Positions 1 to 64,000 of a stretch of 64,000 nucleotides of DNA are shown here, in pieces. The stretch is from Stieleria magnilauensis (GTDB lineage: Bacteria > Planctomycetota > Planctomycetia > Pirellulales > Pirellulaceae): positions 470,394-534,393 of the forward strand of contig CP036432.1 of assembly GCA_007753675.1 (NCBI GenBank). Reading direction: 5' to 3'. The position numbers and the translations under genes were made by a program. The notes beneath the pieces were generated by a model. It saw nothing but the letters and a program-made list of their open reading frames with translations, did no database searches and was not told the DNA's origin. The stretch's first letter is position 1. Each line of letters opens with the position of its first letter.

Positions 1-1229
1 AAATGGACGATCCGCTCTGGGCGATCGCGCTGGCGGCGGTGTTCACGGCATTGGTGCAAAGTTCGTCCGCGACGACGGGGCTGGTGATCACGCTGGCCGG
101 CCAAGGGTTTATCTCCTTGGAAGCCGGCATCGCGCTGATTTTTGGTGCCAACATCGGTACGTGCGTCACGGCGGGGCTGGCATCGATCGGAAAACCGCGT
201 GAAGCGGTGCGCGCGGCCATCGTCCATGTGCTCTTTAACGTTGCCGGCGTTGTCATCTGGTTCGCGTTTATCCCCCAGTTGTCCCAGATCGTCACGTGGA
301 TGTCGCCGGCAAGTCCTGAGCTGACCGGTCTGGCTCGCGTCGCCGCCGAGACGCCGCGTCAGATCGCGAACGCGCATACCGTCTTCAATGTCGCCAACAC
401 GGTCTTGTTGATCGGGTTGACCACTCCGCTGGCCTGGCTGGTCACGCGTCTGGTGCCCGAGAGGCTGGTGGCCAAGGTCGAGCCGGATCACGCCAAATAC
501 CTGGATCCGATCCTGTTGCAAACACCGGCCCTGGCGATGGATCTTGTTCGCATGGAACTGGGGCGATTGGGTTCCGCGGCGCTGCACATGATGCGGGGCG
601 CGTTGGAGACCGTGATCCACGGGTCACGCCAGGAAATCGACGCACTCCAAGATCTCGATGACCATGTCGATGCGCTGCACGGAGCCATCGTGACCTATCT
701 GGGGCGACTCTCGCAGGAGCAACTGACCGATCGCCAATCGGAACAGCTACACGACTACCTGGCCGTGGCCAATTATCTGGAAAGCATTGGCGACATGATC
801 GAATCGAACCTGATTCAGGCGGGGCGCGAACGAATCGCGAACCATTTGACCATCAGCGAAGAGACCGAAGCGGTCCTGAAGGCGTTGAACACCGAGGTGA
901 TCTGGGCAACCGAACGGGCGATCCGATCGGTCGTCTCCGGCGACGTCGAGATCGCGCAAGAAGTCTCCGCGGCGAAATCGACGATCAACGCTCTCTCCGA
1001 CAAGGCCGAACGCCATCTTTCGTCCCGTCTGGCGGCGAAGGCACCGAATCGATTGGCCATGTATCGACTCGAATCGGAGATCATGGAATACATCAAACGG
1101 ATGTATTACTTTGCCAAACGTATCGCCAAAATCACCATGGTCGATCAGGCGGAAGGTGTTGTCCTGCAACAGCCGGAAGCTATGGAACGGGATGAAGCGG
1201 CGATTCGTGATCACGACCCCGTGGTGTAA
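1..1229 (+). CDS. Na+/phosphate cotransporter family protein (5' truncated)
   Basis: C-terminal part of an NptA/YjbB-type sodium-dependent phosphate transporter. The visible part begins inside the membrane domain: a QSSSATT motif about 19 residues in and GANIGTCVTAG about 30 residues later are the second of the two inverted Na/Pi repeats. Hydrophobic segments follow to about residue 145, then a charged helical PhoU-like region from about residue 190 to the end. Family members carry two QSSS repeats and run to about 540 residues, so 100 or more N-terminal residues lie left of the window. The in-frame ATG at base 3 is therefore very unlikely to be the start. It ends 8 bp from the convergent secretin gene. 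The role, phosphate import or efflux control in the inner membrane, is inferred from the family. Confidence 0.85.
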   Translation, partial: MDDPLWAIALAAVFTALVQSSSATTGLVITLAGQGFISLEAGIALIFGANIGTCVTAGLASIGKPREAVRAAIVHVLFNVAGVVIWFAFIPQLSQIVTWMSPASPELTGLARVAAETPRQIANAHTVFNVANTVLLIGLTTPLAWLVTRLVPERLVAKVEPDHAKYLDPILLQTPALAMDLVRMELGRLGSAALHMMRGALETVIHGSRQEIDALQDLDDHVDALHGAIVTYLGRLSQEQLTDRQSEQLHDYLAVANYLESIGDMIESNLIQAGRERIANHLTISEETEAVLKALNTEVIWATERAIRSVVSGDVEIAQEVSAAKSTINALSDKAERHLSSRLAAKAPNRLAMYRLESEIMEYIKRMYYFAKRIAKITMVDQAEGVVLQQPEAMERDEAAIRDHDPVV

Positions 1230-1237
1230 CCGCTACG

Positions 1238-3115
1238 TCACTGACCGACCGGGTCCGACAAACCGATGTCGATCGGTTCGGCCTGGTTTTGGAAGGCCTG
1301 AGTCCAAGGGATTTCGAAGCATTCACAAGCGTTGGTCGAGCTTGGTAATTGCCGTGTGTGGTCTGGTTTCTGGTGTTTGAAATGATCGATCTGTTTCGCG
1401 CGTGCATCCAGTTCGGCACGCAACGGTTCGATCCCAAAGGGCACCGGGTCGGTCGGCGTTTGATTGATTTGTCCTTGAAGGATTTGATTGACGCAGTGCT
1501 CGCGAGCCGTACCGATGCTTTGGTCGAGGATGATTTGCGGCGTGATGAAGACGAGCAATTCGCTCTCACGCGTGGTGGCCGAACGGTGCCGAAATAGTTT
1601 TCCGATGTAGGGGATCTTGCCAAAACCGGGGATGGAGCTGCGTTCTGCAATCCGCGTGCGTTGCCGCAGACCGCCCAACACGATTGTTTGATTGTTGGCG
1701 ACTCGAACGGTGGTTGTCGTCTCGCGTCGGTCGATGATCGGTGCGTTGTCCGGTTCGCTAAATCCGGTCAACAAACTGAAACGCGGATTGACGACCAACG
1801 CGATCGTGTCATCGTCGGCAATGTGCGGCACCACGTTTAACGTCACGCCGGCCTCGCGGAATTCGGTCGTGCCGATGGTGCCTCCCTCCAGCCCTTGCGT
1901 CAATTGTTGATAGGGCACCTCGGTCACGATTTGAATTTCCGCCTTCTCATGATTCATCACAACGACGTTCGGATCGGCGAGCAAGCGAGAATCGCCGGCG
2001 GTGTCGAGCGCTTGAATGATCGATTGAATGTTCATGTAGCGATTGAGGCTGGTCAGGGTGACCACGCCGTTTGCGCCTGTGGCCAGCGGCGACGTGACGG
2101 CATTGATCGCAACCGATTGCGCCGCGGCGCCGGTCGCGGCGGAGATGGACGCACTGTTGATGCCGGAGTTCCAATTCACCCCCAGTCGTTCCAGGTCATC
2201 GGTGCTGCAGTCGTAAATCAATGCCCAAATCCTGACCTGCGGGCGGGGCTGATCCAACTCGGCCAGCGCCAACGCGATCCGCTGGACATTGGCTGTCTTG
2301 TCGGCAACCACGACTTTGTTCTCGAGCACGACGGCCGTGGCTTGTCCACTCTCGCTCAACAGCGGTGTGATCGCTTCGGTCAAGATGTCTGACGCAACGT
2401 ATTGAGTTTGAAAGACGCGGACGATGTCCCCGTCTGGGGAAGTCAAATCGCCATCGAGCACCCGCTGCTGAACGTTCGCCGAGCGTTGCTCCTTGCGATA
2501 TCTTGCGGCCGCGGTCTCCAAGGATTCCAGATGCCGCCGCACGGTGTCGATGCGTTCGGGATAATCGATCACGACGATCGAGTTGCTTGATTCGACGCCA
2601 TGGGCTCGGCCCTCGGGCGAAAGCATCGATTCGATCGACGACAAGACGTCACCGGGAGTGCAGTGCACCAAGCCGATGACCTGGGTTTGAAAGAGCGGCA
2701 ATTGATCGCCCAGATTTGCCAGCGGAACGATCGCCAGACTGCTGCCGACGACACGGTAACCATACCCCCGCGTGATCAGCAGAGAATCCAAGATGTCATA
2801 GACAGCCGTGTCGGCGAACGACGCATTGACCGTTCCGGTGACTTCATTGCCAACGACGATGTTCAGCCCACTGACGTCGCGAACGGCAAACAGGGCTTCC
2901 AGCAATGTGGCGTCGCGGAGGTCCAAGCTGAATCGCTTGGACAGCTTTTGCTGGATCTCCGCCGAGACCTCTTTCTTGACCGACAGATCGGTCTGTGCGG
3001 AAGCCCCACCCATCAAGCACAGAGACAGCGCCAGCGCAATCGCCGACGCCAATGGCCATCGCGATGCCTTGATCCGCCTACGTTCGACTTGAACACACGT
3101 GGTGTGGGGATCCAA
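1238..3115 (-). CDS. Secretin (GspD/PilQ-like outer-membrane channel)
   Basis: Outer-membrane multimer that forms the exit pore of type II secretion or type IV pilus systems. The TTG start is supported by GGAGAGG four bases upstream. The N terminus is basic, then hydrophobic, ending GGASAQ (signal peptide). An STN/N0-type domain follows at about residues 45-130, then two NolW-like repeats (VIGLVHCTPGDVLSSIESML and RVFQTQYVASDILTEAI). The C-terminal half is the secretin domain, with the signature GLRQRTRIAERSSIPGFGKI and the terminal strand LLVFITPQII. Length (625 residues) is normal. It is the last gene of the minus-strand pilus/secretion operon, 75 bp after the PilO-like gene. GspD and PilQ cannot be separated by eye. 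About 80 residues after the secretin core are polar and unassigned. Confidence 0.92.
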   Translation of the reverse strand: MDPHTTCVQVERRRIKASRWPLASAIALALSLCLMGGASAQTDLSVKKEVSAEIQQKLSKRFSLDLRDATLLEALFAVRDVSGLNIVVGNEVTGTVNASFADTAVYDILDSLLITRGYGYRVVGSSLAIVPLANLGDQLPLFQTQVIGLVHCTPGDVLSSIESMLSPEGRAHGVESSNSIVVIDYPERIDTVRRHLESLETAAARYRKEQRSANVQQRVLDGDLTSPDGDIVRVFQTQYVASDILTEAITPLLSESGQATAVVLENKVVVADKTANVQRIALALAELDQPRPQVRIWALIYDCSTDDLERLGVNWNSGINSASISAATGAAAQSVAINAVTSPLATGANGVVTLTSLNRYMNIQSIIQALDTAGDSRLLADPNVVVMNHEKAEIQIVTEVPYQQLTQGLEGGTIGTTEFREAGVTLNVVPHIADDDTIALVVNPRFSLLTGFSEPDNAPIIDRRETTTTVRVANNQTIVLGGLRQRTRIAERSSIPGFGKIPYIGKLFRHRSATTRESELLVFITPQIILDQSIGTAREHCVNQILQGQINQTPTDPVPFGIEPLRAELDARAKQIDHFKHQKPDHTRQLPSSTNACECFEIPWTQAFQNQAEPIDIGLSDPVGQ

Positions 3116-3190
3116 AATACCTCTCCGTGGAATGGTCCGGTCTGGTGCGAAAACACCGATCGGCGCGTCTGAGCATCCGTGCCCACCTGC

Positions 3191-3808
3191 TCAATCGAAC
3201 GTCTCGGCAAGGTTGAACAAAGAAATCTCAACGTCCAAGATCAAATGTCCGTCATTGCCCTCACGCTGCAAGGTCATGTTTGACGGTACGGCAAAACGGT
3301 CCAGTCGGGTCAGCGCGATTGTGAGCTTTGTAAGCTCTGCGAGACTTCCTCCGACGGACAACGTCAGCGTCCGTGTCTCCAGCATGAAGTTCGTTTCTTC
3401 GGCGTCACGCGCGACGTCTTCATCGAAGGGATTGTCGTTGACATGCCAGTGGCGAATCACGGGGTGGCTCATCGTCAAACGCCTCACCCGACAGCCCATC
3501 TGCTGGGCCAGTTTCGTCACTCGCTCGCGGACCTGTGCGGCCGCGTCGCCGTCAAGCATCTGGTTGCTAGCATTGGGCTTCGACTCGACTTCTTTGAGCT
3601 TGGCACGCAGCAGATCCAGGTTGGACAACGAGTAGGAGATCTCGCGGAGTTCGGTGTTGTACCGCGCCACCTCGGCTCGGCTTCCGGTGTAGTGGTCCCA
3701 GGCGGGGATCACCAACAGCAAGGCCAGCACGACGGCGGTCGCCCATACGATGGTGCCGCGGCGCGGATGATCGAGAAACGCTTGGACGAATTGGTGATCC
3801 ACGATCAA
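3191..3808 (-). CDS. PilO/GspM-like inner-membrane assembly protein
   Basis: Bitopic protein with a short cytoplasmic N terminus, one membrane segment at about residues 19-36, a heptad-like polar region (about 45-85) and a C-terminal alpha/beta domain. This is the PilO/GspM arrangement, and its place between the PilM-PilN gene and the secretin matches the conserved order. The TTG start overlaps the upstream stop by four bases (TTGA), suggesting translational coupling; a GTG two codons inside is an alternative start. Similarity to PilO is structural and positional, not a strong sequence match. The expected role is in the periplasmic alignment complex linking the inner-membrane platform to the secretin. 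Confidence 0.7.
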   Translation of the reverse strand: MIVDHQFVQAFLDHPRRGTIVWATAVVLALLLVIPAWDHYTGSRAEVARYNTELREISYSLSNLDLLRAKLKEVESKPNASNQMLDGDAAAQVRERVTKLAQQMGCRVRRLTMSHPVIRHWHVNDNPFDEDVARDAEETNFMLETRTLTLSVGGSLAELTKLTIALTRLDRFAVPSNMTLQREGNDGHLILDVEISLFNLAETFD

Positions 3809-5418
3809 GTACCCCCGACAGTGGTCGATGCAAATCGGATGGACGATTCCGGTTGCTGCTGCGGCTGGACGATCGCCGAGACTTGGAATCGAAATTGGGC
3901 GCCGACGCTATTGCGAGTCGCGCTGGTGGATTCGAGCGCGACGTGCGAAAACATCCCGGTCTGTTTCAGTCGATCGATATAGGTGTAGACGGCTTCACCG
4001 GAGTAGCTGGCGCCGCTGATGCGGACGGTCTCATCATTTTCGATCCGCACGGATTCCAACCAGGATCCCTGGGGAAGGCTTCGACCGGCTTTGAGGAACA
4101 CATCGGCCCAGTCACGTGTCGGAATCCCGGCGGCCAGGGCGTCGACCTGTTCGGCTCGCTGCATCCGCCGCTGCAGGGTCAAGCGAATCTGGTTTCCCTG
4201 AGCGTTTTGCAGCGTCAGCGTTTCGATTTGCGCCTCGGTGCGGAGCGCCAAGCGACGGGTGTGTTGGCCCATCAGAAACAGTGCCAGGGCGATCGATGCG
4301 GCCAGCGTGATGGGCCAGGTGTACTGGATCAGTGGAATCCATTGAACTCGACGTCCGGTGCGCAAGGTGGACACCAAATCGTTCGTTTCTTCGGCAAACC
4401 TTGCATCATTGTTCAGCCGCGCCAGTCCGATCGCCGCGATCGTACCGGAGTCTTCCGAGATTTCGCCTTGGACCTGAAACCCTTCGCACAACTCTTCCAT
4501 CGGAAAACGTTGGCGGCGCAGGATCGAAGGTTCATCCAGACTTTGATCCAGCGATTCGTGGTCGGAATGTTTTTGGGTGACAAACAACGTCGACAAGTCG
4601 GCCGACGCGGTGGGCAATTGGGCATGGATATAACGCCGCAAACACTTCAGGTGTCGCTGGACGATCGATCCATGGGTCACCGACGCCTCTGGAATGGCCG
4701 GACGATAATCCAGCAACAACCGGCCTTGGTAGGAGATGCCAAGGTCAACCCGGCCCAACTCTTCAACCATAAACAAGACCGGCTCTTGGCTATCTTTTTC
4801 ATAGGCGTGCAGGATTCGGCACAGGACCAACATGCTGTGTTCCAGATGGGCCAATCGCATCCCGGCGGACTGGACCGCCGCGGCGATCGCATCGACCATC
4901 TGCCGAATCGCGATCGTGACGCAGACACGTTTCCGTTTGGCGTCGATGCGATGGGTGCTCTGGCAGCTGACCTTGCTGCCCAATCCCATCCCGATATAGC
5001 GTTGGGTCCGGTGCGTCAGTTCGCGAATTTCGTTGTCGACTTCTTCGTTGTCCCCGGCGACCACGCGGGTCACGCAGGGGTTGCCGCCCAGTCCGACCGT
5101 GACGGCTTGTCCGCCGAGGTTGTATTTGGAGGCCAGTTCGTTGAGTGCACCGGTGAGTGTGTTGTCACTCCAGTCACCATGTCGCGGGCCACTGTCGGCG
5201 GGAAACGCGATTCGCTCGACGATCAGCTTCGATTCGCCGCCCGATTTTTCGACGACTGCGATCGCGATGCCCGACGGCGAGACATCCATGCCGACCGTTC
5301 GGCTGACGCCTTTTCGTCGATCGCGACGGACGCGCCGTCGCGGGGACTGTCGTCGTTCAACCGTTGCGGGTTCGCGATCCGCGGCCTTCAATAAATCGCT
5401 TTGCAGTTTGCTTGCCAT
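3805..5418 (-). CDS. PilM-PilN fusion (GspL-like) pilus/secretion assembly protein
   Basis: Residues about 40-350 form an actin-like (ASKHA) PilM domain, opening with GMDVSPSGIAIAVVEKSGG after a very basic N terminus rich in Arg. A membrane segment at about 368-385 (WPITLAASIALALFLMG) is followed by a coiled region and a PilN-type C-terminal domain with LPQGSWLESVRI and a fold resembling RISGASYSGEAVYTYIDRL. PilM and PilN are separate in most type IV pili but joined in GspL of type II systems. The ATG was chosen because a longer in-frame start would run into the upstream prepilin gene. The gene is 10 bp from that gene and overlaps the PilO-like gene by 4 bp. Likely role: recruits the ATPase to the inner-membrane platform. 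Confidence 0.8.
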   Translation of the reverse strand: MASKLQSDLLKAADREPATVERRQSPRRRVRRDRRKGVSRTVGMDVSPSGIAIAVVEKSGGESKLIVERIAFPADSGPRHGDWSDNTLTGALNELASKYNLGGQAVTVGLGGNPCVTRVVAGDNEEVDNEIRELTHRTQRYIGMGLGSKVSCQSTHRIDAKRKRVCVTIAIRQMVDAIAAAVQSAGMRLAHLEHSMLVLCRILHAYEKDSQEPVLFMVEELGRVDLGISYQGRLLLDYRPAIPEASVTHGSIVQRHLKCLRRYIHAQLPTASADLSTLFVTQKHSDHESLDQSLDEPSILRRQRFPMEELCEGFQVQGEISEDSGTIAAIGLARLNNDARFAEETNDLVSTLRTGRRVQWIPLIQYTWPITLAASIALALFLMGQHTRRLALRTEAQIETLTLQNAQGNQIRLTLQRRMQRAEQVDALAAGIPTRDWADVFLKAGRSLPQGSWLESVRIENDETVRISGASYSGEAVYTYIDRLKQTGMFSHVALESTSATRNSVGAQFRFQVSAIVQPQQQPESSIRFASTTVGGT

Positions 5419-5428
5419 GGTCGCGTGT

Positions 5429-5815
5429 TCAACCTCCCTGTTTGACGGTGACGTGAAGTGTTCGCGTGAAGTTCCCGACGGTCCCGGTGGACAACAGATC
5501 CACGGTCCCGTCGGAACCATCGGTGACGGTCACCCGGTAGGTCCATCCGCTTCCGGCCGGAAACTCGGTACCCGGAATACCGCCCCGCCAGGAGATGTCT
5601 TTTTCCAGCTGCGCGAATGCGTCATTCAGCCCCGCCTCGGCCAGATAGCGAGCCTCATCCCATTGGCGTGTATTTCGTAGTGCCATGTAACGCATCATTT
5701 CGGCATCCAGTGTCGCCACGGCCAACGTGCTGACCAGCGTCATCACAAAGATCGCCAGCAACAACGCGGCACCGCGTCGCACGGGATACTGTCGTGGGAA
5801 GATCGTTGCGTTCAT
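5429..5815 (-). CDS. Small prepilin-like protein (PilX/GspK-type)
   Basis: A 128-residue protein with a basic N terminus, then GAALLLAIFVMTLVSTLAVATLD, the hydrophobic helix typical of PilX/GspK minor pilins. The usual Glu at position 5 of the mature helix is missing (Gly-Ala-Ala-Leu-Leu), as in GspK proteins, which sit at the pseudopilus tip. Residues 45-60 (RNTRQWDEARYLAEAGLNDA) match the conserved stretch after the helix in PilX-like proteins. It is far shorter than canonical GspK (about 300 residues) and lacks the large inserted domain. It lies in the operon 19 bp after the GspJ-like gene and 10 bp before the PilM-PilN gene. Confidence 0.75.
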   Translation of the reverse strand: MNATIFPRQYPVRRGAALLLAIFVMTLVSTLAVATLDAEMMRYMALRNTRQWDEARYLAEAGLNDAFAQLEKDISWRGGIPGTEFPAGSGWTYRVTVTDGSDGTVDLLSTGTVGNFTRTLHVTVKQGG

Positions 5816-5834
5816 TGACTGACCCCTGGTCGGT

Positions 5835-6383
5835 TTACCATGATCGGATCCACACCTTGGAATGGGTGGTCCGCTGTGCCACGGCAGACCTGGGCAAGGT
5901 CACTGTCACAGAAACCTGTAGGACATGAATGACGTCGGGGACATTGGTCGCGGTCACACCATCGGCGGCGAAGCCCGAAAAACTCAGATCGTCAACATGT
6001 TGAGCGAGCATCGATTCCGACGGATTCGAAAAATCGCGAAACGTCACCACGCCCACCTGTCCGCTGCGATTGGGGTACCACTGCCAGGTCGCGGTCCGGT
6101 CGTCCGGCATTTTTAACGTGATGGCATTGCCGTCGGCCGAGATCGATTCGACACCGACGGCTTCACGTGCCGCGCGAACAAAGTGCCGTGAGGTGGCATG
6201 CATCTGCTGCAACACCGCATACTCGCTGTCGATGGTTTCCCAGGACTGGCGGGCGGTGCGCATCACGAGCGACAACCCGGTCATCACACCGGCCAGCATG
6301 CTGCCGGCGATGACCAGTTCCAACATGCTGACACCGCGGCGTCGCTGGTGAGCAATCGATAAGGACGGTTGTCTACGGATCAC
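5835..6383 (-). CDS. Prepilin-type minor pseudopilin (GspJ/PilW-like)
   Basis: A GTG start is chosen; it overlaps the previous gene's stop region by 11 bp. A longer frame would lie fully inside that gene. The leader is basic (IAHQRRRG) and is followed by VSMLELVIAGSMLAGVMTGL, a class III prepilin signal with Glu five residues into the mature helix. The remaining 140 residues are a predicted periplasmic domain with no recognisable enzyme motif. Order and size match GspJ/PilW, a minor pseudopilin that primes the pseudopilus tip with GspI and GspK. Processing needs a prepilin peptidase, which is not encoded in this window. Confidence 0.75.
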   Translation of the reverse strand: MIRRQPSLSIAHQRRRGVSMLELVIAGSMLAGVMTGLSLVMRTARQSWETIDSEYAVLQQMHATSRHFVRAAREAVGVESISADGNAITLKMPDDRTATWQWYPNRSGQVGVVTFRDFSNPSESMLAQHVDDLSFSGFAADGVTATNVPDVIHVLQVSVTVTLPRSAVAQRTTHSKVWIRSW

Positions 6384-6816
6384 TGAACTCGCTCTGGTAG
6401 GCGACAAGTTTTGCAATTTTGGTTGCCAATCTGACACGCTGCTCGTCTGCGTCGAGCGTGGCGTCGGCATCTTGATCGTGCCAGACCGTGACATCGATCG
6501 TCGCCAGTTCGCCGGGCCGTCCGCCGGCCGCGATCGCATCCGATTTCGAGACTTGGAACCACACGCCGGCTTGCCCGATGCTGCCGAAATTGCCGCGATG
6601 AGAGTTCAGTTCCCAGTTCGCAGCCGTGTACGCCAACTCCTCTTCCAGCTTGCTGGTGCACAAGGCCAGACGCGTTTCGGCGCGTTCCAGGTCTTCCGTG
6701 TTGGCGATCCGTGCGCGCGTCAATCTCAACGCCGGAACCAAGGCAATCGTGATCACGATCGTTGCGGCAATCAGCTCGAGCATGGTTTGTCCCGACCGCG
6801 GGTTGCTTCGGTTCAT
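6373..6816 (-). CDS. Prepilin-type minor pseudopilin (GspI/PilV-like)
   Basis: A 147-residue protein beginning with a short basic leader, then GQTMLELIAATIVITIALVP, a prepilin cleavage site with Gly before the cut and Glu at position 5. The helix continues into a polar stretch (ARIANTEDLERAETRLALCTSKLEEEL) typical of GspI/PilV. The rest is a small domain with acidic, calcium-binding-like DQDADATLDADE near the C terminus. The EF-hand-like spacing of Asp residues is only suggestive. The gene overlaps the upstream GspH-like gene by 4 bp (ATGA-type) and the downstream GspJ-like gene by 11 bp, so translation is probably coupled. Confidence 0.75.
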   Translation of the reverse strand: MNRSNPRSGQTMLELIAATIVITIALVPALRLTRARIANTEDLERAETRLALCTSKLEEELAYTAANWELNSHRGNFGSIGQAGVWFQVSKSDAIAAGGRPGELATIDVTVWHDQDADATLDADEQRVRLATKIAKLVAYQSEFSDP

Positions 6817-7286
6817 GGCGAACCCTCTTGCGTTCGGATCATCCGCGTCAGCGGTTCCACTTGGACGGCGAACGAACGATTGGGACCTCGCAGTTGGGCC
6901 GCAAACGGTTGCGAACCGACTCCTTCAAAGTCGAACCAAATTTCACTCGCAGTGGCGGACACGCGGACCCGTTCGGCGACGGGGTGGGGGCCTTCCACGG
7001 TCACCCGAGAGCCGTCTTGGCGCCGCCCGATGACCGACCAACTGGTCGCGGCCGCCGCGGGGCCTTGCATCACCACGCCGTGCGGATCGCCCGTGCGAAT
7101 CGCCGCGCGCTGTGCGTGAAGCATTGCCAAGGACAGCAACCTTGCTTCCGATCTCGCGCCGGTGTCGCCGAAGGTGTCACGCCCGAATCGCATCAATGCC
7201 GCGGTCGCAAACACTCCCAGGAGTGTGACGACCACCAGCAACTCGATCAGGCTGAGGCCACTACGTAGACGTCGACGTGTCAACAC
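6813..7286 (-). CDS. Prepilin-type pseudopilin (GspH/FimT-like)
   Basis: GTG start; basic leader RRRLRSG then LSLIELLVVVTLLGVFATAA, a textbook type IV prepilin signal. The next segment (ARSEARLLSLAMLHAQRAAI) matches the GspH/FimT pattern in which a polar helix carries conserved Leu/Arg residues. A beta-rich C-terminal domain follows, ending FAVQVEPLTRMIRTQEG, which resembles the family's last strands. Length (157) is typical of GspH. It overlaps the GspI-like gene by 4 bp and follows the GspG-like gene at 23 bp. The protein is expected to be anchored in the inner membrane and processed by a prepilin peptidase encoded elsewhere. Confidence 0.78.
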   Translation of the reverse strand: MLTRRRLRSGLSLIELLVVVTLLGVFATAALMRFGRDTFGDTGARSEARLLSLAMLHAQRAAIRTGDPHGVVMQGPAAAATSWSVIGRRQDGSRVTVEGPHPVAERVRVSATASEIWFDFEGVGSQPFAAQLRGPNRSFAVQVEPLTRMIRTQEGSP

Positions 7287-7309
7287 GGAATCATTCTGGT
7301 GCTCGAATG

Positions 7310-7636
7310 CTACTTGATCACACGGTGCGTCGTTGCATCGAGCTGATACGATGAATTGTCCACCGGGTTTTGCGGGATTCCCTCAGGGAAGTACTGGATG
7401 TCCGCGGCAATGTCCGACAGATTCAACTGCGGGTAGCTTCCTTTTTCGAAGTACCAGCGTTCAACCGCAGCATTGATCTCGGCGATGTTTTGCTTGTTCA
7501 CTTCTTGTTGTGCGGCAAGTTTTGAACTGGAGATACGTGGCACAACGACGGCAGCGATCACTGCGAGGATTGTGACGACGGCCAACAGTTCGAGAAGCGA
7601 AAAACCGGATCGTTTGACGTTTCTTGCTCGTTGCAT
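7310..7636 (-). CDS. Short prepilin-type protein, GspG-like (copy B)
   Basis: A 108-residue protein. The ATG was preferred to an upstream TTG because it gives a short basic leader (MQRARNVKRSG) before FSLLELLAVVTILAVIAAVV and has AGTAGGG about seven bases upstream. The mature protein is the minimal pilin helix plus some 60 residues ending NPVDNSSYQLDATTHRVIK. This resembles the calcium-loop region of GspG major pseudopilins, without the full beta sheet. It is clearly related to the next prepilin gene upstream: both contain LSDI, then YFP(E/D)G, then PVD, Y and D, then a T-x-R-V end. One of the pair may be the main fibre subunit. Confidence 0.75.
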   Translation of the reverse strand: MQRARNVKRSGFSLLELLAVVTILAVIAAVVVPRISSSKLAAQQEVNKQNIAEINAAVERWYFEKGSYPQLNLSDIAADIQYFPEGIPQNPVDNSSYQLDATTHRVIK

Positions 7637-7784
7637 GATGTGCCCTACTTTCGAGGCTATCGGGGGGATCAAATGGCGAATTGAATCGATCGAGTCAATT
7701 TCGGTGGGTGTGAAAGTCCGCGTTTTGGCGGACCTTCGCTGCTCAAAGGTAGGTCAAGGCATCCCGTCGGTTCCCTCCTTTGGC

Positions 7785-8129
7785 TCAGTGATGATGCCCG
7801 TTTACCCTCCCCGTTGATTCATCGATCGTGTATCGCGTTGAGTCCACGGGACATCGAAGCAGACCATCTGGAAAATAGCGGACATTCGAACCGATGTCCG
7901 AAAGGTCCCCCATCGGCCAGCGACCGGTTTCCCGACGCCACAACGAGACTTGCACCTCGATGACCGCCTTGCGCAGTTGACAACTGCTGTCATTCGCCTG
8001 GCGTGCACCGCCGCTGATCCGCGGCACGATCGCGATTGCGATCACGCCCATGACCGCGAGCGCGGCGAGTAATTCGAGTAACGAAAGCCCGCTGCGTTTG
8101 GGCCGCCATGATCTCGGTGATGTGATCAC
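7785..8129 (-). CDS. Short prepilin-type protein, GspG-like (copy A)
   Basis: A GTG start overlaps the GspF stop by 4 bp (GTGA). The leader SPRSWRPKRSG precedes LSLLELLAALAVMGVIAIAI, a class III prepilin signal with Glu at +5. The body of about 80 residues has DLSDIGSNVRYFPDGLLRCP and ends in NGHHH. It is paralogous to the downstream copy B but differs in two ways: a Cys pair, at about residues 50 and 93, could form a disulfide, and the tail is His-rich. A gap of about 150 bp separates it from copy B, the largest internal gap in the operon, so a regulatory or processing site could lie there; I see no clear one. Confidence 0.75.
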   Translation of the reverse strand: MITSPRSWRPKRSGLSLLELLAALAVMGVIAIAIVPRISGGARQANDSSCQLRKAVIEVQVSLWRRETGRWPMGDLSDIGSNVRYFPDGLLRCPVDSTRYTIDESTGRVNGHHH

Positions 8130-9283
8130 TGATTCACCTTTCCGATCAAGTCAAACATGGGCAGGTAGACGGCCAGCAAGATGCCACCGACGGCGACCGC
8201 CAAAACGATGGTCAAAATGGGCTCAATCGCACCCACGATCGCATCGGTGCTGTCTTCGACGTCGCGTCGAAGGTGTTTTCGGATCTGATGCGTGACCGGT
8301 ACCAGGCGTCCGGTCCGCTCACCGACAATCACCAATTGATTCACGACCGCGGGAAAGAGATCGCCCTCGCGCTCCAAGGACTGGCTAAACCGTTCGCCGC
8401 GCCGAATGGCGGTGTAGAGCCCGAGGATTTTTTCGCGGACATGGCGGTTGCCGATCGCACGTCCGGCCGGCGGCAACGCTTCGGCCAGAGTGAATCCGCT
8501 TTCCATCAGGTTGCCCAACACGTCGGCGAACTGCAGGATCGCCAGATTGCGAAACCACTCACCGACGATCGGAATGCGTATCAGATTGCGATCGATCCAG
8601 CGTCTCGATTGGGCGTTTTTGAACAACGTGATGATCGCGATCGCCAAGCCGATCGATAACCCCAGCAGATGGAAGCCATAGACCTGAACGATTTCGCTGG
8701 CGTCGATCAGCAGTTGGGTGATCGCCGGAAGCGTGGCGCCGGCGTCTTCATACATCTCCTGAAAGGTCGGAATCACGCACAGCAGCATGAAGATCACACT
8801 GCCGGTACCCGCGACGACCAGAATCGCCGGATAGGCAAGCTTTTTGAGGATCATCTTGCGGTGCCCCGATGATCGCTCCAGTTGCTCGGTCACCCGAACC
8901 AATGCCTGATCGAGTTTGCCCGAACGTTCTCCGACCTCGACCTGGCTGATCAACGTCGCGTTGAATGCGCTGGGAAACGTCTTCATCGCCGCCGACAACG
9001 ACTCGCCGCCTTTGAGTGCCCGTGAGATCGAGGCCAAAATATGATGGTACTTCTTCAGCGAACGATCACGCGACACGGTTTCCAAGGCATGTGTCAATGA
9101 CACGCCGTTTTGAACCAGCGTCGTAAGGTTTCTTAAGAACAGAATCAGGTCTTTGCGTTTGAAGCGGCGCTGGGGATCGTTGCCGAACTTGATCTCGTGC
9201 AGCGTCTTCAGAAACGCAAGCGATTCGCTCTGGTCGCCACCAGTGACGGCACCTGCACCACTGCGGCTCGATGCGGTACTCAT
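8126..9283 (-). CDS. Inner-membrane platform protein (GspF/PilC family)
   Basis: Polytopic platform that works with the GspE/PilB ATPase to build the pseudopilus. Two repeats of the T2SSF cytoplasmic helical domain are visible: one at about residues 45-165 (LILFLRNLTTLVQNGVSLTH, then FNATLISQVEVGERSGKLDQ) and one at about 245-365 (ILQFADVLGNLMESGFTLAE, then NQLVIVGERTGRLVPV). Each ends in a membrane segment, and a further hairpin lies near 195-220. The C terminus carries a final hydrophobic helix (IEPILTIVLAVAVGGILLAV). Length (385) is normal. It starts 5 bp after the ATPase stop and overlaps the first prepilin gene by 4 bp. Confidence 0.92.
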   Translation of the reverse strand: MSTASSRSGAGAVTGGDQSESLAFLKTLHEIKFGNDPQRRFKRKDLILFLRNLTTLVQNGVSLTHALETVSRDRSLKKYHHILASISRALKGGESLSAAMKTFPSAFNATLISQVEVGERSGKLDQALVRVTEQLERSSGHRKMILKKLAYPAILVVAGTGSVIFMLLCVIPTFQEMYEDAGATLPAITQLLIDASEIVQVYGFHLLGLSIGLAIAIITLFKNAQSRRWIDRNLIRIPIVGEWFRNLAILQFADVLGNLMESGFTLAEALPPAGRAIGNRHVREKILGLYTAIRRGERFSQSLEREGDLFPAVVNQLVIVGERTGRLVPVTHQIRKHLRRDVEDSTDAIVGAIEPILTIVLAVAVGGILLAVYLPMFDLIGKVNQ

Positions 9284-9288
9284 TGTGA

Positions 9289-10995
9289 TTAACCTGACAG
9301 TTTGAAGTAAACTTCTTCGATGGACGTGACGCCCTGTTGGGCGAGGTCCAGTCCCATCGTGGCCAGATCCACCATCCCTTCGGAGCAGGCGATGCTACGG
9401 AGGGTGCTGCCGGGCATGCCGGATTCGATGGCATGCTCCAGTTGAGGCGTCACGACCATGATTTCAAAGATCGGGGCGCGTCCGGAGTATCCGGTTCCGC
9501 CACACTGCTCACAGCCGACCGCTTCAAAGAATTTGCCGTTCAGATCGAGCCCCGCAGGGATGTCACGGCCTTGATAGATCAGTTCTACCAGTGACCGGTT
9601 GAGCTGACACTCGCGTTTGCAATGCTCACACAGTCGTCGCAGCAGACGCTGTGCGATCGAAGCGACCAACGCCCCGGCGATTTTAAAGTTGTCGAGTCCC
9701 AAATCGCTCAGCCGGGCAACGGTCCCGACCGCGTCGTTGGTGTGCAGCGTGCTGATCAGCAAGTGCCCGGTCAGCGAAGCTTGGACGGCTGTCGTGGCGG
9801 TTTCGTGATCGCGAATTTCTCCGACCAGAATCACGTCCGGGTCCTGTCTCATCAAGTACTTCAGTCCGTTGGCGAATCCCATACCGAATTCGTTGTTGGC
9901 ATGAACCTGATTGATTCCCGGTAGTCGAAACTCGACGGGGTCTTCGATCGTGGAGATGTTTTTCGACGCCGAGTCCATGCTGCACAGCATGGAATACATC
10001 GTCGTCGTTTTTCCGGAGCCCGTCGGCCCGGTCATCACGATCATTCCGTGGGGGCGGTCGAGCAATTGTTTGACGGTTGCCAGTTGACGCTCTTGCATTC
10101 CGAGCAGCGAGAAATCGAACGTCTTGCTCGATTCATCGAGCACCCGCATGACGACTTTTTCCCCACGGACACAGGGGATGCAGCTGACTCGAAAACTGGC
10201 GCGGGTCTCTCCATCTTGGATCGTCAAGTTTCCGTCCTGGGGACGTCGTTTTTCCGCGGTGTCCAGATCCGCAAGTACTTTCACCCGTCCGACCAAGGCG
10301 TCTTCGGAGTCTCCCGGCACCGTCATGATCTGATGCAACTGACCGTCGATGCGATAGCGGACACGCATCTGCGGCGAGTCCGGTTCCAAGTGAATGTCAC
10401 TCGCTTCGGCACGAACCGCCCCCATCAAGATCGCGTCGAGTAATCGCACCACCGGTGCGTCGCTGTCCTCCAGGTTCTCATCACATTGAACCGTCTCGGA
10501 GCCGCGTTCGTCTAGCTCTTGGATGCGGATGTCGACCGCGGTTTGTTTGGCTTTGATCTTGTCGTCGAATGCCGATTCAAGCATCCGATCGATGTCCGCT
10601 TCCAGACAGATCGCAGGTTCGACTTGATAGCCGGTCATCAGCTCGATTTCACTGATCGCCTCCATGTCGCTTGGATTGACCATCCCGAGCCGCAACACTT
10701 TGTTTTGAAGCTGGACCGGGGCAACCTTTCGTCGACGTGCAAAGGACTCGGGCAGCAATCGAACCAATTGCCCGTGTGTGACGTGTTCGTCAAACCCGCA
10801 AAACGGTAATTCGTATTGTTCGGCGAGCGCCTTGCCCAACTGTTCCCGCGTGACCAAGCCGCGTCTGAGCAAGAAGACGCCCAGTTGCAATCGCGTTTGA
10901 CGTTGGTCGACCAACGCGGTCTGCAACTGTTGTTCGGTGATGACACCGTGTTCCAGCAAGATGTCTCCGATGCGACGAATTTTCACGCTGCTCAT
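9289..10995 (-). CDS. Assembly ATPase (GspE/PilB family)
   Basis: Hexameric cytoplasmic ATPase that drives pseudopilus or pilus extension. The N-terminal MshEN/T2SSE-N domain (about 1-150) contains repeats beginning GDILLEHGVITEQQLQTALV. Walker A is GPTGSGKTT at 323-331, an aspartate-box region follows (EDPVEFRLPGINQV), and Walker B is DPDVILVGEIRD at about 385-396. A tetracysteine zinc site is present (C456/C459 and C495/C498), as in PilB and GspE. The ATG at the 4-bp overlap with the receiver gene is used; a longer frame would lie within that gene. Zinc site and MshEN domain fit an extension ATPase. No PilT-type retraction ATPase is present nearby. Confidence 0.95.
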   Translation of the reverse strand: MSSVKIRRIGDILLEHGVITEQQLQTALVDQRQTRLQLGVFLLRRGLVTREQLGKALAEQYELPFCGFDEHVTHGQLVRLLPESFARRRKVAPVQLQNKVLRLGMVNPSDMEAISEIELMTGYQVEPAICLEADIDRMLESAFDDKIKAKQTAVDIRIQELDERGSETVQCDENLEDSDAPVVRLLDAILMGAVRAEASDIHLEPDSPQMRVRYRIDGQLHQIMTVPGDSEDALVGRVKVLADLDTAEKRRPQDGNLTIQDGETRASFRVSCIPCVRGEKVVMRVLDESSKTFDFSLLGMQERQLATVKQLLDRPHGMIVMTGPTGSGKTTTMYSMLCSMDSASKNISTIEDPVEFRLPGINQVHANNEFGMGFANGLKYLMRQDPDVILVGEIRDHETATTAVQASLTGHLLISTLHTNDAVGTVARLSDLGLDNFKIAGALVASIAQRLLRRLCEHCKRECQLNRSLVELIYQGRDIPAGLDLNGKFFEAVGCEQCGGTGYSGRAPIFEIMVVTPQLEHAIESGMPGSTLRSIACSEGMVDLATMGLDLAQQGVTSIEEVYFKLSG

Positions 10996-11414
10996 GTTCG
11001 TTCTGCTGGATCTCGGAGGGTCGCGATCGGTTCCGAAACAAGGTTCAGCAACGCCACCAATTTTGACTCCAGAACGACCGGATCGTACGGCGAGATCACA
11101 AAGCTTTTCGCGCCTGCCTTGTAGGCATTTTCGACCTCGACCAAATCCCCGCGGCTGGAAATGCAAATGATCGGAATATGGCTGGTGCATTCGTCCGATG
11201 CGATTTTCTCCACCCAGCGAATTCCTTCACCCGTCTCCAGATCGAGATCGATCAAAACGGCATCCGGCAACCCTTCGGCGAGCGCCTCGGTCATCTCGTC
11301 GCTACTGCTGACTCCCGTCGTCCGCATCCCGAGCAGTTCGAGACGAAACACCGTGACCTCCAACACCGTTGGATGGGCGATGTAGACCAGGATTTTCTTT
11401 GCTTCTGAATTCAT
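10992..11414 (-). CDS. Atypical response-regulator receiver domain protein
   Basis: A stand-alone receiver-fold protein of 140 residues, first gene of the secretion/pilus operon. The phosphoacceptor-like Asp is D56 (AVLIDLDL) and S86/S87 occupy the Thr/Ser position. However, the acidic pair expected after the first strand is replaced by IAH at 12-14 (ILVYIAHPTV). The conserved Lys of the K-P motif is also replaced by Ser (VISPYDP, S108). Metal-dependent phosphorylation is thus doubtful, and a pseudo-receiver acting by protein contact is plausible. It overlaps the ATPase gene by 4 bp, suggesting it acts with that ATPase. No output domain and no partner histidine kinase are seen in the window. 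Confidence 0.8.
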   Translation of the reverse strand: MNSEAKKILVYIAHPTVLEVTVFRLELLGMRTTGVSSSDEMTEALAEGLPDAVLIDLDLETGEGIRWVEKIASDECTSHIPIICISSRGDLVEVENAYKAGAKSFVISPYDPVVLESKLVALLNLVSEPIATLRDPAERT

Positions 11415-11654
11415 TGCAGGCACGAAAGGACGCACTGACAGGGTGACACTGTCAAAACGCTAGGTTGCCGAAACCTTCGGTCAAACGCGGACCTGACAGT
11501 TGGCAAAGATCGCATAGAAGCCACCTGAGATCGCCCTCAAGCGAGGGAAAACCGTCAATTCGACATCCGAGTCGGCCGCCGCATGCGGGCGTGTCACAGA
11601 GTGCGACAGAGAGAAACGTTTTGATCCATCGACAAGTCCCGCGCTGTGCCACCC

Positions 11655-12482
11655 ATGCAACCCTTCGCATCGTCCATCCCCCGGCGTCACATCACGTCAG
11701 CCATCCTTGTGGCTCTGATCTGCGTCTCAGGCTGCGGACCGGAGCAGCCCACCGTGACGGCACAACCTGAAGCCGCTCTTCCGCTGTCCACCGTCGATCA
11801 CCGCGCGTCGGTTGGACCCGCGATCTCGGATGCCGATGCGGAGACATCCACAGAAGAACGCGTGACGGTGCAGCGGCGGCTGGATGAACCGCCGGTGGAG
11901 GTTGCACCTGAGGAACGTGACATCTCACCGATTCCCGATCACCTCAATTTCTTCCTGCCGCCGAAGACGGCGACCGTCAAAGTTGAGGTTGCGACGCCGG
12001 AGCCGGAGATTGAGCAGTCGACCGTGCGGTTGATCGGATTTGTGACGTCGGATTCAGATGATGAACGTGCCACCCTGGCGCTGCTGCGGGTCGGAGGAAA
12101 ACTGATTCCGATTCAAGCAGGTGAGGAGTTTGACGGCATTTCATTGCTTTCGACAGATATGAAAAACAGGTCCGTCGAAATCCGGCACCTGGAGGAGTGC
12201 ATGACGTTGGCGATGATGGACCAACCCATCGAAAACCCAGCGGTGCAAGGTCTCGCGGTGCAACCCGTTCGACGCCGTGCGACACCTCCCAAACCAACCA
12301 CGCGTCACTCAGCGGCGCGCGACGACTTTCATTTGTCAGATTCAGGATTTGCGACTCCGCCCGAGCCGGACCTGGGACTGGGGGCAATTCCCGCAGGCAT
12401 GGACCTCGAGCTTCCCGACGAACTGCGGCTGCCCGAGATGCCTGAATTGCCCGAGCTGGAGGGATTGCCGGCCTTGCCCTGA
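11655..12482 (+). CDS. PilP/GspC-like periplasmic lipoprotein
   Basis: The ATG is preferred to a GTG three codons upstream. A basic, hydrophobic N terminus ends in a lipobox (V-S-G-C, C27). A Pro/Glu-rich linker of about 90 residues follows, then a compact beta domain (STVRLIGFVTSDSDDERATL, then GGKLIPIQAGEEFDGISLLS, then SVEIRHLEECMTL). That pattern resembles the HR domain of PilP/GspC, which touches the secretin N0 domain. The C-terminal 70 residues are Pro/Leu-rich (ELPDELRLPEMPELPELEGL). Its position, divergent from the secretion operon by 240 bp, supports a role as the missing PilP component. The assignment is by pattern and context only. Confidence 0.65.
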   Translation: MQPFASSIPRRHITSAILVALICVSGCGPEQPTVTAQPEAALPLSTVDHRASVGPAISDADAETSTEERVTVQRRLDEPPVEVAPEERDISPIPDHLNFFLPPKTATVKVEVATPEPEIEQSTVRLIGFVTSDSDDERATLALLRVGGKLIPIQAGEEFDGISLLSTDMKNRSVEIRHLEECMTLAMMDQPIENPAVQGLAVQPVRRRATPPKPTTRHSAARDDFHLSDSGFATPPEPDLGLGAIPAGMDLELPDELRLPEMPELPELEGLPALP

Positions 12483-12534
12483 GTCGACTGAGCCGCCAGC
12501 GAATTCAACCACACCACTTCACCGGCCCAATCCC

Positions 12535-15500
12535 GTGACGCACTGCATTCCACGTTGTCGACCACTGATCCTGATCGGATTCCTCGCGCTGTTGCCGATC
12601 ACGACGGCCCAGGCGACCAACTATTACGTCCGCGCGACCGGCAACGACAGCAACCCGGGAACCCATCGCAACCAAGCGTTTCGCACCATCACCAAAGCGA
12701 CTTCCATCGCCGTACAGGGTGACGTTCTGTTTGTCGGTGCGGGAACCTATGACGAAAACGTCGTGATCAAGGGTGGCGGTGGCGCCACGTCAAAGGCTTG
12801 GTTGGTGCTGTACGCGGACCAAACGGGCACTTACACGGGCGACAAAGGATCGGTCGTCATCCGGCCCCAAGCCAAAACCTGGACGGTGCGGGTCTTCAAC
12901 ACCGGCAATGTCTTGTTTTACGGGTTCGACTTCGAACGCAATGCAGCACTCGACGGCAGAAGCTACGGCAGTCTGGTCACCAATACGACCGGACACGCAT
13001 ACTATCTGAACTGCAGTTTCAAGGATCTGACCTATGCCCTCCGTGATCTGGGCACGCACCAATTGCATGTCAGCGGATGCACGTTCACGGGCGTGACGTA
13101 CGGCGTCTACGCGACCAGGATTGAAGCTGCCAACGTCAGCAACTGCCAATTCATGGCGACACAATACGGATGCATCGGATACGACGGGAATTCCCTGGCG
13201 GTGACCGGTACGCGTTTTTCGGATCGGATCAACGCCAGCGATGCACCGACGAAAACACGTGGCGTCTACGCGGTCCGCACGGGACTGTCGGTATCCCGAT
13301 GTGAGTTCAACGGCAGCACGGTCGGTGTTTATGGGACGGCATTAAAATCAGCCGCCATCACGCGCAGCAACTTTCTGGACACGACGTCTTATGCGGCGCG
13401 TTGCGATGGCGAGTCGCTTTCGATGAGCCGCTGCACGATCAGGGGTGGGAACTATGGCGTCACGCTTGGAGACACGACCGGGAAATCAGCCGAGCTTTCT
13501 GATTTGCAAATCGAATCGATGCGCGTCGGCATCACCGCCCACCAAGGCGATTATGATTTCCGAAAAGTCACGTTGCGCGGGAACCGATTCGGTCTGTACC
13601 AACGGTCGGGAAACAAACGCTTGACGTTGTCGAAGAAGGATCGCATCGAGTTCGTCGACAACGATTACGCCATCTATTCCAACCACGCCAAGGGAGAGGA
13701 CGCCGAACTGATCCTGTCGGACGTGGACTTGAGCGGCAACAACCGAGGGCTGGTCAGCTATCGAACGCGCGTTTCGATCGACAAATGCACGTTTGGTGGC
13801 GATAAGATGGGCGCCTACCTGTCGGACAACCTGTCGGCCACCATTTCCGACAGCACATTCAACGGAAACCCCGCCGATGCCAACGCATGCACTTATGGGT
13901 TGTACGTCCGCTCGGACGACATTGAGGTCGAAAAGTGTCGTTTTGAAAACTCGCGATACGGTGTGATGGTCCACAACACCTCCGCAGCAGCTCCCGTTTT
14001 GAAGAAACTGACCTCGGAAGATCATACGGCCGCGGCGCTTTACATCCGTGGCGGCACTTGGACATATGACGGGGCCGACAAACATACGTTTCGCAATTGT
14101 CCCCGCGGCGTGATCGCCAACACGGTCAAGTGGACGATCAACGAGGTGACCACCAGCGATTCCTGCAAGTACCCGATCACGGACTACTACGGGGATTGCA
14201 CGGTCACCGACACGACCGCACAAGGTACGACCAGCGGTTTCTATGCTTACCAGTCGCAAGCCGTCAACATCGACGGGTTGGCGGTGGCGGATTGCGGTTC
14301 CTACGGCGTGGTGCTGAACGATTGTGCGAGCGTGCAAATCAACCGCTGTGTTGCCAATCGCAACGGTCACGGGATGTACGTCTACAGCAAACGAAACCTT
14401 CGCCCGGCGATCCGCGATTGCGAACTTTCCGGCAACACCGGATACGGCCTGCTGATGACAGGGGCAACGCTTGATCCGTCATCCACCGCCAATCTCGAGC
14501 TCAACAACAACCGTTACGGCCTGCGGGTGAACGATCAACCGTTGACGCTGCTGCCGGCGATGAATGTCGCAATGACCGGCAACCAGTATGGCGTGCTGTG
14601 CCAAAAAGAGAAGCTGACCATGACGGGCATCGAGCTTGCCGGCAACGAAATCGCCGCGTATTGCTCCCGCGGCAGCCTGTCGATTGCGCAATGTTCATTG
14701 ACCGCGACGCGTTACGGTGTTTTGGGTTACCTGGACGGTGAGTGCGATATCAGTGACTCCCGTTTCAATGACGCTGCCTATGGCATTTATCTGCGAGCCG
14801 TTGGAACGACGAATCTGCCGGTCCAGATCTCCAAAGCCGTCGTGACGGGGGCAACCGGTGCTGGGGTTTATGTCCGTGGCGATCCGGCGAACCCGTTGCC
14901 CGTGTCGATCCGCAACAGCAGCATTCGGAACGGCCGACAGGGACTCGTGTTGAATCACACCCGAGCGACGGTGGACACGTTGAATGTCGCGGATTTGTCC
15001 AGCATCGGCATTTACCAAGCAAGTGGATCGGCGGCGATCCATGGCTGCGCGTTCGCGCGGCTGACAGGCAGTTGGGCGATCCTGGCCAGGGGCGACCGTT
15101 GTGACGTCTCTCAATCCACGATCCGTACGGGGCGATACGGAATCGCATTGCAGACCGATCGGGGCGCGGTCACCAACACGGTGATCGCGGGAACGGACTA
15201 CGGGATCTACTTGCGGGCCACCGACGCGGATTACTCGATCGTGCACACGACCGTCGCCGCTGCGAAGTTTTACGGGTTGATTCGTTACGAGGGCTCGACC
15301 ACGATCCGCAATTCGATTTTCGACGCGGCGTACTTTGGCCTCTACAACGCCCGGCCCGGCGGCACGTTCGACCACCAGTACAACGTGGTTCATGCGTTGC
15401 GTCGCCCTTACGTCAACAGTTCCGTGGGAATCGGCGAGACCAATGACCCGCCGCTGTTTGCCGATCCAGCGACGGGCGATTTTCATTTGTCGATGGGTTC

Positions 15501-15660
15501 ACCGGCAATCAATTCGGGCACCGACTTGGCGGGTTTGGTTTCGATTGACCTGGACGGAAATGCCCGCCCCAGCTTTCAGGGTTATGAGATGGGGGCGTAT
15601 GAGTTTATGGAACCGAGCGGATCGATTCGTGTGTTGAAATGGGATGAAGTGGCGCGGTAG
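12535..15660 (+). CDS. Secreted right-handed parallel beta-helix protein
   Basis: A 1041-residue exported protein. The GTG start gives a plausible signal peptide (RPLILIGFLALLPITTAQA) just before TNYYVRATGNDSNPGT, the usual opening of planctomycete beta-helix proteins; a longer frame would overlap the upstream lipoprotein gene heavily. The body is about 40 short repeats of 20-25 residues with a recurring pattern like YGVY or YGIYLRA followed by S-x-C-x-F, as in PbH1 repeats. The C terminus has FADPATGDFHLSMGSPAINS, a choice-of-anchor-type capping segment. No catalytic lyase motif is recognised. It lies 52 bp after the PilP-like gene and could be a polysaccharide-binding surface protein or a client of that secretion system. 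Confidence 0.85.
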   Translation: MTHCIPRCRPLILIGFLALLPITTAQATNYYVRATGNDSNPGTHRNQAFRTITKATSIAVQGDVLFVGAGTYDENVVIKGGGGATSKAWLVLYADQTGTYTGDKGSVVIRPQAKTWTVRVFNTGNVLFYGFDFERNAALDGRSYGSLVTNTTGHAYYLNCSFKDLTYALRDLGTHQLHVSGCTFTGVTYGVYATRIEAANVSNCQFMATQYGCIGYDGNSLAVTGTRFSDRINASDAPTKTRGVYAVRTGLSVSRCEFNGSTVGVYGTALKSAAITRSNFLDTTSYAARCDGESLSMSRCTIRGGNYGVTLGDTTGKSAELSDLQIESMRVGITAHQGDYDFRKVTLRGNRFGLYQRSGNKRLTLSKKDRIEFVDNDYAIYSNHAKGEDAELILSDVDLSGNNRGLVSYRTRVSIDKCTFGGDKMGAYLSDNLSATISDSTFNGNPADANACTYGLYVRSDDIEVEKCRFENSRYGVMVHNTSAAAPVLKKLTSEDHTAAALYIRGGTWTYDGADKHTFRNCPRGVIANTVKWTINEVTTSDSCKYPITDYYGDCTVTDTTAQGTTSGFYAYQSQAVNIDGLAVADCGSYGVVLNDCASVQINRCVANRNGHGMYVYSKRNLRPAIRDCELSGNTGYGLLMTGATLDPSSTANLELNNNRYGLRVNDQPLTLLPAMNVAMTGNQYGVLCQKEKLTMTGIELAGNEIAAYCSRGSLSIAQCSLTATRYGVLGYLDGECDISDSRFNDAAYGIYLRAVGTTNLPVQISKAVVTGATGAGVYVRGDPANPLPVSIRNSSIRNGRQGLVLNHTRATVDTLNVADLSSIGIYQASGSAAIHGCAFARLTGSWAILARGDRCDVSQSTIRTGRYGIALQTDRGAVTNTVIAGTDYGIYLRATDADYSIVHTTVAAAKFYGLIRYEGSTTIRNSIFDAAYFGLYNARPGGTFDHQYNVVHALRRPYVNSSVGIGETNDPPLFADPATGDFHLSMGSPAINSGTDLAGLVSIDLDGNARPSFQGYEMGAYEFMEPSGSIRVLKWDEVAR

Positions 15661-15760
15661 CGTGGCGTGGGGAGAGACGCACCTGACCTGTTTTACGGAG
15701 CGTCAACTTTCACGGAGCGTCGACGCAGGCCTGCACGAAAGACGACGTGTTTGCAACGAA

Positions 15761-15794
15761 CGATCGCCGCGAAAGTTGCCTTTCGCGGCGATCG
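15761..15794. terminator. Perfect 15-bp hairpin between convergent genes
   Basis: Bases 15761-15775 and 15780-15794 are exact inverted repeats separated by a 4-base loop (TTGC). The stem is GC-rich and sits between the ends of the beta-helix gene (plus) and the export lipoprotein gene (minus). Neither flank has a clear T-run, so it is not a classical rho-independent terminator. It may still stop transcription from both sides or protect 3' ends. Structure is seen; function is inferred. Confidence 0.7.
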
Positions 15795-15825
15795 GTAAAG
15801 CGAGGACGATCGGGTTGCGGACGGT

Positions 15826-17265
15826 TTAGTTGTTCCGCAACAGTTCTTGAATCCCGTAGGTGAAGAACGTTCCCAGACCGAAGTTCAGCAGTTCTTCTTC
15901 GGGCTTGTACTGCAGGATCAGCGTATCGCCAGCCTGAATGAGCGGCCGTGATTTGGGATCGTTGATGGCCTTGGTCAAGTCGATTTCGATGGCGACTTGT
16001 CCGTTGCAGTCGGTTTTTCGAAGGATGAACAGTCGGCCCGGTGGAATCGTCGCGATCTGTCCGCCGATGCCTCCGATTCCTCCTCCTCCGCCGCGACCTA
16101 CTGATCCATAGACGCCTTGTCCGGCCAGAGCCATCGCTCCGAGGACGTCGAGGTCATAGTCACGCGGCAAGGGGAATTGGCCACCGGGTAGCAATCCGCC
16201 CGTGTAGAAGATTTCCGTTGCTCGCGATTCGATGTAAACAATGTCTCCATCTTTCAGAGTGATTTGCTCTGGGGTCAGGTTGGGCGATTCGCCGGGCGGA
16301 AGCCGCAACGGGATCTTCAAGATATTGGGATCCTCGGGCAACTTCGGCAGGCAGGCACAGGGGTCAAGCATCGCCGCTTGCCGTTGAGCCCGAAATTTCT
16401 TCAAGAACGCTTCACGCGCCGCCTTGTTCTCTTCGTTTGCACGAAGCACTTTGACTTGATTTTTTGCACTGAGGCCTGGCAGACCGCCGGTTTCAACCAA
16501 TGCGTGCAGAATGTCGTTCTGGTAGGCTCTCAGTTTGACAAGTCCGCCGGTCGCACTGCGGTCGCTTCCGCCCAAGACGAACTGGGCTCCGACGCTCTGG
16601 TTGGTCAGTCCTCCACTGCTTCCGCCGTCTTCACGAACGACGATGACATCGATCGTCCGCTCTTTGATGACGGTCACGATGGGACGTGCTTTCTCGGGCC
16701 GCAGGATATCGTTATCGATGTAGGCATCGCGAATCGCGTCGCGGACCTGATCGAGGGTCAACCCATCGACGTTCAGCGGTTCGATCAAAGGCAGCGCCAG
16801 TGACCCGTCTTCCTGCACGGCGATCGGGTATCCGATTGACGGCGGCAAGGTGCTTTCGGCATCGGGGAAGTTGACCGGCGGCGGTTCCGGTGGTGCGTTG
16901 GGCGGATTGAACGGCAGCACACCTTCGATGTACACACCGAGGATGTCGTCTGGACCGATCAAGTATTCCCGCGGCGGTTCGAGCGACAGAGCCGAGATGT
17001 CCACCGGTACAAGATCGTTTTTGGGTTCGGCGAAGTACTGTTGGGGCAGCCGAGCGGCGGGCACACCATCAATCGGCTGTGTCAACGCGGAGCATCCGGT
17101 CAGCGAGCCCGCCATCAGCACGGCTGCAACCGCCTTGGCACTGAGACACCGAAGGCCAGTGCGAAGGGATCCGAGCAGACCGCCGCGGCAGACTCGGTGG
17201 TCACCGAGGTCATGTCCGTCGGTCCGTGACAGAACTGGCCCCAAGTTAGTAATACTTTTATTCAT
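15826..17265 (-). CDS. Polysaccharide export lipoprotein (Wza-like, poly-export/SLBB)
   Basis: Outer-membrane polysaccharide export protein. The chosen ATG leaves a 58-residue N region ending in a lipobox (AGSLTGC). The poly-export domain begins at about residue 95 with REYLIGPDDILGVYIEGVL and continues with VQEDGSLALPLIEPLNVDGL, the classic periplasmic ring domain. SLBB-like segments follow: one around KLRAYQNDILHALVETGGLP and one around GGLLPGGQFPLPRDYDLDVL. A Gly-rich loop (VGRGGGGGIGGIGG) lies near residue 395, and the end is IEIDLTKAINDPKSRPLIQA plus a short tail. It is transcribed with the upstream lipoprotein gene (56 bp gap), adjacent to and divergent from the polysaccharide locus it probably serves. 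Confidence 0.88.
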   Translation of the reverse strand: MNKSITNLGPVLSRTDGHDLGDHRVCRGGLLGSLRTGLRCLSAKAVAAVLMAGSLTGCSALTQPIDGVPAARLPQQYFAEPKNDLVPVDISALSLEPPREYLIGPDDILGVYIEGVLPFNPPNAPPEPPPVNFPDAESTLPPSIGYPIAVQEDGSLALPLIEPLNVDGLTLDQVRDAIRDAYIDNDILRPEKARPIVTVIKERTIDVIVVREDGGSSGGLTNQSVGAQFVLGGSDRSATGGLVKLRAYQNDILHALVETGGLPGLSAKNQVKVLRANEENKAAREAFLKKFRAQRQAAMLDPCACLPKLPEDPNILKIPLRLPPGESPNLTPEQITLKDGDIVYIESRATEIFYTGGLLPGGQFPLPRDYDLDVLGAMALAGQGVYGSVGRGGGGGIGGIGGQIATIPPGRLFILRKTDCNGQVAIEIDLTKAINDPKSRPLIQAGDTLILQYKPEEELLNFGLGTFFTYGIQELLRNN

Positions 17266-17321
17266 CCCTGCACTCGTCACTGTAGGTTTTCAGCGTGGAT
17301 TGAAGCGACCACTGGCTGCTG

Positions 17322-18422
17322 CTATTCAAACTTAAATGGAATCTCGTCCGAGGCGGCACTGGCCGTCTCGACGACTGCGTCAGCGTTGTGGGAAGGCCCT
17401 GATTGAGCTTGTGACGCACTTGTTTCCAAAGCGGCGCCACTTGAAGGGGTGGGCATTTCGATCGAACCGAAAATCCCCTCGATCGCATCTTCACCCAAGG
17501 AACCGGTCGGACGACCAAAGTCTTCCAGGGTGTAGGTGGTTGACGATTGACGCGGCACCAGGGTCGCCGCATCGACCAAGCTGTCCACCTCGCTGCCGGT
17601 GCCCGGCCGATCGGAATTCGATTTCAACGCGGCATCATCCCCGATTCCCGGGGCACGAAACGTGTCCGGATCGAGTTCCGGTTCGCCGAGCTCGATGGCC
17701 GGCGGTGTCAGCGTTTCGGCCGGCAACGACTCAAACGGCGTTGTCGTCTCAATGATACGCGTCGATCCCGGGACAATGATCTCCGGTGGAATCGGTTTTC
17801 CATCGGGACCGAGCACAGGCTCGGCTTTCTCGGGCATCGTGTCGGTATCAGCGGCTGGCGGGTGATGGGCCACCATCGGGGCTCGGCCCCAATACCCGAC
17901 GCCGTCCTGTTCGGCCGCCTTGACTCCCAGCGGATAGCCGGCGAACCAAGCGTCGATCGCGGCCTGTCCACCGGGGGACTGGTATTTCCACCCCCAGTAT
18001 TGGCTCGGCGCGACACAGGGGATGCAGCCGTCGGAACCACTGGCCACGTCGGCGTATCCTTCCAGGAAACCTGCTTTGAACTCAGCCAGGTGTGGACGGT
18101 TCTTGTGGCAGTGCTTTTCTCGCAACCAAGCTTTTGTCGCGAAGACCTTGTTGCGATGGGCGAGCATGAACTCGTCCAGGTACTCCGCTTTCCGTACCTG
18201 TCGATATGCGTTGGAGACCAACGAACATCCCGAGGCGCCGGCGAGCATGAAAGCTGCGGTCCCGGCAATGAGAAACGATCGCAGCTGGCGCCGGGCCGTC
18301 CTGCGACGCTTCGGTCGTGCGCCGCGATCGCAGGTCGATTGCGGTGGTGTTTCGGAGTTGCGTCCCGACGGAATCGGGTGGTGTTCGGGTGCGCTGGCCG
18401 CACGTGTTGAACGAATCGCCAT
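17322..18422 (-). CDS. Planctomycete-type lipoprotein of unknown function
   Basis: I do not recognise a named family. The ATG is supported by AAGGGGGG about five bases upstream. An alternative GTG 20 codons earlier would add GCPKCLTQFRIPPAAKGG, which resembles half of a zinc ribbon. After a long basic N region, a hydrophobic stretch ends in a lipobox (AGASGC, C66). The next 130 residues are aromatic and Cys-containing (RNKVFATKAWLREKHCHKN, then EFKAGFLEGYADVASGSDG, then PSQYWGWKYQSPGG), a pattern I associate with conserved planctomycete lipoproteins. The C-terminal 170 residues are low-complexity Pro/Glu/Thr. Being upstream of the Wza-like gene in the same direction suggests a role in polysaccharide export. 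Confidence 0.7.
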   Translation of the reverse strand: MAIRSTRAASAPEHHPIPSGRNSETPPQSTCDRGARPKRRRTARRQLRSFLIAGTAAFMLAGASGCSLVSNAYRQVRKAEYLDEFMLAHRNKVFATKAWLREKHCHKNRPHLAEFKAGFLEGYADVASGSDGCIPCVAPSQYWGWKYQSPGGQAAIDAWFAGYPLGVKAAEQDGVGYWGRAPMVAHHPPAADTDTMPEKAEPVLGPDGKPIPPEIIVPGSTRIIETTTPFESLPAETLTPPAIELGEPELDPDTFRAPGIGDDAALKSNSDRPGTGSEVDSLVDAATLVPRQSSTTYTLEDFGRPTGSLGEDAIEGIFGSIEMPTPSSGAALETSASQAQSGPSHNADAVVETASAASDEIPFKFE

Positions 18423-18834
18423 TTGGCCCCCCTTGGCTGCTGGCGGAATTCGAAATTGGGTCAAGCATTTCGGGCAGCCCACCGGTTCATGGCGTACCGT
18501 CCTAGGGGTGTTTATCGCCGTAACGGTCGAAAGGATTTAGCCAAAACTGACGGAAACGTCAGCTGTAGGGGTTCTATCGCCTTTGTGGACCGTTCTTTTA
18601 GTGATGAATCCACCGCCCGGGAGGGGATATCCGGGCGGGCTTTCCCTCCGATCGTTGCAAAGAACACCCAAAATGAAGATTCAAAGCATTCTCCAAAACG
18701 GGTTCCCTTTTACACTGAGTGCTTCTGTAATCGTCGGGTAAACTGTGATGACCAACACGTTTTCCCCACGGGGGGGACGAGTCAAACGGTCAGCTTCGAC
18801 GTTTCGACTTTTTTAGCCGCATGATAAGACACCA
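18423..18834. promoter_or_regulatory. Divergent intergenic region between export genes and polysaccharide locus
   Basis: No gene is supported in this 412-bp stretch, which must hold the promoters of both divergent units. I cannot call a convincing -35/-10 pair on either strand. Two hairpins are visible: a 6-bp stem CTGACG/CGTCAG with a GAAA loop at 18547-18562, and a stronger GC-rich one at 18613-18638, listed separately. Both would be transcribed in the leader of the plus-strand locus if its promoter lies upstream of them. Confidence 0.5.
18613..18638 (+). promoter_or_regulatory. GC-rich leader hairpin upstream of the polysaccharide locus
   Basis: An 8-bp perfect stem, CCGCCCGG pairing with CCGGGCGG around a 10-base loop, is followed by GCTTTCCC. 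This is terminator-like geometry with a weak T-tract. No plus-strand gene ends upstream, so it is better explained as an attenuator or leader element about 200 bp before the first gene of the locus. The neighbouring NusG-type protein would be a natural antiterminator partner. That link is inference. Confidence 0.4.
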
Positions 18835-20418
18835 ATGATTTGGTTGACCCTGGTTTCGCTCCTTTGCTCCATCCTTGCTGCGACAGTACTGGTCCCGGTC
18901 GTTCGTTTCATGGCACGCCGCGTCGGAATGGTCGATGCGCCTGACGACGAGCGCAAGCTTCACCGAGAGCCCATTGCGCTGTGTGGTGGAGTGGCGGTGT
19001 TCGGCGCCCTGTTGGTGGGATTCGTCAGCACGATCCTTTACGACCGGTCCTTCGGCGACTTTGACTTGGGATATGTTACGTCGCGTTGGTACGGGTTGGT
19101 CTTCGCCGCCGGCGCAATCCTGGTCGTCGGATTGATCGACGATGCCTGGGTGATGCGAGGACGCCAAAAGCTGCTGCTTCAGATTCTGATCATCTCTGCA
19201 CTGGTCGGCAGCGGCACGGTGGTCGACAAGATCGGCCTGATGGGCTTTGAGATCTACCTGGGGTCGCTGGCCTTTCCCGTCACCGTGCTGTGGTTGCTGG
19301 TTGCCGTCAATGCGCTCAATTTGATTGATGGGGCCGACGGGGTGGCGACCACCGCCGGATGTTTCATCAGTCTGGGCCTGGCAGTCCTCAGCTGGGAACA
19401 CGGCACGCCGCTGGGGTGTATTTTTTCCTTTTGCCTGGCGGGCAGCTTGATCGGGTTCCTGTTTTTCAACAAACCTCCGGCAACGATCTTCCTCGGAGAC
19501 GCCGGCAGCATGGTCATCGGATTGCTGGTCGGCGTCCTCTCGGTGTGGGGCAGCGTCAAAGGTTCCACATTGTTGGCATCGGCGCCGGTCGCCATCCTGG
19601 CAGTACCGCTGTTTGACTCCGCCGCCGCCATTGCCCGCCGCTGGTTGACCGGCAGAAGCATTTACGCGACCGATCGCGCCCACCTACACCACCTGCTGCA
19701 GAAAAAATACGGGCATTTCGGCATGCTATTCATCGTCGCCGGCCTCTGCTCATTGACCACGGTTCTCGCGATTGCATCGGCCCACTACTCCATGCCTTGG
19801 CTGGCGTTGCTCGGAATGATCCTTGCCGGCACGTTCCTCGTGGTGACGCGTTCATTCGGTCACGCGGAATGTCAGCTGTTGATGATGAAAGCCTCGCACA
19901 TGACGCGATCGTTCTTTATCACGCCGCGGCAATCTTCGCTCGAAAAGAATCACCGTTGTTTGCCGCTGCAAGGTAGCGGCGACTGGAATCTGATTTGGGA
20001 GCCGCTGGTGGATTTTGCCCAGATCCACAACCTGGCCAAGATCAGCATTGATCTTAATTTGTCGTGGCTGCACGAAGGCTATCACGCCAGTTGGTCAGAC
20101 GTTCGGATGCCCGATCGAGACAAACAGGTGCAAGTCCGATGGCCCATCGTGATCACGGTCGGTCGCAGTAAAAACACGGTGAATATCGGGACGCTTCATG
20201 TCGTCGCCTCCGCCACGTCGCCGAGAATTCATGAACGAATCGCGGATTTGAGTTTAAGGTTGGTGGACCTTGAGCCGCAGATTCAGTTGATCATCGCCGA
20301 ACTGGAACGGCAGCACGCCACACCCGCCGATGTCCGAGTGGTCGGAGTTGTGCCGGCACCCCGGTACGCTGACACCGAGCGCACGGCGGGTCCGCCGCTT
20401 GTGCCCAGCCGTCACTGA
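18835..20418 (+). CDS. Polyprenyl-phosphate sugar-1-phosphate transferase (WecA/MraY family) with extra C-terminal domain
   Basis: Membrane enzyme that starts repeat-unit synthesis by transferring a sugar-1-phosphate, in WecA usually GlcNAc-1-P, to undecaprenyl phosphate. Family landmarks: DDER at 37-40, IDD at 101-103, NLIDGADG at 162-169, GDAGS at 221-225, LFD at 259-261 and HLHH at 283-286, spread over about ten membrane helices. The Asp-rich and His motifs needed for Mg2+ and substrate are intact. Beyond about residue 345 lies a soluble extension of some 180 residues that WecA lacks (for example WEPLVDFAQIHNLAKISIDL); I do not recognise it. First gene of the polysaccharide locus. Exact sugar unknown. 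Confidence 0.85.
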   Translation: MIWLTLVSLLCSILAATVLVPVVRFMARRVGMVDAPDDERKLHREPIALCGGVAVFGALLVGFVSTILYDRSFGDFDLGYVTSRWYGLVFAAGAILVVGLIDDAWVMRGRQKLLLQILIISALVGSGTVVDKIGLMGFEIYLGSLAFPVTVLWLLVAVNALNLIDGADGVATTAGCFISLGLAVLSWEHGTPLGCIFSFCLAGSLIGFLFFNKPPATIFLGDAGSMVIGLLVGVLSVWGSVKGSTLLASAPVAILAVPLFDSAAAIARRWLTGRSIYATDRAHLHHLLQKKYGHFGMLFIVAGLCSLTTVLAIASAHYSMPWLALLGMILAGTFLVVTRSFGHAECQLLMMKASHMTRSFFITPRQSSLEKNHRCLPLQGSGDWNLIWEPLVDFAQIHNLAKISIDLNLSWLHEGYHASWSDVRMPDRDKQVQVRWPIVITVGRSKNTVNIGTLHVVASATSPRIHERIADLSLRLVDLEPQIQLIIAELERQHATPADVRVVGVVPAPRYADTERTAGPPLVPSRH

Positions 20419-20945
20419 TCTCTCGCCACGATTGAACCGGCTCTTTGATTCGTTCGACACACTTGAGCACGGCATGTCGACGAAAACCCCGCTGGGTATC
20501 TTCACCCCTGTCCTTCTCCAGTTCACCGGTCTCTGGGACAATCCTAAAGGACCGGGACGCCGAGACTCGCACCTCAGTTGGGGGTCATTCCCGCACGATC
20601 GGCACAGCAATCAAAAGCGTTTCGCTGCACATCGAAGGCGGGATTGAATGGGTTCGGCGGTCGGGTTGCTCATTGAAGTCTGGCTGTTACGCCGACACAA
20701 TTTGTAGCCGACAGGCAAAATCGGCCGACTACGCAAACTTGTCGTTGTAGATCGGCCCAATACACGATGGAAACAAAGGTCGGGTAATCACACGCTACCC
20801 CCATCCAAGGGCTGTGTGTCACCCACGTGGACGAAGTCCGCGCTAATCGCAGCGCCCCTTCACTTAACAATCTCCGCCGCCTCGTTCAAACTACGTCCAT
20901 CGCATTTCCAGTCCACCCGCCCAAACATCACCGGGGGTGATCCCA
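20419..20945. promoter_or_regulatory. 527-bp gap before the NusG-type gene
   Basis: No convincing coding region: frames crossing it are short, biased like shadows and start inside the neighbouring gene. The last bases hold a strong ribosome-binding site (GGGGGTGA) for the next gene. A GC-rich imperfect inverted segment around 20704-20735 (GTAGCCGA with TCGGCCGACTAC) is weak. The length suggests an untranslated leader or second promoter for the locus, but I cannot name a specific element. Confidence 0.4.
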
Positions 20946-21530
20946 ATGCCAATACTCGCGAAAGAACCCGATCGATTTCCAGACGATCTGCTCGCGTCCG
21001 ACCAAGCGAAACTCTCCCGCTGGTGGTTGCTTTACACCAAGTCGCGGCAAGAGAAGCAACTGATGCGTCAGCTCCGCCAGTTGCAGGTCCCGCACTACGG
21101 TCCCCAGATCGAGCAACGGCGGCGCTCTCCCAACGGTCGCATCCGAACCAGCTACGTGCCGCTGTTCAACAACTATGTGTTTCTCTGTGGCGGTGATGAA
21201 TCACGCTACCAGTCGATCTGTACCGGTTGTGTCCAAAAGGCGACCGAGATCACCGATGTGGAGCCGCTGATTTACGATTTGACCCAGATTAGCGAGCTGG
21301 TCGACATCGGCGTCCCGCTTTCGGTAGAAGGTCGGTTGCAGCCGGGACAGCAGGTTCGCGTCAAGAACGGTTCCTTCGCAGGGTTCGAAGGCGTGGTGAT
21401 TCGCCGCGATCAAGAGACTCGACTGCTGGTTTCGGTCCGATTCATGGACCAAGGCGTCAGCGTCAAATTAGACGATTGCCAATTGGAACCACTCGGCAGT
21501 GCCCCCGAACCCCAAGGCAGCGACGCCTGA
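20946..21530 (+). CDS. NusG/RfaH-family transcription antiterminator
   Basis: Specialised NusG paralogue. The NGN domain occupies about residues 25-125 (RWWLLYTKSRQEKQLMRQLR, then TSYVPLFNNYVFLCGG), and a KOW domain follows at about 135-190 (PGQQVRVKNGSFAGFEGVV). RfaH, LoaP and UpxY proteins of this kind bind RNA polymerase at the start of long polysaccharide operons and stop premature termination. The ATG was chosen over a GTG three codons upstream because GGGGGTGA then sits at a good distance. It lies 45 bp before the dehydrogenase gene, so it probably promotes expression of the 20 kb downstream. Housekeeping NusG is less likely: that gene normally neighbours secE and rplK. Confidence 0.85.
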   Translation: MPILAKEPDRFPDDLLASDQAKLSRWWLLYTKSRQEKQLMRQLRQLQVPHYGPQIEQRRRSPNGRIRTSYVPLFNNYVFLCGGDESRYQSICTGCVQKATEITDVEPLIYDLTQISELVDIGVPLSVEGRLQPGQQVRVKNGSFAGFEGVVIRRDQETRLLVSVRFMDQGVSVKLDDCQLEPLGSAPEPQGSDA

Positions 21531-21574
21531 ATTCCGCTACTGGTCTTTGAATCTCCTTTCGCGATGGACAAACG

Positions 21575-22984
21575 ATGACAACAACGATCGATCCCGTTTC
21601 TAAGATTTGCTGCATCGGAGCCGGATATGTCGGCGGCCCCACGATGGCAATGATCGCACACAAGTGCCCTCATATTGATGTCAAGGTCGTCGACATCAAC
21701 GCCGATCGGATTGCGCAATGGAATTCAGACCGTCTGCCGATCTACGAACCGGGCTTGGACGAAATCGTTCATTCCAGCCGCGGCAAGAATCTGACGTTTA
21801 CGACCGAGATCGATCAGGCGATTCGCGCCGCCGACATGGTCTTCATTTCGGTCAACACACCGACCAAAACGTTTGGTGTCGGGGCCGGTCGAGCGGCGAA
21901 CCTTGAGTTCGTTGAGAAATGTGCCCGACGCATCGCCGAGGTTTCCGAAGGCCACAAGATCGTGGTTGAGAAATCGACGTTGCCGGTGCGTACCGCCGAA
22001 GCGGTCAAACGGATCCTGTCCAACACGGCCAACAACGCGACCTTCGACGTTTTGAGCAATCCAGAATTTCTGGCCGAGGGGACGGCCATCGAAGACTTGC
22101 TGGAACCCGATCGAGTGCTCATCGGGGGGGAACGTCCTGAATCGATCGAAGCGCTTGTCGACATCTATGCCAACTGGGTGCCACGGGCCCGCTTGCTGAC
22201 GACGAACTTGTGGAGCAGCGAACTTTCGAAGCTGACAGCCAATGCGTTTCTCGCCCAACGCGTCTCGTCCATCAACGCCATCAGCGCCCTGTGTGAAGCA
22301 ACCGGTGCGGACGTCGATGAAGTGGCTGCAGCGATCGGAACCGATTCTCGCATCGGACCCAAGTTTCTCAAAGCCTCGGTCGGTTTCGGGGGCAGCTGTT
22401 TTCAGAAGGACATTCTGAACCTGGTTTACCTGTGCGAGTACTTCGGTCTTCCCGAAGTCGCAGCCTACTGGGAACAAGTCGTTCGGATGAACGATCACCA
22501 AAAACAACGCTTCGTCACGCGAATGGTTCGAACGATGTTCAACACCGTCTCGGACAAGAAGATCGGCATTTGGGGATTCGCGTTTAAGAAAGATACTAAC
22601 GACACGCGTGAATCGGCATCCATCTATGTCTGCCGCGACCTGTTGTTGGAAAAGGCCCGCCTTTGCATCTACGACCCGCAAGTCAGCGAGCATCAAATCC
22701 TGAACGATTTGGAATACGTGTTCACCGAGGGCGACAACAAAATCAGTGAAGCCAAACGCGAACTGATCGAACAACACGTGACATTCGCCTCGAGCGCTCA
22801 AGAAGCTTCCAGTGACGCCCATGCCATCGCCATCTTGACCGAATGGGATGAATTCGCGGACGCCGATTTTGAAGCGATTTATTCAACCATGAAAAAGCCG
22901 GCGTTCGTGTTCGACGGCCGCAACCGACTGAAAGACCTGGGGCTCAAGGCCAAGGGATTCGAGTATCACGGGATCGGATTCTAA
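21575..22984 (+). CDS. ugd: UDP-glucose 6-dehydrogenase, eukaryote-like type
   Basis: Oxidises UDP-glucose to UDP-glucuronate with two NAD+. The N-terminal Rossmann motif is [20 protein letters not shown] (residues 11-30). The catalytic Cys is C275 in [11 protein letters not shown], the substrate-binding [10 protein letters not shown] region is intact, and the second nucleotide domain starts near [20 protein letters not shown]. Length (469) and long identical stretches ([13 protein letters not shown]-type, [16 protein letters not shown]-like, [13 protein letters not shown]) follow the animal-type enzyme rather than the shorter bacterial Ugd. It supplies glucuronic acid, or sugars derived from it, for the surface polysaccharide. 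Confidence 0.95.
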
Positions 22985-23110
22985 ACCTTTCGATCCGATC
23001 AGTACCTCTGCCGCGAAAGTCATCCCGGCTTTCGTTTTCGTCTTGATGACCTTTCGCACACCGAAGTCGTAGTGGCTTCGCGAATTGACCTAACGCAATC
23101 GTTTCAGCCA

Positions 23111-24079
23111 ATGACTTCGGAACAACTTCCCAAGGGACGAATCTATGTCGCCGGTCATCGTGGGATGGTGGGCGCCGCGGTTGTTCGTCATCTGCAACAA
23201 CTCGGCATCAATGACGATGACCTGATCACCCGCGACCGGAGCGAATTGAATTTGATCCGGCAAGCGGACGTTGAGTCATTCTTCGACGCCGAGCGGCCCG
23301 ATGTGGTCGTGTTTGCGGCGGCCAAGGTTGGAGGCATTCACGCCAACAACACCTATCCGGCCGAATTCATCTATGACAACTTGATGATGGCGGCCAACGC
23401 GATTCATGCCGCGTATCGGTTTGGCACCGCCAGATTTCTGTTTCTCGGCAGCACATGCATCTACCCCCGCATGGCTCCCCAACCGATGCCCGAAGACTGT
23501 CTGCTGACCGGTCCCTTGGAATCGACCAACGAAGCGTATGCGTTGGCGAAGATCAGCGGATTGAAACTGTGTGAGCACTACCGAACGCAATACGGTGTCA
23601 AGTTTCATTCCGCCATGCCGACGAATCTTTACGGCCCCGGCGACAATTATCATCCGGAAAACTCACATGTGATGCCGGCGATGATTCGTCGTTTTCACGA
23701 AGCGGTGCGTGACGGTTTGGATGAAGTGGTGGTCTGGGGGACCGGCACACCGCGACGCGAATTTCTGCACGTCGATGATCTGGCCCGCGGGCTGATTCAC
23801 CTGGTCAATCTGGACCAGCCGCCAAATCTGGTCAATGTCGGCACCGGAACCGACATTTCGATCCGGGAATTGGCCGAATTGATTGCCGAAACGACCGGAT
23901 TCGACGGTAAAATCTCTCAGGATACCTCCAAGCCCGACGGCACCCCGGTCAAACGCACCAACATCGATTTGATCAAATCAACGGGTTGGCAGCCGCGCAT
24001 TGATCTGGAAACCGGCGTCCGAAAAACCTACGAAGACTTTTTACGTGCGAGCCAATCCGGCGCGCTGCGGGCAGTCTGA
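23111..24079 (+). CDS. fcl: GDP-L-fucose synthase
   Basis: Epimerase/reductase that turns GDP-4-keto-6-deoxymannose into GDP-L-fucose using NADPH. The extended-SDR motif is [18 protein letters not shown], and the catalytic triad is visible as Ser in FLGSTCIYP and YALAK (Tyr-x3-Lys), with the family-specific [20 protein letters not shown] and [14 protein letters not shown]. The ATG is preferred to an upstream GTG because it gives the usual length (322). It precedes the dehydratase gene, the reverse of the common gmd-fcl order, with an 84-bp gap. Product is used by a fucosyltransferase in the locus. Confidence 0.95.
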
Positions 24080-24163
24080 CCTGTCCGGCGGCACAAACGT
24101 GACGCGCCCCGCCGTATCCAAAAACCACACATTCTTGCTATCAATTCGACGGCGAAACGAACC

Positions 24164-25195
24164 ATGAGCAACGCATCAGGCAATTCAAAGACGGCACTGA
24201 TCACGGGAATCACCGGCCAAGACGGATCGTATTTGGCCGAGTTGTTGCTGGAGGAAGGCTATGTGGTGCATGGCATCGTGCGTCGCAGCAGCACGTTCAA
24301 CACCGATCGGATCGAACACATTTACACCGATCCGCACAACGCCGACGCGCGGTTGTTTCTGCACTATGGCGATCTGACCGACGGACAGAATCTGACCAAT
24401 CTGGTTCTCAACATCGAGCCCGACGAGATTTACAATCTGGGTGCCCAGTCACATGTCCGGGTCTCGTTCGACAGCCCGGTCTATACCGTCCAGACGACGG
24501 CCGTCGGGGCGTTGAACGTGCTCGAAGCCGCCCGCCAACTGAACCGCAAAAAGCCGACTCGGGTGTACCAGGCATCGAGCAGCGAAATGTTCGGCGATGT
24601 GTTGGAGACGCCTCAAACCGAAAAGACGCCGTTTCAACCGCAAAGCCCGTACGCCTGTGCCAAGGTATATGCGTTTCACCAGACGGTCAACTATCGCCAC
24701 GCCTACGACCTGTTTGCCTGCAACGGAATTCTGTTCAACCACGAGTCGCCTCGTCGTGGAGAGACGTTTGTGACGCGGAAGATCACGCGTGCGGCGACGC
24801 GGATCAAACTGGGGCTGCAAGACAAACTGTACTTGGGCAACTTGGACGCCAAGCGGGATTGGGGCTATGCCAAGGACTACGTGCGTGGGATGTGGCTGAT
24901 GCTGCAGCACGACACGCCCGATGACTATGTCTTGGCGTCGGGCGAAACCTACACGATCCGTCAGTTTCTCGATTACACCTTCGAACACCTCGAGCTGGAC
25001 TGGAAAGACTACGTCGAAACCGACCCACGCTATTTCCGTCCGACCGAAGTGGATCTCTTGCTCGGCGACTACAGCAAAGCCAAAAACGTGCTCGGATGGC
25101 AACCCGAAACCAGCTGCAAAGAACTCGCCAAACTGATGGTCGACCACGATTTGGAATTGGCGAGAAACGAAGCGGTGCATCGCGCGACTTCGTGA
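24164..25195 (+). CDS. gmd: GDP-mannose 4,6-dehydratase
   Basis: First committed step to GDP-fucose and related 6-deoxyhexoses: GDP-mannose to GDP-4-keto-6-deoxy-mannose. Motifs: [20 protein letters not shown], then [14 protein letters not shown], then the active-site region [10 protein letters not shown] with Ser-Ser-Glu, and [18 protein letters not shown] containing Tyr-x3-Lys. The substrate-binding loop [16 protein letters not shown] is intact. Length 343 is standard. Functions with the preceding fucose synthase. The GDP-mannose supply genes (manB/manC) are not in this window. Confidence 0.96.
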
Positions 25196-25335
25196 ACTCG
25201 TCTCCAAACACTCCGTTGATCGATGCGGCCTTTCGGTTGGTCAGCGACCGCATTGATGACGTCACACTGCAACGTGGGTGAACGTGGGTTGCTGGTACTG
25301 ACGCGAGATCGATCACTGCTCGTCGATCAAGCAGC

Positions 25336-28140
25336 ATGCTCGGTCGGACGTCCGCTTTTCCAAATCGTCACGTGAAGCGTCTCAAGACACCACGAGCCCA
25401 ATCGCTTCACTTGGCGATGCTGAGCGTCTTTTCGGTGTTGCTCGCATTGATCCCTGTCGTTGTCAGTTTTGACTTCGGCGGGCACCTTGCGTGGACACAG
25501 TATTGCTCGGCACTTGCGATTGTGACGCTCACCGTCGCTTTCCTGGCTCTCTTGGCGGCCGGCAAAATGATCGGGTCGCGATGCCTAAGTGGTGAAGAGA
25601 GCTCCAGCGTTCGTCAACGCCCGTCCTACGCTCTGCTTTACGTTGTCTCCGCGTGGGTTGCACTGCTTTACTGCCAAACTGTTCCGCTGTCTGACAATAC
25701 TGTGGCTTGGGCCAGCGCGGGTTCCTACGATGCCTACACCCACTGGCTAGACGCTCCGCTATCGATCACAGGGCCGGCGGACCGACCCAGTGCTCCGATC
25801 TCCATCATTGTGTCTCAGACTCGGCATGCGGTTGCATTTTTTGTGATGTTATTGCCGCTGATGTGGATGGCGATTGAACTGGTCCGAACTCGACGACTCA
25901 CGCAGTTAATTCTGGTCGCCATCGCCATCGGCACGTCGCTTCACGCCATCTATGGAATGGCGTGTATTCTTTTTCCTGCGATCACAGGTTTTACCGTTGG
26001 CCACGGTTTTGGTGGGTTCATCAATCGAAACAACGCTGCTTTGTTCATGAATCTAGGACTCGCAGCCAGTTTGGGGTTGGCCCTTGAACATCATGCGGAA
26101 CGATGTCGAGGGAATTTTGGGCCGACCTCGATGACGGCGATCGACTGGGCGGCGGATCCAAAAAGCTGGATGGTTTTTGGCTGCGTGACGCTGAACTTGG
26201 TCGGGGTCATGACCAGCGGATCACGAGGTGGCGTTCTGGCGATGGCACTTGCACTCCTCATCGCGATCGGGTTTCGCTCGCGTTTACGAAGCTTCGCAGT
26301 CACCTTGGCGATGATGGTGATACCGATGACGATTGCGGTCATCGTCGTCCTCACCCCCAACGTCGGCTTCAATGCAATCCGCCGTGCGACCGATGCGTCT
26401 TCGGGTAACACCATCGAGCACGCGCTCAGTAATGCACGTGTTAACCACTGGTGGGATGGGTTGCGAGCGTCATTGGAGTATCTGCCGTTGGGGAGCGGGT
26501 TAGGCACGTACGGGTTCGCTTACTTGCCGTTTCAGGATTCTGGTGGTGAGCTGTGGTTCCAACACGCCGATAACCTTTGGCTTGAAGTCTTCGTCGAGCA
26601 GGGCGTCATCGGCCTGTTGTTCGTGGTTGCCATCATGCTGATGATTGTAAACGCTTGTCGTCGGCTGCAATCGTCCCAGGACGAGTCTGATCAAGCGATG
26701 GGCACGATGGGGCTGTACGTCCTGGTCGTAACGGCCATCAGTCAGTGCCTCGATTTTGGACTGATTCTGTCGGCCAATGCCTATCTGTTTGCGATCCTTG
26801 CATCCATCGTCGTGACTCGATCCGCACTGGTGTCGAGCCGAAATGCTCAAAGTGGGATTGGACGCACCAACACGACTCGCAAACCCGTCGCCGACCGTTC
26901 TGGCGAGATAGCGTTTGTTGCCGATCAAGGCGTCGATCAGGAACACGCGTCTCGCAAGTTTTACAAACATTTTCCGTTTCGTTTACCAGACGCTGCAATC
27001 AAGGTTGTCTGGGGGCTTGTGCTCGCGGTGCTCAGTCTGCTCTCCCTGCCGGTGTTGCACAGCGACGCGGCGTCGGAGTCGGTCGCGCAGCGGTCGCTGA
27101 CCGAATTTGATTCGATCAAATTGGAAATTGACCAACTCCGTTCGTCCGAGGATCGTATCGCCGCCCAAGTCAAGAAGAATCCCACGGCGGCATTGCTGTA
27201 CCAGCAATGCCGAACGCGATTTCAGATCGCCCGACTTAGAGAAATCGAGAGTCTTGTTGCGGAATCGGAACTCGAGTTTGCTGAAGCTTACGCGGCGACA
27301 CGACGCGGAAAGCGAACCGTACCGTCGCTCGCCCCCGACATTCGTGACGACTACCTGGCCGCTGTTGACAGTGCGGTCCAACTCGCATCCCTGAACCCAT
27401 TGTCGATCAACGCCAGGGCGGAGTTGATTTATCTTCATTTCGCCCATGGCGATGAAGTCGCGACGCGCGAGATGATTGATCAACTGGGTAGGCTGCAGAA
27501 CCGGAATCCGAAACAATTGATTCGGCTCGCTGAAATCGCTGCAAACCACCAGGAGGTGCCGTTCGTCGAGTTCGCTTGTCGCACGGCATCGAATCTCCGC
27601 ATTCAGACTGCTCCGCAAGCCATCGACATTGCATTGCGATGCGAGGGGGCTTCTTTGGACCAAGCCGTTGCATCGTCTGCGCCGGCACGACGGCGGGCTA
27701 TCGCACATGCGTTGTCGTTGTATGACGGTATCAGCGACGCGCAATCACGTGATCGATCGCAACAAGGCACCCGGGACCGGCTGGCCGAGTTTATGAAGCA
27801 ATCGTTGCCCTTGCTGCAATGCGATGAGTGTCAGGTGCGAGTGGAAAAAGCATCCTGCCTGCGGTTGGCCGGACTTGTAGCGATCGCTTTAGGCGACACC
27901 GACATCGGCTTGGATCGGCTCCAGCAATCGACACGTGTCGCGCCGGAGAACAAAGCTTTCTTACTCGATTACATTTTGCAATTGCGTCAGGTCGGACGGT
28001 CGGCTGATGCCAAGGTGGAAGCAAGTCGGGGGAGTGAACTGTTTCCGGAGGACTCCCGTTTCCAGCGATTATTCGAGCTCCTTCGCTCCATCGAATCCGA
28101 ACGGTCCGTGCCGCAATCAAGGACTGAACACGACGTTTGA
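25336..28140 (+). CDS. O-antigen ligase/polymerase-like membrane protein with C-terminal helical repeats
   Basis: Two-part protein of 934 residues. The N-terminal part (about 20-500) has a dozen hydrophobic segments and the Wzy_C/WaaL signature around LEYLPLGSGLGTYGFAYLPF and HADNLWLEVFVEQGVIGLLF, with a conserved His and Glu in the periplasmic loop. A further hydrophobic helix (about 555-575) leads into some 360 soluble residues rich in Ala, Arg and Gln, with TPR-like helices (for example VALGDTDIGLDRLQQSTRVA, then RSADAKVEASRGSELFPEDS). Such TPR-tailed ligases polymerise or transfer lipid-linked glycans on the periplasmic face. A second protein of this class is encoded about 2 kb downstream, so which one polymerises and which one ligates is open. 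Confidence 0.82.
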   Translation: MLGRTSAFPNRHVKRLKTPRAQSLHLAMLSVFSVLLALIPVVVSFDFGGHLAWTQYCSALAIVTLTVAFLALLAAGKMIGSRCLSGEESSSVRQRPSYALLYVVSAWVALLYCQTVPLSDNTVAWASAGSYDAYTHWLDAPLSITGPADRPSAPISIIVSQTRHAVAFFVMLLPLMWMAIELVRTRRLTQLILVAIAIGTSLHAIYGMACILFPAITGFTVGHGFGGFINRNNAALFMNLGLAASLGLALEHHAERCRGNFGPTSMTAIDWAADPKSWMVFGCVTLNLVGVMTSGSRGGVLAMALALLIAIGFRSRLRSFAVTLAMMVIPMTIAVIVVLTPNVGFNAIRRATDASSGNTIEHALSNARVNHWWDGLRASLEYLPLGSGLGTYGFAYLPFQDSGGELWFQHADNLWLEVFVEQGVIGLLFVVAIMLMIVNACRRLQSSQDESDQAMGTMGLYVLVVTAISQCLDFGLILSANAYLFAILASIVVTRSALVSSRNAQSGIGRTNTTRKPVADRSGEIAFVADQGVDQEHASRKFYKHFPFRLPDAAIKVVWGLVLAVLSLLSLPVLHSDAASESVAQRSLTEFDSIKLEIDQLRSSEDRIAAQVKKNPTAALLYQQCRTRFQIARLREIESLVAESELEFAEAYAATRRGKRTVPSLAPDIRDDYLAAVDSAVQLASLNPLSINARAELIYLHFAHGDEVATREMIDQLGRLQNRNPKQLIRLAEIAANHQEVPFVEFACRTASNLRIQTAPQAIDIALRCEGASLDQAVASSAPARRRAIAHALSLYDGISDAQSRDRSQQGTRDRLAEFMKQSLPLLQCDECQVRVEKASCLRLAGLVAIALGDTDIGLDRLQQSTRVAPENKAFLLDYILQLRQVGRSADAKVEASRGSELFPEDSRFQRLFELLRSIESERSVPQSRTEHDV

Positions 28141-28155
28141 GATGGCCGACGATCA

Positions 28156-28905
28156 ATGACATTGCCTGAATGCAGCCGTATCACCGGAGGTCCCACCGAT
28201 GTGGCTTATCAAGCCAAGATCCTCGACAAGTATGAGATTCAGTACTTCAGATGTCGAGAAACGGGATTCATCCAAACGGAAACTCCGTATTGGCTTGACG
28301 AAGCGTACCGAGACGCGATTACAGCCCAAGACAGCGGCCTACTGCAACGATGCATTACGTACGCTGAGATCATGGCCCTGCTGATCAAAGCCAATTTTCA
28401 GCCGCAGGAACGCTATCTCGATTTCGGCGGTGGATACGGGGTGTTCACACGGTTGATGCGAGACCGCGGATTGAACTACTTTCATTGCGATCCCCATTGT
28501 CAAAATCTGTTTGCGAAGGAATTTGAGGTTCAAGTCGAAGAACCGGGAAAGTACACGCTTGTGACAGCATTCGAAGTGTTTGAGCACTTGGTTGATCCCG
28601 CGAAGCAATTGAAGCAACTTCTGGAGCTTGCTGACACCGTCGTTTTCTCGACACTGATTGTTCCCGAGCCGCCGCCCAAGGACGTCGATGAATGGTGGTA
28701 TTTCCTTCCCCAAACCGGCCAACATGTCTCGCTCTACACGGTCAAAGCGCTTGATCATCTGGCTTCCAGCCACGGGGCCACGCTCTACACGAATGGCAAG
28801 AACCTGCATTGCATTTCCAGACGCCCGATCAACTTTTCAATCGCCGGTGACAACCTGTGGGCGAAACTGCGTCGTCGTCTACATCGCGTTCTAAGCGACC
28901 GCTAA
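28156..28905 (+). CDS. SAM-dependent class I methyltransferase
   Basis: A 249-residue protein with a methyltransferase-23-like core. Motif I is YLDFGGGYGVFTRLMRDRGL at about residue 95, followed by HCDPHC and the post-motif TAFEVFEHLVDP. The N-terminal 80 residues contain CRETGFIQTETPYWLDEAY, similar to methyltransferases that act on nucleotide sugars or lipid-linked glycans. The predicted role is O- or C-methylation of a sugar in the repeat unit; the substrate cannot be read from sequence. It begins 15 bp after the ligase gene and is probably in the same transcript as the glycosyltransferases that follow. Confidence 0.8.
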   Translation: MTLPECSRITGGPTDVAYQAKILDKYEIQYFRCRETGFIQTETPYWLDEAYRDAITAQDSGLLQRCITYAEIMALLIKANFQPQERYLDFGGGYGVFTRLMRDRGLNYFHCDPHCQNLFAKEFEVQVEEPGKYTLVTAFEVFEHLVDPAKQLKQLLELADTVVFSTLIVPEPPPKDVDEWWYFLPQTGQHVSLYTVKALDHLASSHGATLYTNGKNLHCISRRPINFSIAGDNLWAKLRRRLHRVLSDR

Positions 28906-28980
28906 CCAAACTTGCTTGGTCAGACCCAATGCCGTCTAGCGACGAGACTCGCTGACGCGTCCCCCCTTCACCACGGCACC

Positions 28981-30084
28981 TTGAAGCGACTACTCGTTAC
29001 CGGAAGCGTTTTTTCGACCCAGCAGTTCGGGGGCGTTTCTCGTTATTTGGTCGAACTGGCACGTGGTGTCGAAGCCTCGTCGGACTGGAACGCGCGCGTC
29101 GCGGCACCACTATACGTCAACCACTACTTGCGCGAATACAAATCGCCGCTGCATCATCACGGGATCTACTTTCGCCATCGCAAACGTGGACTTTCTCGTC
29201 TAAACGATTTCATTGTCAAGACGCTGATGCCGTCGTCGCTGCACAATGCGGACGTGGTTCATGAAGGTTTTTTTGACGCTTCGACACTGCGTCAGGCTCG
29301 GGGCGCGCGAATCGCAACCGTTTACGACATGATCAGCGAGCGTTTCTTCCCCAGCGAATCGTCTCTGAGAAAAAAACAGCAGACCGCAGATGCCGCGGAC
29401 CGGCTGGTCGCCATTTCGGAAGCGACGAAGAACGATGTTTGTCACTATTTGGATGTCGCGCCAGAGAAAGTGGAAGTAATTTATCTCGCCGCGAACATGA
29501 GACCGAACACCGCCAAATCGAAACTCGTCCCCGACCGTCCGTACCTTTTGTGGGTGGGCACTCGGGAGGGTTACAAGAATTTCGGGGCATTGATTGAATC
29601 ACTGGGGAAATCAAAGCGATTCGGTTCTGATTGCGTTCTGGTTTGCGCCGGAGGGCCGCCGCTGTCTCAGCAAGAGCAGCAGTCTTGGCATGATGCGGGG
29701 CTGGACGAGCATTCCGTGTTGCATTGCAGGCCGCAAGAGCATGAACTGGCCTCCCTCTATAGTCACGCGGAAACGCTGGTCTATGTTTCGCAGTTCGAAG
29801 GGTTTGGCATTCCACCATTAGAAGCAATGCAGTGCGACTGCCCGGTCATCGCGTCGAATCGCAGTTCAATCCCGGAAGTCGTCGGTCAAGCGGCTGAATT
29901 AGTGAATCCCGACGACACCGAATCGATTGCTGATGCGATCGATCGAGTGATCGAGCAGCCCAGCTTGGTCGAGCACCTCAAAGACAAGGGGCGTCTGCAA
30001 GCATCGCGTTTTACCTGGGAAAAGTGCGTGTCGCAACATCTGGGTCTCTATCAAGAAGCATTGCAGCAGCGCGGAGGACTCTGA
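28981..30084 (+). CDS. Glycosyltransferase family 4
   Basis: GT-B fold retaining glycosyltransferase, cytoplasmic or membrane-associated. The N-terminal acceptor domain opens with LKRLLVTGSVFSTQQFGGVS, and the Gly-Gly-Val-Ser-Arg motif is typical of GT4. The C-terminal donor domain has YLLWVGTREGYKNFGALIES and the E-x7-E motif in EGFGIPPLEAMQCDCPVIAS. A TTG start is proposed because it gives the usual family N terminus; a TTG 23 codons upstream is the other option, and neither has a good ribosome-binding site. Sugar donor and linkage are unknown. Confidence 0.85.
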   Translation: MKRLLVTGSVFSTQQFGGVSRYLVELARGVEASSDWNARVAAPLYVNHYLREYKSPLHHHGIYFRHRKRGLSRLNDFIVKTLMPSSLHNADVVHEGFFDASTLRQARGARIATVYDMISERFFPSESSLRKKQQTADAADRLVAISEATKNDVCHYLDVAPEKVEVIYLAANMRPNTAKSKLVPDRPYLLWVGTREGYKNFGALIESLGKSKRFGSDCVLVCAGGPPLSQQEQQSWHDAGLDEHSVLHCRPQEHELASLYSHAETLVYVSQFEGFGIPPLEAMQCDCPVIASNRSSIPEVVGQAAELVNPDDTESIADAIDRVIEQPSLVEHLKDKGRLQASRFTWEKCVSQHLGLYQEALQQRGGL

Positions 30085-30086
30085 AG

Positions 30087-31379
30087 GTGCAACTCACGAA
30101 AGTCATCGGCCATCTTCTGGCGTTCGCCGTCGGTTTGACCCTGGAAATCGAGTATGAATTCATCGGGACGCTGCGGATCTCCGAGATCATGCTGTTGGTC
30201 TATTTGATCCTCATGCTGCCGTTTGGCAAAGTGAAAGACCTCTTTGCGACGCCATTTGCGGTTCCCGTCGCGTTGCTGGGATTGCTTTGGTTGGGCTCGC
30301 AATTCATGAGTGACGTAGCGAATCACACGTCCAGGGTCAACTTGCTTAAGGGCCACGCCAACATCGGAATGATCCTCGTCTCCGTGGCAGCCTTCGTTGT
30401 CCTGTTCAAGCCGGATCCCAACCGTTTCGCGTCGTATCTGCTAGGGCTGTTCTTCTGTCGCATCATCAACCGTGTTCGGGGCGTCGTTGATGAAACAGCG
30501 ACCACGGAATACTGGGACCGGTTCGTCGCCAGTTGGGCCTCCTGCGGGCTGATCCTGTTGATGCTGTTTCTGCTTCATCGAAAGTATCGAGGAAGTTACG
30601 TTGCATTGCTGACCATCCCCTACGGCTGCGCGTCGATCCTTTTCGGAGGTCGGTCCCACGGACTGGCGTATTTGTTGACCGGTGTGGGACTGTGGTACGG
30701 AACCCGCGGCAGCACAACCAATTTTTTGAATTACACGCGGCGGCAATTCATGTGGGGAGGTGTCGCGTTGTTTGTGGCGGCGTTTCTGGTCTTCCAGGTG
30801 TATGTCTTTTTCGGTCTAAGTGGGATGCTGGGCGATAAAGCGAGGATGCAGCTCAAGTCGTCCAGAAATCCGTACAATCCGATTGCGGTGGTCAGCGCGG
30901 GCAGAGGTGGATTGCAGGTCGCATTTGAAGCGATTGCCGATCGGCCCATCCTGGGCCATGGTTCCAAGGCGTACAATCGCAAGTACATCACACGGGCGAT
31001 GCGTGACACGACATCCGAAGAGTACTTGCGTTCCATTCCGGTCCACTCTTGTATCTTCGGTGCCTGGGTATTTTCGGGTATTCTTGGTGTGCCGTTTTGG
31101 ATTGCAGTCCTGTGGATTCATGTGCTGTTTTTCCGGTCTGCGATTAACTCCAATCATCCCCAATTCGTCCTGCTCTCGGCTTTTCTGCTTGTAGATGGCG
31201 TTTGGAACATTTTCTTCTCGCCCCACGGATACGCTCGGTATGCGTGGCCGCCGTTTTTTGTTGTCAACATTCTGCTCTATCAGGCGGTAGAACAAAAACG
31301 GCTCGTGTCGGAAAGCGAGACGGTACAGCCCGAACGAGCAACGCCATCGACGCCCCAGTGGGTTGCGAGCGAGGTCTGA
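30087..31379 (+). CDS. O-antigen polymerase-like membrane protein (Wzy candidate)
   Basis: A 430-residue polytopic protein with about ten hydrophobic helices. The GTG start follows GGAGG by nine bases and lies 2 bp after the previous stop; an earlier in-frame start lies inside that gene. A large periplasmic loop (KSSRNPYNPIAVVSAGRGGL, then ILGHGSKAYNRKYI, then SIPVHSCIFGAWVFSGILG) has the Arg-rich and His-containing pattern of Wzy polymerases. Its size and topology are closer to a classical Wzy than those of the TPR-tailed protein upstream. Likely job: joins lipid-linked repeat units on the periplasmic side. Confidence 0.7.
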   Translation: MQLTKVIGHLLAFAVGLTLEIEYEFIGTLRISEIMLLVYLILMLPFGKVKDLFATPFAVPVALLGLLWLGSQFMSDVANHTSRVNLLKGHANIGMILVSVAAFVVLFKPDPNRFASYLLGLFFCRIINRVRGVVDETATTEYWDRFVASWASCGLILLMLFLLHRKYRGSYVALLTIPYGCASILFGGRSHGLAYLLTGVGLWYGTRGSTTNFLNYTRRQFMWGGVALFVAAFLVFQVYVFFGLSGMLGDKARMQLKSSRNPYNPIAVVSAGRGGLQVAFEAIADRPILGHGSKAYNRKYITRAMRDTTSEEYLRSIPVHSCIFGAWVFSGILGVPFWIAVLWIHVLFFRSAINSNHPQFVLLSAFLLVDGVWNIFFSPHGYARYAWPPFFVVNILLYQAVEQKRLVSESETVQPERATPSTPQWVASEV

Positions 31380-31433
31380 GGTGGGGCACCGCTCAGCGTC
31401 GATCCGAACAGATTGTTCTGTGAAAAGTACACC

Positions 31434-32561
31434 TTGAAAATCCTTGTCACCGCCGACTACTTTTATCCCTCGATCCGCGCCAGCGGCCCGATTCGGTCCT
31501 TGGTGAACTTTGTTCAGAAGTTTTCACCAATACACGAACTGTTTGTACTCACCCGTGATCGTGATCCGAATGCATCGGAGGCCTACCCGGACATCGTTGC
31601 GAAACAATGGAACGAGGTGCTGGGCATTCAAGCACGCTACGTGTCGCCAAGTGAGAACCTGGGACAAGTCATCAGGGAAACCATCCGCAGCGTCGGCCCC
31701 GATACGATCTACATGAACAGTCTGATGTCGCCGCTGACACGATCGGTATTGCGATTCGCATGTCGGCAAGGCACAGCAACTCCAGACTTGTTGTTGGCGG
31801 TGCGGGGTGAACTCAGTCCCGGGGCACTGGCCATCAAACCGATTCGAAAACGGATCTTCTTGCAATCCGGAAAGGTCTTGGGGCTGTTCAAAGGCGTTCG
31901 TTTCCAAGCCTCCTCCGCCGACGAGGTACGATTCATTGAACATTGGTTTCCCGACAACAAGATTCACACCGCGATGGACATTCCATCCGAGGTCATCGGT
32001 CAGCCGAAAACACGCCCCTCTGGCGATTGCCGGTTTGTGTTCAACTCAAGAATCGCGCCGATCAAAAACCTCGAAATTGCAATTTCGGCATTCGAATCGT
32101 TGAACGCGTCTCATCGTGGATTCGAGGGGATCTTGGAGATCCATGGATCTCCGACTGATCAGGAGTACTTGGTAAAAATCTTGCGGCTGCTTGGGCGATG
32201 TGGCAGCCATGGCCGACATTGTGGTCCGTACCGGCATGATCAGATTTGGGACATTTTGGGCGACGCGAGTTTTTCGATCTTGCCGAGCCGTGGCGAAAAT
32301 TTCGCGCATGCGATCTATGAATCTGCGGCAGCGGGCGTTCCATTTCTAATCAGTGACCGGACGCCGTGGACCGCCGCGGCACACAACGGCTGTGGCTGGG
32401 TGATTGACCCCGACGACCTGGACGGTTGGAAAAACGCGATCATCAACGCCATAAATATGTCACACGACGACTACCTGCGTGCATCCGAGAAGTGCATTGA
32501 AGCTGCTCGCGAGATGCAATCGCGGGCCCATCATCAGCACGAAGCTTTATTCCTGAGTTGA
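31434..32561 (+). CDS. Glycosyltransferase family 4
   Basis: A 375-residue GT-B enzyme. The TTG start was chosen because LKILVTADYFYPSIRASGPI is the standard N terminus (Gly-Pro loop near the acceptor site); a TTG seven codons earlier is possible. The C-terminal half has VFNSRIAPIKNLEIAISAFE and the nucleotide-sugar-binding segment ILPSRGENFAHAIYESAAAG with E-x7-E spacing. It lies in a run of glycosyltransferases with short gaps and ends 1 bp before the next gene. Donor and acceptor are unknown. Confidence 0.85.
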   Translation: MKILVTADYFYPSIRASGPIRSLVNFVQKFSPIHELFVLTRDRDPNASEAYPDIVAKQWNEVLGIQARYVSPSENLGQVIRETIRSVGPDTIYMNSLMSPLTRSVLRFACRQGTATPDLLLAVRGELSPGALAIKPIRKRIFLQSGKVLGLFKGVRFQASSADEVRFIEHWFPDNKIHTAMDIPSEVIGQPKTRPSGDCRFVFNSRIAPIKNLEIAISAFESLNASHRGFEGILEIHGSPTDQEYLVKILRLLGRCGSHGRHCGPYRHDQIWDILGDASFSILPSRGENFAHAIYESAAAGVPFLISDRTPWTAAAHNGCGWVIDPDDLDGWKNAIINAINMSHDDYLRASEKCIEAAREMQSRAHHQHEALFLS

Positions 32562-32562
32562 A

Positions 32563-33411
32563 ATGTCAACGGCGCCCTTGTTTTCTATTGTCACCATTTC
32601 CTTCAACCAGCGGAAATACCTGCAACAAGCGATTGACTCGGTTCTATCACAGGACTCCGATCTGTTTGAGTACCTGATCATGGACGGCGGTTCGACTGAT
32701 GGGAGTGTCGAGGTGATCGAGCAGATCCAGGATCGATTGACATTTTGGCAATCCTGCCCCGACGGTGGACCTTCCAATGCGCTCCGATCGGCCGTCGAAC
32801 ACTGCAAGGGTCGCTATCTGGTTTACATCAATTCCGATGATCTACTGTTGCCTGGCGCGATGAGGACGCTTGCAAACTACATCGCGCAATATCCTGACGT
32901 CGACGTGATTTACGGTCACGGTGTGACGTTCAACGAAACCGACGGCTCGATCACAAAGGTTTACAGTGATCGCTGGGGAACGCGTGCGTTCGCAAAAGGA
33001 TTGGTGTCGGTCTTCCAGCAATCCTGTGCGCACAAATTGTCCGCTGTCCGCGAAGCGGGGAATTTCAATCCAGAAAACCGCACCTGTTGGGATGGCGAAT
33101 TGCTGTTTCAAATGGGTCGGCATGGCGCAACATTCAAGCGCATCGATGAGGTCATCGGGATGTTTCGCATCCACCAAGAATCGATCACCGGCAGCCAGCA
33201 AACCTCTGATCGCTATCTACAAGATCGCAAGGAGATGGCCGCGCGGGTTGGCGTTCGAACCCCGTTGCGGGGTGGTCTGCAATCTTCGATCCTCAAACTG
33301 CTCCGGGACCCGATGTTGATGGTTCGCAAGTGCCAAAGTCGATTGGTAGGGGCGAATGAACTGGTGGTCCGCGGCATCGACGTCCGCGACGTCGCCGGGA
33401 TTCCGCGATGA
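32563..33411 (+). CDS. Glycosyltransferase family 2
   Basis: GT-A inverting glycosyltransferase. Signatures: FSIVTISFNQRKYLQQAIDS at residues 7-26, IMDGGSTDGSVEVIE at about 42-57 and INSDDLL near residue 90, where the Asp-Asp would bind the metal and the UDP- or GDP-sugar. Further downstream is CWDGELLFQMGRHG, matching the acceptor-side ED/WD region, and FRIHQESIT. Length 282 suits a small soluble GT2. It overlaps the next gene by 4 bp (ATGA). Specificity unknown. Confidence 0.88.
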   Translation: MSTAPLFSIVTISFNQRKYLQQAIDSVLSQDSDLFEYLIMDGGSTDGSVEVIEQIQDRLTFWQSCPDGGPSNALRSAVEHCKGRYLVYINSDDLLLPGAMRTLANYIAQYPDVDVIYGHGVTFNETDGSITKVYSDRWGTRAFAKGLVSVFQQSCAHKLSAVREAGNFNPENRTCWDGELLFQMGRHGATFKRIDEVIGMFRIHQESITGSQQTSDRYLQDRKEMAARVGVRTPLRGGLQSSILKLLRDPMLMVRKCQSRLVGANELVVRGIDVRDVAGIPR

Positions 33412-34496
33412 AGAAGCGACGTGTCCTGTTCCTGTGGTCACGCTACTCTGGCTACATGGCGGCGTGCTGGAAACGGCTTTCCGCCATCGAGTCGATGGAT
33501 CTCGAAGTCGTCGCGATCGAGTCGAATCCGTCCGACCGCAGCGATCCTACCTTCATCCCGAAAATGCTTGATGGAGTGACGGCACGGCTGATCCCGCACG
33601 CCGACGCGGATGATTATCCACGTCTGAAACGGCATCTTCCCGATGAAACCCCTGACGTGTTGGTTGTTTCGGGATGGCAGCATCCCGGCTATGTCCAGGC
33701 CATCCGCCAGAATCATTTCGGATCATCTGCATTGATCGTTTGCTCCGACAATCCGATCCGACACACTTGGCGACAGCGATTGGGCATTCTGAAGATCCGT
33801 TGGCTGCTGGACCGGGCAAGCCGCGTGATGGTGCCCGGCGATCGTGGATATCAGTTGATGAAATCGTGGAAGCTGCCGGACGAAAAAATTGCCAAGGGCC
33901 TGTACGGCGTTGACGAATTGTCGCTAAAGCCTTGCATTTCGGAACGGGAGTCTAACGGTTGGCCAAAAAACTTTATCTTCACGGGGCGGTACTGCCAGCG
34001 CAAAGGCGTCGACATCATGTTGGAGGCCTATGCCGACTATCGGGCACGCCATGATGATCCATGGGACTTGGTCTGTTGTGGACGCGGTGAGCTTGGCACG
34101 TTGCTGCAGTCGCAACCAGGCGTGATTGACCGAGGATTCGTGCAGCCCGAAAGACTGAACACCGCACTCGCCAACGCGAGTGCATTTGTGTTGGCAAGCC
34201 GGTCTGACGCATGGCCACTGAGTCTGGTCGAAGCCGCGATGGCGGGCCTGCCGATCGTCTGCACCGCGGCGTGCGGAAGTAGCGCGGAATTGGTGCGGGA
34301 CAGGTTCAATGGTCGGGTGGTGCCAACGGCGAACCGATTGGCATTGAGTGACGCGATGTCGTGGATCCACGCCAACGAAGCGGAGCTTACGGAGTTTGGG
34401 CGAAGATCAAGTGAATTGGCAAACGCCTTTTCGGCGCACCAATGGGCGGAACGATGGGCCGACGAAATCGAAGACATTTGTAGGAACTGCGAGTGA
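33408..34496 (+). CDS. Glycosyltransferase family 4
   Basis: A 362-residue GT-B enzyme with an N-terminal domain beginning KKRRVLFLWSRYSGYMAACW and a donor domain with FIFTGRYCQRKGVDIMLEAY, LVCCGRGELG and ASRSDAWPLSLVEAAMAGLP, then CGSSAELVRDRFNGRVV. The usual E-x7-E is represented by a D-to-E variant (DAWPLSLVE). It is coupled to its neighbours by 4-bp overlaps on both sides (ATGA upstream, GTGA downstream), which argues for a single translational unit with the GT2 and the FkbM methyltransferase. Specificity unknown. Confidence 0.85.
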   Translation: MKKRRVLFLWSRYSGYMAACWKRLSAIESMDLEVVAIESNPSDRSDPTFIPKMLDGVTARLIPHADADDYPRLKRHLPDETPDVLVVSGWQHPGYVQAIRQNHFGSSALIVCSDNPIRHTWRQRLGILKIRWLLDRASRVMVPGDRGYQLMKSWKLPDEKIAKGLYGVDELSLKPCISERESNGWPKNFIFTGRYCQRKGVDIMLEAYADYRARHDDPWDLVCCGRGELGTLLQSQPGVIDRGFVQPERLNTALANASAFVLASRSDAWPLSLVEAAMAGLPIVCTAACGSSAELVRDRFNGRVVPTANRLALSDAMSWIHANEAELTEFGRRSSELANAFSAHQWAERWADEIEDICRNCE

Positions 34497-35263
34497 ACGA
34501 GAAGCCCGTTCCCGTACGATTTTCGGCCCTGAAGCGTTGGGCGGCATTGGTTTTGTGCAGCAACGTCGTCGGCTGGTTGCTGGGCGTCTTCTATCGCAAC
34601 CGAATCCCGTTTCGAGGCGTCTCAATCGATCTGCGTACCGCGATGATCCGAAACAGTACGAAGGCGCGGCTATTCTTTGGCATGTATGAGTCCGCAGAAT
34701 ATCGATTCGTCAATCAGTATCTGATGGAGGAACTCCCGACTGTCGAACTTGGCGCCAGTATTGGAGCGGTAAGCAGCCAAATTGGAAAACGACTGCGACC
34801 GGGAACCGAACTGACGTGTGTGGAAGCCAATCCGAATTTGATTGACACGTTGAGCACCAATCTCTCAATCAACGCCGGGCATTTGAAAACGCGAATTCTG
34901 CCCGCGGCCATTGCTTACGACAGCGAGTCGATTGAGTTTGCCGTTTCCGAGGACAATCGCGTCTCCTCGTTGCAATCGGATGAAAGTTCCACGATGATGC
35001 CGGTCGACGCCATTCGTCTTGGAAATTGCATCCCCGAGGGTGACTTTCAGCTCGTCTGCGATATCGAGGGCGCCGAGGCGGAGATTCTAGCCGCTGACAC
35101 GGAATCCTTGTCCAGATGCCGTGTCGCGATCGTCGAATTGCACGACACGACACTTCATGGCAAACAGGTGTCCGTCCAAGAATTGGCATCCCAATTTCAG
35201 GCGACGGGATTGGAACCGATCGATCGCTACGGCAGCGTTTATGTTTTTCGCCGGTCCTCATGA
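34493..35263 (+). CDS. FkbM-family methyltransferase (first copy)
   Basis: SAM-dependent O-methyltransferase of the FkbM type, 256 residues, GTG start inside a 4-bp overlap with the upstream glycosyltransferase. Motif I is VELGASIGAVSSQIGKRL, followed by CVEANPNLIDTLSTNLSIN and CDIEGAEAEILAAD. A hydrophobic stretch near residues 12-28 (RWAALVLCSNVVGWLLGVF) suggests membrane association, which is unusual in the family. Such enzymes often methylate sugars in surface glycans. A second FkbM protein is encoded about 3.6 kb downstream. Confidence 0.85.
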   Translation: MNEKPVPVRFSALKRWAALVLCSNVVGWLLGVFYRNRIPFRGVSIDLRTAMIRNSTKARLFFGMYESAEYRFVNQYLMEELPTVELGASIGAVSSQIGKRLRPGTELTCVEANPNLIDTLSTNLSINAGHLKTRILPAAIAYDSESIEFAVSEDNRVSSLQSDESSTMMPVDAIRLGNCIPEGDFQLVCDIEGAEAEILAADTESLSRCRVAIVELHDTTLHGKQVSVQELASQFQATGLEPIDRYGSVYVFRRSS

Positions 35264-35339
35264 TCCAGGCATGGTGCCGATACGTCTTGCTCTCTCAACC
35301 TGAAATGAACATTCGAATCAATGTTCTGCAATCGTTAAC

Positions 35340-37502
35340 GTGAAACAAATTCTGCAAAACCTCGGCAATGGGGAAACATTGTTGGCGGACATCCCTTGTC
35401 CGCGTCGCGCCTCGGGGAACGTCTTGATTGACACCTCGCGCTCTTTGGTATCGCTCGGCACCGAGAAAATGCTGATCGATTTCGGGAAAGGCGGGTATTT
35501 GGCCAAAGCGAAATCCCAGCCGGACAAGGTCAAACAGGTTCTCCAGAAGATCAAGACCGATGGTCTTTGGACCACGGTCGATGCGGTCAAGGCGAAACTC
35601 GATGCGCCGATTCCACTCGGCTACAGCAACGTCGGAGTGGTGTGCGAGTCGTCGCCGAACTCCGTTTTCGCGATTGGTGATCGTGTTGTCAGTAACGGGC
35701 CGCACGCCGAAATCGTCAGCGTTCCGGAAAATCTGGTCGCAAAAATCCCCGACGGCGTGAGCGACGAATCCGCGGCGTACACCGTGGTTTCGGCGATCGG
35801 GCTGCAGGGCATTCGGCTCATGAACCCGACGCTCGGCGAACGCATCGTGGTCAGCGGACTGGGATTGATCGGCTTGCTGAGTGTGCAGATGCTGAGGGCG
35901 CACGGATGTGAAGTGATGGGCATCGATTTTGATCCGAAAAAACTGGAGCTGGCCCGAGCATTCGGTGCCACAACCGTCGATCTGTCCGCCAACGAAGACC
36001 CCGTTCGCGCGGCCGAACACTGGAGCGGCGGGAACGGCGTTGACGGTGTGCTGATCACGGCTTCGACGAAAAGCGACACACTGGTCCATCAAGCCGCAAC
36101 GATGTGCCGAAAACGAGGGCGGATCGTTCTGGTCGGAGTGATCGGCCTGAACCTTCGACGGGCCGACTTCTACGAAAAAGAACTGACCTTTCAAGTTTCA
36201 TGTTCTTACGGACCGGGCCGGTATGACCCCCAATATGAACAGCGCGGTTTGGATTATCCGATTGGGTTTGTACGCTGGACTGAGAAACGCAATTTCGAAG
36301 CTGTGTTGCAACTGCTCTCGACAAAACGAATTGACACGTCGCCATTGACCACGCATCGCTACCCATTTGACGAAGCGCTGAAGGGTTATCAAGCGATTCA
36401 TGAACAGGGAGCGATGGGAATTGTCCTTGAGTATGCGAGCGAGAATGAACAGGATCGGCGGCGGAACCTGATTCGGACCACGCAGGCGTCCGACGACGAT
36501 TCCACTGTCCCGTCCGGCGTCGGCCGGAAGGTCGACGGCGGAGTCCCCGTCCTTGCATTTATCGGGGCCGGAGCGTTCACCACCCGCATGCTGTTGCCGC
36601 TGCTGCGGAAAGAGAACGTGGTGCCTCATTCGATCATCAGCGGTACCGGAGTTTCGGCGGCGCACGCGGCCAAGAAGTTTGGTTTTGCATGGTGCGGAAC
36701 GGAGATGGAGAGCGTTCTGGTTGATCCCACGGTGGATGCGGTCGTGATCACCACGCCCCACCAGACGCATGGTGAATTTGTGATCCGGGCGTTGGAACAC
36801 GGAAAACACGTGTTTGTTGAAAAGCCTCTGGCAATGGATCACGAGGAATTAGGTGCCGTGCAAACATGCTTGCAGACGCGTCCCTCACAACGACTGTTTG
36901 TCGGCTACAACCGACGGTTCTCGCCTCATACCGATGCCGTCAAAAACTGGCTCCGATCGGCGCCGTGTTCCAAGGCCCTGATTCTGACGGTCAATGCCGG
37001 CATGATTCCGGCGGACCATTGGACGCAAGACTTGGAACTTGGTGGCGGGCGGATTCTCGGCGAAGCCTGTCACTTCATCGATCTGGCCCGTCATCTCGTC
37101 GACCACCCCATCACCGATGTGAAGGCCACGGCGATGACGGGTGGCGATGGTGCGTTGGGAGATTGCGTTGCCATCCATCTCTCGTTTGAGGATGGATCCA
37201 TCGCAACGATCCACTACCTGGCCAACGGCAGCAAAGCGTTTCCCAAAGAACGAATCGAAGTCTTCGCTGGAGGAAAGGTCGCCGTGATCGATAACTTCCG
37301 GCGATCGTATCTGATCGGCGAAAAACGCTCGCTCAAAACCCGTCGTCAAGACAAGGGACATGCGTCCGAACTGCGGACATTTCTCCAAAAGGCTTGTTGC
37401 GAAGGCAGTTGGCCGATTCCTCCGGAGCAATTATTCGAAGTGAGTCGTGTGACGATCGACGCGCACCTGCAAATTCGCGATCAACTGGCTCGATCCGGTT
37501 AA
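35340..37502 (+). CDS. Bi-domain oxidoreductase (Zn-type dehydrogenase fused to Gfo/Idh/MocA)
   Basis: A 720-residue fusion, GTG start. Residues about 1-365 are a medium-chain dehydrogenase-like domain: SLVSLGTEKMLIDFGKGG, then a Rossmann core IVVSGLGLIGLLSVQMLRAH. Its typical catalytic-Zn Cys/His set is not evident. Residues about 400-720 are a Gfo/Idh/MocA domain with VLAFIGAGAFTTRMLLPLLR, HVFVEKPLAMDHEEL (the EKP motif) and GGRILGEACHFIDLARHLVD. This architecture occurs in polysaccharide clusters, often beside heparinase-like and WbuB-like genes, as here. Probably it makes or edits a nucleotide sugar or sugar side group using NAD(P). The reaction is not established from sequence. Confidence 0.85.
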   Translation: MKQILQNLGNGETLLADIPCPRRASGNVLIDTSRSLVSLGTEKMLIDFGKGGYLAKAKSQPDKVKQVLQKIKTDGLWTTVDAVKAKLDAPIPLGYSNVGVVCESSPNSVFAIGDRVVSNGPHAEIVSVPENLVAKIPDGVSDESAAYTVVSAIGLQGIRLMNPTLGERIVVSGLGLIGLLSVQMLRAHGCEVMGIDFDPKKLELARAFGATTVDLSANEDPVRAAEHWSGGNGVDGVLITASTKSDTLVHQAATMCRKRGRIVLVGVIGLNLRRADFYEKELTFQVSCSYGPGRYDPQYEQRGLDYPIGFVRWTEKRNFEAVLQLLSTKRIDTSPLTTHRYPFDEALKGYQAIHEQGAMGIVLEYASENEQDRRRNLIRTTQASDDDSTVPSGVGRKVDGGVPVLAFIGAGAFTTRMLLPLLRKENVVPHSIISGTGVSAAHAAKKFGFAWCGTEMESVLVDPTVDAVVITTPHQTHGEFVIRALEHGKHVFVEKPLAMDHEELGAVQTCLQTRPSQRLFVGYNRRFSPHTDAVKNWLRSAPCSKALILTVNAGMIPADHWTQDLELGGGRILGEACHFIDLARHLVDHPITDVKATAMTGGDGALGDCVAIHLSFEDGSIATIHYLANGSKAFPKERIEVFAGGKVAVIDNFRRSYLIGEKRSLKTRRQDKGHASELRTFLQKACCEGSWPIPPEQLFEVSRVTIDAHLQIRDQLARSG

Positions 37503-37520
37503 CCGAAAGCAAAGCACAAA

Positions 37521-38864
37521 TTGAACCGCTTTCAACAATGGCGCCTGCGTGGATCGGCATGGGGCACCCCACACCGAAAGAAGCTGGCGGAAAACCTGTT
37601 TTGGCTGACGGCCGACAAGGGAGTGCGGATCTTTCATGGGATTTTCATCGCGGCGGTCGTTGCGCGTTACCTGGGGCCGGCCGATTACGGACTGATCGCA
37701 GTTGCCGCATCATTTCTGGCGATCATCACCCCGCTGATCACGCTCGGTTTCGACAGCGTTGTCGTTCGCGAGTTCGTGACATCGGAGGACCGAAGTCGCC
37801 TCTTCTGGACCGTCTTTGCAGCGCGTCTTCTGTTTGGAGTGCTTTCATATGCGGTGCTTTGCGTTCTGATCCTGACTCATCTTTTGCCCACCGAGTCCAG
37901 AACCGAAGCCATTGTCTTGCTAATCGGTTGCATGCCGTTGACGACGCTCGCCTTCGACGTCCCTCGGCTGATCTTTCAATCCGAGGTCCGCGAGAAATGG
38001 GTGGTCTGGATTGCAAATGCCGCATTGGCCGTCGCGGCCATCGTCAAGCTCATCCTGGTCGCGGTCGAAGCCGACGTGACGAGTTTTGCCGCGGTCAATG
38101 CCTGCGCTGTTTCAGTGACGGTGGTGGCGACGATGGCGTCGGCCAGAATGTTGGGCATCCTTCCGAAACTCGTGCATCCGCATTGGCAAACGTTCCTCAA
38201 ACTGACCCGCGAGTGCTGGCCGCTGATTCTGTCGGGGCTCAGCATCGCCCTGTACATGAACGTCGACGTCGTCATGCTTCGGCTTTTGGAAGACCCCGAG
38301 GTCGTGGGGATCTATTCCGTTGCCGCTCGACTATCGACGTTCTGGTTCTTCATCCCCATGGCGCTTGCGCAAACCTTGTTCCCGGGTTTAACCCGAGCGT
38401 ATGCCGAGGATCAGTCCCAGTACAAAGTTGCGCTCTTTCGCTACTTGCGGCTCAATACCCTGGCAGGCTATGCCACGGTGGTCCTGGCGGAAATGTTTGT
38501 TCCACCCTTGATTTACCTGTTGTTCGGCAGTCAATACGTCGAGAGCGTTCCCTGCTTTCGGCTGCACGCGTTGGCAATTCTGTTTGTGTTTCTTGGCGTC
38601 GCGCGGGCACAGCATTTGAATCTGGAAAAACTGCATATTTACGGAATGTGGGCGACCGTGGTTGGCGGCATCATCAACATACTGCTCAATTTCGCGTTGA
38701 TCCCCGTGCTTTCAGCTGCAGGCGCTGCCGCCGCGACGGTATTAAGCTTTGCCATCTCTGCCTTTGTGATGAGCTTTGTCTTTGAACGCACGCGCTGGTT
38801 TGCGAAGCTTCAGTGGCTTACGCTTCGAAAACCTTGGAAAATGAACCCTAGCAGCGAAGAATGA
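37521..38864 (+). CDS. Polysaccharide flippase (Wzx, MOP superfamily)
   Basis: A 447-residue membrane protein with 12-14 predicted helices and the Wzx/RfbX opening pattern: LFWLTADKGVRIFHGIFIAA, then YLGPADYGLIAVAASFLAII and LGFDSVVVREFV. It would move lipid-linked repeat units across the inner membrane. The start is a TTG 18 bp after the previous stop; no nearby ATG or GTG is in frame. It overlaps the second FkbM gene by 4 bp (ATGA). It pairs logically with the Wzy candidates and the neighbouring export lipoprotein. Confidence 0.9.
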   Translation: MNRFQQWRLRGSAWGTPHRKKLAENLFWLTADKGVRIFHGIFIAAVVARYLGPADYGLIAVAASFLAIITPLITLGFDSVVVREFVTSEDRSRLFWTVFAARLLFGVLSYAVLCVLILTHLLPTESRTEAIVLLIGCMPLTTLAFDVPRLIFQSEVREKWVVWIANAALAVAAIVKLILVAVEADVTSFAAVNACAVSVTVVATMASARMLGILPKLVHPHWQTFLKLTRECWPLILSGLSIALYMNVDVVMLRLLEDPEVVGIYSVAARLSTFWFFIPMALAQTLFPGLTRAYAEDQSQYKVALFRYLRLNTLAGYATVVLAEMFVPPLIYLLFGSQYVESVPCFRLHALAILFVFLGVARAQHLNLEKLHIYGMWATVVGGIINILLNFALIPVLSAAGAAAATVLSFAISAFVMSFVFERTRWFAKLQWLTLRKPWKMNPSSEE

Positions 38865-39619
38865 ACGTGACGAAATCGTTTCGATCAGCCATCCGTAAGT
38901 GCTTGTTGCTGATCCGTAATCAGTTGCTGCGCCCGCTGACACACTTGATGGGTAAGGGGCCGTTTTCATCGGTAGCACTTGACTACCTTGACTTGCAACT
39001 CGTTTCACTGATGGGACGTCGACGCGGCGGCGTGTTCGTGGAAGCGGGCGCAAACGACGGGATTAGCCAGAGCAATACCTATTACCTGGAGAAAGTGCTT
39101 GGATGGAGCGGAGTGCTTGTCGAACCGATGCCAGAACTGGCATCGCTGTGTCGCAAACGGCGTCGGGGCGCCCGTGTGGTCAATGCCGCCTTGGTGAGAG
39201 AGAATTACCCGAATCCGACTGTCACGCTTGAACGCGCCGGATTGATGAGTGTGATCAACGACGGTGTGTTGCAGGCATCTGCCGTCGAAGACCACATCCG
39301 GCAAGGCCGCGATGTGCAACAGCTTGACGAACAAGCGGCCGTTGAGGTTCCGGCGCTCACACTTCAGCAGATCTTAACGGATGCAAACATTTCACATGTT
39401 GATTTTCTTTCGCTCGATGTCGAAGGTTATGAGCTTGAAGTCTTGAAGGGAATCGCGTTTGACCAGACCACCTTCGATTGGATTCTGGTGGAAGTGCGCC
39501 CGTCCAATGAGCAGGAGATCGACGCGTTGCTGGGAGACCATGGCTACGTTTGGGAGCGGATCTGGCGCACTCCTTCGTATGCGAACAAAATCTATCGCCG
39601 TGCGAACCGGAGCAACTAG
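38861..39619 (+). CDS. FkbM-family methyltransferase (second copy)
   Basis: A 252-residue SAM-dependent methyltransferase. Motif I is VFVEAGANDGISQSNTYYLE at about residue 58, then VLVEPMPELASLCRKRR, and the C-terminal acidic motif FLSLDVEGYELEVLKGI. The N-terminal 45 residues are basic and moderately hydrophobic, with no clear membrane segment. It differs clearly in sequence from the first FkbM protein in the locus, so it is not a recent duplicate. Starts within the flippase stop codon, ends 2 bp before the next gene. Probably O-methylates a glycan residue. Confidence 0.87.
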   Translation: MNVTKSFRSAIRKCLLLIRNQLLRPLTHLMGKGPFSSVALDYLDLQLVSLMGRRRGGVFVEAGANDGISQSNTYYLEKVLGWSGVLVEPMPELASLCRKRRRGARVVNAALVRENYPNPTVTLERAGLMSVINDGVLQASAVEDHIRQGRDVQQLDEQAAVEVPALTLQQILTDANISHVDFLSLDVEGYELEVLKGIAFDQTTFDWILVEVRPSNEQEIDALLGDHGYVWERIWRTPSYANKIYRRANRSN

Positions 39620-39621
39620 GC

Positions 39622-40557
39622 ATGCAGTCATTTCCGGTCCTGTTTACGATCTTCAACCGTCCTGAGCAAACACGCCAGGCGTTCGACGCGATTCGGTTAG
39701 CCCAGCCTCATCGCCTCTACGTCGCCGCGGATGGTCCCCGGCCGGATCGCCACGACGACGTTGTCGGCTGTGAAGCGACACGAAAAATCCTCGATGAAGT
39801 GGATTGGGATTGCGAAGTCTTCACGCTTTACCGTGATCATAACTTGGGCTGTAAACGCGCCATGTCGGAAGGCATCAGCTGGTTTTTCGAGCATGAACCA
39901 GCCGGTATCGTGATCGAGGATGACTGCGTCGCGGATCCGAGTTTCTTTTGTCTCTGCAGCGAGTTGCTGGAGCGGTATGCCGATGATCAGCGGGTCGGAA
40001 TGATCAGCGGGATCAATCACTACCAGGTGCAAAGCAACCCGGGGGACTCTTACCACTTCTCGAAACTCGGTCGCATTTGGGGCTGGGCGACCTGGCGTGA
40101 TCGCTGGGCACTGTATGATGACACTCTGAATGCGTACGCCGGAAGACTGAATGAACTGAGACGCTCGATTGGCCAGACCGAGCGTTATCGTCAAATGTTT
40201 TTTGCCATTCTGGATGCGGATCAAAGCGGAGCCATCTCGACCTGGGATTGCTACTGGGATCTCGCCCTGCACGCCAACGATCTGTTGACCGTTCGGCCGA
40301 AATGCAATTTGGTCTCTAACGTCGGCTTCGGTGACGGTGCCACACATACCGGTGGAAAAGCGCAGCGGCATATTCTGCAACGTGATTCGCTGGATTTTCC
40401 ACTCCATCATCCTGCAGCCGTCCAACACGACAGGCAAGCGGACCGGATTCACGAGCAGCGGCTTTATCCCAATTCCTGGGTCCGCCAAGTTGCCCGATCG
40501 TTGGGGGCACGCAAGTTGCTCAAGAAGATACAAGGACTTTTTCCTTCTACCGCGTGA
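39622..40557 (+). CDS. GT-A glycosyltransferase-like protein
   Basis: A 312-residue nucleotide-diphospho-sugar transferase. The ATG gives FPVLFTIFNRPEQTRQAFDA and LYVAADGPR, then VIEDDCVADPSFFCLCSELL, where Glu-Asp-Asp fills the metal-binding role of the DxD motif. Later GRIWGWATWRDRW and STWDCYWDLALH match a family I know from sugar-transferase-like proteins (sometimes annotated HlpA-like). An upstream in-frame start is inside the FkbM gene and was rejected. Part of the same tight plus-strand array. Sugar specificity unknown. Confidence 0.8.
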   Translation: MQSFPVLFTIFNRPEQTRQAFDAIRLAQPHRLYVAADGPRPDRHDDVVGCEATRKILDEVDWDCEVFTLYRDHNLGCKRAMSEGISWFFEHEPAGIVIEDDCVADPSFFCLCSELLERYADDQRVGMISGINHYQVQSNPGDSYHFSKLGRIWGWATWRDRWALYDDTLNAYAGRLNELRRSIGQTERYRQMFFAILDADQSGAISTWDCYWDLALHANDLLTVRPKCNLVSNVGFGDGATHTGGKAQRHILQRDSLDFPLHHPAAVQHDRQADRIHEQRLYPNSWVRQVARSLGARKLLKKIQGLFPSTA

Positions 40558-40560
40558 CTT

Positions 40561-40746
40561 TTGGGGAAGTTTTTGGTCGTGTTGGTTTGTCCCGTCTGCA
40601 CCAGCGATGAGAGCTCCTTCATCGATCGCGGCAGTTCGAAAACAATCCCTGTCGAGGGGGTGTTCGCTTGTGAATTGGCGGGCGATGAACGAGGATGGGG
40701 ATCGTCCTGTGTGACCGCCTTGGGCGTTGGCCCGCTGCCGAGCTGA
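40561..40746 (+). pseudogene. Small frame with zinc-ribbon-like start, possible remnant
   Basis: A 61-codon frame with TTG starts occupies most of the 203-bp gap between two glycosyltransferase genes. It contains VCPVCTSDESSFIDRGSSK, which resembles the CPVC zinc-ribbon opening of sugar methyltransferases, and it then loses similarity and stops. No ribosome-binding site is evident. It may be the leftover 5' end of a lost methyltransferase gene, or chance. It could also be a small protein, for which there is no further support. Confidence 0.3.
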
Positions 40747-40760
40747 TAGTTGTACTTCCA

Positions 40761-42107
40761 GTGAACATCGTTTTCTTTTCTCACTACTACACTCCCGAGG
40801 GGAACGCCCCTGCCTCCCGCACTGCAGATCATTGTGCGCGGTGGGTGAAGGATGGTGGTGGGACGCGAGTCACGGTGATCACGTGTGCTCCGAATGTGCC
40901 CGATGGTCGAGTTTATCCGGGTTACCGGAATCGCTGGTTGCCACAGCGAGAAACGATCGACGGGGTTGATGTCGTTCGCGTCTGGACGTTCATCCAGAGC
41001 AATCCAGGCCGGGCCGGACTGATCCTCAACTACCTCACTTATTTGTTTTCTGCCCTGTTCGCGTTCGTGTTCTTCGTGCGGCGTCCGAATGTGGTCGTCG
41101 CGACCACTCCCCAGTTTTTTTGTGGCGTCACCGGGGTCCTCGCCAGTTGGTTGAAGTGGTGTCCGCTGGTGTTGGAAGTGCGCGACATTTGGCCGGAGTC
41201 GATTGTGACCGTCGGTGCAATACGACGCGGAGTCATCATTCGAACGCTCGAATGGATGGAGCGTTGGATGTACCGCAGTGCCAATCATATCGTCACGGTC
41301 GGTCCGGGCTACCGCGACAACATCCTTTCAAAGGTTGACGTCGCGAATCGAATTTCGATGGTGACCAACGGCGTGGATCCGAAACAATTCAGCCCGGAAA
41401 CCGAGAGCGTTTCGTTCAAGGAACGTTACGACCTCATGGAGAAATTCGTTTGTTCCTACGTCGGAACCGTCGGCATGGCGCACGGATTGGATGTGATCAT
41501 CAATGCGGCACGGCGTTTCAAAGCGGTGGGTCGAGGAGACGTCGTTTTTCTGGTGGTTGGTGGCGGAGCCAAGCTGGAGCAAATGCGACGAACCGTGGCC
41601 GAGCTGGGGCTCGGTGATCTGATCCGATTGACCGGCCGCCTGGATAAATCCGAGATCCCCCAGGTGCTCGCGGCCTCGGACGCCTGCCTGGTTCATCTCA
41701 GTAAAGTGGATTTGTTCGAGCATGTTATCCCGTCTAAGATCTTTGAAACAATGGCCATGGAGCGGCCGATCATCATGGGCGTCCGCGGGCGGGCTCTGGA
41801 CATCGTGTTGGCCGCTGAGAGTGGTGTTGCGATGGAACCCGAAAATGACGCCCAACTGTTTGAGATTCTCGACTGGATGGTCGGCGCACCCGAAGCCGTC
41901 GGGCAGATGGGACGAAACGGTCGCAAGTTCGTGATCGAACACTTCAACCGAGACCAACTTGCGCTGGAGATGTTGTCGATCATCCGACGTACCTCCGAAG
42001 GTGAAGTGTTTTGTCTTGAGGATCGGGACTGGGGTGGAGAGTCCGGCGACCATTCAGACGACACGAACCTGACCCCTGTTGCCTCCTCCGGCGGCACTCG
42101 TCGCTGA
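40761..42107 (+). CDS. Glycosyltransferase family 4, WbuB-like
   Basis: A 448-residue GT-B enzyme. The GTG start gives NIVFFSHYYTPEGNAPASRT, the classic WbuB/WcaI N terminus. The middle has a hydrophobic patch (LILNYLTYLFSALFAFVFFV) for membrane contact and VLEVRDIWPESIV. The donor domain contains SYVGTVGMAHGLDVIINAAR, then HLSKVDLFEHVIPSKIFETM and MERPIIMGVRGRALDIV. WbuB-type enzymes transfer N-acetyl-fucosamine or similar amino sugars in E. coli O-antigens; the donor here is unknown. It precedes the heparinase-like gene by 15 bp, a pairing seen in many exopolysaccharide loci. Confidence 0.87.
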   Translation: MNIVFFSHYYTPEGNAPASRTADHCARWVKDGGGTRVTVITCAPNVPDGRVYPGYRNRWLPQRETIDGVDVVRVWTFIQSNPGRAGLILNYLTYLFSALFAFVFFVRRPNVVVATTPQFFCGVTGVLASWLKWCPLVLEVRDIWPESIVTVGAIRRGVIIRTLEWMERWMYRSANHIVTVGPGYRDNILSKVDVANRISMVTNGVDPKQFSPETESVSFKERYDLMEKFVCSYVGTVGMAHGLDVIINAARRFKAVGRGDVVFLVVGGGAKLEQMRRTVAELGLGDLIRLTGRLDKSEIPQVLAASDACLVHLSKVDLFEHVIPSKIFETMAMERPIIMGVRGRALDIVLAAESGVAMEPENDAQLFEILDWMVGAPEAVGQMGRNGRKFVIEHFNRDQLALEMLSIIRRTSEGEVFCLEDRDWGGESGDHSDDTNLTPVASSGGTRR

Positions 42108-42122
42108 CCGGCCGGCATTTCA

Positions 42123-43961
42123 ATGGCACCACGCCGCCTGTCTCGCCTGGCCGCGCTTCTTCGCCATCACCGCCCCGGCCAATTTGCCTGGCGACTCTAC
42201 CGGACCGCGCAGCGACACCTTCGTCGACGTTTGCCCGAGCGATTGGTCTTTCAAGTCGGCCGCAGCCAAGCCGGCTGGAAACCCGGCGCCCAGGCCGCTT
42301 TCCAAGCAATCGCCACACGAAGGCTACAGCTTTGGCCGCAGCGCAACGCTCACGCCGCCGATATCTCCGACGGGCAGTTTCGGTTCCTTAATCAATCCCG
42401 CGATCTGCGGATCCATGCCTCCGGCGATGAACCCGACATCGACTGGAACCCAGAGGCGCCACGGTTGTGGCGTTTTCATCTTCAGTGCCAGGAATACCTG
42501 ACCGATCTGGCGGACCAGCGCGGCGCGGATGCCGCTTACAGCATCGTCCGATCCTGGCTCGCGCAGCCGCGTCATCAGAGCCCGACGCGCGACCCCGATG
42601 CCTGGCACCCGTTTTGTATTTCAAGACGTTTACCTGTCTGGCTTTCCCTGGCCGCGGCCCACGATCCACCCGTTGAAATCGCGGGACTATTCTGGCGCTG
42701 TGTTGGCGATCAGGTCCTCTGGCTTCGTCGCAATTGTGAATGGGACCTTGGTGGCAACCATTTATTGGAGAACTTGTCCGCGCTGTATCTCGCAGAATCG
42801 TATTTGGATTTAGGGACTGCCGCCGTTGGGCCTTCGGTACAGCCGAGACTGCTGGCCGAGTTGGACGAACAAATCTTGCCGTCGGGCGAGCATTACGAGC
42901 GGGCGCCGACCTATCACGCATTGATGATGGTCTGTGTCTTGCAATGTGCCGAAGCGGCCCGATTCGCTCAGTCGAACGTCTTGGATCGGCTGCGAATCGT
43001 GATCAGCCAGATGCTTCAGTTTGCGCAATGGATTCGCCAACCCGACGGCCACTTTCCCTTGTTGGCCGACTCGGCACGCGGCGAAACACCGGATCTGGAC
43101 AAGCTGTTTGCATGGGCGGAGAACTTTTGGGAGCCCGACGCCCGAGGCAATCCAACCGTCGACTATTGGGCGACGCAAACCGATCGCGGTGATCGACTGC
43201 TGTTTGACGTCGGCCCGCTCGGCTGTGATCACTTGCCGGCCCACGCTCACGCCGACCTGCTCCAGATCACCGCTACGTTAGGCGGCCGCGACGCCATCGT
43301 CGACACCGGCAATTACGAATATGAACCTGGTCAGCTGCGTCAACGTTGCCGCAGCACGTCGGCCCACAACGTGTTGCAACTCGGATCGCGAGAACAATGC
43401 GACATCTGGTCCAGCTTTCGCATGGGACGGCGAGGGAAGCCGCTTTGGCAGCGTCATGGAACGACGAATGGGTATTCGTGGTGCGCTGCGGCGCACGACG
43501 GTTTTGATTGCCCGACAGGCCGCGTCATCGTCTCAAGCGGATCCGCCTGGACCGTGATTGATTGGTTCCATGGCTATCCCGGTGAGGTCACTGCGACTTC
43601 TCGGTTGCACTGGCATCCCGACTGGCGGCTGGCGCTCGGCCGCGATCCATCACATGTCTCCGCGTTCCATCCCGACGCCCCCGAGTCGATCTACAGGATT
43701 GAAAGTCTGGGCGAATCGGCGGAACTATCCATTGATGAAAGCCTCTACTGCCCGGACTTTGGCCGACAGATCAACAACCAGATGATCGTCAACGTCAAAC
43801 GCTGCGATTCGAACGGATGGCTCGGATTCCATCTTCCACTGCAAGCCGAACAGGCGTCTCCGGTTCCGCAAGTCCGCTTAGAGGGCGGACGCTTAAACGT
43901 GACGTCTGGCGACGGCGGCGAGATCTCAGTTTTCGTCGAAGAAGGACGGTGGCTGGGATAG
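42123..43961 (+). CDS. Heparinase II/III-family polysaccharide lyase-like protein
   Basis: A 612-residue protein. The N-terminal alpha/alpha-toroid region (about 130-340) includes CEWDLGGNHLLENLSALYLA and YERAPTYHALMMVCVLQ. The C-terminal beta-sandwich begins around CDHLPAHAHADLLQITATLG, with the His-Ala-His motif and a run of conserved residues used in the family for catalysis, then VDTGNYEYEPGQLRQRCRST. No signal peptide is evident: the N terminus is strongly basic (MAPRRLSRLAALLRHHRPGQ). Within capsule loci such proteins probably trim or edit uronic acid polymers or repeat units. Activity is not proven. Last gene of the plus-strand locus. Confidence 0.85.
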   Translation: MAPRRLSRLAALLRHHRPGQFAWRLYRTAQRHLRRRLPERLVFQVGRSQAGWKPGAQAAFQAIATRRLQLWPQRNAHAADISDGQFRFLNQSRDLRIHASGDEPDIDWNPEAPRLWRFHLQCQEYLTDLADQRGADAAYSIVRSWLAQPRHQSPTRDPDAWHPFCISRRLPVWLSLAAAHDPPVEIAGLFWRCVGDQVLWLRRNCEWDLGGNHLLENLSALYLAESYLDLGTAAVGPSVQPRLLAELDEQILPSGEHYERAPTYHALMMVCVLQCAEAARFAQSNVLDRLRIVISQMLQFAQWIRQPDGHFPLLADSARGETPDLDKLFAWAENFWEPDARGNPTVDYWATQTDRGDRLLFDVGPLGCDHLPAHAHADLLQITATLGGRDAIVDTGNYEYEPGQLRQRCRSTSAHNVLQLGSREQCDIWSSFRMGRRGKPLWQRHGTTNGYSWCAAAHDGFDCPTGRVIVSSGSAWTVIDWFHGYPGEVTATSRLHWHPDWRLALGRDPSHVSAFHPDAPESIYRIESLGESAELSIDESLYCPDFGRQINNQMIVNVKRCDSNGWLGFHLPLQAEQASPVPQVRLEGGRLNVTSGDGGEISVFVEEGRWLG

Positions 43962-44107
43962 GCATTTGAGTTGGTCGGGCCTCAGTGGGCGCGCATGGGA
44001 GTGCCGCTATCTGGACGTTTCGGGCAAGCGTTCGTCGTCCTGTATCCCCTGAATACAACTTCATCAGCCAAGCCTCTTGTTTAGCTCGCTGAGGATCGCG
44101 CAGATAA

Positions 44108-45211
44108 CTAGTGTCGCTCTCGCCGAGGCTTCAATAGTTTTTGTCGAAGAAGCGATTGAACGGGTCGTTCAAACCAATGAAACGATGCCAAGGACAGCAC
44201 GACAAGGGCTGCAAAGTAGAGCAGAAAAGTATTTGCTTGGGAGAAGATTTCGCTTTTCAGACCAAACGCCGATACACCTAGCACAAAAACAAGTTGTAAA
44301 GGAAAGTGCAGCAGATAAGTCGAATACGTAATGTCACCTATCCAAGAAACTTTCTTCAAGGCTTCTGGCCGATGTATTTCAGCAAGAACCAGTGAAGCAA
44401 TCGTCGGCGGATAGAGTACAAGCAGATAGATGTACTTGGAAAAGATGGCGTGCGCCGCGTCGCCCGACAGAAAGATAATGCACCAAAGTGCAAGAGTGAG
44501 TGCCAGGATCGTGCGATCATGACTGCGGAACTTAGACCGCAAATAGATGTCGAGCGTCTTAAATGTCAATCCACCCATGAAAAACGCAAGGACCGCTGAA
44601 GCCCATCGCAGTTCAATTCCGAATTTGAGCATGACCAATGCCGTTGCGAGCGTTGAGATCAGCTTCAGCCAGACGTTTCCTCGCAACCAAGCAAATGCAA
44701 AGAACATGGCGTACAATCCCACTTCGATCGAGACTGACCAGATTGGTCCATTGAACGAATCGCCATTTTCGAAGCCCCAGCTTGAAACGAAGAAAAGTTG
44801 CAATAAAAGATGATAGCCGTCGTTGAATCCGTAGACGAAGAAATGACCGTTTAGAAAATGGAAATAGCCTTGAAGTAGGATGGTCAACAACAAGGTCGCG
44901 AAGTGTAGCGGATACAACCTGGCAAAACGGTAGACCCAGAACTGATAAAGCGAACATCGATTGGTCGCAATCTTGTCGTGATATAACCAAAAAAAGACGA
45001 ATCCTGATAAGATGAAAAAAAAGGAAACGGCGAAATGTCCGCCGTGTTCGTAGAACGGCGAAAGGATTGAGTACAGTGGCTGGCTGTCGCGTTGGAACGT
45101 ATCTGCGAGTCGTTCACGCGAGAAAAAGAAGTGTTGCCAATGCCAGACGACCACCGACAACGCCGCAAGTCCCCGAGAGACGTCCAGGTTGTAAAGTCTT
45201 TTGGGATACAT
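44108..45211 (-). CDS. Acyltransferase 3 (OafA/YrhL-type O-acetyltransferase)
   Basis: Integral membrane acyltransferase of 367 residues, ATG chosen. It opens with YNLDVSRGLAALSVVVWHWQ (the R-G-L-A-A and His motif of family 3), then a FFILSGFVFFWLY segment, and about ten hydrophobic helices. The C terminus has YSTYLLHFPLQLVFVLG with the second conserved His. Such proteins O-acetylate surface sugars using acetyl-CoA. Base composition is clearly lower in G+C than in the neighbours (about 43 percent in a sampled 60-base row against about 58), with runs of AT, suggesting recent acquisition. Convergent to the heparinase-like gene. Confidence 0.88.
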   Translation of the reverse strand: MYPKRLYNLDVSRGLAALSVVVWHWQHFFFSRERLADTFQRDSQPLYSILSPFYEHGGHFAVSFFFILSGFVFFWLYHDKIATNRCSLYQFWVYRFARLYPLHFATLLLTILLQGYFHFLNGHFFVYGFNDGYHLLLQLFFVSSWGFENGDSFNGPIWSVSIEVGLYAMFFAFAWLRGNVWLKLISTLATALVMLKFGIELRWASAVLAFFMGGLTFKTLDIYLRSKFRSHDRTILALTLALWCIIFLSGDAAHAIFSKYIYLLVLYPPTIASLVLAEIHRPEALKKVSWIGDITYSTYLLHFPLQLVFVLGVSAFGLKSEIFSQANTFLLYFAALVVLSLASFHWFERPVQSLLRQKLLKPRRERH

Positions 45212-45323
45212 CGGACGTTGAGAGTTGCGTGCACTGTGCCAAGATGAATGATGCACTCGATCATAGGTCACTTCCCGGTTTAGCGTGACCTGTTTCCGAG
45301 GACGTGAGCCTCGCATTGCCAGC

Positions 45324-45899
45324 TTACGATTGTGCTTTCGGCCTAAACGCGCGGATTCGTTCCGGATTTGTTTCGAGTCGGGGGCCGTGCATCAGGTCGA
45401 TGCAGTAGGGGATGGCGGGGAGGACGGCGTCGAGACACTCGGCGATGGCTTTGGGTTTTCCCGGCAGGTTGACGATCAGACTGTCTCCCAGTAGGCCGGC
45501 GGTCTGTCGTGACAGGATCGCCGTGGGAACTTTTTCCAGCGAGACCTTCCGCATCAATTCTCCAAATCCCGGCATCATCCGATCGCAGACCGCTTCGGTT
45601 GCTTCCGGTGTCACGTCTCGCTGCGACGGCCCGGTGCCGCCGGTGGTCACGACCAGACAGCAGTCTTCGATTTCGCAGAGCTGTTGCAGCGTCGCTTCGA
45701 TCGTCTCGCGATCATCGGGAATCACCCGCGCGATCGGCTTCCAGGGGCTCGTCAACACGTCGCGCAGGTAGGCGTCGATCGCCGGGCCGCCCAAGTCTTC
45801 GTACTCGCCCCGACTGGCGCGATCCGACACGGTCACGATCCCGATCTTGGCGGCATCGGGTTGATCGGCATCGGGTTGATTTTGATCGGTTGGTGTCAT
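45324..45899 (-). CDS. mogA: Molybdopterin adenylyltransferase (MogA/MoaB family)
   Basis: Activates molybdopterin for molybdenum insertion by adenylylation. Family motifs: KIGIVTVSDRASRGEYEDLG at about residues 18-37, VVTTGGTGPSQRDVTPEATE at about 83-102 and GDSLIVNLPGKPKAIAECL at about 137-155. The 16 residues before the first strand are polar and rich in Asp/Gln. Length 191 is normal. It overlaps the M24 peptidase stop by 4 bp, so the two are probably co-translated despite unrelated functions. MogA and MoaB are hard to tell apart without a tree. Confidence 0.93.
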   Translation of the reverse strand: MTPTDQNQPDADQPDAAKIGIVTVSDRASRGEYEDLGGPAIDAYLRDVLTSPWKPIARVIPDDRETIEATLQQLCEIEDCCLVVTTGGTGPSQRDVTPEATEAVCDRMMPGFGELMRKVSLEKVPTAILSRQTAGLLGDSLIVNLPGKPKAIAECLDAVLPAIPYCIDLMHGPRLETNPERIRAFRPKAQS

Positions 45900-47038
45900 G
45901 TCCAGTCGAGTCCTTCATGCAGTTGGTTCAGTGACTGAGCGTCGCCTTCGCGAACGACCAACATGTTCTCGACGCGGACGCCGCCGTCTTGGCGACCGTA
46001 CAGCCCTGGTTCGATCGTGAACACTTCACGTTCCAGTACCGGTCCCCCGCCGATGTCCAGCAGGATGGGTTCATGGACGTCGAGACCGATGCCGTGGCCG
46101 GTGCCGTGTTGAATCGTGGGCTGGTCCGAGACGGTTCCACGTGACAATTCAAATCCGGCGTCGAGCAATGCCTGGTCGGCCGCCAAGTGCACCGACTCGG
46201 CCGTCTGGCCCACGCGAAGCAGCTTGGTGGCCGCTGCGTTGGCAGCGACAACGGCGTCGTGCATCTTGCGGACGGTCGCACTCGGTTGGCCATGAACGAC
46301 GGTCCGCGTGCAATCGCCCCAGTACCTCGTTTCGTTGTTCATCGGAAACAGGTCGACGATCACGGGAACGCCCGTCCGCAACGGCCCCGTCCCGGCGTGA
46401 TGGCAATCGGCAACCTCCGGAGCAGTCGCCACAATCGCGCCGTGCGACATCGAGTAGTCGCGTTTGAGAAACTCGGCGGCCGCCATCGCTCGGGCGCGTT
46501 CGCTGGTCAAGGCTTCACCCTCATGCACCAGCGTTCCATCGGCCGCGACGGTGCATCGGGCAATGGTTTCGCAGAGGTAGCGCATCACCGATTCGGTGAC
46601 CGACTGGGCTTCGGCCAACCGCTCGATTTCCTGTTCCGATTTCTGACGCCGGTCGATCACGCCCAGATCGGGATCATATGACAATTCAATACTGGCCTGT
46701 TGAAGGTGCCACGCAAAGACGAAGGGCAGGCTGCGATCGACTCGGACGGCCGCCATGTTCTCGCGTCGACAAAACTCTGCGACGGCTTGCGCGGTCGCGG
46801 TCTCGCGATCCGCGTCCAGCTTTCCCGCCGGCTCATAGTCCATGGGGCAGACGACTCGGTCGGCGTTGCTGAGACGACGGACGCGGTCCATTTCGATATC
46901 GCGCACCAAAGCCACACGCCGATCCGTGGTTTCGATCCAAGCCGCTGGGTCTCCCAGTGGTACACCGATACGGCGGAAGAGCGACGGGTTTTTAAGCGGA
47001 ATGCCGGCAAAAATGGCCGGCAGCGAAGCGTCAGGCAT
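45896..47038 (-). CDS. M24 metallopeptidase (Xaa-Pro aminopeptidase-like)
   Basis: Pita-bread-fold peptidase of 380 residues. The C-terminal catalytic domain holds the dinuclear metal ligands: two Asp in VPVIVDLFPMNNETRYWGDC, His in IQHGTGHGIGLDVHE, Glu in FTIEPGLYG and Glu in GGVRVENMLV. The spacing between the first two Asp is a little longer than usual. The N-terminal 150 residues form a creatinase-like domain (FAWHLQQASIELSYDPDLGV). Substrate is likely Xaa-Pro dipeptides or peptides in the cytoplasm. It lies just upstream of mogA in the same direction; the IS element begins 194 bp beyond its start. Confidence 0.88.
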   Translation of the reverse strand: MPDASLPAIFAGIPLKNPSLFRRIGVPLGDPAAWIETTDRRVALVRDIEMDRVRRLSNADRVVCPMDYEPAGKLDADRETATAQAVAEFCRRENMAAVRVDRSLPFVFAWHLQQASIELSYDPDLGVIDRRQKSEQEIERLAEAQSVTESVMRYLCETIARCTVAADGTLVHEGEALTSERARAMAAAEFLKRDYSMSHGAIVATAPEVADCHHAGTGPLRTGVPVIVDLFPMNNETRYWGDCTRTVVHGQPSATVRKMHDAVVAANAAATKLLRVGQTAESVHLAADQALLDAGFELSRGTVSDQPTIQHGTGHGIGLDVHEPILLDIGGGPVLEREVFTIEPGLYGRQDGGVRVENMLVVREGDAQSLNQLHEGLDWT

Positions 47039-47212
47039 CCTGGTATCTCACGGGAAAAACGTATGAACGGTTTCAGCGACGTTATAGCCGATCGATGCGG
47101 GGCTTCGCGAGGCGACGTGGCGTCGGAAATCAACGGATGAAGCCGAGGATGCGCTGACGGACGTGAGCGGGGTAGACGGTCGCTTTGACCCTCCCTACGC
47201 CGCCTCAACCCT

Positions 47213-47232
47213 CCCCTCGCGACACACGACCC
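47213..47232. repeat. 20-bp direct repeat, left flank of the IS element
   Basis: Exact copy of the sequence at 48665-48684, beginning CCCCTCGCGACAC and ending ACGACCC. It directly abuts the left inverted repeat. With its partner it looks like an unusually long target-site duplication. Most IS4-family elements make 8-13 bp duplications; long ones are known from the related IS1634 group. Confidence 0.85.
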
Positions 47233-48664
47233 CATAGGCATCAAGTTAAGGAATATTCGAGCAAGTTGGGATCGCGGAGCAATTCCGCAGTTCCCGGCTT
47301 TTTCCGCCTTTTTGTTCGCTTGCAGATCGGTAGGACTCGGTTTCGGATTTTTGCGAGATATTCGCAAAGTCTTGAATGCGATACGAGGCAACTGGCCAAT
47401 TCATCCATCCAATTTGCAAGCCGCTTAGCTATCTTTGCGAAGCTTAGCGATGAATTCTCGAACCAGCCCGCCAGTATGACCAACCACTGCTGGAGAAGTG
47501 CACCACAGAGGCGGACCCAAAACCGGGCCATCGAAATGGTGTCCGTGCGCCCATCCATCAGATCGATCTGGCAGTACGTTTTCCATCGCTTGAAGAGCAA
47601 TTCAATTTGCCAGCGGCTGCGGTACAAAACGATCGCCTCTTGGACGCTCAATTGCTCTACTGCAAGATTGGTGGCTAAAAAGTTCCAGTCGCAAGCCGCC
47701 AAGCGGTCCTGACTCGGTGTACGGCCCTTCTTTTTCGCCCGTTTGCGAACTTCCCTGCGACGTTTCGCGGCGATTGCCTTGGGGATTCGCCATGCGATCA
47801 ATCGGCAGTCCAGCGGAGTGCCTTGGCCGACTGTGACGTCGCAGTCGATCAGTGAGTCATTTTGTCGGCTCAGCCAAGCAACTAGCCCTTCGGAGTGATC
47901 GTCCACCTTGATTTTCACGTTGTAAAGCAATCGCGTCAGGAAAAAGGCTCCCCACGCTGCATAACACGAAAGGACGGCGGATGAGAAATAGCCGAGGTCA
48001 GCGATTCGAAGTGAGCCTTTCTGGAGTGGCACGACTTGACGGTTTGTTGCCTGATCGGGCGACTTCCCTGGTTCGAGTTGAATGCACTGCAACTCCCCAT
48101 TGGCCAGGTCAAGTTCGGTTTGAAGCTTCACTGCAGCGGTATTGTGCTCCCCTACACCGCCACAACCTGCAAATTCTGCTGCCAAACTCGGCGGCAAGCT
48201 GATCACCGAACTGTCGATCAGCTTGACCGACGTAAATCGTTCCAAAAGCGGGGCGAGCTTCGACTCGGAGTGCATGACCTGCATACTCATCTTGGCAAAC
48301 AGCGAACGAAAGAAGGCGACCAATTGATCGCTATATCGTTGCTCAACGGCCTGGGGAGAAATCGTCAGCCCCACAGAAGCAGCCATGCTGGCAATGTCCT
48401 CCTCGTTGGCGGTCGGTTTGGCTAGCATGGCCAAAATGAACGACTTCGCGAGCGTTGAGGCATCAAACTTTCGTCGTCGTTTGATGACCTTGGATTCGGC
48501 GGCAGATTGCTCGGCAAGTTCTCCGAAACTGGTCTGTAACAAAGTGGCCAATCGATCTATGGTCTTCACGGCGGAAACTCCTTCTTCCGAGGTTGTGGTG
48601 ATAACTACCTCATGAAGGTTTTTCCGCTTTTTTTCTACCTCAATTCCTTAACTTGGTGCGTATG
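47233..48664 (-). mobile_element. Complete IS4-superfamily insertion sequence
   Basis: A 1432-bp element bounded by imperfect inverted repeats of about 22 bp: the left end reads CATAGGCATCAAGTTAAGGA, and the right end read inward is CATACGCACCAAGTTAAGGA, differing at two positions. One transposase gene fills it, with its stop inside the left repeat. An exact 20-base direct repeat flanks both ends. The element lies in the spacer between two divergent genes and has interrupted a short palindrome-rich repeat. Ends and coding frame are intact, so it could be active; I cannot check other copies. Confidence 0.9.
47241..48569 (-). CDS. IS4-family DDE transposase
   Basis: A 442-residue transposase, GTG start with AAGGAG eight bases upstream. 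The N-terminal 110 residues form a DNA-binding-like helical domain. The catalytic core includes VKLIDSSVISLPPSLAAEF with the first Asp, RIADLGYFSS with the second and, in the C-terminal half, the YREK signature VLYRSRWQIELLFKRWK, where the spacing Y-x2-R-x3-E-x6-K is exact. The insertion domain between the second and third acidic residues contains KRRREVRKRAKKKGRTPSQD. No frameshift or internal stop is seen. Product mobilises the surrounding element. Confidence 0.93.
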   Translation of the reverse strand: MKTIDRLATLLQTSFGELAEQSAAESKVIKRRRKFDASTLAKSFILAMLAKPTANEEDIASMAASVGLTISPQAVEQRYSDQLVAFFRSLFAKMSMQVMHSESKLAPLLERFTSVKLIDSSVISLPPSLAAEFAGCGGVGEHNTAAVKLQTELDLANGELQCIQLEPGKSPDQATNRQVVPLQKGSLRIADLGYFSSAVLSCYAAWGAFFLTRLLYNVKIKVDDHSEGLVAWLSRQNDSLIDCDVTVGQGTPLDCRLIAWRIPKAIAAKRRREVRKRAKKKGRTPSQDRLAACDWNFLATNLAVEQLSVQEAIVLYRSRWQIELLFKRWKTYCQIDLMDGRTDTISMARFWVRLCGALLQQWLVILAGWFENSSLSFAKIAKRLANWMDELASCLVSHSRLCEYLAKIRNRVLPICKRTKRRKKPGTAELLRDPNLLEYSLT

Positions 48665-48684
48665 CCCCTCGCGACACACGACCC
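48665..48684. repeat. 20-bp direct repeat, right flank of the IS element
   Basis: Exact second copy of the left-flank repeat, directly abutting the right inverted repeat. It runs into a 21-bp palindrome, so the pre-insertion site was probably repeat-rich DNA upstream of the SGNH hydrolase gene. Confidence 0.85.
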
Positions 48685-48701
48685 TCCCTGCCAGGGAGGG
48701 T
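48681..48701. repeat. Palindrome at the IS target site
   Basis: Ten-base arms ACCCTCCCTG and CAGGGAGGGT flank a single C. The left arm overlaps the end of the 20-base direct repeat. It is 94 bp upstream of the SGNH hydrolase start. It could be a short dispersed palindromic repeat or a regulator site; a related ACCCTCCC occurs twice left of the IS. Confidence 0.6.
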
Positions 48702-48794
48702 GATTGAAGATGTGCAAACACCCGAATGCCGGATCCGAGCTTCGGTTATCATGTGCGGCTCCCACCTTCCTCCCCACCTCGGAAAGATTCTCAT

Positions 48795-49901
48795 ATGAAG
48801 ATCGATTACTCTCGACGGCGTTTCCTGTCTCTCACCGCGGCGGGCGTTGCGGCTGCGACCGCACCGCTGGCACTGGCAGCCGACTCTGCCGAAATCCAAT
48901 GGCATGATGTCCGCGACTGGGGAGTCGAAGGCCGCGGGTTCGACGACACCGAAAAATACTTCGATCGCCTGCCGGCCCGAGCCAAGGGTGTTGTTCGCGA
49001 TGCCGTCTGGAACCTGAGTCGACATTCGGCCGGAATGCTGGTCCGATTTCGAACCGACGCCCGCGAGATTCAAGTCGACTATTCGGTCACGTCGTCCAGT
49101 CTGGCCATGCCACACATGCCGGCAACGGGAGTCAGCGGTCTGGATCTTTACGCCAAAGACGAACAGGGAAATTGGAAGTGGGTGGCGGTTTGCAAACCCA
49201 CCGCGCAACACATGAAGACGACGCTGGTCCAAGGATTGCGTCCGGGCGCGCGAGACTACTCGATCTACCTGCCGCTCTACAACGGAACCGAATCGCTGAA
49301 GATCGGCGTCGATGGATCCAGCCTGTTTGAACCGATCGCACCACGCAGCGAAAAACCCATTGTGTTCTATGGCACGTCGATCACACACGGTGCGTGTGCG
49401 TCGCGACCGGGCATGCCCCATCCGTCGATCCTCGGCCGTCGACTTGATCGCCCGGTGATCAACCTTGGGTTTTCCGGCAATGGCAAGCTTGAAAAAGAGG
49501 TCGGTCAATTTTTGGTCGAATTGGATCCTGCCGTTTACGTTTTGGATTGTCTGCCCAACATGGTGGCCGCCGAAATCACCGAGCGAACTGAACCGATGGT
49601 CAAACAGCTTCGCGCTGCCCATCCCAACGTTCCCATCGTGCTCGTCGAAGACCGTTCTTATTCGGGATCATGGTTGTTGCAGTCACAAGAGACCCGCAAT
49701 GAAACCAGTCGCGCCGCATTCCAGGCGGCCTACCGCAGACTACTGGACGCCGGCACGGAACGGTTGTTCTATGTCGACGGTGAAAGTCTGTTGGCGGACA
49801 ATCGTGATGACACCACCGATGGATCCCATCCCTCGGATCTCGGTTTCTTCAACCAAGCCAACGCGATCGAACCGGCGTTGCGTTCGGCATTGGGGGCGTA
49901 A
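48795..49901 (+). CDS. Exported SGNH/GDSL-family hydrolase
   Basis: A 368-residue protein with a twin-arginine-type signal (SRRRFLSLTAAGVAAATAPL) followed by an Ala-rich h-region, so export is likely by Tat. The N-terminal domain to about residue 175 fits the SGNH-associated beta domain. The hydrolase domain has block I FYGTSITHGACASRPGM, block II NLGFSGNG, block III LDCLPNM and block V DGSHPSDLGF with the catalytic Asp and His. Such enzymes are often carbohydrate esterases (deacetylases). The ATG is used because the frame upstream is unlikely signal sequence. The IS element is just upstream and may affect its promoter. Confidence 0.88.
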   Translation: MKIDYSRRRFLSLTAAGVAAATAPLALAADSAEIQWHDVRDWGVEGRGFDDTEKYFDRLPARAKGVVRDAVWNLSRHSAGMLVRFRTDAREIQVDYSVTSSSLAMPHMPATGVSGLDLYAKDEQGNWKWVAVCKPTAQHMKTTLVQGLRPGARDYSIYLPLYNGTESLKIGVDGSSLFEPIAPRSEKPIVFYGTSITHGACASRPGMPHPSILGRRLDRPVINLGFSGNGKLEKEVGQFLVELDPAVYVLDCLPNMVAAEITERTEPMVKQLRAAHPNVPIVLVEDRSYSGSWLLQSQETRNETSRAAFQAAYRRLLDAGTERLFYVDGESLLADNRDDTTDGSHPSDLGFFNQANAIEPALRSALGA

Positions 49902-50041
49902 ACCCCTGACGGTCTGTCGATTGAATCAGCCGTTTTGGCGCGAGCCTACGAGCTGTTCACAACACGGTCCGCGCACGGTCATTTGCCCCGCTATGCTATT
50001 GCTCTTCCAAGCACACAATCGTCCCTGAGTTTTTTACACTG

Positions 50042-51316
50042 ATGATGTTCAAGACATTGTTTTCCGCCGCTGTTCTGTTGACGCTCGCGATGAACGTCGC
50101 GTCCGCCCAGACCCCCTCGTTTCCCGCGACCGATTGGCCGTGGTGGCGGGGGCAGCAGCGCGACGGCAGCGCCGCGCCCGACCAGAACCCGCCGCTGCAG
50201 TGGAGTGAAGATGACAACGTGGTCTGGAAAACCGCGATTCCCGGTCGAGGCCACGGATCGCCAATGTTGTTCGGGCGACATGTCTTTCTGGCGACCGCCG
50301 ATGACACGCGCAAGGTACAAGTGGTGCTTTGCTTCGATCGCCAGACGGGATCATTGCAGTGGGAATCGGTGGTGCACCAAGGCAACTACGAGTCCAAAGG
50401 CAAACGTAAAGCAAATGAAAAAGCATCGTGGGCTTCATCCACCGTCGCCACCGATGGCGAGCGGTTGTTCATCAACTTCTTCAACGACGGAGCCATTCAC
50501 ACGACGGCGCTCGATCTGAAGGGAACCATCCTTTGGCAGCAGAAACTGTCCGACTACGTCATTCACCAAGGTTATGGTTCCTCGCCAGCGATCTACGAGC
50601 ATTTGGTCATCTGCTCGGCGGACAACAAGGGAGGCGGCGCGATCGTTGCCATGGATCGTGCGACGGGTGAAATCGTTTGGCGTCGTGATCGTCCTGAAAA
50701 ACCGAATTACCCCTCACCGTCGATCGTAAACGTGTCGGGCAAAGACCAACTGGTGTTGACCGGTTGTGACCTGGTCACCAGTCTGGATCCCGGCACGGGC
50801 GCCACGCGTTGGGAAATCGAAGGGGCGACGACAGAGTGCGTGACGACAACACTGACCGATGGCAAGCACGTGTTTACCAGCGGCGGATATCCCGACAACC
50901 ACGTCTCGGCCGTCCTCGCCGACGGATCGGGAAAGGTCGCGTGGCGGACCAATTCTCGTGTTTACGTCCCCTCGATGCTGCACAAAGACGGCTACCTGTA
51001 TCTGACGCTCGACGCCGGAATCGCCGAATGTGTCGACTGTGCAACCGGCGAGACCGTTTGGAAAGCCAGACTGGGAGGCGATTTCAGCAGTTCGCCGGTC
51101 TTGGTTGGTGATCTGATCTACGCGACCAACGAGCAAGGGCAAACGTTCGTGTACAAGGCAAGCCCAGAAGGATTTGAAAAGGTCGCCGAAAACAAGCTGG
51201 GTGAGAGCGTGTTCGCCACGCCGACGATCTGTGACAGTCACATCTTCATGAGGATCGCCCACTACGACGGTGACCGTCGCCAGGAATTCCTCTACTGTTT
51301 GGGAGCCAAGAACTGA
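50042..51316 (+). CDS. Exported PQQ-like beta-propeller protein
   Basis: A 424-residue protein with an N-terminal signal peptide (FKTLFSAAVLLTLAMNVASA) and a repeated-blade structure. The opening WPWWRGQQRDGSA is the planctomycete form of the PQQ-like propeller start, and blades carry repeats such as LCFDRQTGSLQWESVV, MDRATGEIVWRRDRP, LDPGTGATRWEIEGA and VDCATGETVWKARL (each ends in a Trp after a Gly-Thr pair). These are structural, not proof of PQQ binding; no quinoprotein dehydrogenase active site is recognised. Probably a periplasmic scaffold or sugar-related protein. Its stop overlaps the next start by 1 bp. Confidence 0.85.
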   Translation: MMFKTLFSAAVLLTLAMNVASAQTPSFPATDWPWWRGQQRDGSAAPDQNPPLQWSEDDNVVWKTAIPGRGHGSPMLFGRHVFLATADDTRKVQVVLCFDRQTGSLQWESVVHQGNYESKGKRKANEKASWASSTVATDGERLFINFFNDGAIHTTALDLKGTILWQQKLSDYVIHQGYGSSPAIYEHLVICSADNKGGGAIVAMDRATGEIVWRRDRPEKPNYPSPSIVNVSGKDQLVLTGCDLVTSLDPGTGATRWEIEGATTECVTTTLTDGKHVFTSGGYPDNHVSAVLADGSGKVAWRTNSRVYVPSMLHKDGYLYLTLDAGIAECVDCATGETVWKARLGGDFSSSPVLVGDLIYATNEQGQTFVYKASPEGFEKVAENKLGESVFATPTICDSHIFMRIAHYDGDRRQEFLYCLGAKN

Positions 51317-52890
51317 TGACTAAAACGAGTGAAGCGAGCACCAACGGTCGGTGTCCAGGCTTGAACCGATTTCTCGGCAGTACGAATCGATTGACCGGCA
51401 GTGCGGAACGCCTGAAGGCTGCACACCAACGTTGGCTGTCGCTGGTGATCGGCGCCATTCTTGCCAGCAACGTTGCGGGACAAGCCCCCGTTTTGAACGG
51501 GCAGCGGATGGATGGATACAAGGGCATCTGGTTCACCCTCGGGCAGTTCTACGGCAAAGGAAGCGATGGTCAGCCGTATGCAAAAGCGTCGCGAGAACCG
51601 GTGTTTCCCTATGGTGACAAATACTCCGGCGGACTGGGGACCTACACCGCCAAACACACACCGCTCGCAATCTATTGTCCCCAGGTCGAGAAGACGTTTT
51701 TTGTCTATGGCGGAACGACGGGACCAAACGATCGGCATCTGCTGTGCATGGTTTCGTATTACGATCACGCCTCGGATCGGGTTCCCAGGCCCGTTGTGGT
51801 TCATGACAAACAGAGGGTCAATGATCCACACGACAACCCCAGCATCGCCGTCGACGATGCCGGCTACCTCTGGATTTTTGTGAGCGGTCGTGGACGCGTG
51901 CGACCGGGATTCAAGTACAAGAGCAACAAACCCTACAGCATCGATGGCTTTGAATTAATTTCCGAAGAAGAGATGACGTACCCGCAACCGCATCACGTCG
52001 CGGGCGAAGGATTCTTGCACCTGTTTACGAAGTACACCGGCGTCCGAGAGCTGTACTGGGAAACCAGCGATGACGGTGTCACGTGGACTGCCGATCAGAA
52101 ACTGGCCGGTATTCGTCAGCCTGGTGATAGTCGTGGCGGACACTACCAGACCAGCGCGACGCGCGACGGACTGACAGGTACATTCTTCAATCGGCATCCC
52201 AACGGCGTCGTCGATCAGCGCACCGATCTTTATTATGTCCAGACACCGGACCGGGGGCTGACGTGGACGACGGTCGATGGAGCACCGGTCCAGCCGCCTC
52301 TTGAGGATGTCGCCTCGCCCGCCCGTGTGATCGACTATGCCTCGCAAAAGTTGAACGTCTATTTGAAGGACATGGGGTTCGACCGCGAGGGACATCCGGT
52401 TCTGCTGTACGTCACCAGTCCCGGCCACGAGCCGGGGCCGCCGAACGACCCACGTCATTTCCGTGTGACCCGCTGGGATGGAGAGGCATGGAAAACCTCG
52501 ATTGTCTGCGGCACGGACCATAACTATGACATGGGCAGTTTGTATCTGGACGAGCAAACTTGGACCTGTCGCGTCCCGTCCCAGCCGGGACCGCAGCCGT
52601 ACCAAGGCGGTGGCGAATTGGTGACGTGGACGAGCATGGATCAGGGGGCGACGTGGCAGCGGGAAACGCAAATCACATCCGATAGCGACCGCAACCACAA
52701 TTACGCGCGCCGTCCGATCGCAGCCAAGGATCCGTTTTTCGTTTTTTGGGCCGACGGGGATCCGACGAAGCTGAGCGAAAGCCTCCTGTACTTTGCCGAT
52801 TCAACCGGCGAGCGTGTCTGGGAGTTGCCCTATGAGATGGAGGGTGAGTTCGCCACGCCGGTGCGGGTTGAGGCGTCTGTTGACGAGTGA
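51316..52890 (+). CDS. Exported BNR-repeat protein (sialidase-like fold)
   Basis: A 524-residue protein, ATG within TGATG of the preceding stop. The N terminus has a 35-residue polar region, then WLSLVIGAILASNVAGQAP, a signal anchor or peptide. The rest is a beta-propeller of the BNR-4 type: YKGIWFTLGQFY, then ASIAVDDAGYLWIFVSGRGR-like (Asp-box variants), TSDDGVTWTADQKLAG and TSMDQGATWQRETQI. Asp-box repeats S-x-D-x-G-x-x-W are visible several times. It may be a glycoside hydrolase or lyase of family PL/GH type, or simply carbohydrate-binding; catalytic residues cannot be assigned by eye. Confidence 0.82.
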   Translation: MTKTSEASTNGRCPGLNRFLGSTNRLTGSAERLKAAHQRWLSLVIGAILASNVAGQAPVLNGQRMDGYKGIWFTLGQFYGKGSDGQPYAKASREPVFPYGDKYSGGLGTYTAKHTPLAIYCPQVEKTFFVYGGTTGPNDRHLLCMVSYYDHASDRVPRPVVVHDKQRVNDPHDNPSIAVDDAGYLWIFVSGRGRVRPGFKYKSNKPYSIDGFELISEEEMTYPQPHHVAGEGFLHLFTKYTGVRELYWETSDDGVTWTADQKLAGIRQPGDSRGGHYQTSATRDGLTGTFFNRHPNGVVDQRTDLYYVQTPDRGLTWTTVDGAPVQPPLEDVASPARVIDYASQKLNVYLKDMGFDREGHPVLLYVTSPGHEPGPPNDPRHFRVTRWDGEAWKTSIVCGTDHNYDMGSLYLDEQTWTCRVPSQPGPQPYQGGGELVTWTSMDQGATWQRETQITSDSDRNHNYARRPIAAKDPFFVFWADGDPTKLSESLLYFADSTGERVWELPYEMEGEFATPVRVEASVDE

Positions 52891-52898
52891 GGGGCGCG

Positions 52899-52957
52899 CG
52901 CGCCGGTCGCTGACGCTTCCCGCTGGATCACGGGCCGGTCGCTGACGCTTCCCGCTG
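52899..52957 (+). repeat. Two tandem copies of a 27-bp dispersed repeat
   Basis: Copies at 52899-52925 and 52931-52957 share GCCGGTCGCTGACGCTTCCC with a period of 32 bases, and differ at one position near the start. A third copy, in reverse orientation, lies at 55972-55998. All are in gaps between convergent genes, so they may act as 3'-end or transcription-stop elements, or be inert repeats. Confidence 0.8.
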
Positions 52958-52975
52958 GGGTGACAGGCTGGACGC

Positions 52976-53883
52976 CTATTCCGCTTTGCCTTCGGCGATC
53001 CGCAGGGCTTCGACCAGTTGTTGGATTTGTTCGACGGACAATTCTTCCGCACGCGCGGTCTCGCCGTGCCCGAGTGACTGCAGGACCTCGTCGACTTGGG
53101 ACTTGTCCAGCCGGTTCTTCATCGCGCTGATGACGTTGCTGCGCAAGAACTTTCGTCGGTGGAAGAACAGCGCGCGGACCGTCTGGTGGAAATAGTCCAG
53201 GTCGGCGATGGCGTCGCGTTTCTGCCGATCCAAATCCAATCGGATCACCGCGGAGTCGACTTTGGGGCGGGGCCAAAACACTTTGGGGCCGAGGATGCGT
53301 ACGATTTCGGCGTGACACATCGACTGAATCCAAATGCTCAGTGCGCCGTAGTCCTTGGTCCCGGGCGTGGCGACGATCCGCTCGGCCAGTTCTTTTTGGA
53401 TCGTCACGACCATCGCGTCGGGCGGCGGCGTCTGATGCAGCAGATTAGAAATGATCGGTGTGGCAACGTTGTAGGGCAGGTTGGCGACCAACAAGAACCG
53501 CGCGTCCTGGCCGATGCGTTGCATGGCATCGACGACCAAGCCTTTCAAATCATCGCGTAGGGAATTCTTATTTCGCAGCGCGTCGCCTTGGAGCAGTTTC
53601 ACGTTCGGCCGCCCGGCCAATTCTTCGCTGGCCAGTTGGTGCAGATTCATGTCAATCTCGATCGACAACACAGCACCGGCAGCATCGGAGAGTCGCGACG
53701 TGAGTGATCCGACCCCGGTTCCGACTTCTAAGACGACGTCGGTTTTTCGCAGCTCGGCCGAGTTGGCGATCAGGTCGACCAGGTTCAGGTCGATCAAAAA
53801 GTTCTGGCCGTACTTGGAAACGGGCCGTAACCCGGCTTCGGCGAGTCGTTTGGACAGGTAGCTGGCTGTTTGACGTGGTTGAT

Positions 53884-53887
<4 letters not shown>
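52976..53887 (-). CDS. rsmA: 16S rRNA dimethyladenosine transferase
   Basis: KsgA/RsmA dimethylates two adjacent adenosines near the 3' end of 16S rRNA. Signatures: [20 protein letters not shown] at about residues 23-42, [15 protein letters not shown] (SAM motif I) at about 52-66, [26 protein letters not shown] and [17 protein letters not shown] (the N-L-P-Y catalytic motif). Length 303 is a little longer than the E. coli enzyme. It overlaps the riboflavin synthase gene by 4 bp, so the two are likely co-translated. The C terminus is helical and rich in Glu. Confidence 0.96.
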
Positions 53888-55961
<2,074 letters not shown>

Positions 55962-55971
55962 AAAAGAATGT

Positions 55972-55998
55972 CAGCGTGAAGCGTCAGCGACCGGCGCG
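55972..55998 (-). repeat. Third copy of the 27-bp dispersed repeat, inverted
   Basis: The reverse complement matches the two copies near 52.9 kb except for one internal base (CTTCACGCTG instead of CTTCCCGCTG). It lies 11 bp after the enolase stop, again between convergent genes. Confidence 0.75.
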
Positions 55999-56076
55999 TG
56001 GGGTGTTTTGGCACACACGCGCCACTGGCCGACGCGCTCAGGGCCACCTCGTTTGACACCAATCGATGTGTTTTTT

Positions 56077-56152
56077 TAGCGGTAGGGCGCGAGCCCTCCG
56101 GTACGTCACGATGTTCTTCAACTGAGACCGGACGGCTCGCGCCGTTCCGCTA
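56077..56152. terminator. Long imperfect inverted repeat between convergent genes
   Basis: Arms at 56077-56101 and 56128-56152 are 25 bases each and pair at 22 positions, with a GGCGCGAGCC core and a 26-base loop. A run of seven T lies just before the left arm. On the minus strand this run becomes A-rich DNA, so transcripts from either side meet a strong hairpin. It probably ends transcripts of the enolase gene and of the minus-strand gene that ends 24 bp away. Confidence 0.6.
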
Positions 56153-56175
56153 TCTTGCTTGCGCTGGACCGCGCA

Positions 56176-56838
56176 CTACACGTCCAAGTCGTCCAGCTGG
56201 TCGATCAGACTGTCCAAGTTTTCGTCCGACCGGGGTGACGCAGCGGCGACCGGAGCCGGTTGGCGAGGTGCTGCGGTAACCGGGACCGGACGTGCCGTGG
56301 TTTCCGCGGGCTTGTTCGCAGCGGGTTTAATTGTCGTCGAGCCGCCCGATCCCAGGGCACCGAGCGAAACGGTTTTGACACTCAACGAAGCCCTCAGGCG
56401 ATCCAGCTCCGCGATGATCTTTTGAACGTCGTTGTGTTTGGTCAGATCGAATAGAAACAGACGTCGCGGTGACTGTCCCGGGGCGAACGGTCCGTCGGGA
56501 TCGAGCTGATGCGGACAACGCGATCCATGAAACTCGATCGCCGCGAGCACGTCTAGCATCTCCGGTTCCGATCGCCAATCGAGAACTGCCGAGGGCACCG
56601 TGATGGAGTCCAAGGTCATGCGGTCGGTGGAATCGTCGGCGAGGGAATCGAATCGCCCCACCAGGGTCAAGTCGAGGCCGGCTCGTCCGATCAGGTGACC
56701 GACCAAGGATTCCGCAAGATTGGCAGCCGAGGCGGGCGGGTTTTGGACAAGGATGACGGGCAGTCGCATCGGTGCAGGCCGTTGGGGAGCGGGGGCGGAA
56801 TCGGGAGGGCGTCTGGAGCGGTGCGTCCAACGTGGCAT
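56176..56838 (-). CDS. Hypothetical protein paired with a P-loop ATPase
   Basis: Family not recognised. A 220-residue protein with an ATG start; a second ATG 23 codons on (MRLPVILVQNPPASAANLAE) is equally plausible and would remove a Pro/Arg-rich start. Residues about 24-145 look folded, with alternating hydrophobic strands and helices (AGLDLTLVGRFDSL, then RRLFLFDLTKHNDVQKIIAE). Residues about 165-205 are a Pro/Ala linker, and the end ENLDSLIDQLDDLDV is a short acidic amphipathic helix suited to binding another protein. Same strand, 49 bp downstream of the ATPase gene, so an operon is likely. Confidence 0.6.
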   Translation of the reverse strand: MPRWTHRSRRPPDSAPAPQRPAPMRLPVILVQNPPASAANLAESLVGHLIGRAGLDLTLVGRFDSLADDSTDRMTLDSITVPSAVLDWRSEPEMLDVLAAIEFHGSRCPHQLDPDGPFAPGQSPRRLFLFDLTKHNDVQKIIAELDRLRASLSVKTVSLGALGSGGSTTIKPAANKPAETTARPVPVTAAPRQPAPVAAASPRSDENLDSLIDQLDDLDV

Positions 56839-56887
56839 GCTGGGAGCGATACGGTTGTAGCGTTACCGTCGCAGCGAGTGGTCTACG

Positions 56888-57586
56888 TCAGCTGTGGAAT
56901 TTCAGTTCGTGCGCGTGGGCGTCTTCGACCACATCATACATCTCGAACCAGAGTTCCCTGACATTGGTCGTCGGCGTCAGTCGTCGGTCTTTCAAATGGC
57001 CATCGATCATCTTGCGAAGCTCGTACGGCGAATCGGATAGCAGATCGTCTGCCAGGGAGCGAATCAATTTGGAGTTCGCGCGAGTTTCGTGGAGCACCGT
57101 CCATCCGGGCATGCGATAGTGGCACGTCGCGAGCAAGGTCAGCTTTCGATTCGAGGCTATTCGTGCGACGCGCAGCCTGGACAGGTGTGTCATCTGTTCC
57201 CAGCCATCGACGACCAACAGCCCGTCTTGGGGAAGTTCCATCAGCCCGTCGCGAATTCGCTTGCCGGCACGAAACCGTTCCCCCAAACGTTTCCAAAGGC
57301 TCATCGAGGGATCATTATTGAGCTGATGGAACGCGACCTGGGGAAAGCTCCGTTGAAGCTTGGGCAGAAAGGTATGCAGCAGCGTCGATTTTCCGGTCCC
57401 GTGGGGGCCGACGATCAGCGCACGGCGGGAGCTTTTCAGCTTCGCCAGCAGCGATTCCAGATGCGAGTCCACGTTGTGTGGACTGGTCGCGTTGGCTCCG
57501 TGGGAGAACCGATACACGACCTGTGACGGCGCAATGAACGACGTCGAAAATGGATTCGTGGGCTGGAATTCAAACGACGACTTCAA
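56888..57586 (-). CDS. P-loop ATPase of unknown role
   Basis: A 232-residue ATPase, TTG start with GAGAGAG nearby. Walker A is GPHGTGKST at about residue 60 within RRALIVGPHGTGKSTLLHTF, and Walker B is GLLVVDGWEQM near residue 125, with Asp but a Gly-Trp-Glu after it. There is no AAA+ arginine finger or lid that I can assign. The closest general type is a small AAA/ExeA-like or STAND-type ATPase. Aromatic N terminus (FEFQPTNPFSTSFIAPSQVV). It is the only plausible partner of the hypothetical protein just downstream. Confidence 0.65.
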   Translation of the reverse strand: MKSSFEFQPTNPFSTSFIAPSQVVYRFSHGANATSPHNVDSHLESLLAKLKSSRRALIVGPHGTGKSTLLHTFLPKLQRSFPQVAFHQLNNDPSMSLWKRLGERFRAGKRIRDGLMELPQDGLLVVDGWEQMTHLSRLRVARIASNRKLTLLATCHYRMPGWTVLHETRANSKLIRSLADDLLSDSPYELRKMIDGHLKDRRLTPTTNVRELWFEMYDVVEDAHAHELKFHS

Positions 57587-57991
57587 GGAACGCTCTCTCG
57601 ATCGTTTTCGGGAACAAGCTGATTTGCGGCCATCGGTCGGAAATCACAGAGACCGAACGGCCCCACACACCGATCTCCATCCGGATCAGTATAGCCGAAA
57701 CGCGATGGTGAGCGTCTATGGGCTCAAATCCAATCCCGCTAAGTGAAGCGCCGTTGCCTGAGGTTGTGTCCCGTAGGCCCCACGCTAAACGGTTGATGAT
57801 CGTCTGGCATCAGCCGGTTCGCGCCAGCGTCCGGGCCTTCTTTTTGATGGTCAATGGACCCTACAGGGCTGGAATCAGCAGGCCGCTCGCCAAGGTGTGC
57901 CCTCCCCCCCTTTTCGCTACCCAAGTGGCCTACCCCGCCCAGCCGCCGTCAATTCCCGGATTAAGCTTGACCTTGTCTTTTGCTACAGCCT
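57587..57991. other. 405-bp divergent gap with no recognised gene
   Basis: No coding frame is convincing. A TTGACC hexamer at 57967-57972 lies about 18 bases before TATGGA at 57991-57996. If these formed a promoter the transcript would begin at or near the second in-frame ATG of the next gene. This is weak. The segment around 57750-57850 is GC-rich and repeat-like (GTAGGCCCCACGCTAAACGG), similar in style to planctomycete intergenic repeats, but no second copy lies in this window. Confidence 0.3.
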
Positions 57992-59830
57992 ATGGAAGGG
58001 TCGATGGACTCGACCCCGACAATTCCGGTACAGCGTCCCAGTCGATGGGACGAACCGCTCGACGCATCCATGACGGATGCCGATGTCGCATGGCTGCGCA
58101 CGCGCGGCCCCTTCAATCAGATGGATCAATCCGCGTTTCCCCGTGCGACACCGCTGTCGGGAATCTTGCGCTACGATTGCCGGCTACATCGCGTCGAGCC
58201 CGGCGAGGTGATCGTCCGCGAAGGCGATTACGGAAACAGTGCATTTTTGCTGATCACCGGCAACGTGCGGGTGCTGGTCGATTCGTTGACCGATCAGCAA
58301 CTCGGTCGCCAACCGACTCGCTCGATCGGCTGGGGCGAAGCCTTGTCGCGGTTCTTGCGACGTTCGCGCCACCCGGAAACGCGAACCCCTGAGCAGGTCA
58401 GCATCAATGCCGCTGCGGGCGGCCACCAGGCGATTCGCCAGGTCGATGATCGCCCCGCAATCTTCTTGCAGGACATCGAGGGCGTGCTGCGGCGACACGA
58501 GAGTGTTTCGCTGGGGCCTGGGGAGTTGTTCGGTGAAGTGGCGGCGATGTATCGCTCGCCACGAACGGCCACCGTGATCGCCGAAACCGAAGCGGCGTTG
58601 GTCGAGATCCGTTGGCAGGGATTGCGCATCCTGCGTCGCGATCGACGTTTCGCCGACACCTTGGAACAGCATTATCGCCGGCATTGGTTGCCCATCCACC
58701 TTCGTGAAATCCCATTGTTGCGTTACCTGCCGGAAGAAAACATGCAACGGGTGATCGAGGCGACGGAGCTTCGGTCGTACGGCCGGATGGAATGGAACGC
58801 CGATTACAAGAAGACCCGTAAGCTGCATCCGGCAGACCAAATTGCAGCGGAACCCTTGGTCGTCGATCAAGGGCAACTGCCGACCGAGTTGATTGTGGTG
58901 CGGAGCGGTTTCGGGCGGATGTGCGTGCGTCACGGTGCGGCGCATCGAACCGTCGCCTATCTAGGCAAGGGCCACTTATTCGGAATCGATGAGATCGCCT
59001 ACAACGCAATGCGTCCCGAATCGATGCGTCCGATCCATTACCAACACTCGCTGCGCGCCGTCGGTTTCTTGGACGCACTTTCGATCCCAATCGAAGTGTT
59101 TGCGGCGGAGGTGTTGCCGCATATCCGCAAATCCGAGTTGCCCGAGAGCGCCCGGTCGCTGCAGAAATCCTTCACCGAAAAACGATCGGATCGGCGTCGC
59201 GTTCGCAGCGACCAGCGGAGCGAAGCGGCGGATCGTTTTTCGCCAGATCCGACGCAAGACATTGAGCACGCTGCCGGTGTCAGTTTCGAGTCGACGAGCT
59301 TGTTGGAGTTTATCGTTCAGCATCGTTTGAACAACGGTCGCGAAGCAATGGTGATTGATTTGCATCGCTGCACCCGCTGTGACGATTGTGTCAAAGCCTG
59401 CGCGGACGTCCACGACGGCAATCCGCGATTCGTGCGACAGGGGATCGTTCACGATCGTTTGCAGTTCGTTCAAGCCTGCATGCATTGCAGTGATCCGGTT
59501 TGCATGATCGGCTGTCCGACCGGAGCGATCACGCGTGATCAGACGACGGGCGTGGTTTCCATCCACGATCCGATCTGCGTCGGTTGCGGGGTTTGCGCTG
59601 CAGCATGCCCCTACGAGAACATCGCGATGGCGGAGGTCGTCGATCGCAAGGGGCGACCCTACGTCGATGAGAAAAGCGGTAACGCGATTCGCAAAGCGGC
59701 CAAATGCGATCAGTGCAGTGGGCTGCCGTCGGGACCGGCGTGCGCGGCCGCCTGCCCGCACGATGCGCTCGTCCGAATCGACTTAAGCGAATCGCCACCG
59801 CTTTCTGATTGGCTGGAAAAACGGAGCTAG
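57992..59830 (+). CDS. Cyclic-nucleotide-binding protein fused to a four-cluster ferredoxin
   Basis: A 612-residue soluble fusion. Two CAP_ED-like domains come first, at about residues 45-225 and 235-395. The first has REGDYGNSAFLLITGNVRVL and the phosphate-binding-cassette pattern GELFGEVAAMYRSPRTATVI; the second is less canonical. The C-terminal 170 residues are a polyferredoxin with four Cys sets: CTRCDDCVKAC, CMHCSDPVCMIGC, CVGCGVCAAAC and CDQCSGLPSGPACAAAC. This four-cluster pattern is that of CISM beta subunits such as NrfC and DmsB. It would pass electrons between a membrane quinone or cytochrome unit and a catalytic partner, with the cNMP domains as a switch. First gene of a three-gene unit. 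Confidence 0.85.
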   Translation: MEGSMDSTPTIPVQRPSRWDEPLDASMTDADVAWLRTRGPFNQMDQSAFPRATPLSGILRYDCRLHRVEPGEVIVREGDYGNSAFLLITGNVRVLVDSLTDQQLGRQPTRSIGWGEALSRFLRRSRHPETRTPEQVSINAAAGGHQAIRQVDDRPAIFLQDIEGVLRRHESVSLGPGELFGEVAAMYRSPRTATVIAETEAALVEIRWQGLRILRRDRRFADTLEQHYRRHWLPIHLREIPLLRYLPEENMQRVIEATELRSYGRMEWNADYKKTRKLHPADQIAAEPLVVDQGQLPTELIVVRSGFGRMCVRHGAAHRTVAYLGKGHLFGIDEIAYNAMRPESMRPIHYQHSLRAVGFLDALSIPIEVFAAEVLPHIRKSELPESARSLQKSFTEKRSDRRRVRSDQRSEAADRFSPDPTQDIEHAAGVSFESTSLLEFIVQHRLNNGREAMVIDLHRCTRCDDCVKACADVHDGNPRFVRQGIVHDRLQFVQACMHCSDPVCMIGCPTGAITRDQTTGVVSIHDPICVGCGVCAAACPYENIAMAEVVDRKGRPYVDEKSGNAIRKAAKCDQCSGLPSGPACAAACPHDALVRIDLSESPPLSDWLEKRS

Positions 59831-60052
59831 TGCTTTGTCAACTCTCAAACTCAAGGGATTCAGCAGCCGTTGGTGTCCAGCCGTTAGGCGTTCCCATTCG
59901 CTGCGGAGCAGCGACACCGGGCGGCGAAAGCCTGCACACCAACACGCATGCCCGTACCATTCATGTTTGACCCCTTTGCCGCTCGTTAGAGCGATGGTGG
60001 GCAACCTCAACATGGGTCGTAGTGATTCGTGGACGCCAGGAGAGTTGCAAGC

Positions 60053-60883
60053 GTGAATCGTTCGCAGGGTCCCCGTTTGAGAACACGTCGCCTCGTCGCT
60101 TTGTCGGTGACGCTGGTCGTGATCGCGATCTTTTGGGGAATCACCCGCTGGGAAACATCACGTCTGGGGATGCCGGCCTTCTTCACCGGTTTCACCCTGT
60201 TGGCGGGACTGTTCCTGTTGATGCTGCTGGGCGTGCGTCGTCGTTTGCCGTTTTGGCCTCTGGGCAGCGTCAGCACCTGGACGCAGATCCATCTTTACGT
60301 GGGGATTTTCACGACCGCAATCTATGTGCTTCACGTTCCGGCGCTGATCGCCGGTGGAGTCCTGGAGGGTTGTTTGTCGATCATCTTCCTGATGGTCACC
60401 GCGAGCGGTTTTTATGGGATCTATGCCAGTCGCACGCTGCCGAAAAAACTCACGGCGGTCGAAGGCCAACATCGTTTCGATCGCATCGATTGGGTGCGGA
60501 ATCAAATCGCCGCCGCAGCCGACAAGGCCTGCCGCCAAATCAGCGAAACGTCGGCCAAGCAGGTGCTGGAAACGTTCTACCAACAGGCTTTGTCACCGTT
60601 TTTTGTCAGCCGTCCGACACTCGCCTACGTGATCGCGCCCAACGGAAATCGCCGCCGCAGGTTACTCGGTGACCTGAAAGAATTGGATCGCTATCTGGAG
60701 GAGGACGGGCGACGCGTTGCGGGGCAGTTGGCGGCATTGGTGCGTCGCCGCGACGATCTGGATTATCAATTTGCCCTGCAGCTGCGACTGCGTTGTTGGG
60801 TGGTGTTTCATTCGCTCCTGTCGCTGGTGTTGTTGGCTGTGTCGCTGATTCACATGGTGATCGTGTTGCGGCTGGTGGGTTGA
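60053..60883 (+). CDS. Membrane protein with di-haem cytochrome b-like His pairs
   Basis: A 276-residue membrane protein. The GTG is chosen because AGGAGA lies about nine bases upstream; an earlier GTG is possible. Five hydrophobic helices are predicted. H80 and H94 lie in one helix (IHLYVGIFTTAIYVLHVP) and H253 and H267 in another (FHSLLSLVLLAVSLIHMVI). Both pairs are 14 residues apart, the spacing used to hold two stacked b haems in cytochrome b and related quinol-oxidising subunits. A large, charged cytoplasmic or periplasmic loop (about 130-245) separates them. I do not recognise a family name. Neighbours supply iron-sulphur and c-type haem partners. Confidence 0.7.
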   Translation: MNRSQGPRLRTRRLVALSVTLVVIAIFWGITRWETSRLGMPAFFTGFTLLAGLFLLMLLGVRRRLPFWPLGSVSTWTQIHLYVGIFTTAIYVLHVPALIAGGVLEGCLSIIFLMVTASGFYGIYASRTLPKKLTAVEGQHRFDRIDWVRNQIAAAADKACRQISETSAKQVLETFYQQALSPFFVSRPTLAYVIAPNGNRRRRLLGDLKELDRYLEEDGRRVAGQLAALVRRRDDLDYQFALQLRLRCWVVFHSLLSLVLLAVSLIHMVIVLRLVG

Positions 60884-60904
60884 GGACGAGGCGCAAAGCA
60901 AGTC

Positions 60905-62941
60905 ATGCGAAGAGACAATCTTGAAATCCCGCAACCGCCCATCAACGATCGCCCCGGCGATTCGTGGATGCCGGCCGTCGACGGGGCTGGATCGGACGGC
61001 GCCGCCCGCGTTCGCACCTGGTCGGGGCGACGCCGTCGCTGGACCATCGTTTTCTTCACGTGCGTTTTGCTGGGTGCGCTGGCAACGTTGGCGATGATGC
61101 CCGCGGAGCAATTGTTCAAGCCAGGGGAATTGTCGACACCGCACGCCCAGATTCTGGCGGGTTCCGTTTCCGGCGAAAAGTGCGCCGCGTGTCATCATCA
61201 AGCTGCGTTTTCATTGGCTGCGTGGTTTCATTCGGCAAGTGATTCGCATGCCGCTGATTCGCATGCCGCTGATTCGCATGCCGCTGTGACGCAGTCGGAT
61301 CTGTGTATGGATTGCCATCACCGTACGATCAACGCGAACCTGGCTCTCGCGGCACACAATCTGCCGGTTTCGGTTCGCGATCAGATGACCGAGACGATTC
61401 GGCTGGCTTCCAAGCGTTCTGACGCCGCCAGCACCGGCTTGTTGCCTCGATGGATCCCCGATGCCGCCGTTGACCAAAACGATGTCGCTTGTCGAGCCTG
61501 CCATCAAGAGCACCATGGCGCCGAGGCAGACTTGTTGTCGCTGTCAAACAACCAATGCCAAACCTGTCACAGCGAACGCTTCGGGGCGTTTGCCGATTCA
61601 CATCCGGATTGGGAGGGTTGGCCGTATGGCCGTGGCGGAGAACTCTCGTTCAATCATGCCACTCACCAGCAGACACATTTCCCGTCGTGGAAGTCGGGGG
61701 CGGAAACGTTCGACTGCTTGATCTGCCATCCCGCGGGACCGACGGGTGAACTGGTTCGCGTGGCAAGCTACGAAACCAGCTGCCAAACGTGTCACGATGA
61801 AGCGATGAACGTGCGGGCAGGAAAGGGCATCGATTTTGTTGCTCTGCCATCCTTGCCGCGAAACGCCTTGAACAACGTCAGCGGTTGGCCGGAGGGCGCG
61901 ACCGGGTTCGCCGACGGAGTGATCTCGCCGCTTGCCGAGTTGATGTTGCGCGCCGATCCGGCGGTGACCAAAATCGTGCGTAGTGTCCCGGGGGGCGATG
62001 TCAGTCGCTTGTCGATCGAAGACCCGCAAACCGATGAGACGCTTGCGCGTCTGGCGAACGGTTATCAAAGGTTGATTGACGACGTCGGCAGACGGGGCCA
62101 ATCGGCGATCCAAGAGCGGCTGTTGCAATTGGGGATTTCTCCCGGTCCCTTCCAACCCGTTCTGCGTTCTCTGTCGCCGCAGTTGATCGAGTCGGCCGGC
62201 CAGAAATGGTTCGCGCAGACCGACTTGACCGGTACACAAAGTGCCACGATCACACGACCGCGACCAAAGATTCGATTGGTCATCGCGGACGATGATGACT
62301 TGTTGGGAGCCGAGCTATTGGGATCAAGCCTGCTGGGCGAGCCGGGCGATGAAGACGCATTGTTGGACGATCCGCTGCTGGAGGATCCGCTTCAGCAGGA
62401 TCCATTGGCCGGTTCAAACGAACGCTCGTCAACGGTCGTTTCCGCTGTGCCACCATCCGACCTGGTGCAAGTCGGCGGCTGGTATCGCAATGATCAACGA
62501 TTTGCGATCAGCTATCGAGGCAACGGGCACGGCGATCCCGTGATGGTCGGCATGATCGAAACGTTTGCGCAGTTAGCCGAACACGATCCGCTGAAGCAGC
62601 GTTTCTTCGACGGACCCTTTGTCGCCGCGTGTGTATCCTGCCATCCCGGTGCGACCGCGATTCCCGCTTCTTGGCGGGCGAAACGTTTAGTGGGACAACG
62701 CAGCGAGTTCACCAAGTTTTCGCATCGCCCCCATCTGAGTGTCTCCGCGCTCGGTGATTGCAGTCACTGTCACCAAGTTCGTGATCGACAGACGATGCCG
62801 GACCATGAATTCGTCTTTGCCGGGTCGGAGTTCAAAGCGTTGGAGCGTGAATCTTGCGCGGCGTGCCATCACGCCAACGCTGCCGGTGAGGATTGCACCC
62901 AGTGTCACCGCTACCACATCAGCGATGGCGGTCTTCGATAG
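60905..62941 (+). CDS. Membrane-anchored decahaem cytochrome c
   Basis: A 678-residue protein with a single N-terminal membrane anchor (about residues 47-65) and ten CxxCH haem-attachment motifs: CAACH, CMDCH, CRACH, CQTCH, CLICH, CQTCH, CVSCH, CSHCH, CAACH and CTQCH. Six occur in the first 300 residues and four in the last 110. Between them lies a haem-free insert, including a very acidic Leu-rich stretch (DDDDLLGAELLGSSLLGE) and later LLDDPLLEDPLQQDPL. Many extra His residues could be distal ligands. It would be exported by Sec and receive haem in the periplasm, and fits an electron carrier for the upstream membrane and iron-sulphur proteins. Confidence 0.93.
   Translation: MRRDNLEIPQPPINDRPGDSWMPAVDGAGSDGAARVRTWSGRRRRWTIVFFTCVLLGALATLAMMPAEQLFKPGELSTPHAQILAGSVSGEKCAACHHQAAFSLAAWFHSASDSHAADSHAADSHAAVTQSDLCMDCHHRTINANLALAAHNLPVSVRDQMTETIRLASKRSDAASTGLLPRWIPDAAVDQNDVACRACHQEHHGAEADLLSLSNNQCQTCHSERFGAFADSHPDWEGWPYGRGGELSFNHATHQQTHFPSWKSGAETFDCLICHPAGPTGELVRVASYETSCQTCHDEAMNVRAGKGIDFVALPSLPRNALNNVSGWPEGATGFADGVISPLAELMLRADPAVTKIVRSVPGGDVSRLSIEDPQTDETLARLANGYQRLIDDVGRRGQSAIQERLLQLGISPGPFQPVLRSLSPQLIESAGQKWFAQTDLTGTQSATITRPRPKIRLVIADDDDLLGAELLGSSLLGEPGDEDALLDDPLLEDPLQQDPLAGSNERSSTVVSAVPPSDLVQVGGWYRNDQRFAISYRGNGHGDPVMVGMIETFAQLAEHDPLKQRFFDGPFVAACVSCHPGATAIPASWRAKRLVGQRSEFTKFSHRPHLSVSALGDCSHCHQVRDRQTMPDHEFVFAGSEFKALERESCAACHHANAAGEDCTQCHRYHISDGGLR
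61241..61285 (+). repeat. Three exact 15-bp tandem repeats inside the cytochrome gene
   Basis: GATTCGCATGCCGCT is repeated three times and encodes three DSHAA units between the first and second haem motifs. The copies are identical at DNA level, so the repeat is probably recent and may vary between strains. Extra His residues could affect haem ligation. Confidence 0.85.
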
Positions 62942-63025
62942 TGGCGTAAGCTTCCAGCTTGCGCGTTCGGCTGCGACCATCCATCCCATCCGGGATAGAT
63001 GAAGATGGGGCGGTCACAGCACGTC

Positions 63026-63057
63026 TTAACGCGAGGCCCGGTTAACGCGAGGCCCGG
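63026..63057. repeat. 16-bp tandem duplication at a gene end
   Basis: TTAACGCGAGGCCCGG occurs twice in direct succession. The right copy encodes the last residues and stop codon of the minus-strand Pro/Cys-rich gene; the left copy lies just after it. This looks like a small recent duplication with no effect on the protein. Confidence 0.8.
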
Positions 63058-64000
63058 TAGGGTGCCAACACACGTCGGCTGGTCATCGGACGCAGTTGGA
63101 TCGGTTCTTCGTGACTGACCGGTCGCAATCCGCTGCCCACCGCTCGTTCGGGCTTTTGGGGCAATTGCGTCGGTGTCTTGGGCGCGGGGTAAACCGGTTG
63201 GTAGGTCTTCGCGATCATTCGGCTGGCACGTTCCAGCATCGGCCGGATGGAACCGTATTGCCGTCGCAAACGAGCAGCGTCCTCCTCGAAGGGATCATCC
63301 AAGTCCTCCAGATCATCCAACGCATCAAAGATCGAACCTTCTTTTTTCGGTTGCGTTGGGGGTTCGACCGGGTTCGGCGTGGGCGGCATGTCCGGTAGCG
63401 AGGGAGGCGTGAACTGCGGATCGCTGAGAGGATCCGGCGAATCGGAGCCCGGTTCGGGAAGGGGCATCGCAGGCGTTGCCGGGCGCGGCGTCGGAACCGG
63501 TTCGGCAGGGATCGTCGGCGGTGGAGTGAGTGTGGGGCGGCCCGTTGGTTCCGCTGCTGGTGGGACGGCGGGGGTCTCTTGACGGCGCGACGATTGAGTG
63601 GGGTCGGGGGGGGCCGGCGCGGCAGGCTTGGGTGTTTCAGGATTGGGCGTTGCTTGCTTCGGAGCAGCTTGTCTCGGCGCCGGCGCCAGTGGCGGGACGG
63701 TTGGCAATCGAGGCGCCGCGGTCGAGGGTGGCGCCAAGGGTTTGGTTGCCGCCGGTGGGTTGGGGATTTGCAACACCGGCGGAGTGGTTGATTCGAGGTC
63801 CGTCATCCAGGGGGCCGAATCACATCCGCCATCGCAGCCGTGCGTCGTGCATCCGGCGTTGCCGCAACGGTCCAGTCCCAGCAGCTTCTCGATGCCGCCG
63901 GCGACCGTGTCGAGTGTCTTGTAGATCGGGTTGGATGTCCGCCCCGTTTGTCCGCAGCTGCCACAGTCGCACGGGCCTTGATTGCCACTGGCGGAATAGG
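63042..64000 (-). CDS. Pro-rich, Cys-rich exported protein (5' end beyond the window)
   Basis: Family not recognised. The frame is open to the right edge, so the ATG at 63806 is probably internal. Upstream of it the frame reads GPCDCGSCGQTGRTSNPIYK, then a helix-like GGIEKLLGLDRCGNAGCTTH, then GCDGGCDSAPW: a cysteine-dense module typical of secreted planctomycete proteins. The middle 150 residues are Pro/Ala/Thr low-complexity, then PKKEGSIFDALDDLEDLDD, and a basic C terminus. The C-terminal part lacks any enzyme motif. It may be a cell-surface or envelope structural protein. It is convergent to the decahaem cytochrome gene with about 100 bp between. Confidence 0.65.
   Translation of the reverse strand, partial: YSASGNQGPCDCGSCGQTGRTSNPIYKTLDTVAGGIEKLLGLDRCGNAGCTTHGCDGGCDSAPWMTDLESTTPPVLQIPNPPAATKPLAPPSTAAPRLPTVPPLAPAPRQAAPKQATPNPETPKPAAPAPPDPTQSSRRQETPAVPPAAEPTGRPTLTPPPTIPAEPVPTPRPATPAMPLPEPGSDSPDPLSDPQFTPPSLPDMPPTPNPVEPPTQPKKEGSIFDALDDLEDLDDPFEEDAARLRRQYGSIRPMLERASRMIAKTYQPVYPAPKTPTQLPQKPERAVGSGLRPVSHEEPIQLRPMTSRRVLAPYRASR

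Follow-up and report, generated by a model that had tools for sequence, protein, structure and literature searches.

Three adjacent genes on the forward strand of Stieleria magnilauensis probably encode an electron conduit from cytoplasm to periplasm that is gated by a second messenger. They lie in a 64,000-nt stretch of DNA (CP036432.1, 470,394-534,393), here called the window; coordinates are positions in it, and residues are numbered per gene. Gene 1 encodes a cNMP-binding protein joined to a four-cluster ferredoxin, gene 2 a membrane protein with two His pairs, and gene 3 a cytochrome with ten CxxCH motifs. A first-pass annotation had described these same-strand genes as one electron-transfer unit, and all three were found again through open reading frames, Pfam and alignments, which confirmed that observation. 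Its interpretation, a redox complex with built-in cyclic-nucleotide sensing, is supported, with gating, ligand and direction as putative features.

The three genes as one unit

Among 60 genomes, gene 1 relatives and gene 2 relatives (E ≤ 1e-30) were found in an identical set of 24, the window genome counted; in G050, G057 and G058 the match at this threshold was confined to the Fe-S part of gene 1. The order gene 1–gene 2–multihaem ORF was found at 25 of the 25 loci picked by gene 2 (L037-L061). Gene 1 preceded gene 2 at 78 of the 80 loci picked by gene 1 (the best 80 of 562), and the other two stop at a contig edge. No flanking gene was shared with more than 5 of the 13 three-gene loci, while the three genes themselves were present at 13/13. 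The shared genomes, the kept order and the decay of the flanks indicate that the genes form one unit, and the synteny in relatives on which the annotation depended holds. The same three lines of evidence rule out chance clustering; no point in favor of the genes being mere neighbors was found, and the probability of that explanation is negligible. Comparison with five close relatives gave dN/dS values of 0.047-0.076 for gene 1, 0.064-0.102 for gene 2 and 0.175-0.252 for gene 3, low enough to indicate purifying selection on all three. Scans of positions 57500-63200 detected no sigma-70-like promoter site and no excess of terminator-like sites over shuffled sequences; both scans were uninformative.

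Predicted functions of the three proteins

Gene 1 (57992..59830, + strand) was delimited from its ORF, Pfam matches and 16 Cys residues. Its reading frame is open from a TTG at 57980, and the ATG at 57992 is the start chosen in the first pass. The Pfam family cNMP_binding (PF00027) matched three stretches of the protein with 70.4 bits (cut-off 27.5), and several Fer4 families also exceeded their cut-offs. The first cyclic-nucleotide-binding domain, CNB-A (about residues 62-217; 58163..58630, + strand), is matched in two pieces, at profile positions 2-33 and 43-84, and carries an internal insert about 75 residues long. Its phosphate-binding cassette, GELFGEVAAMYRSPRTAT (58520..58573, + strand), was located in an alignment of 44 rows. 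F184, G185 and E186 are each present in 44/44 rows, as is T/S at position 198, and R195 is present in 43/44. CNB-B (about residues 243-385; 58706..59134, + strand) was recognized by conserved residues and by the strands of the structure model. Its phosphate loop is divergent, with E338 in 43/44 rows and R359 in 42/44, and the two domains are therefore not equivalent. Thus, both CAP_ED-like domains of the annotation are present, but the phosphate-binding Glu and Arg expected in their pockets are kept together with an above-threshold PF00027 match in CNB-A and only partly matched in CNB-B.

The AlphaFold model of gene 1 has a mean pLDDT of 74.6 and is poor in the Fe-S half (pLDDT blocks of about 47-83). 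Its top Foldseek matches are the tandem-CNB regulatory subunits of PKA and PKG (best E 2.3e-16, target TM 0.42), whose CNB-A/CNB-B arrangement and canonical CNB-A cassette it resembles. It differs from them in being joined to a ferredoxin, in the CNB-A insert and in the divergent CNB-B loop, and the model places the two CNB domains differently from those of PKA (rmsd 13.2). Some of the same-fold regulatory subunits are titled cAMP-independent and guanosine-bound and, taken together with the divergence of CNB-B, these titles suggest that the ligand could differ from a cyclic nucleotide. The cAMP-independent titles and the CNB-B loop would also agree with a conduit that is not gated, in which the CNB domains are structural or dimerization modules with no working ligand site. 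We consider this improbable, since the FGE and Arg of CNB-A are nearly invariant in the 44 rows, which are titled from several phyla.

The ferredoxin region (about residues 455-604; 59342..59791, + strand) was recognized from NCBIfam and PDB matches and from its 16 Cys, which form four [4Fe-4S] sites (Cys 464/467/470/474, 500/503/508/512, 533/536/539/543 and 576/579/588/592) and are invariant across the 44 aligned rows. Gene 1 shares this four-site, 16-Cys arrangement with the CISM-type subunits NrfC, HybA, DsrO, HmcB and DmsB. The top NCBIfam matches of the region are PadI, NrfC and DsrO, all far under cut-off, and its PDB matches are HycB3, HycB4 and an NrfC protein. In the comparison with CISM families, the 25 listed of 69 were all below cut-off (the best with 61.7 of 700 and 60.3 of 377.6 bits). 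Gene 1 also differs from them by its CNB domains, and no NrfD-like or molybdoenzyme partner was seen in the window. Its product is a putative cytoplasmic sensor and electron-input subunit.

Gene 2 (60029..60883, + strand; 284 aa) encodes a putative di-haem b wire with five helices, as judged from its structure model (mean pLDDT 93.2, pTM 0.85) and conserved His residues. The first H-x13-H helix, H88...H102 (60290..60334, + strand), is conserved in 77/77 rows. The residues of the second, H261...H275 (60809..60853, + strand), are kept in 77/77 and 76/77 rows, the sole exception at H275 being L192, where the sequence is interrupted by unreadable letters. The only further His, H148, is kept in 1/77 rows. 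The two His pairs reported in the first pass, each 14 residues apart, are therefore conserved and lie with equal spacing on two predicted transmembrane helices, and the predicted topology would place them at matching membrane depth. The charge pattern is that of an N-in, C-out protein, and a helical domain at about residues 140-250 is taken as cytoplasmic. These features suggest that gene 2 binds two b haems.

No Pfam family matched gene 2 above its cut-off, and a PDB fold search returned no match at E ≤ 0.001, a result that says little in the case of a helical bundle. An NrfD/NarI-type quinone anchor was rejected because no such Pfam family appeared at E ≤ 1, and a link to the quinone pool, which the annotation had mentioned for CISM-type subunits, is not supported by this family search. 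Among the window ORFs scanned beside gene 2, there was no NrfD/NarI-like membrane subunit with a catalytic subunit, as would be found in a CISM complex. A ferric reductase identity (PF01794) was also rejected, with 16.6 bits over helices 2-3 and a cut-off of 28; when the gene 2 profile was compared by hhalign with that of a ferric reductase encoded in the same genome, the probability was 2.2%.

Gene 3 (60905..62941, + strand; 678 aa) carries ten CxxCH motifs and encodes a multihaem cytochrome c, a decahaem protein with Pfam matches to Cytochrome_C7 and MtrC/MtrF-like families. A single hydrophobic segment near the N-terminus (about 61043-61096, + strand) is the candidate anchor. On hydropathy and sequence, the product is taken as membrane-anchored and periplasmic.

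Partner genes, cyclases and direction of electron flow

Outside the window's clade, the genes are preceded by one for an NAD(P)H flavoprotein (FAD/NAD/[2Fe-2S]), often plus a c554-like tetrahaem gene. Loci with the upstream flavoprotein are titled from six phyla, as named by the submitters, and contigs may be misbinned. Leaving out loci with less than 3.5 kb of upstream sequence, the flavoprotein was found within 9 kb of 58 of the 61 loci of the contig search (among the best 80 of 562 by gene 1) and in 11/15 planctomycete loci of the phylum search. At other loci, the membrane/decahaem core is paired with NuoEF or fused to NAD(P)H reductases: in type II relatives NuoE and NuoF are fused and the cNMP/Fe-S protein has a NuoG-like N-terminus, L131 has FHA-FNR-Fer2 fused to the gene 2 domain, and L137 and L138 have Pyr_redox_2-BFD fused to it. 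The type II arrangement recalls the NADH module of complex I (NuoEFG), although its output is a membrane protein and a decahaem cytochrome, and no pumping subunits were seen in the loci inspected. The terminal partner that was reported missing is thus missing beside the window's clade, but elsewhere an NAD(P)H-FAD-[2Fe-2S] reductase, often with the c554-like cytochrome, lies upstream. The absence of a molybdoenzyme beside the three genes was borne out in the window.

In a quick, midpoint-rooted tree of gene 1 (115 of 123 rows, leaving out four duplicates and rows shorter than 450 aa), the window's form is a single clade of 18 rows (SH-aLRT 90). The flavoprotein and tetrahaem genes were found near none of these, three of which have too little upstream sequence for a judgment, and both genes are missing at 15 of 21 loci of relatives. 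The window genome has six matches to one relative's flavoprotein. The best two (32-33% identity) belong to two separate clusters that have gene 2-like and heptahaem genes of their own, and the remaining four matches are weaker. No clear electron donor for the three-gene unit emerged from the best two. Pentahaem and c554-like relatives are encoded elsewhere in this genome, away from the three genes. The partnerless clade and loci could mean that the window's form has been repurposed for a task unlike that of the five-gene operons, e.g., redox sensing only. This is unlikely, as the 16 Cys, the four His and the ten haem motifs have been retained and purifying selection acts on the genes.

Class III cyclase genes were found within 10 kb, inside the locus sequence analyzed, at 14 of 58 planctomycete loci, where 0.58 were expected. 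This enrichment of about 24-fold was reached in 0 of 200,000 simulations. Collapsed by genus-like group (42 groups), the count was 9.08 observed and 0.51 expected. The 58 loci were drawn from 73 after leaving out 13 whose genomes lack a cyclase count and two with a gene 2 score below 95; none of these 15 has a nearby cyclase, so the full set gives 14/73. Cyclases near the loci were identified with phmmer (E < 1e-9), genome totals were taken with PF00211, and genome sizes were rounded; eleven of the locus-linked cyclases were confirmed by Pfam. By type, cyclases were near 9/25 loci of the window's type with partners, four of the nine being from one genus, near 5/17 of other types, and near none of the 16 tested loci of the window's own clade. 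The window genome itself encodes two class III cyclases, both similar to locus-linked ones (31-35% identity over about 580-660 aa). Since the clade lacks nearby cyclases and most relatives' loci lack partners, the donor and cyclase links rest on other lineages, where the cyclase genes lend independent support to cNMP control. While the 0/16 count favors an ungated conduit, the overall enrichment speaks against it.

In the gated conduit that we prefer, the three products would form a complex that electrons enter at the four clusters of gene 1. Where other bacteria have the fuller operons, NAD(P)H would supply these electrons via the neighboring flavoprotein; in the window's clade the donor would be some other ferredoxin or reductase. 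The H-x13-H helices of gene 2 would hold two bis-His b haems that carry them across the membrane, and the anchored decahaem cytochrome would pass them to c554-like or other periplasmic carriers. A cyclic nucleotide made by class III cyclases would bind CNB-A and move the two CNB domains much as happens in the regulatory subunits of PKA, and this shift may dock the Fe-S chain on or off the membrane wire. The architecture does not fix the direction, and a tentative, somewhat unlikely alternative is an inward flow, also controlled by a cyclic nucleotide, from periplasmic multihaem cytochromes through the wire to Fe-S proteins and flavoproteins that reduce NAD(P)+ or ferredoxin. Among the matches listed are MAGs of Mariprofundus and Acidiferrobacter, whose groups are iron or sulfur oxidizers. 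Nonetheless, many named hosts belong to groups regarded as organotrophs, and the usual role of NuoEF and FNR modules is the oxidation of NAD(P)H. For its part, inward flow gains from the discussion of CbcL/MtoC-type conduits as bidirectional (PMC6295460).

Relation to known systems and significance

The outward, gated conduit resembles several known systems in part. A di-haem b membrane part and a multihaem c part are also combined in Hmc/Tmc-type complexes. The ferric reductase/NADPH oxidase (FRD) superfamily carries H-x13-H on helices; the likeness lies in the path from NAD(P)H-FAD through b haems to the outside and in the weak, sub-threshold Pfam similarity of gene 2, while the three-gene system adds an Fe-S chain and c haems. 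CbcL, MtrH and MtoC likewise join a di-haem b part to a multihaem c part. CbcL is a single polypeptide whose six helices are of HydC/FdnI type, and quinol is its proposed substrate (PMC6295460). In contrast, gene 2 is a separate five-helix protein with no named Pfam family rather than a HydC/FdnI-like six-helix domain in one chain with c haems; the cNMP/Fe-S subunit is extra, and relatives' loci also encode the NAD(P)H flavoprotein. No description of a cNMP/Fe-S/decahaem unit was found in the open-license PMC literature, among the matches listed.

Bacterial cAMP and cGMP are mostly known as transcriptional signals. With the PKA-like sensor and the Fe-S input of the putative conduit fused in one protein, and cyclases nearby in separate lineages, post-translational control of electron export by a second messenger would become directly testable, and Hwanghaeella grinnelliae, Ferruginivarius sediminum and 'Ca. 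Uabimicrobium amorphum', among the matches listed, are possible test organisms. Gene 2 points to a di-haem membrane family without any Pfam model above cut-off, and the decahaem cytochromes of Planctomycetota and Verrucomicrobiota gain a context. The partnered units and the cyclase genes near some relatives suggest a respiration directly switched by a second messenger. We give even chances to the broader proposal that respiratory-type complexes of about six phyla, with several electron-input designs, would be acted on by cAMP or cGMP directly, fast and non-transcriptionally, as a second-messenger-gated transmembrane current.

Conservation of the three genes

The first-pass annotation had proposed that gene 1 (57992-59830, + strand), gene 2 (60029-60883, +) and gene 3 (60905-62941, +) form one unit, and this was borne out by their co-occurrence in the same genomes, their kept order and the drift of their neighbours. 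In a sample of 60 genomes that included the window's own, gene 2 was matched in 24 and gene 1 in 27 at a threshold of E <= 1e-30, and all 24 were within the 27. The match in the three surplus gene-1 genomes (7.7e-32 to 5.3e-35) covers the Fe-S part only, and weaker gene 2 matches belonging to other locus types were found in five genomes (3.1e-12 to 1.8e-7). Gene 1 directly precedes gene 2 in 25/25 loci (L037-L061), and an ORF carrying six or more CxxCH motifs comes directly after gene 2, the contig end cutting two of these ORFs. When the window locus was compared with 13 three-gene loci, genes 1-3 were present in all 13 and neighbouring genes were common to at most five. Two opposite-strand genes upstream (56176-57586, -), encoding a 220-aa protein and a 232-aa AAA-type ATPase with sub-cutoff matches only, were common to 5 of the 13. 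The dN/dS values of genes 1, 2 and 3 were low.

A broad contig search with gene 1 was carried out and the best 80 of 562 loci were kept. The titles of these 80 records include Planctomycetota, Verrucomicrobiota, Alpha- and Gammaproteobacteria, Mariprofundus, SAR324, Poribacteria and Nitrospinae. In 78 of the 80, gene 1 is followed by gene 2 (split over two frames in L147); the remaining two loci stop at the contig edge. Next comes an ORF with six or more CxxCH motifs in 71 of these 78. Six of the other seven loci reach the contig end, and in the seventh (L213) the cytochrome is encoded in a frame overlapping gene 2. Five of the operon-bearing MAG records (L191, L162, L177, L215 and L217) are titled Klebsiella pneumoniae or Akkermansia muciniphila and cluster with Verrucomicrobiota rows in the gene-1 tree; the Klebsiella title is probably wrong.

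Putative sensor, membrane protein and cytochrome

ORF and Pfam analyses showed that gene 1 encodes two cNMP-binding domains (CNB-A and CNB-B) followed by a four-cluster ferredoxin, the 16 cluster cysteines of which are invariant across 44 aligned rows. The CNB-A cassette reads FGE...PRTAT, with F184, G185 and E186 in 44/44 rows and R195 in 43/44. The CNB-B loop is divergent, yet E338 is found in 43/44 rows and R359 in 42/44. The structural model has a mean pLDDT of 74.6 (mostly 78-96 in the CNB parts outside the insert, 47-83 in the Fe-S part). Taken domain by domain, it came closest in fold to PKA and PKG regulatory subunits with tandem CNBs (TM by target at best 0.42, rmsd 13.2).

An FHA-like N-terminal extension was judged by eye on gene 1 of L102 and L103, and Pfam assigned FHA domains to the L102 flavoprotein (5899-7512) and to L114's relative of gene 1 (10806-14882). 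The sequences of these loci suggest that phospho-threonine control may have been added there.

The gene 2 model, which is of high confidence (pLDDT 93.2), has helices at 14-44, 49-72, 81-102 and 111-143, a long final helix at 225-283, and a helical domain at about 140-250. By the charge pattern, the N-terminus and the helical domain are cytoplasmic, and the C-terminus is on the outer side of the membrane. With this topology H88 and H261 would lie on the cytoplasmic side and H102 and H275 on the periplasmic side, the arrangement expected of two stacked bis-His b haems. All four His are kept in every row readable there (77 rows). A Foldseek search found no PDB match to gene 2 with E <= 0.001. 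Gene 3 has ten CxxCH motifs and, close to the N-terminus, a hydrophobic stretch. Pfam domain names were assigned to genes 1 and 3 only, and no NCBIfam model exceeded its cut-off for genes 1, 2 or 3 among the matches listed (for gene 1, 25 of 69).

Putative electron inputs in other loci

Partners were counted in the 61 loci, from the best 80 of 562, that have at least 3.5 kb of upstream sequence, and were identified by Pfam in example loci. An FAD/NAD/[2Fe-2S] flavoprotein gene lies within 9 kb in 58/61 (upstream on the same strand in 54), and a c554-like tetrahaem gene directly upstream in 34/61. Fifteen planctomycete loci taken from the search of the phylum gave 11 and 13, respectively; among 21 loci of relatives, six had the flavoprotein, six the tetrahaem gene and 15 neither. 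In a quick maximum-likelihood tree built from 115 gene-1 rows, the partnerless form made up one clade of 18 rows (SH-aLRT 90), all from the window's family and including the window, 3/18 having too little upstream sequence to judge. The earlier statement that the terminal partner is missing thus holds beside the window's clade but not elsewhere, where a flavoprotein gene and often a tetrahaem gene sit upstream; the partner exists, though not beside this clade. The clade may have lost its partners or never have gained them, depending on the tree's uncertain root.

Upstream of the operon in L144 (2885-6538) and similar loci lies a gene for a pentahaem cytochrome of 688 aa that weakly resembles ExtKL, and a pentahaem relative is within 9.5 kb in 22/61 loci (from the best 80 of 562). 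L144 also has an upstream gene for a 488-aa protein with no Pfam or NCBIfam match. The upstream genes of L144 and similar loci possibly encode a terminal enzyme.

The electron inputs look interchangeable, as other designs were also found. Type II loci (L066, L067 and L126) combine a gene 2-like membrane protein and a decahaem cytochrome with a NuoE-NuoF fusion and a NuoG-like/cNMP/4Fe-4S protein. In type III (L131:9761-12391) an FHA-FAD/NAD-Fer2 (FHA-FNR-Fer2) NAD(P)H reductase, and in type IV (L137:8278-10233, L138:9561-11558) a Pyr_redox_2-BFD NAD(P)H reductase, is fused in a single chain to the gene 2 membrane domain beside a decahaem gene. The fused forms and a gene 2 paralogue of the window genome have readable H-x13-H pairs. 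Of all the evidence, these reductase fusions speak most strongly for pyridine-nucleotide-linked flavoproteins as donors to the gene 2 wire.

The window genome carries two similar clusters, L228:5503-12230 (about 3.67 Mb on contig C1) and L229:5942-13987 (about 5.81 Mb); each encodes a [2Fe-2S] reductase of FNR type, a heptahaem cytochrome and a gene 2 paralogue in which both H-x13-H pairs are present. The L228 paralogue matched gene 2 at 96% in hhalign, and Pfam also identified a ferric reductase and a Na/H exchanger in this copy; L229 was judged by ORFs and search matches only. Both appear to be another version of the gene 2-type wire.

Class III cyclases and the proposed conduit

Of 58 planctomycete loci tested, 14 had a class III cyclase gene within the retrieved stretch, against 0.58 expected from each genome's size and number of cyclases; in 200,000 simulations the count never exceeded 6. 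The cyclase-bearing loci were 0/16 in the window's clade, 9/25 in partner-bearing loci of the same type (one genus supplying four of the nine) and 5/17 in other types, and 13/80 in the best 80 of 562 loci of the contig search. Between one and five such genes each were found in 49 of the 58 genomes counted. All 11 locus-linked cyclases checked by Pfam passed PF00211, and some locus-linked cyclases have FHA, GAF, CHASE2 or 7TMR-DISM parts. The window genome (10.77 Mb, one contig) encodes two class III cyclases, neither near genes 1-3, and both resemble the locus-linked ones (about 580-660 aa, 31-35% identity). Taken over the whole system, the cyclase link is therefore strong; for the window it is indirect.

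No published description of the unit was found among the literature matches listed. The nearest described conduits, CymA, CbcL and ImcH, work on quinol or have been proposed to do so (PMC6295460), and the terms "cyclic nucleotide" and "iron-sulfur" are absent from that article's text. What the comparisons show directly is the gene unit, its operon partners, the conserved ligands and, in relatives, co-located cyclases; the bound haems, the assembly of a complex, its ligand, the gating and the direction of flow are inferences. We take genes 1-3 to encode a cytoplasm-to-periplasm electron conduit, presumably a complex, in which electrons would enter the Fe-S protein, cross the membrane and exit on the periplasmic side, and in which a cyclic nucleotide, the probable ligand, would switch the Fe-S entry protein.
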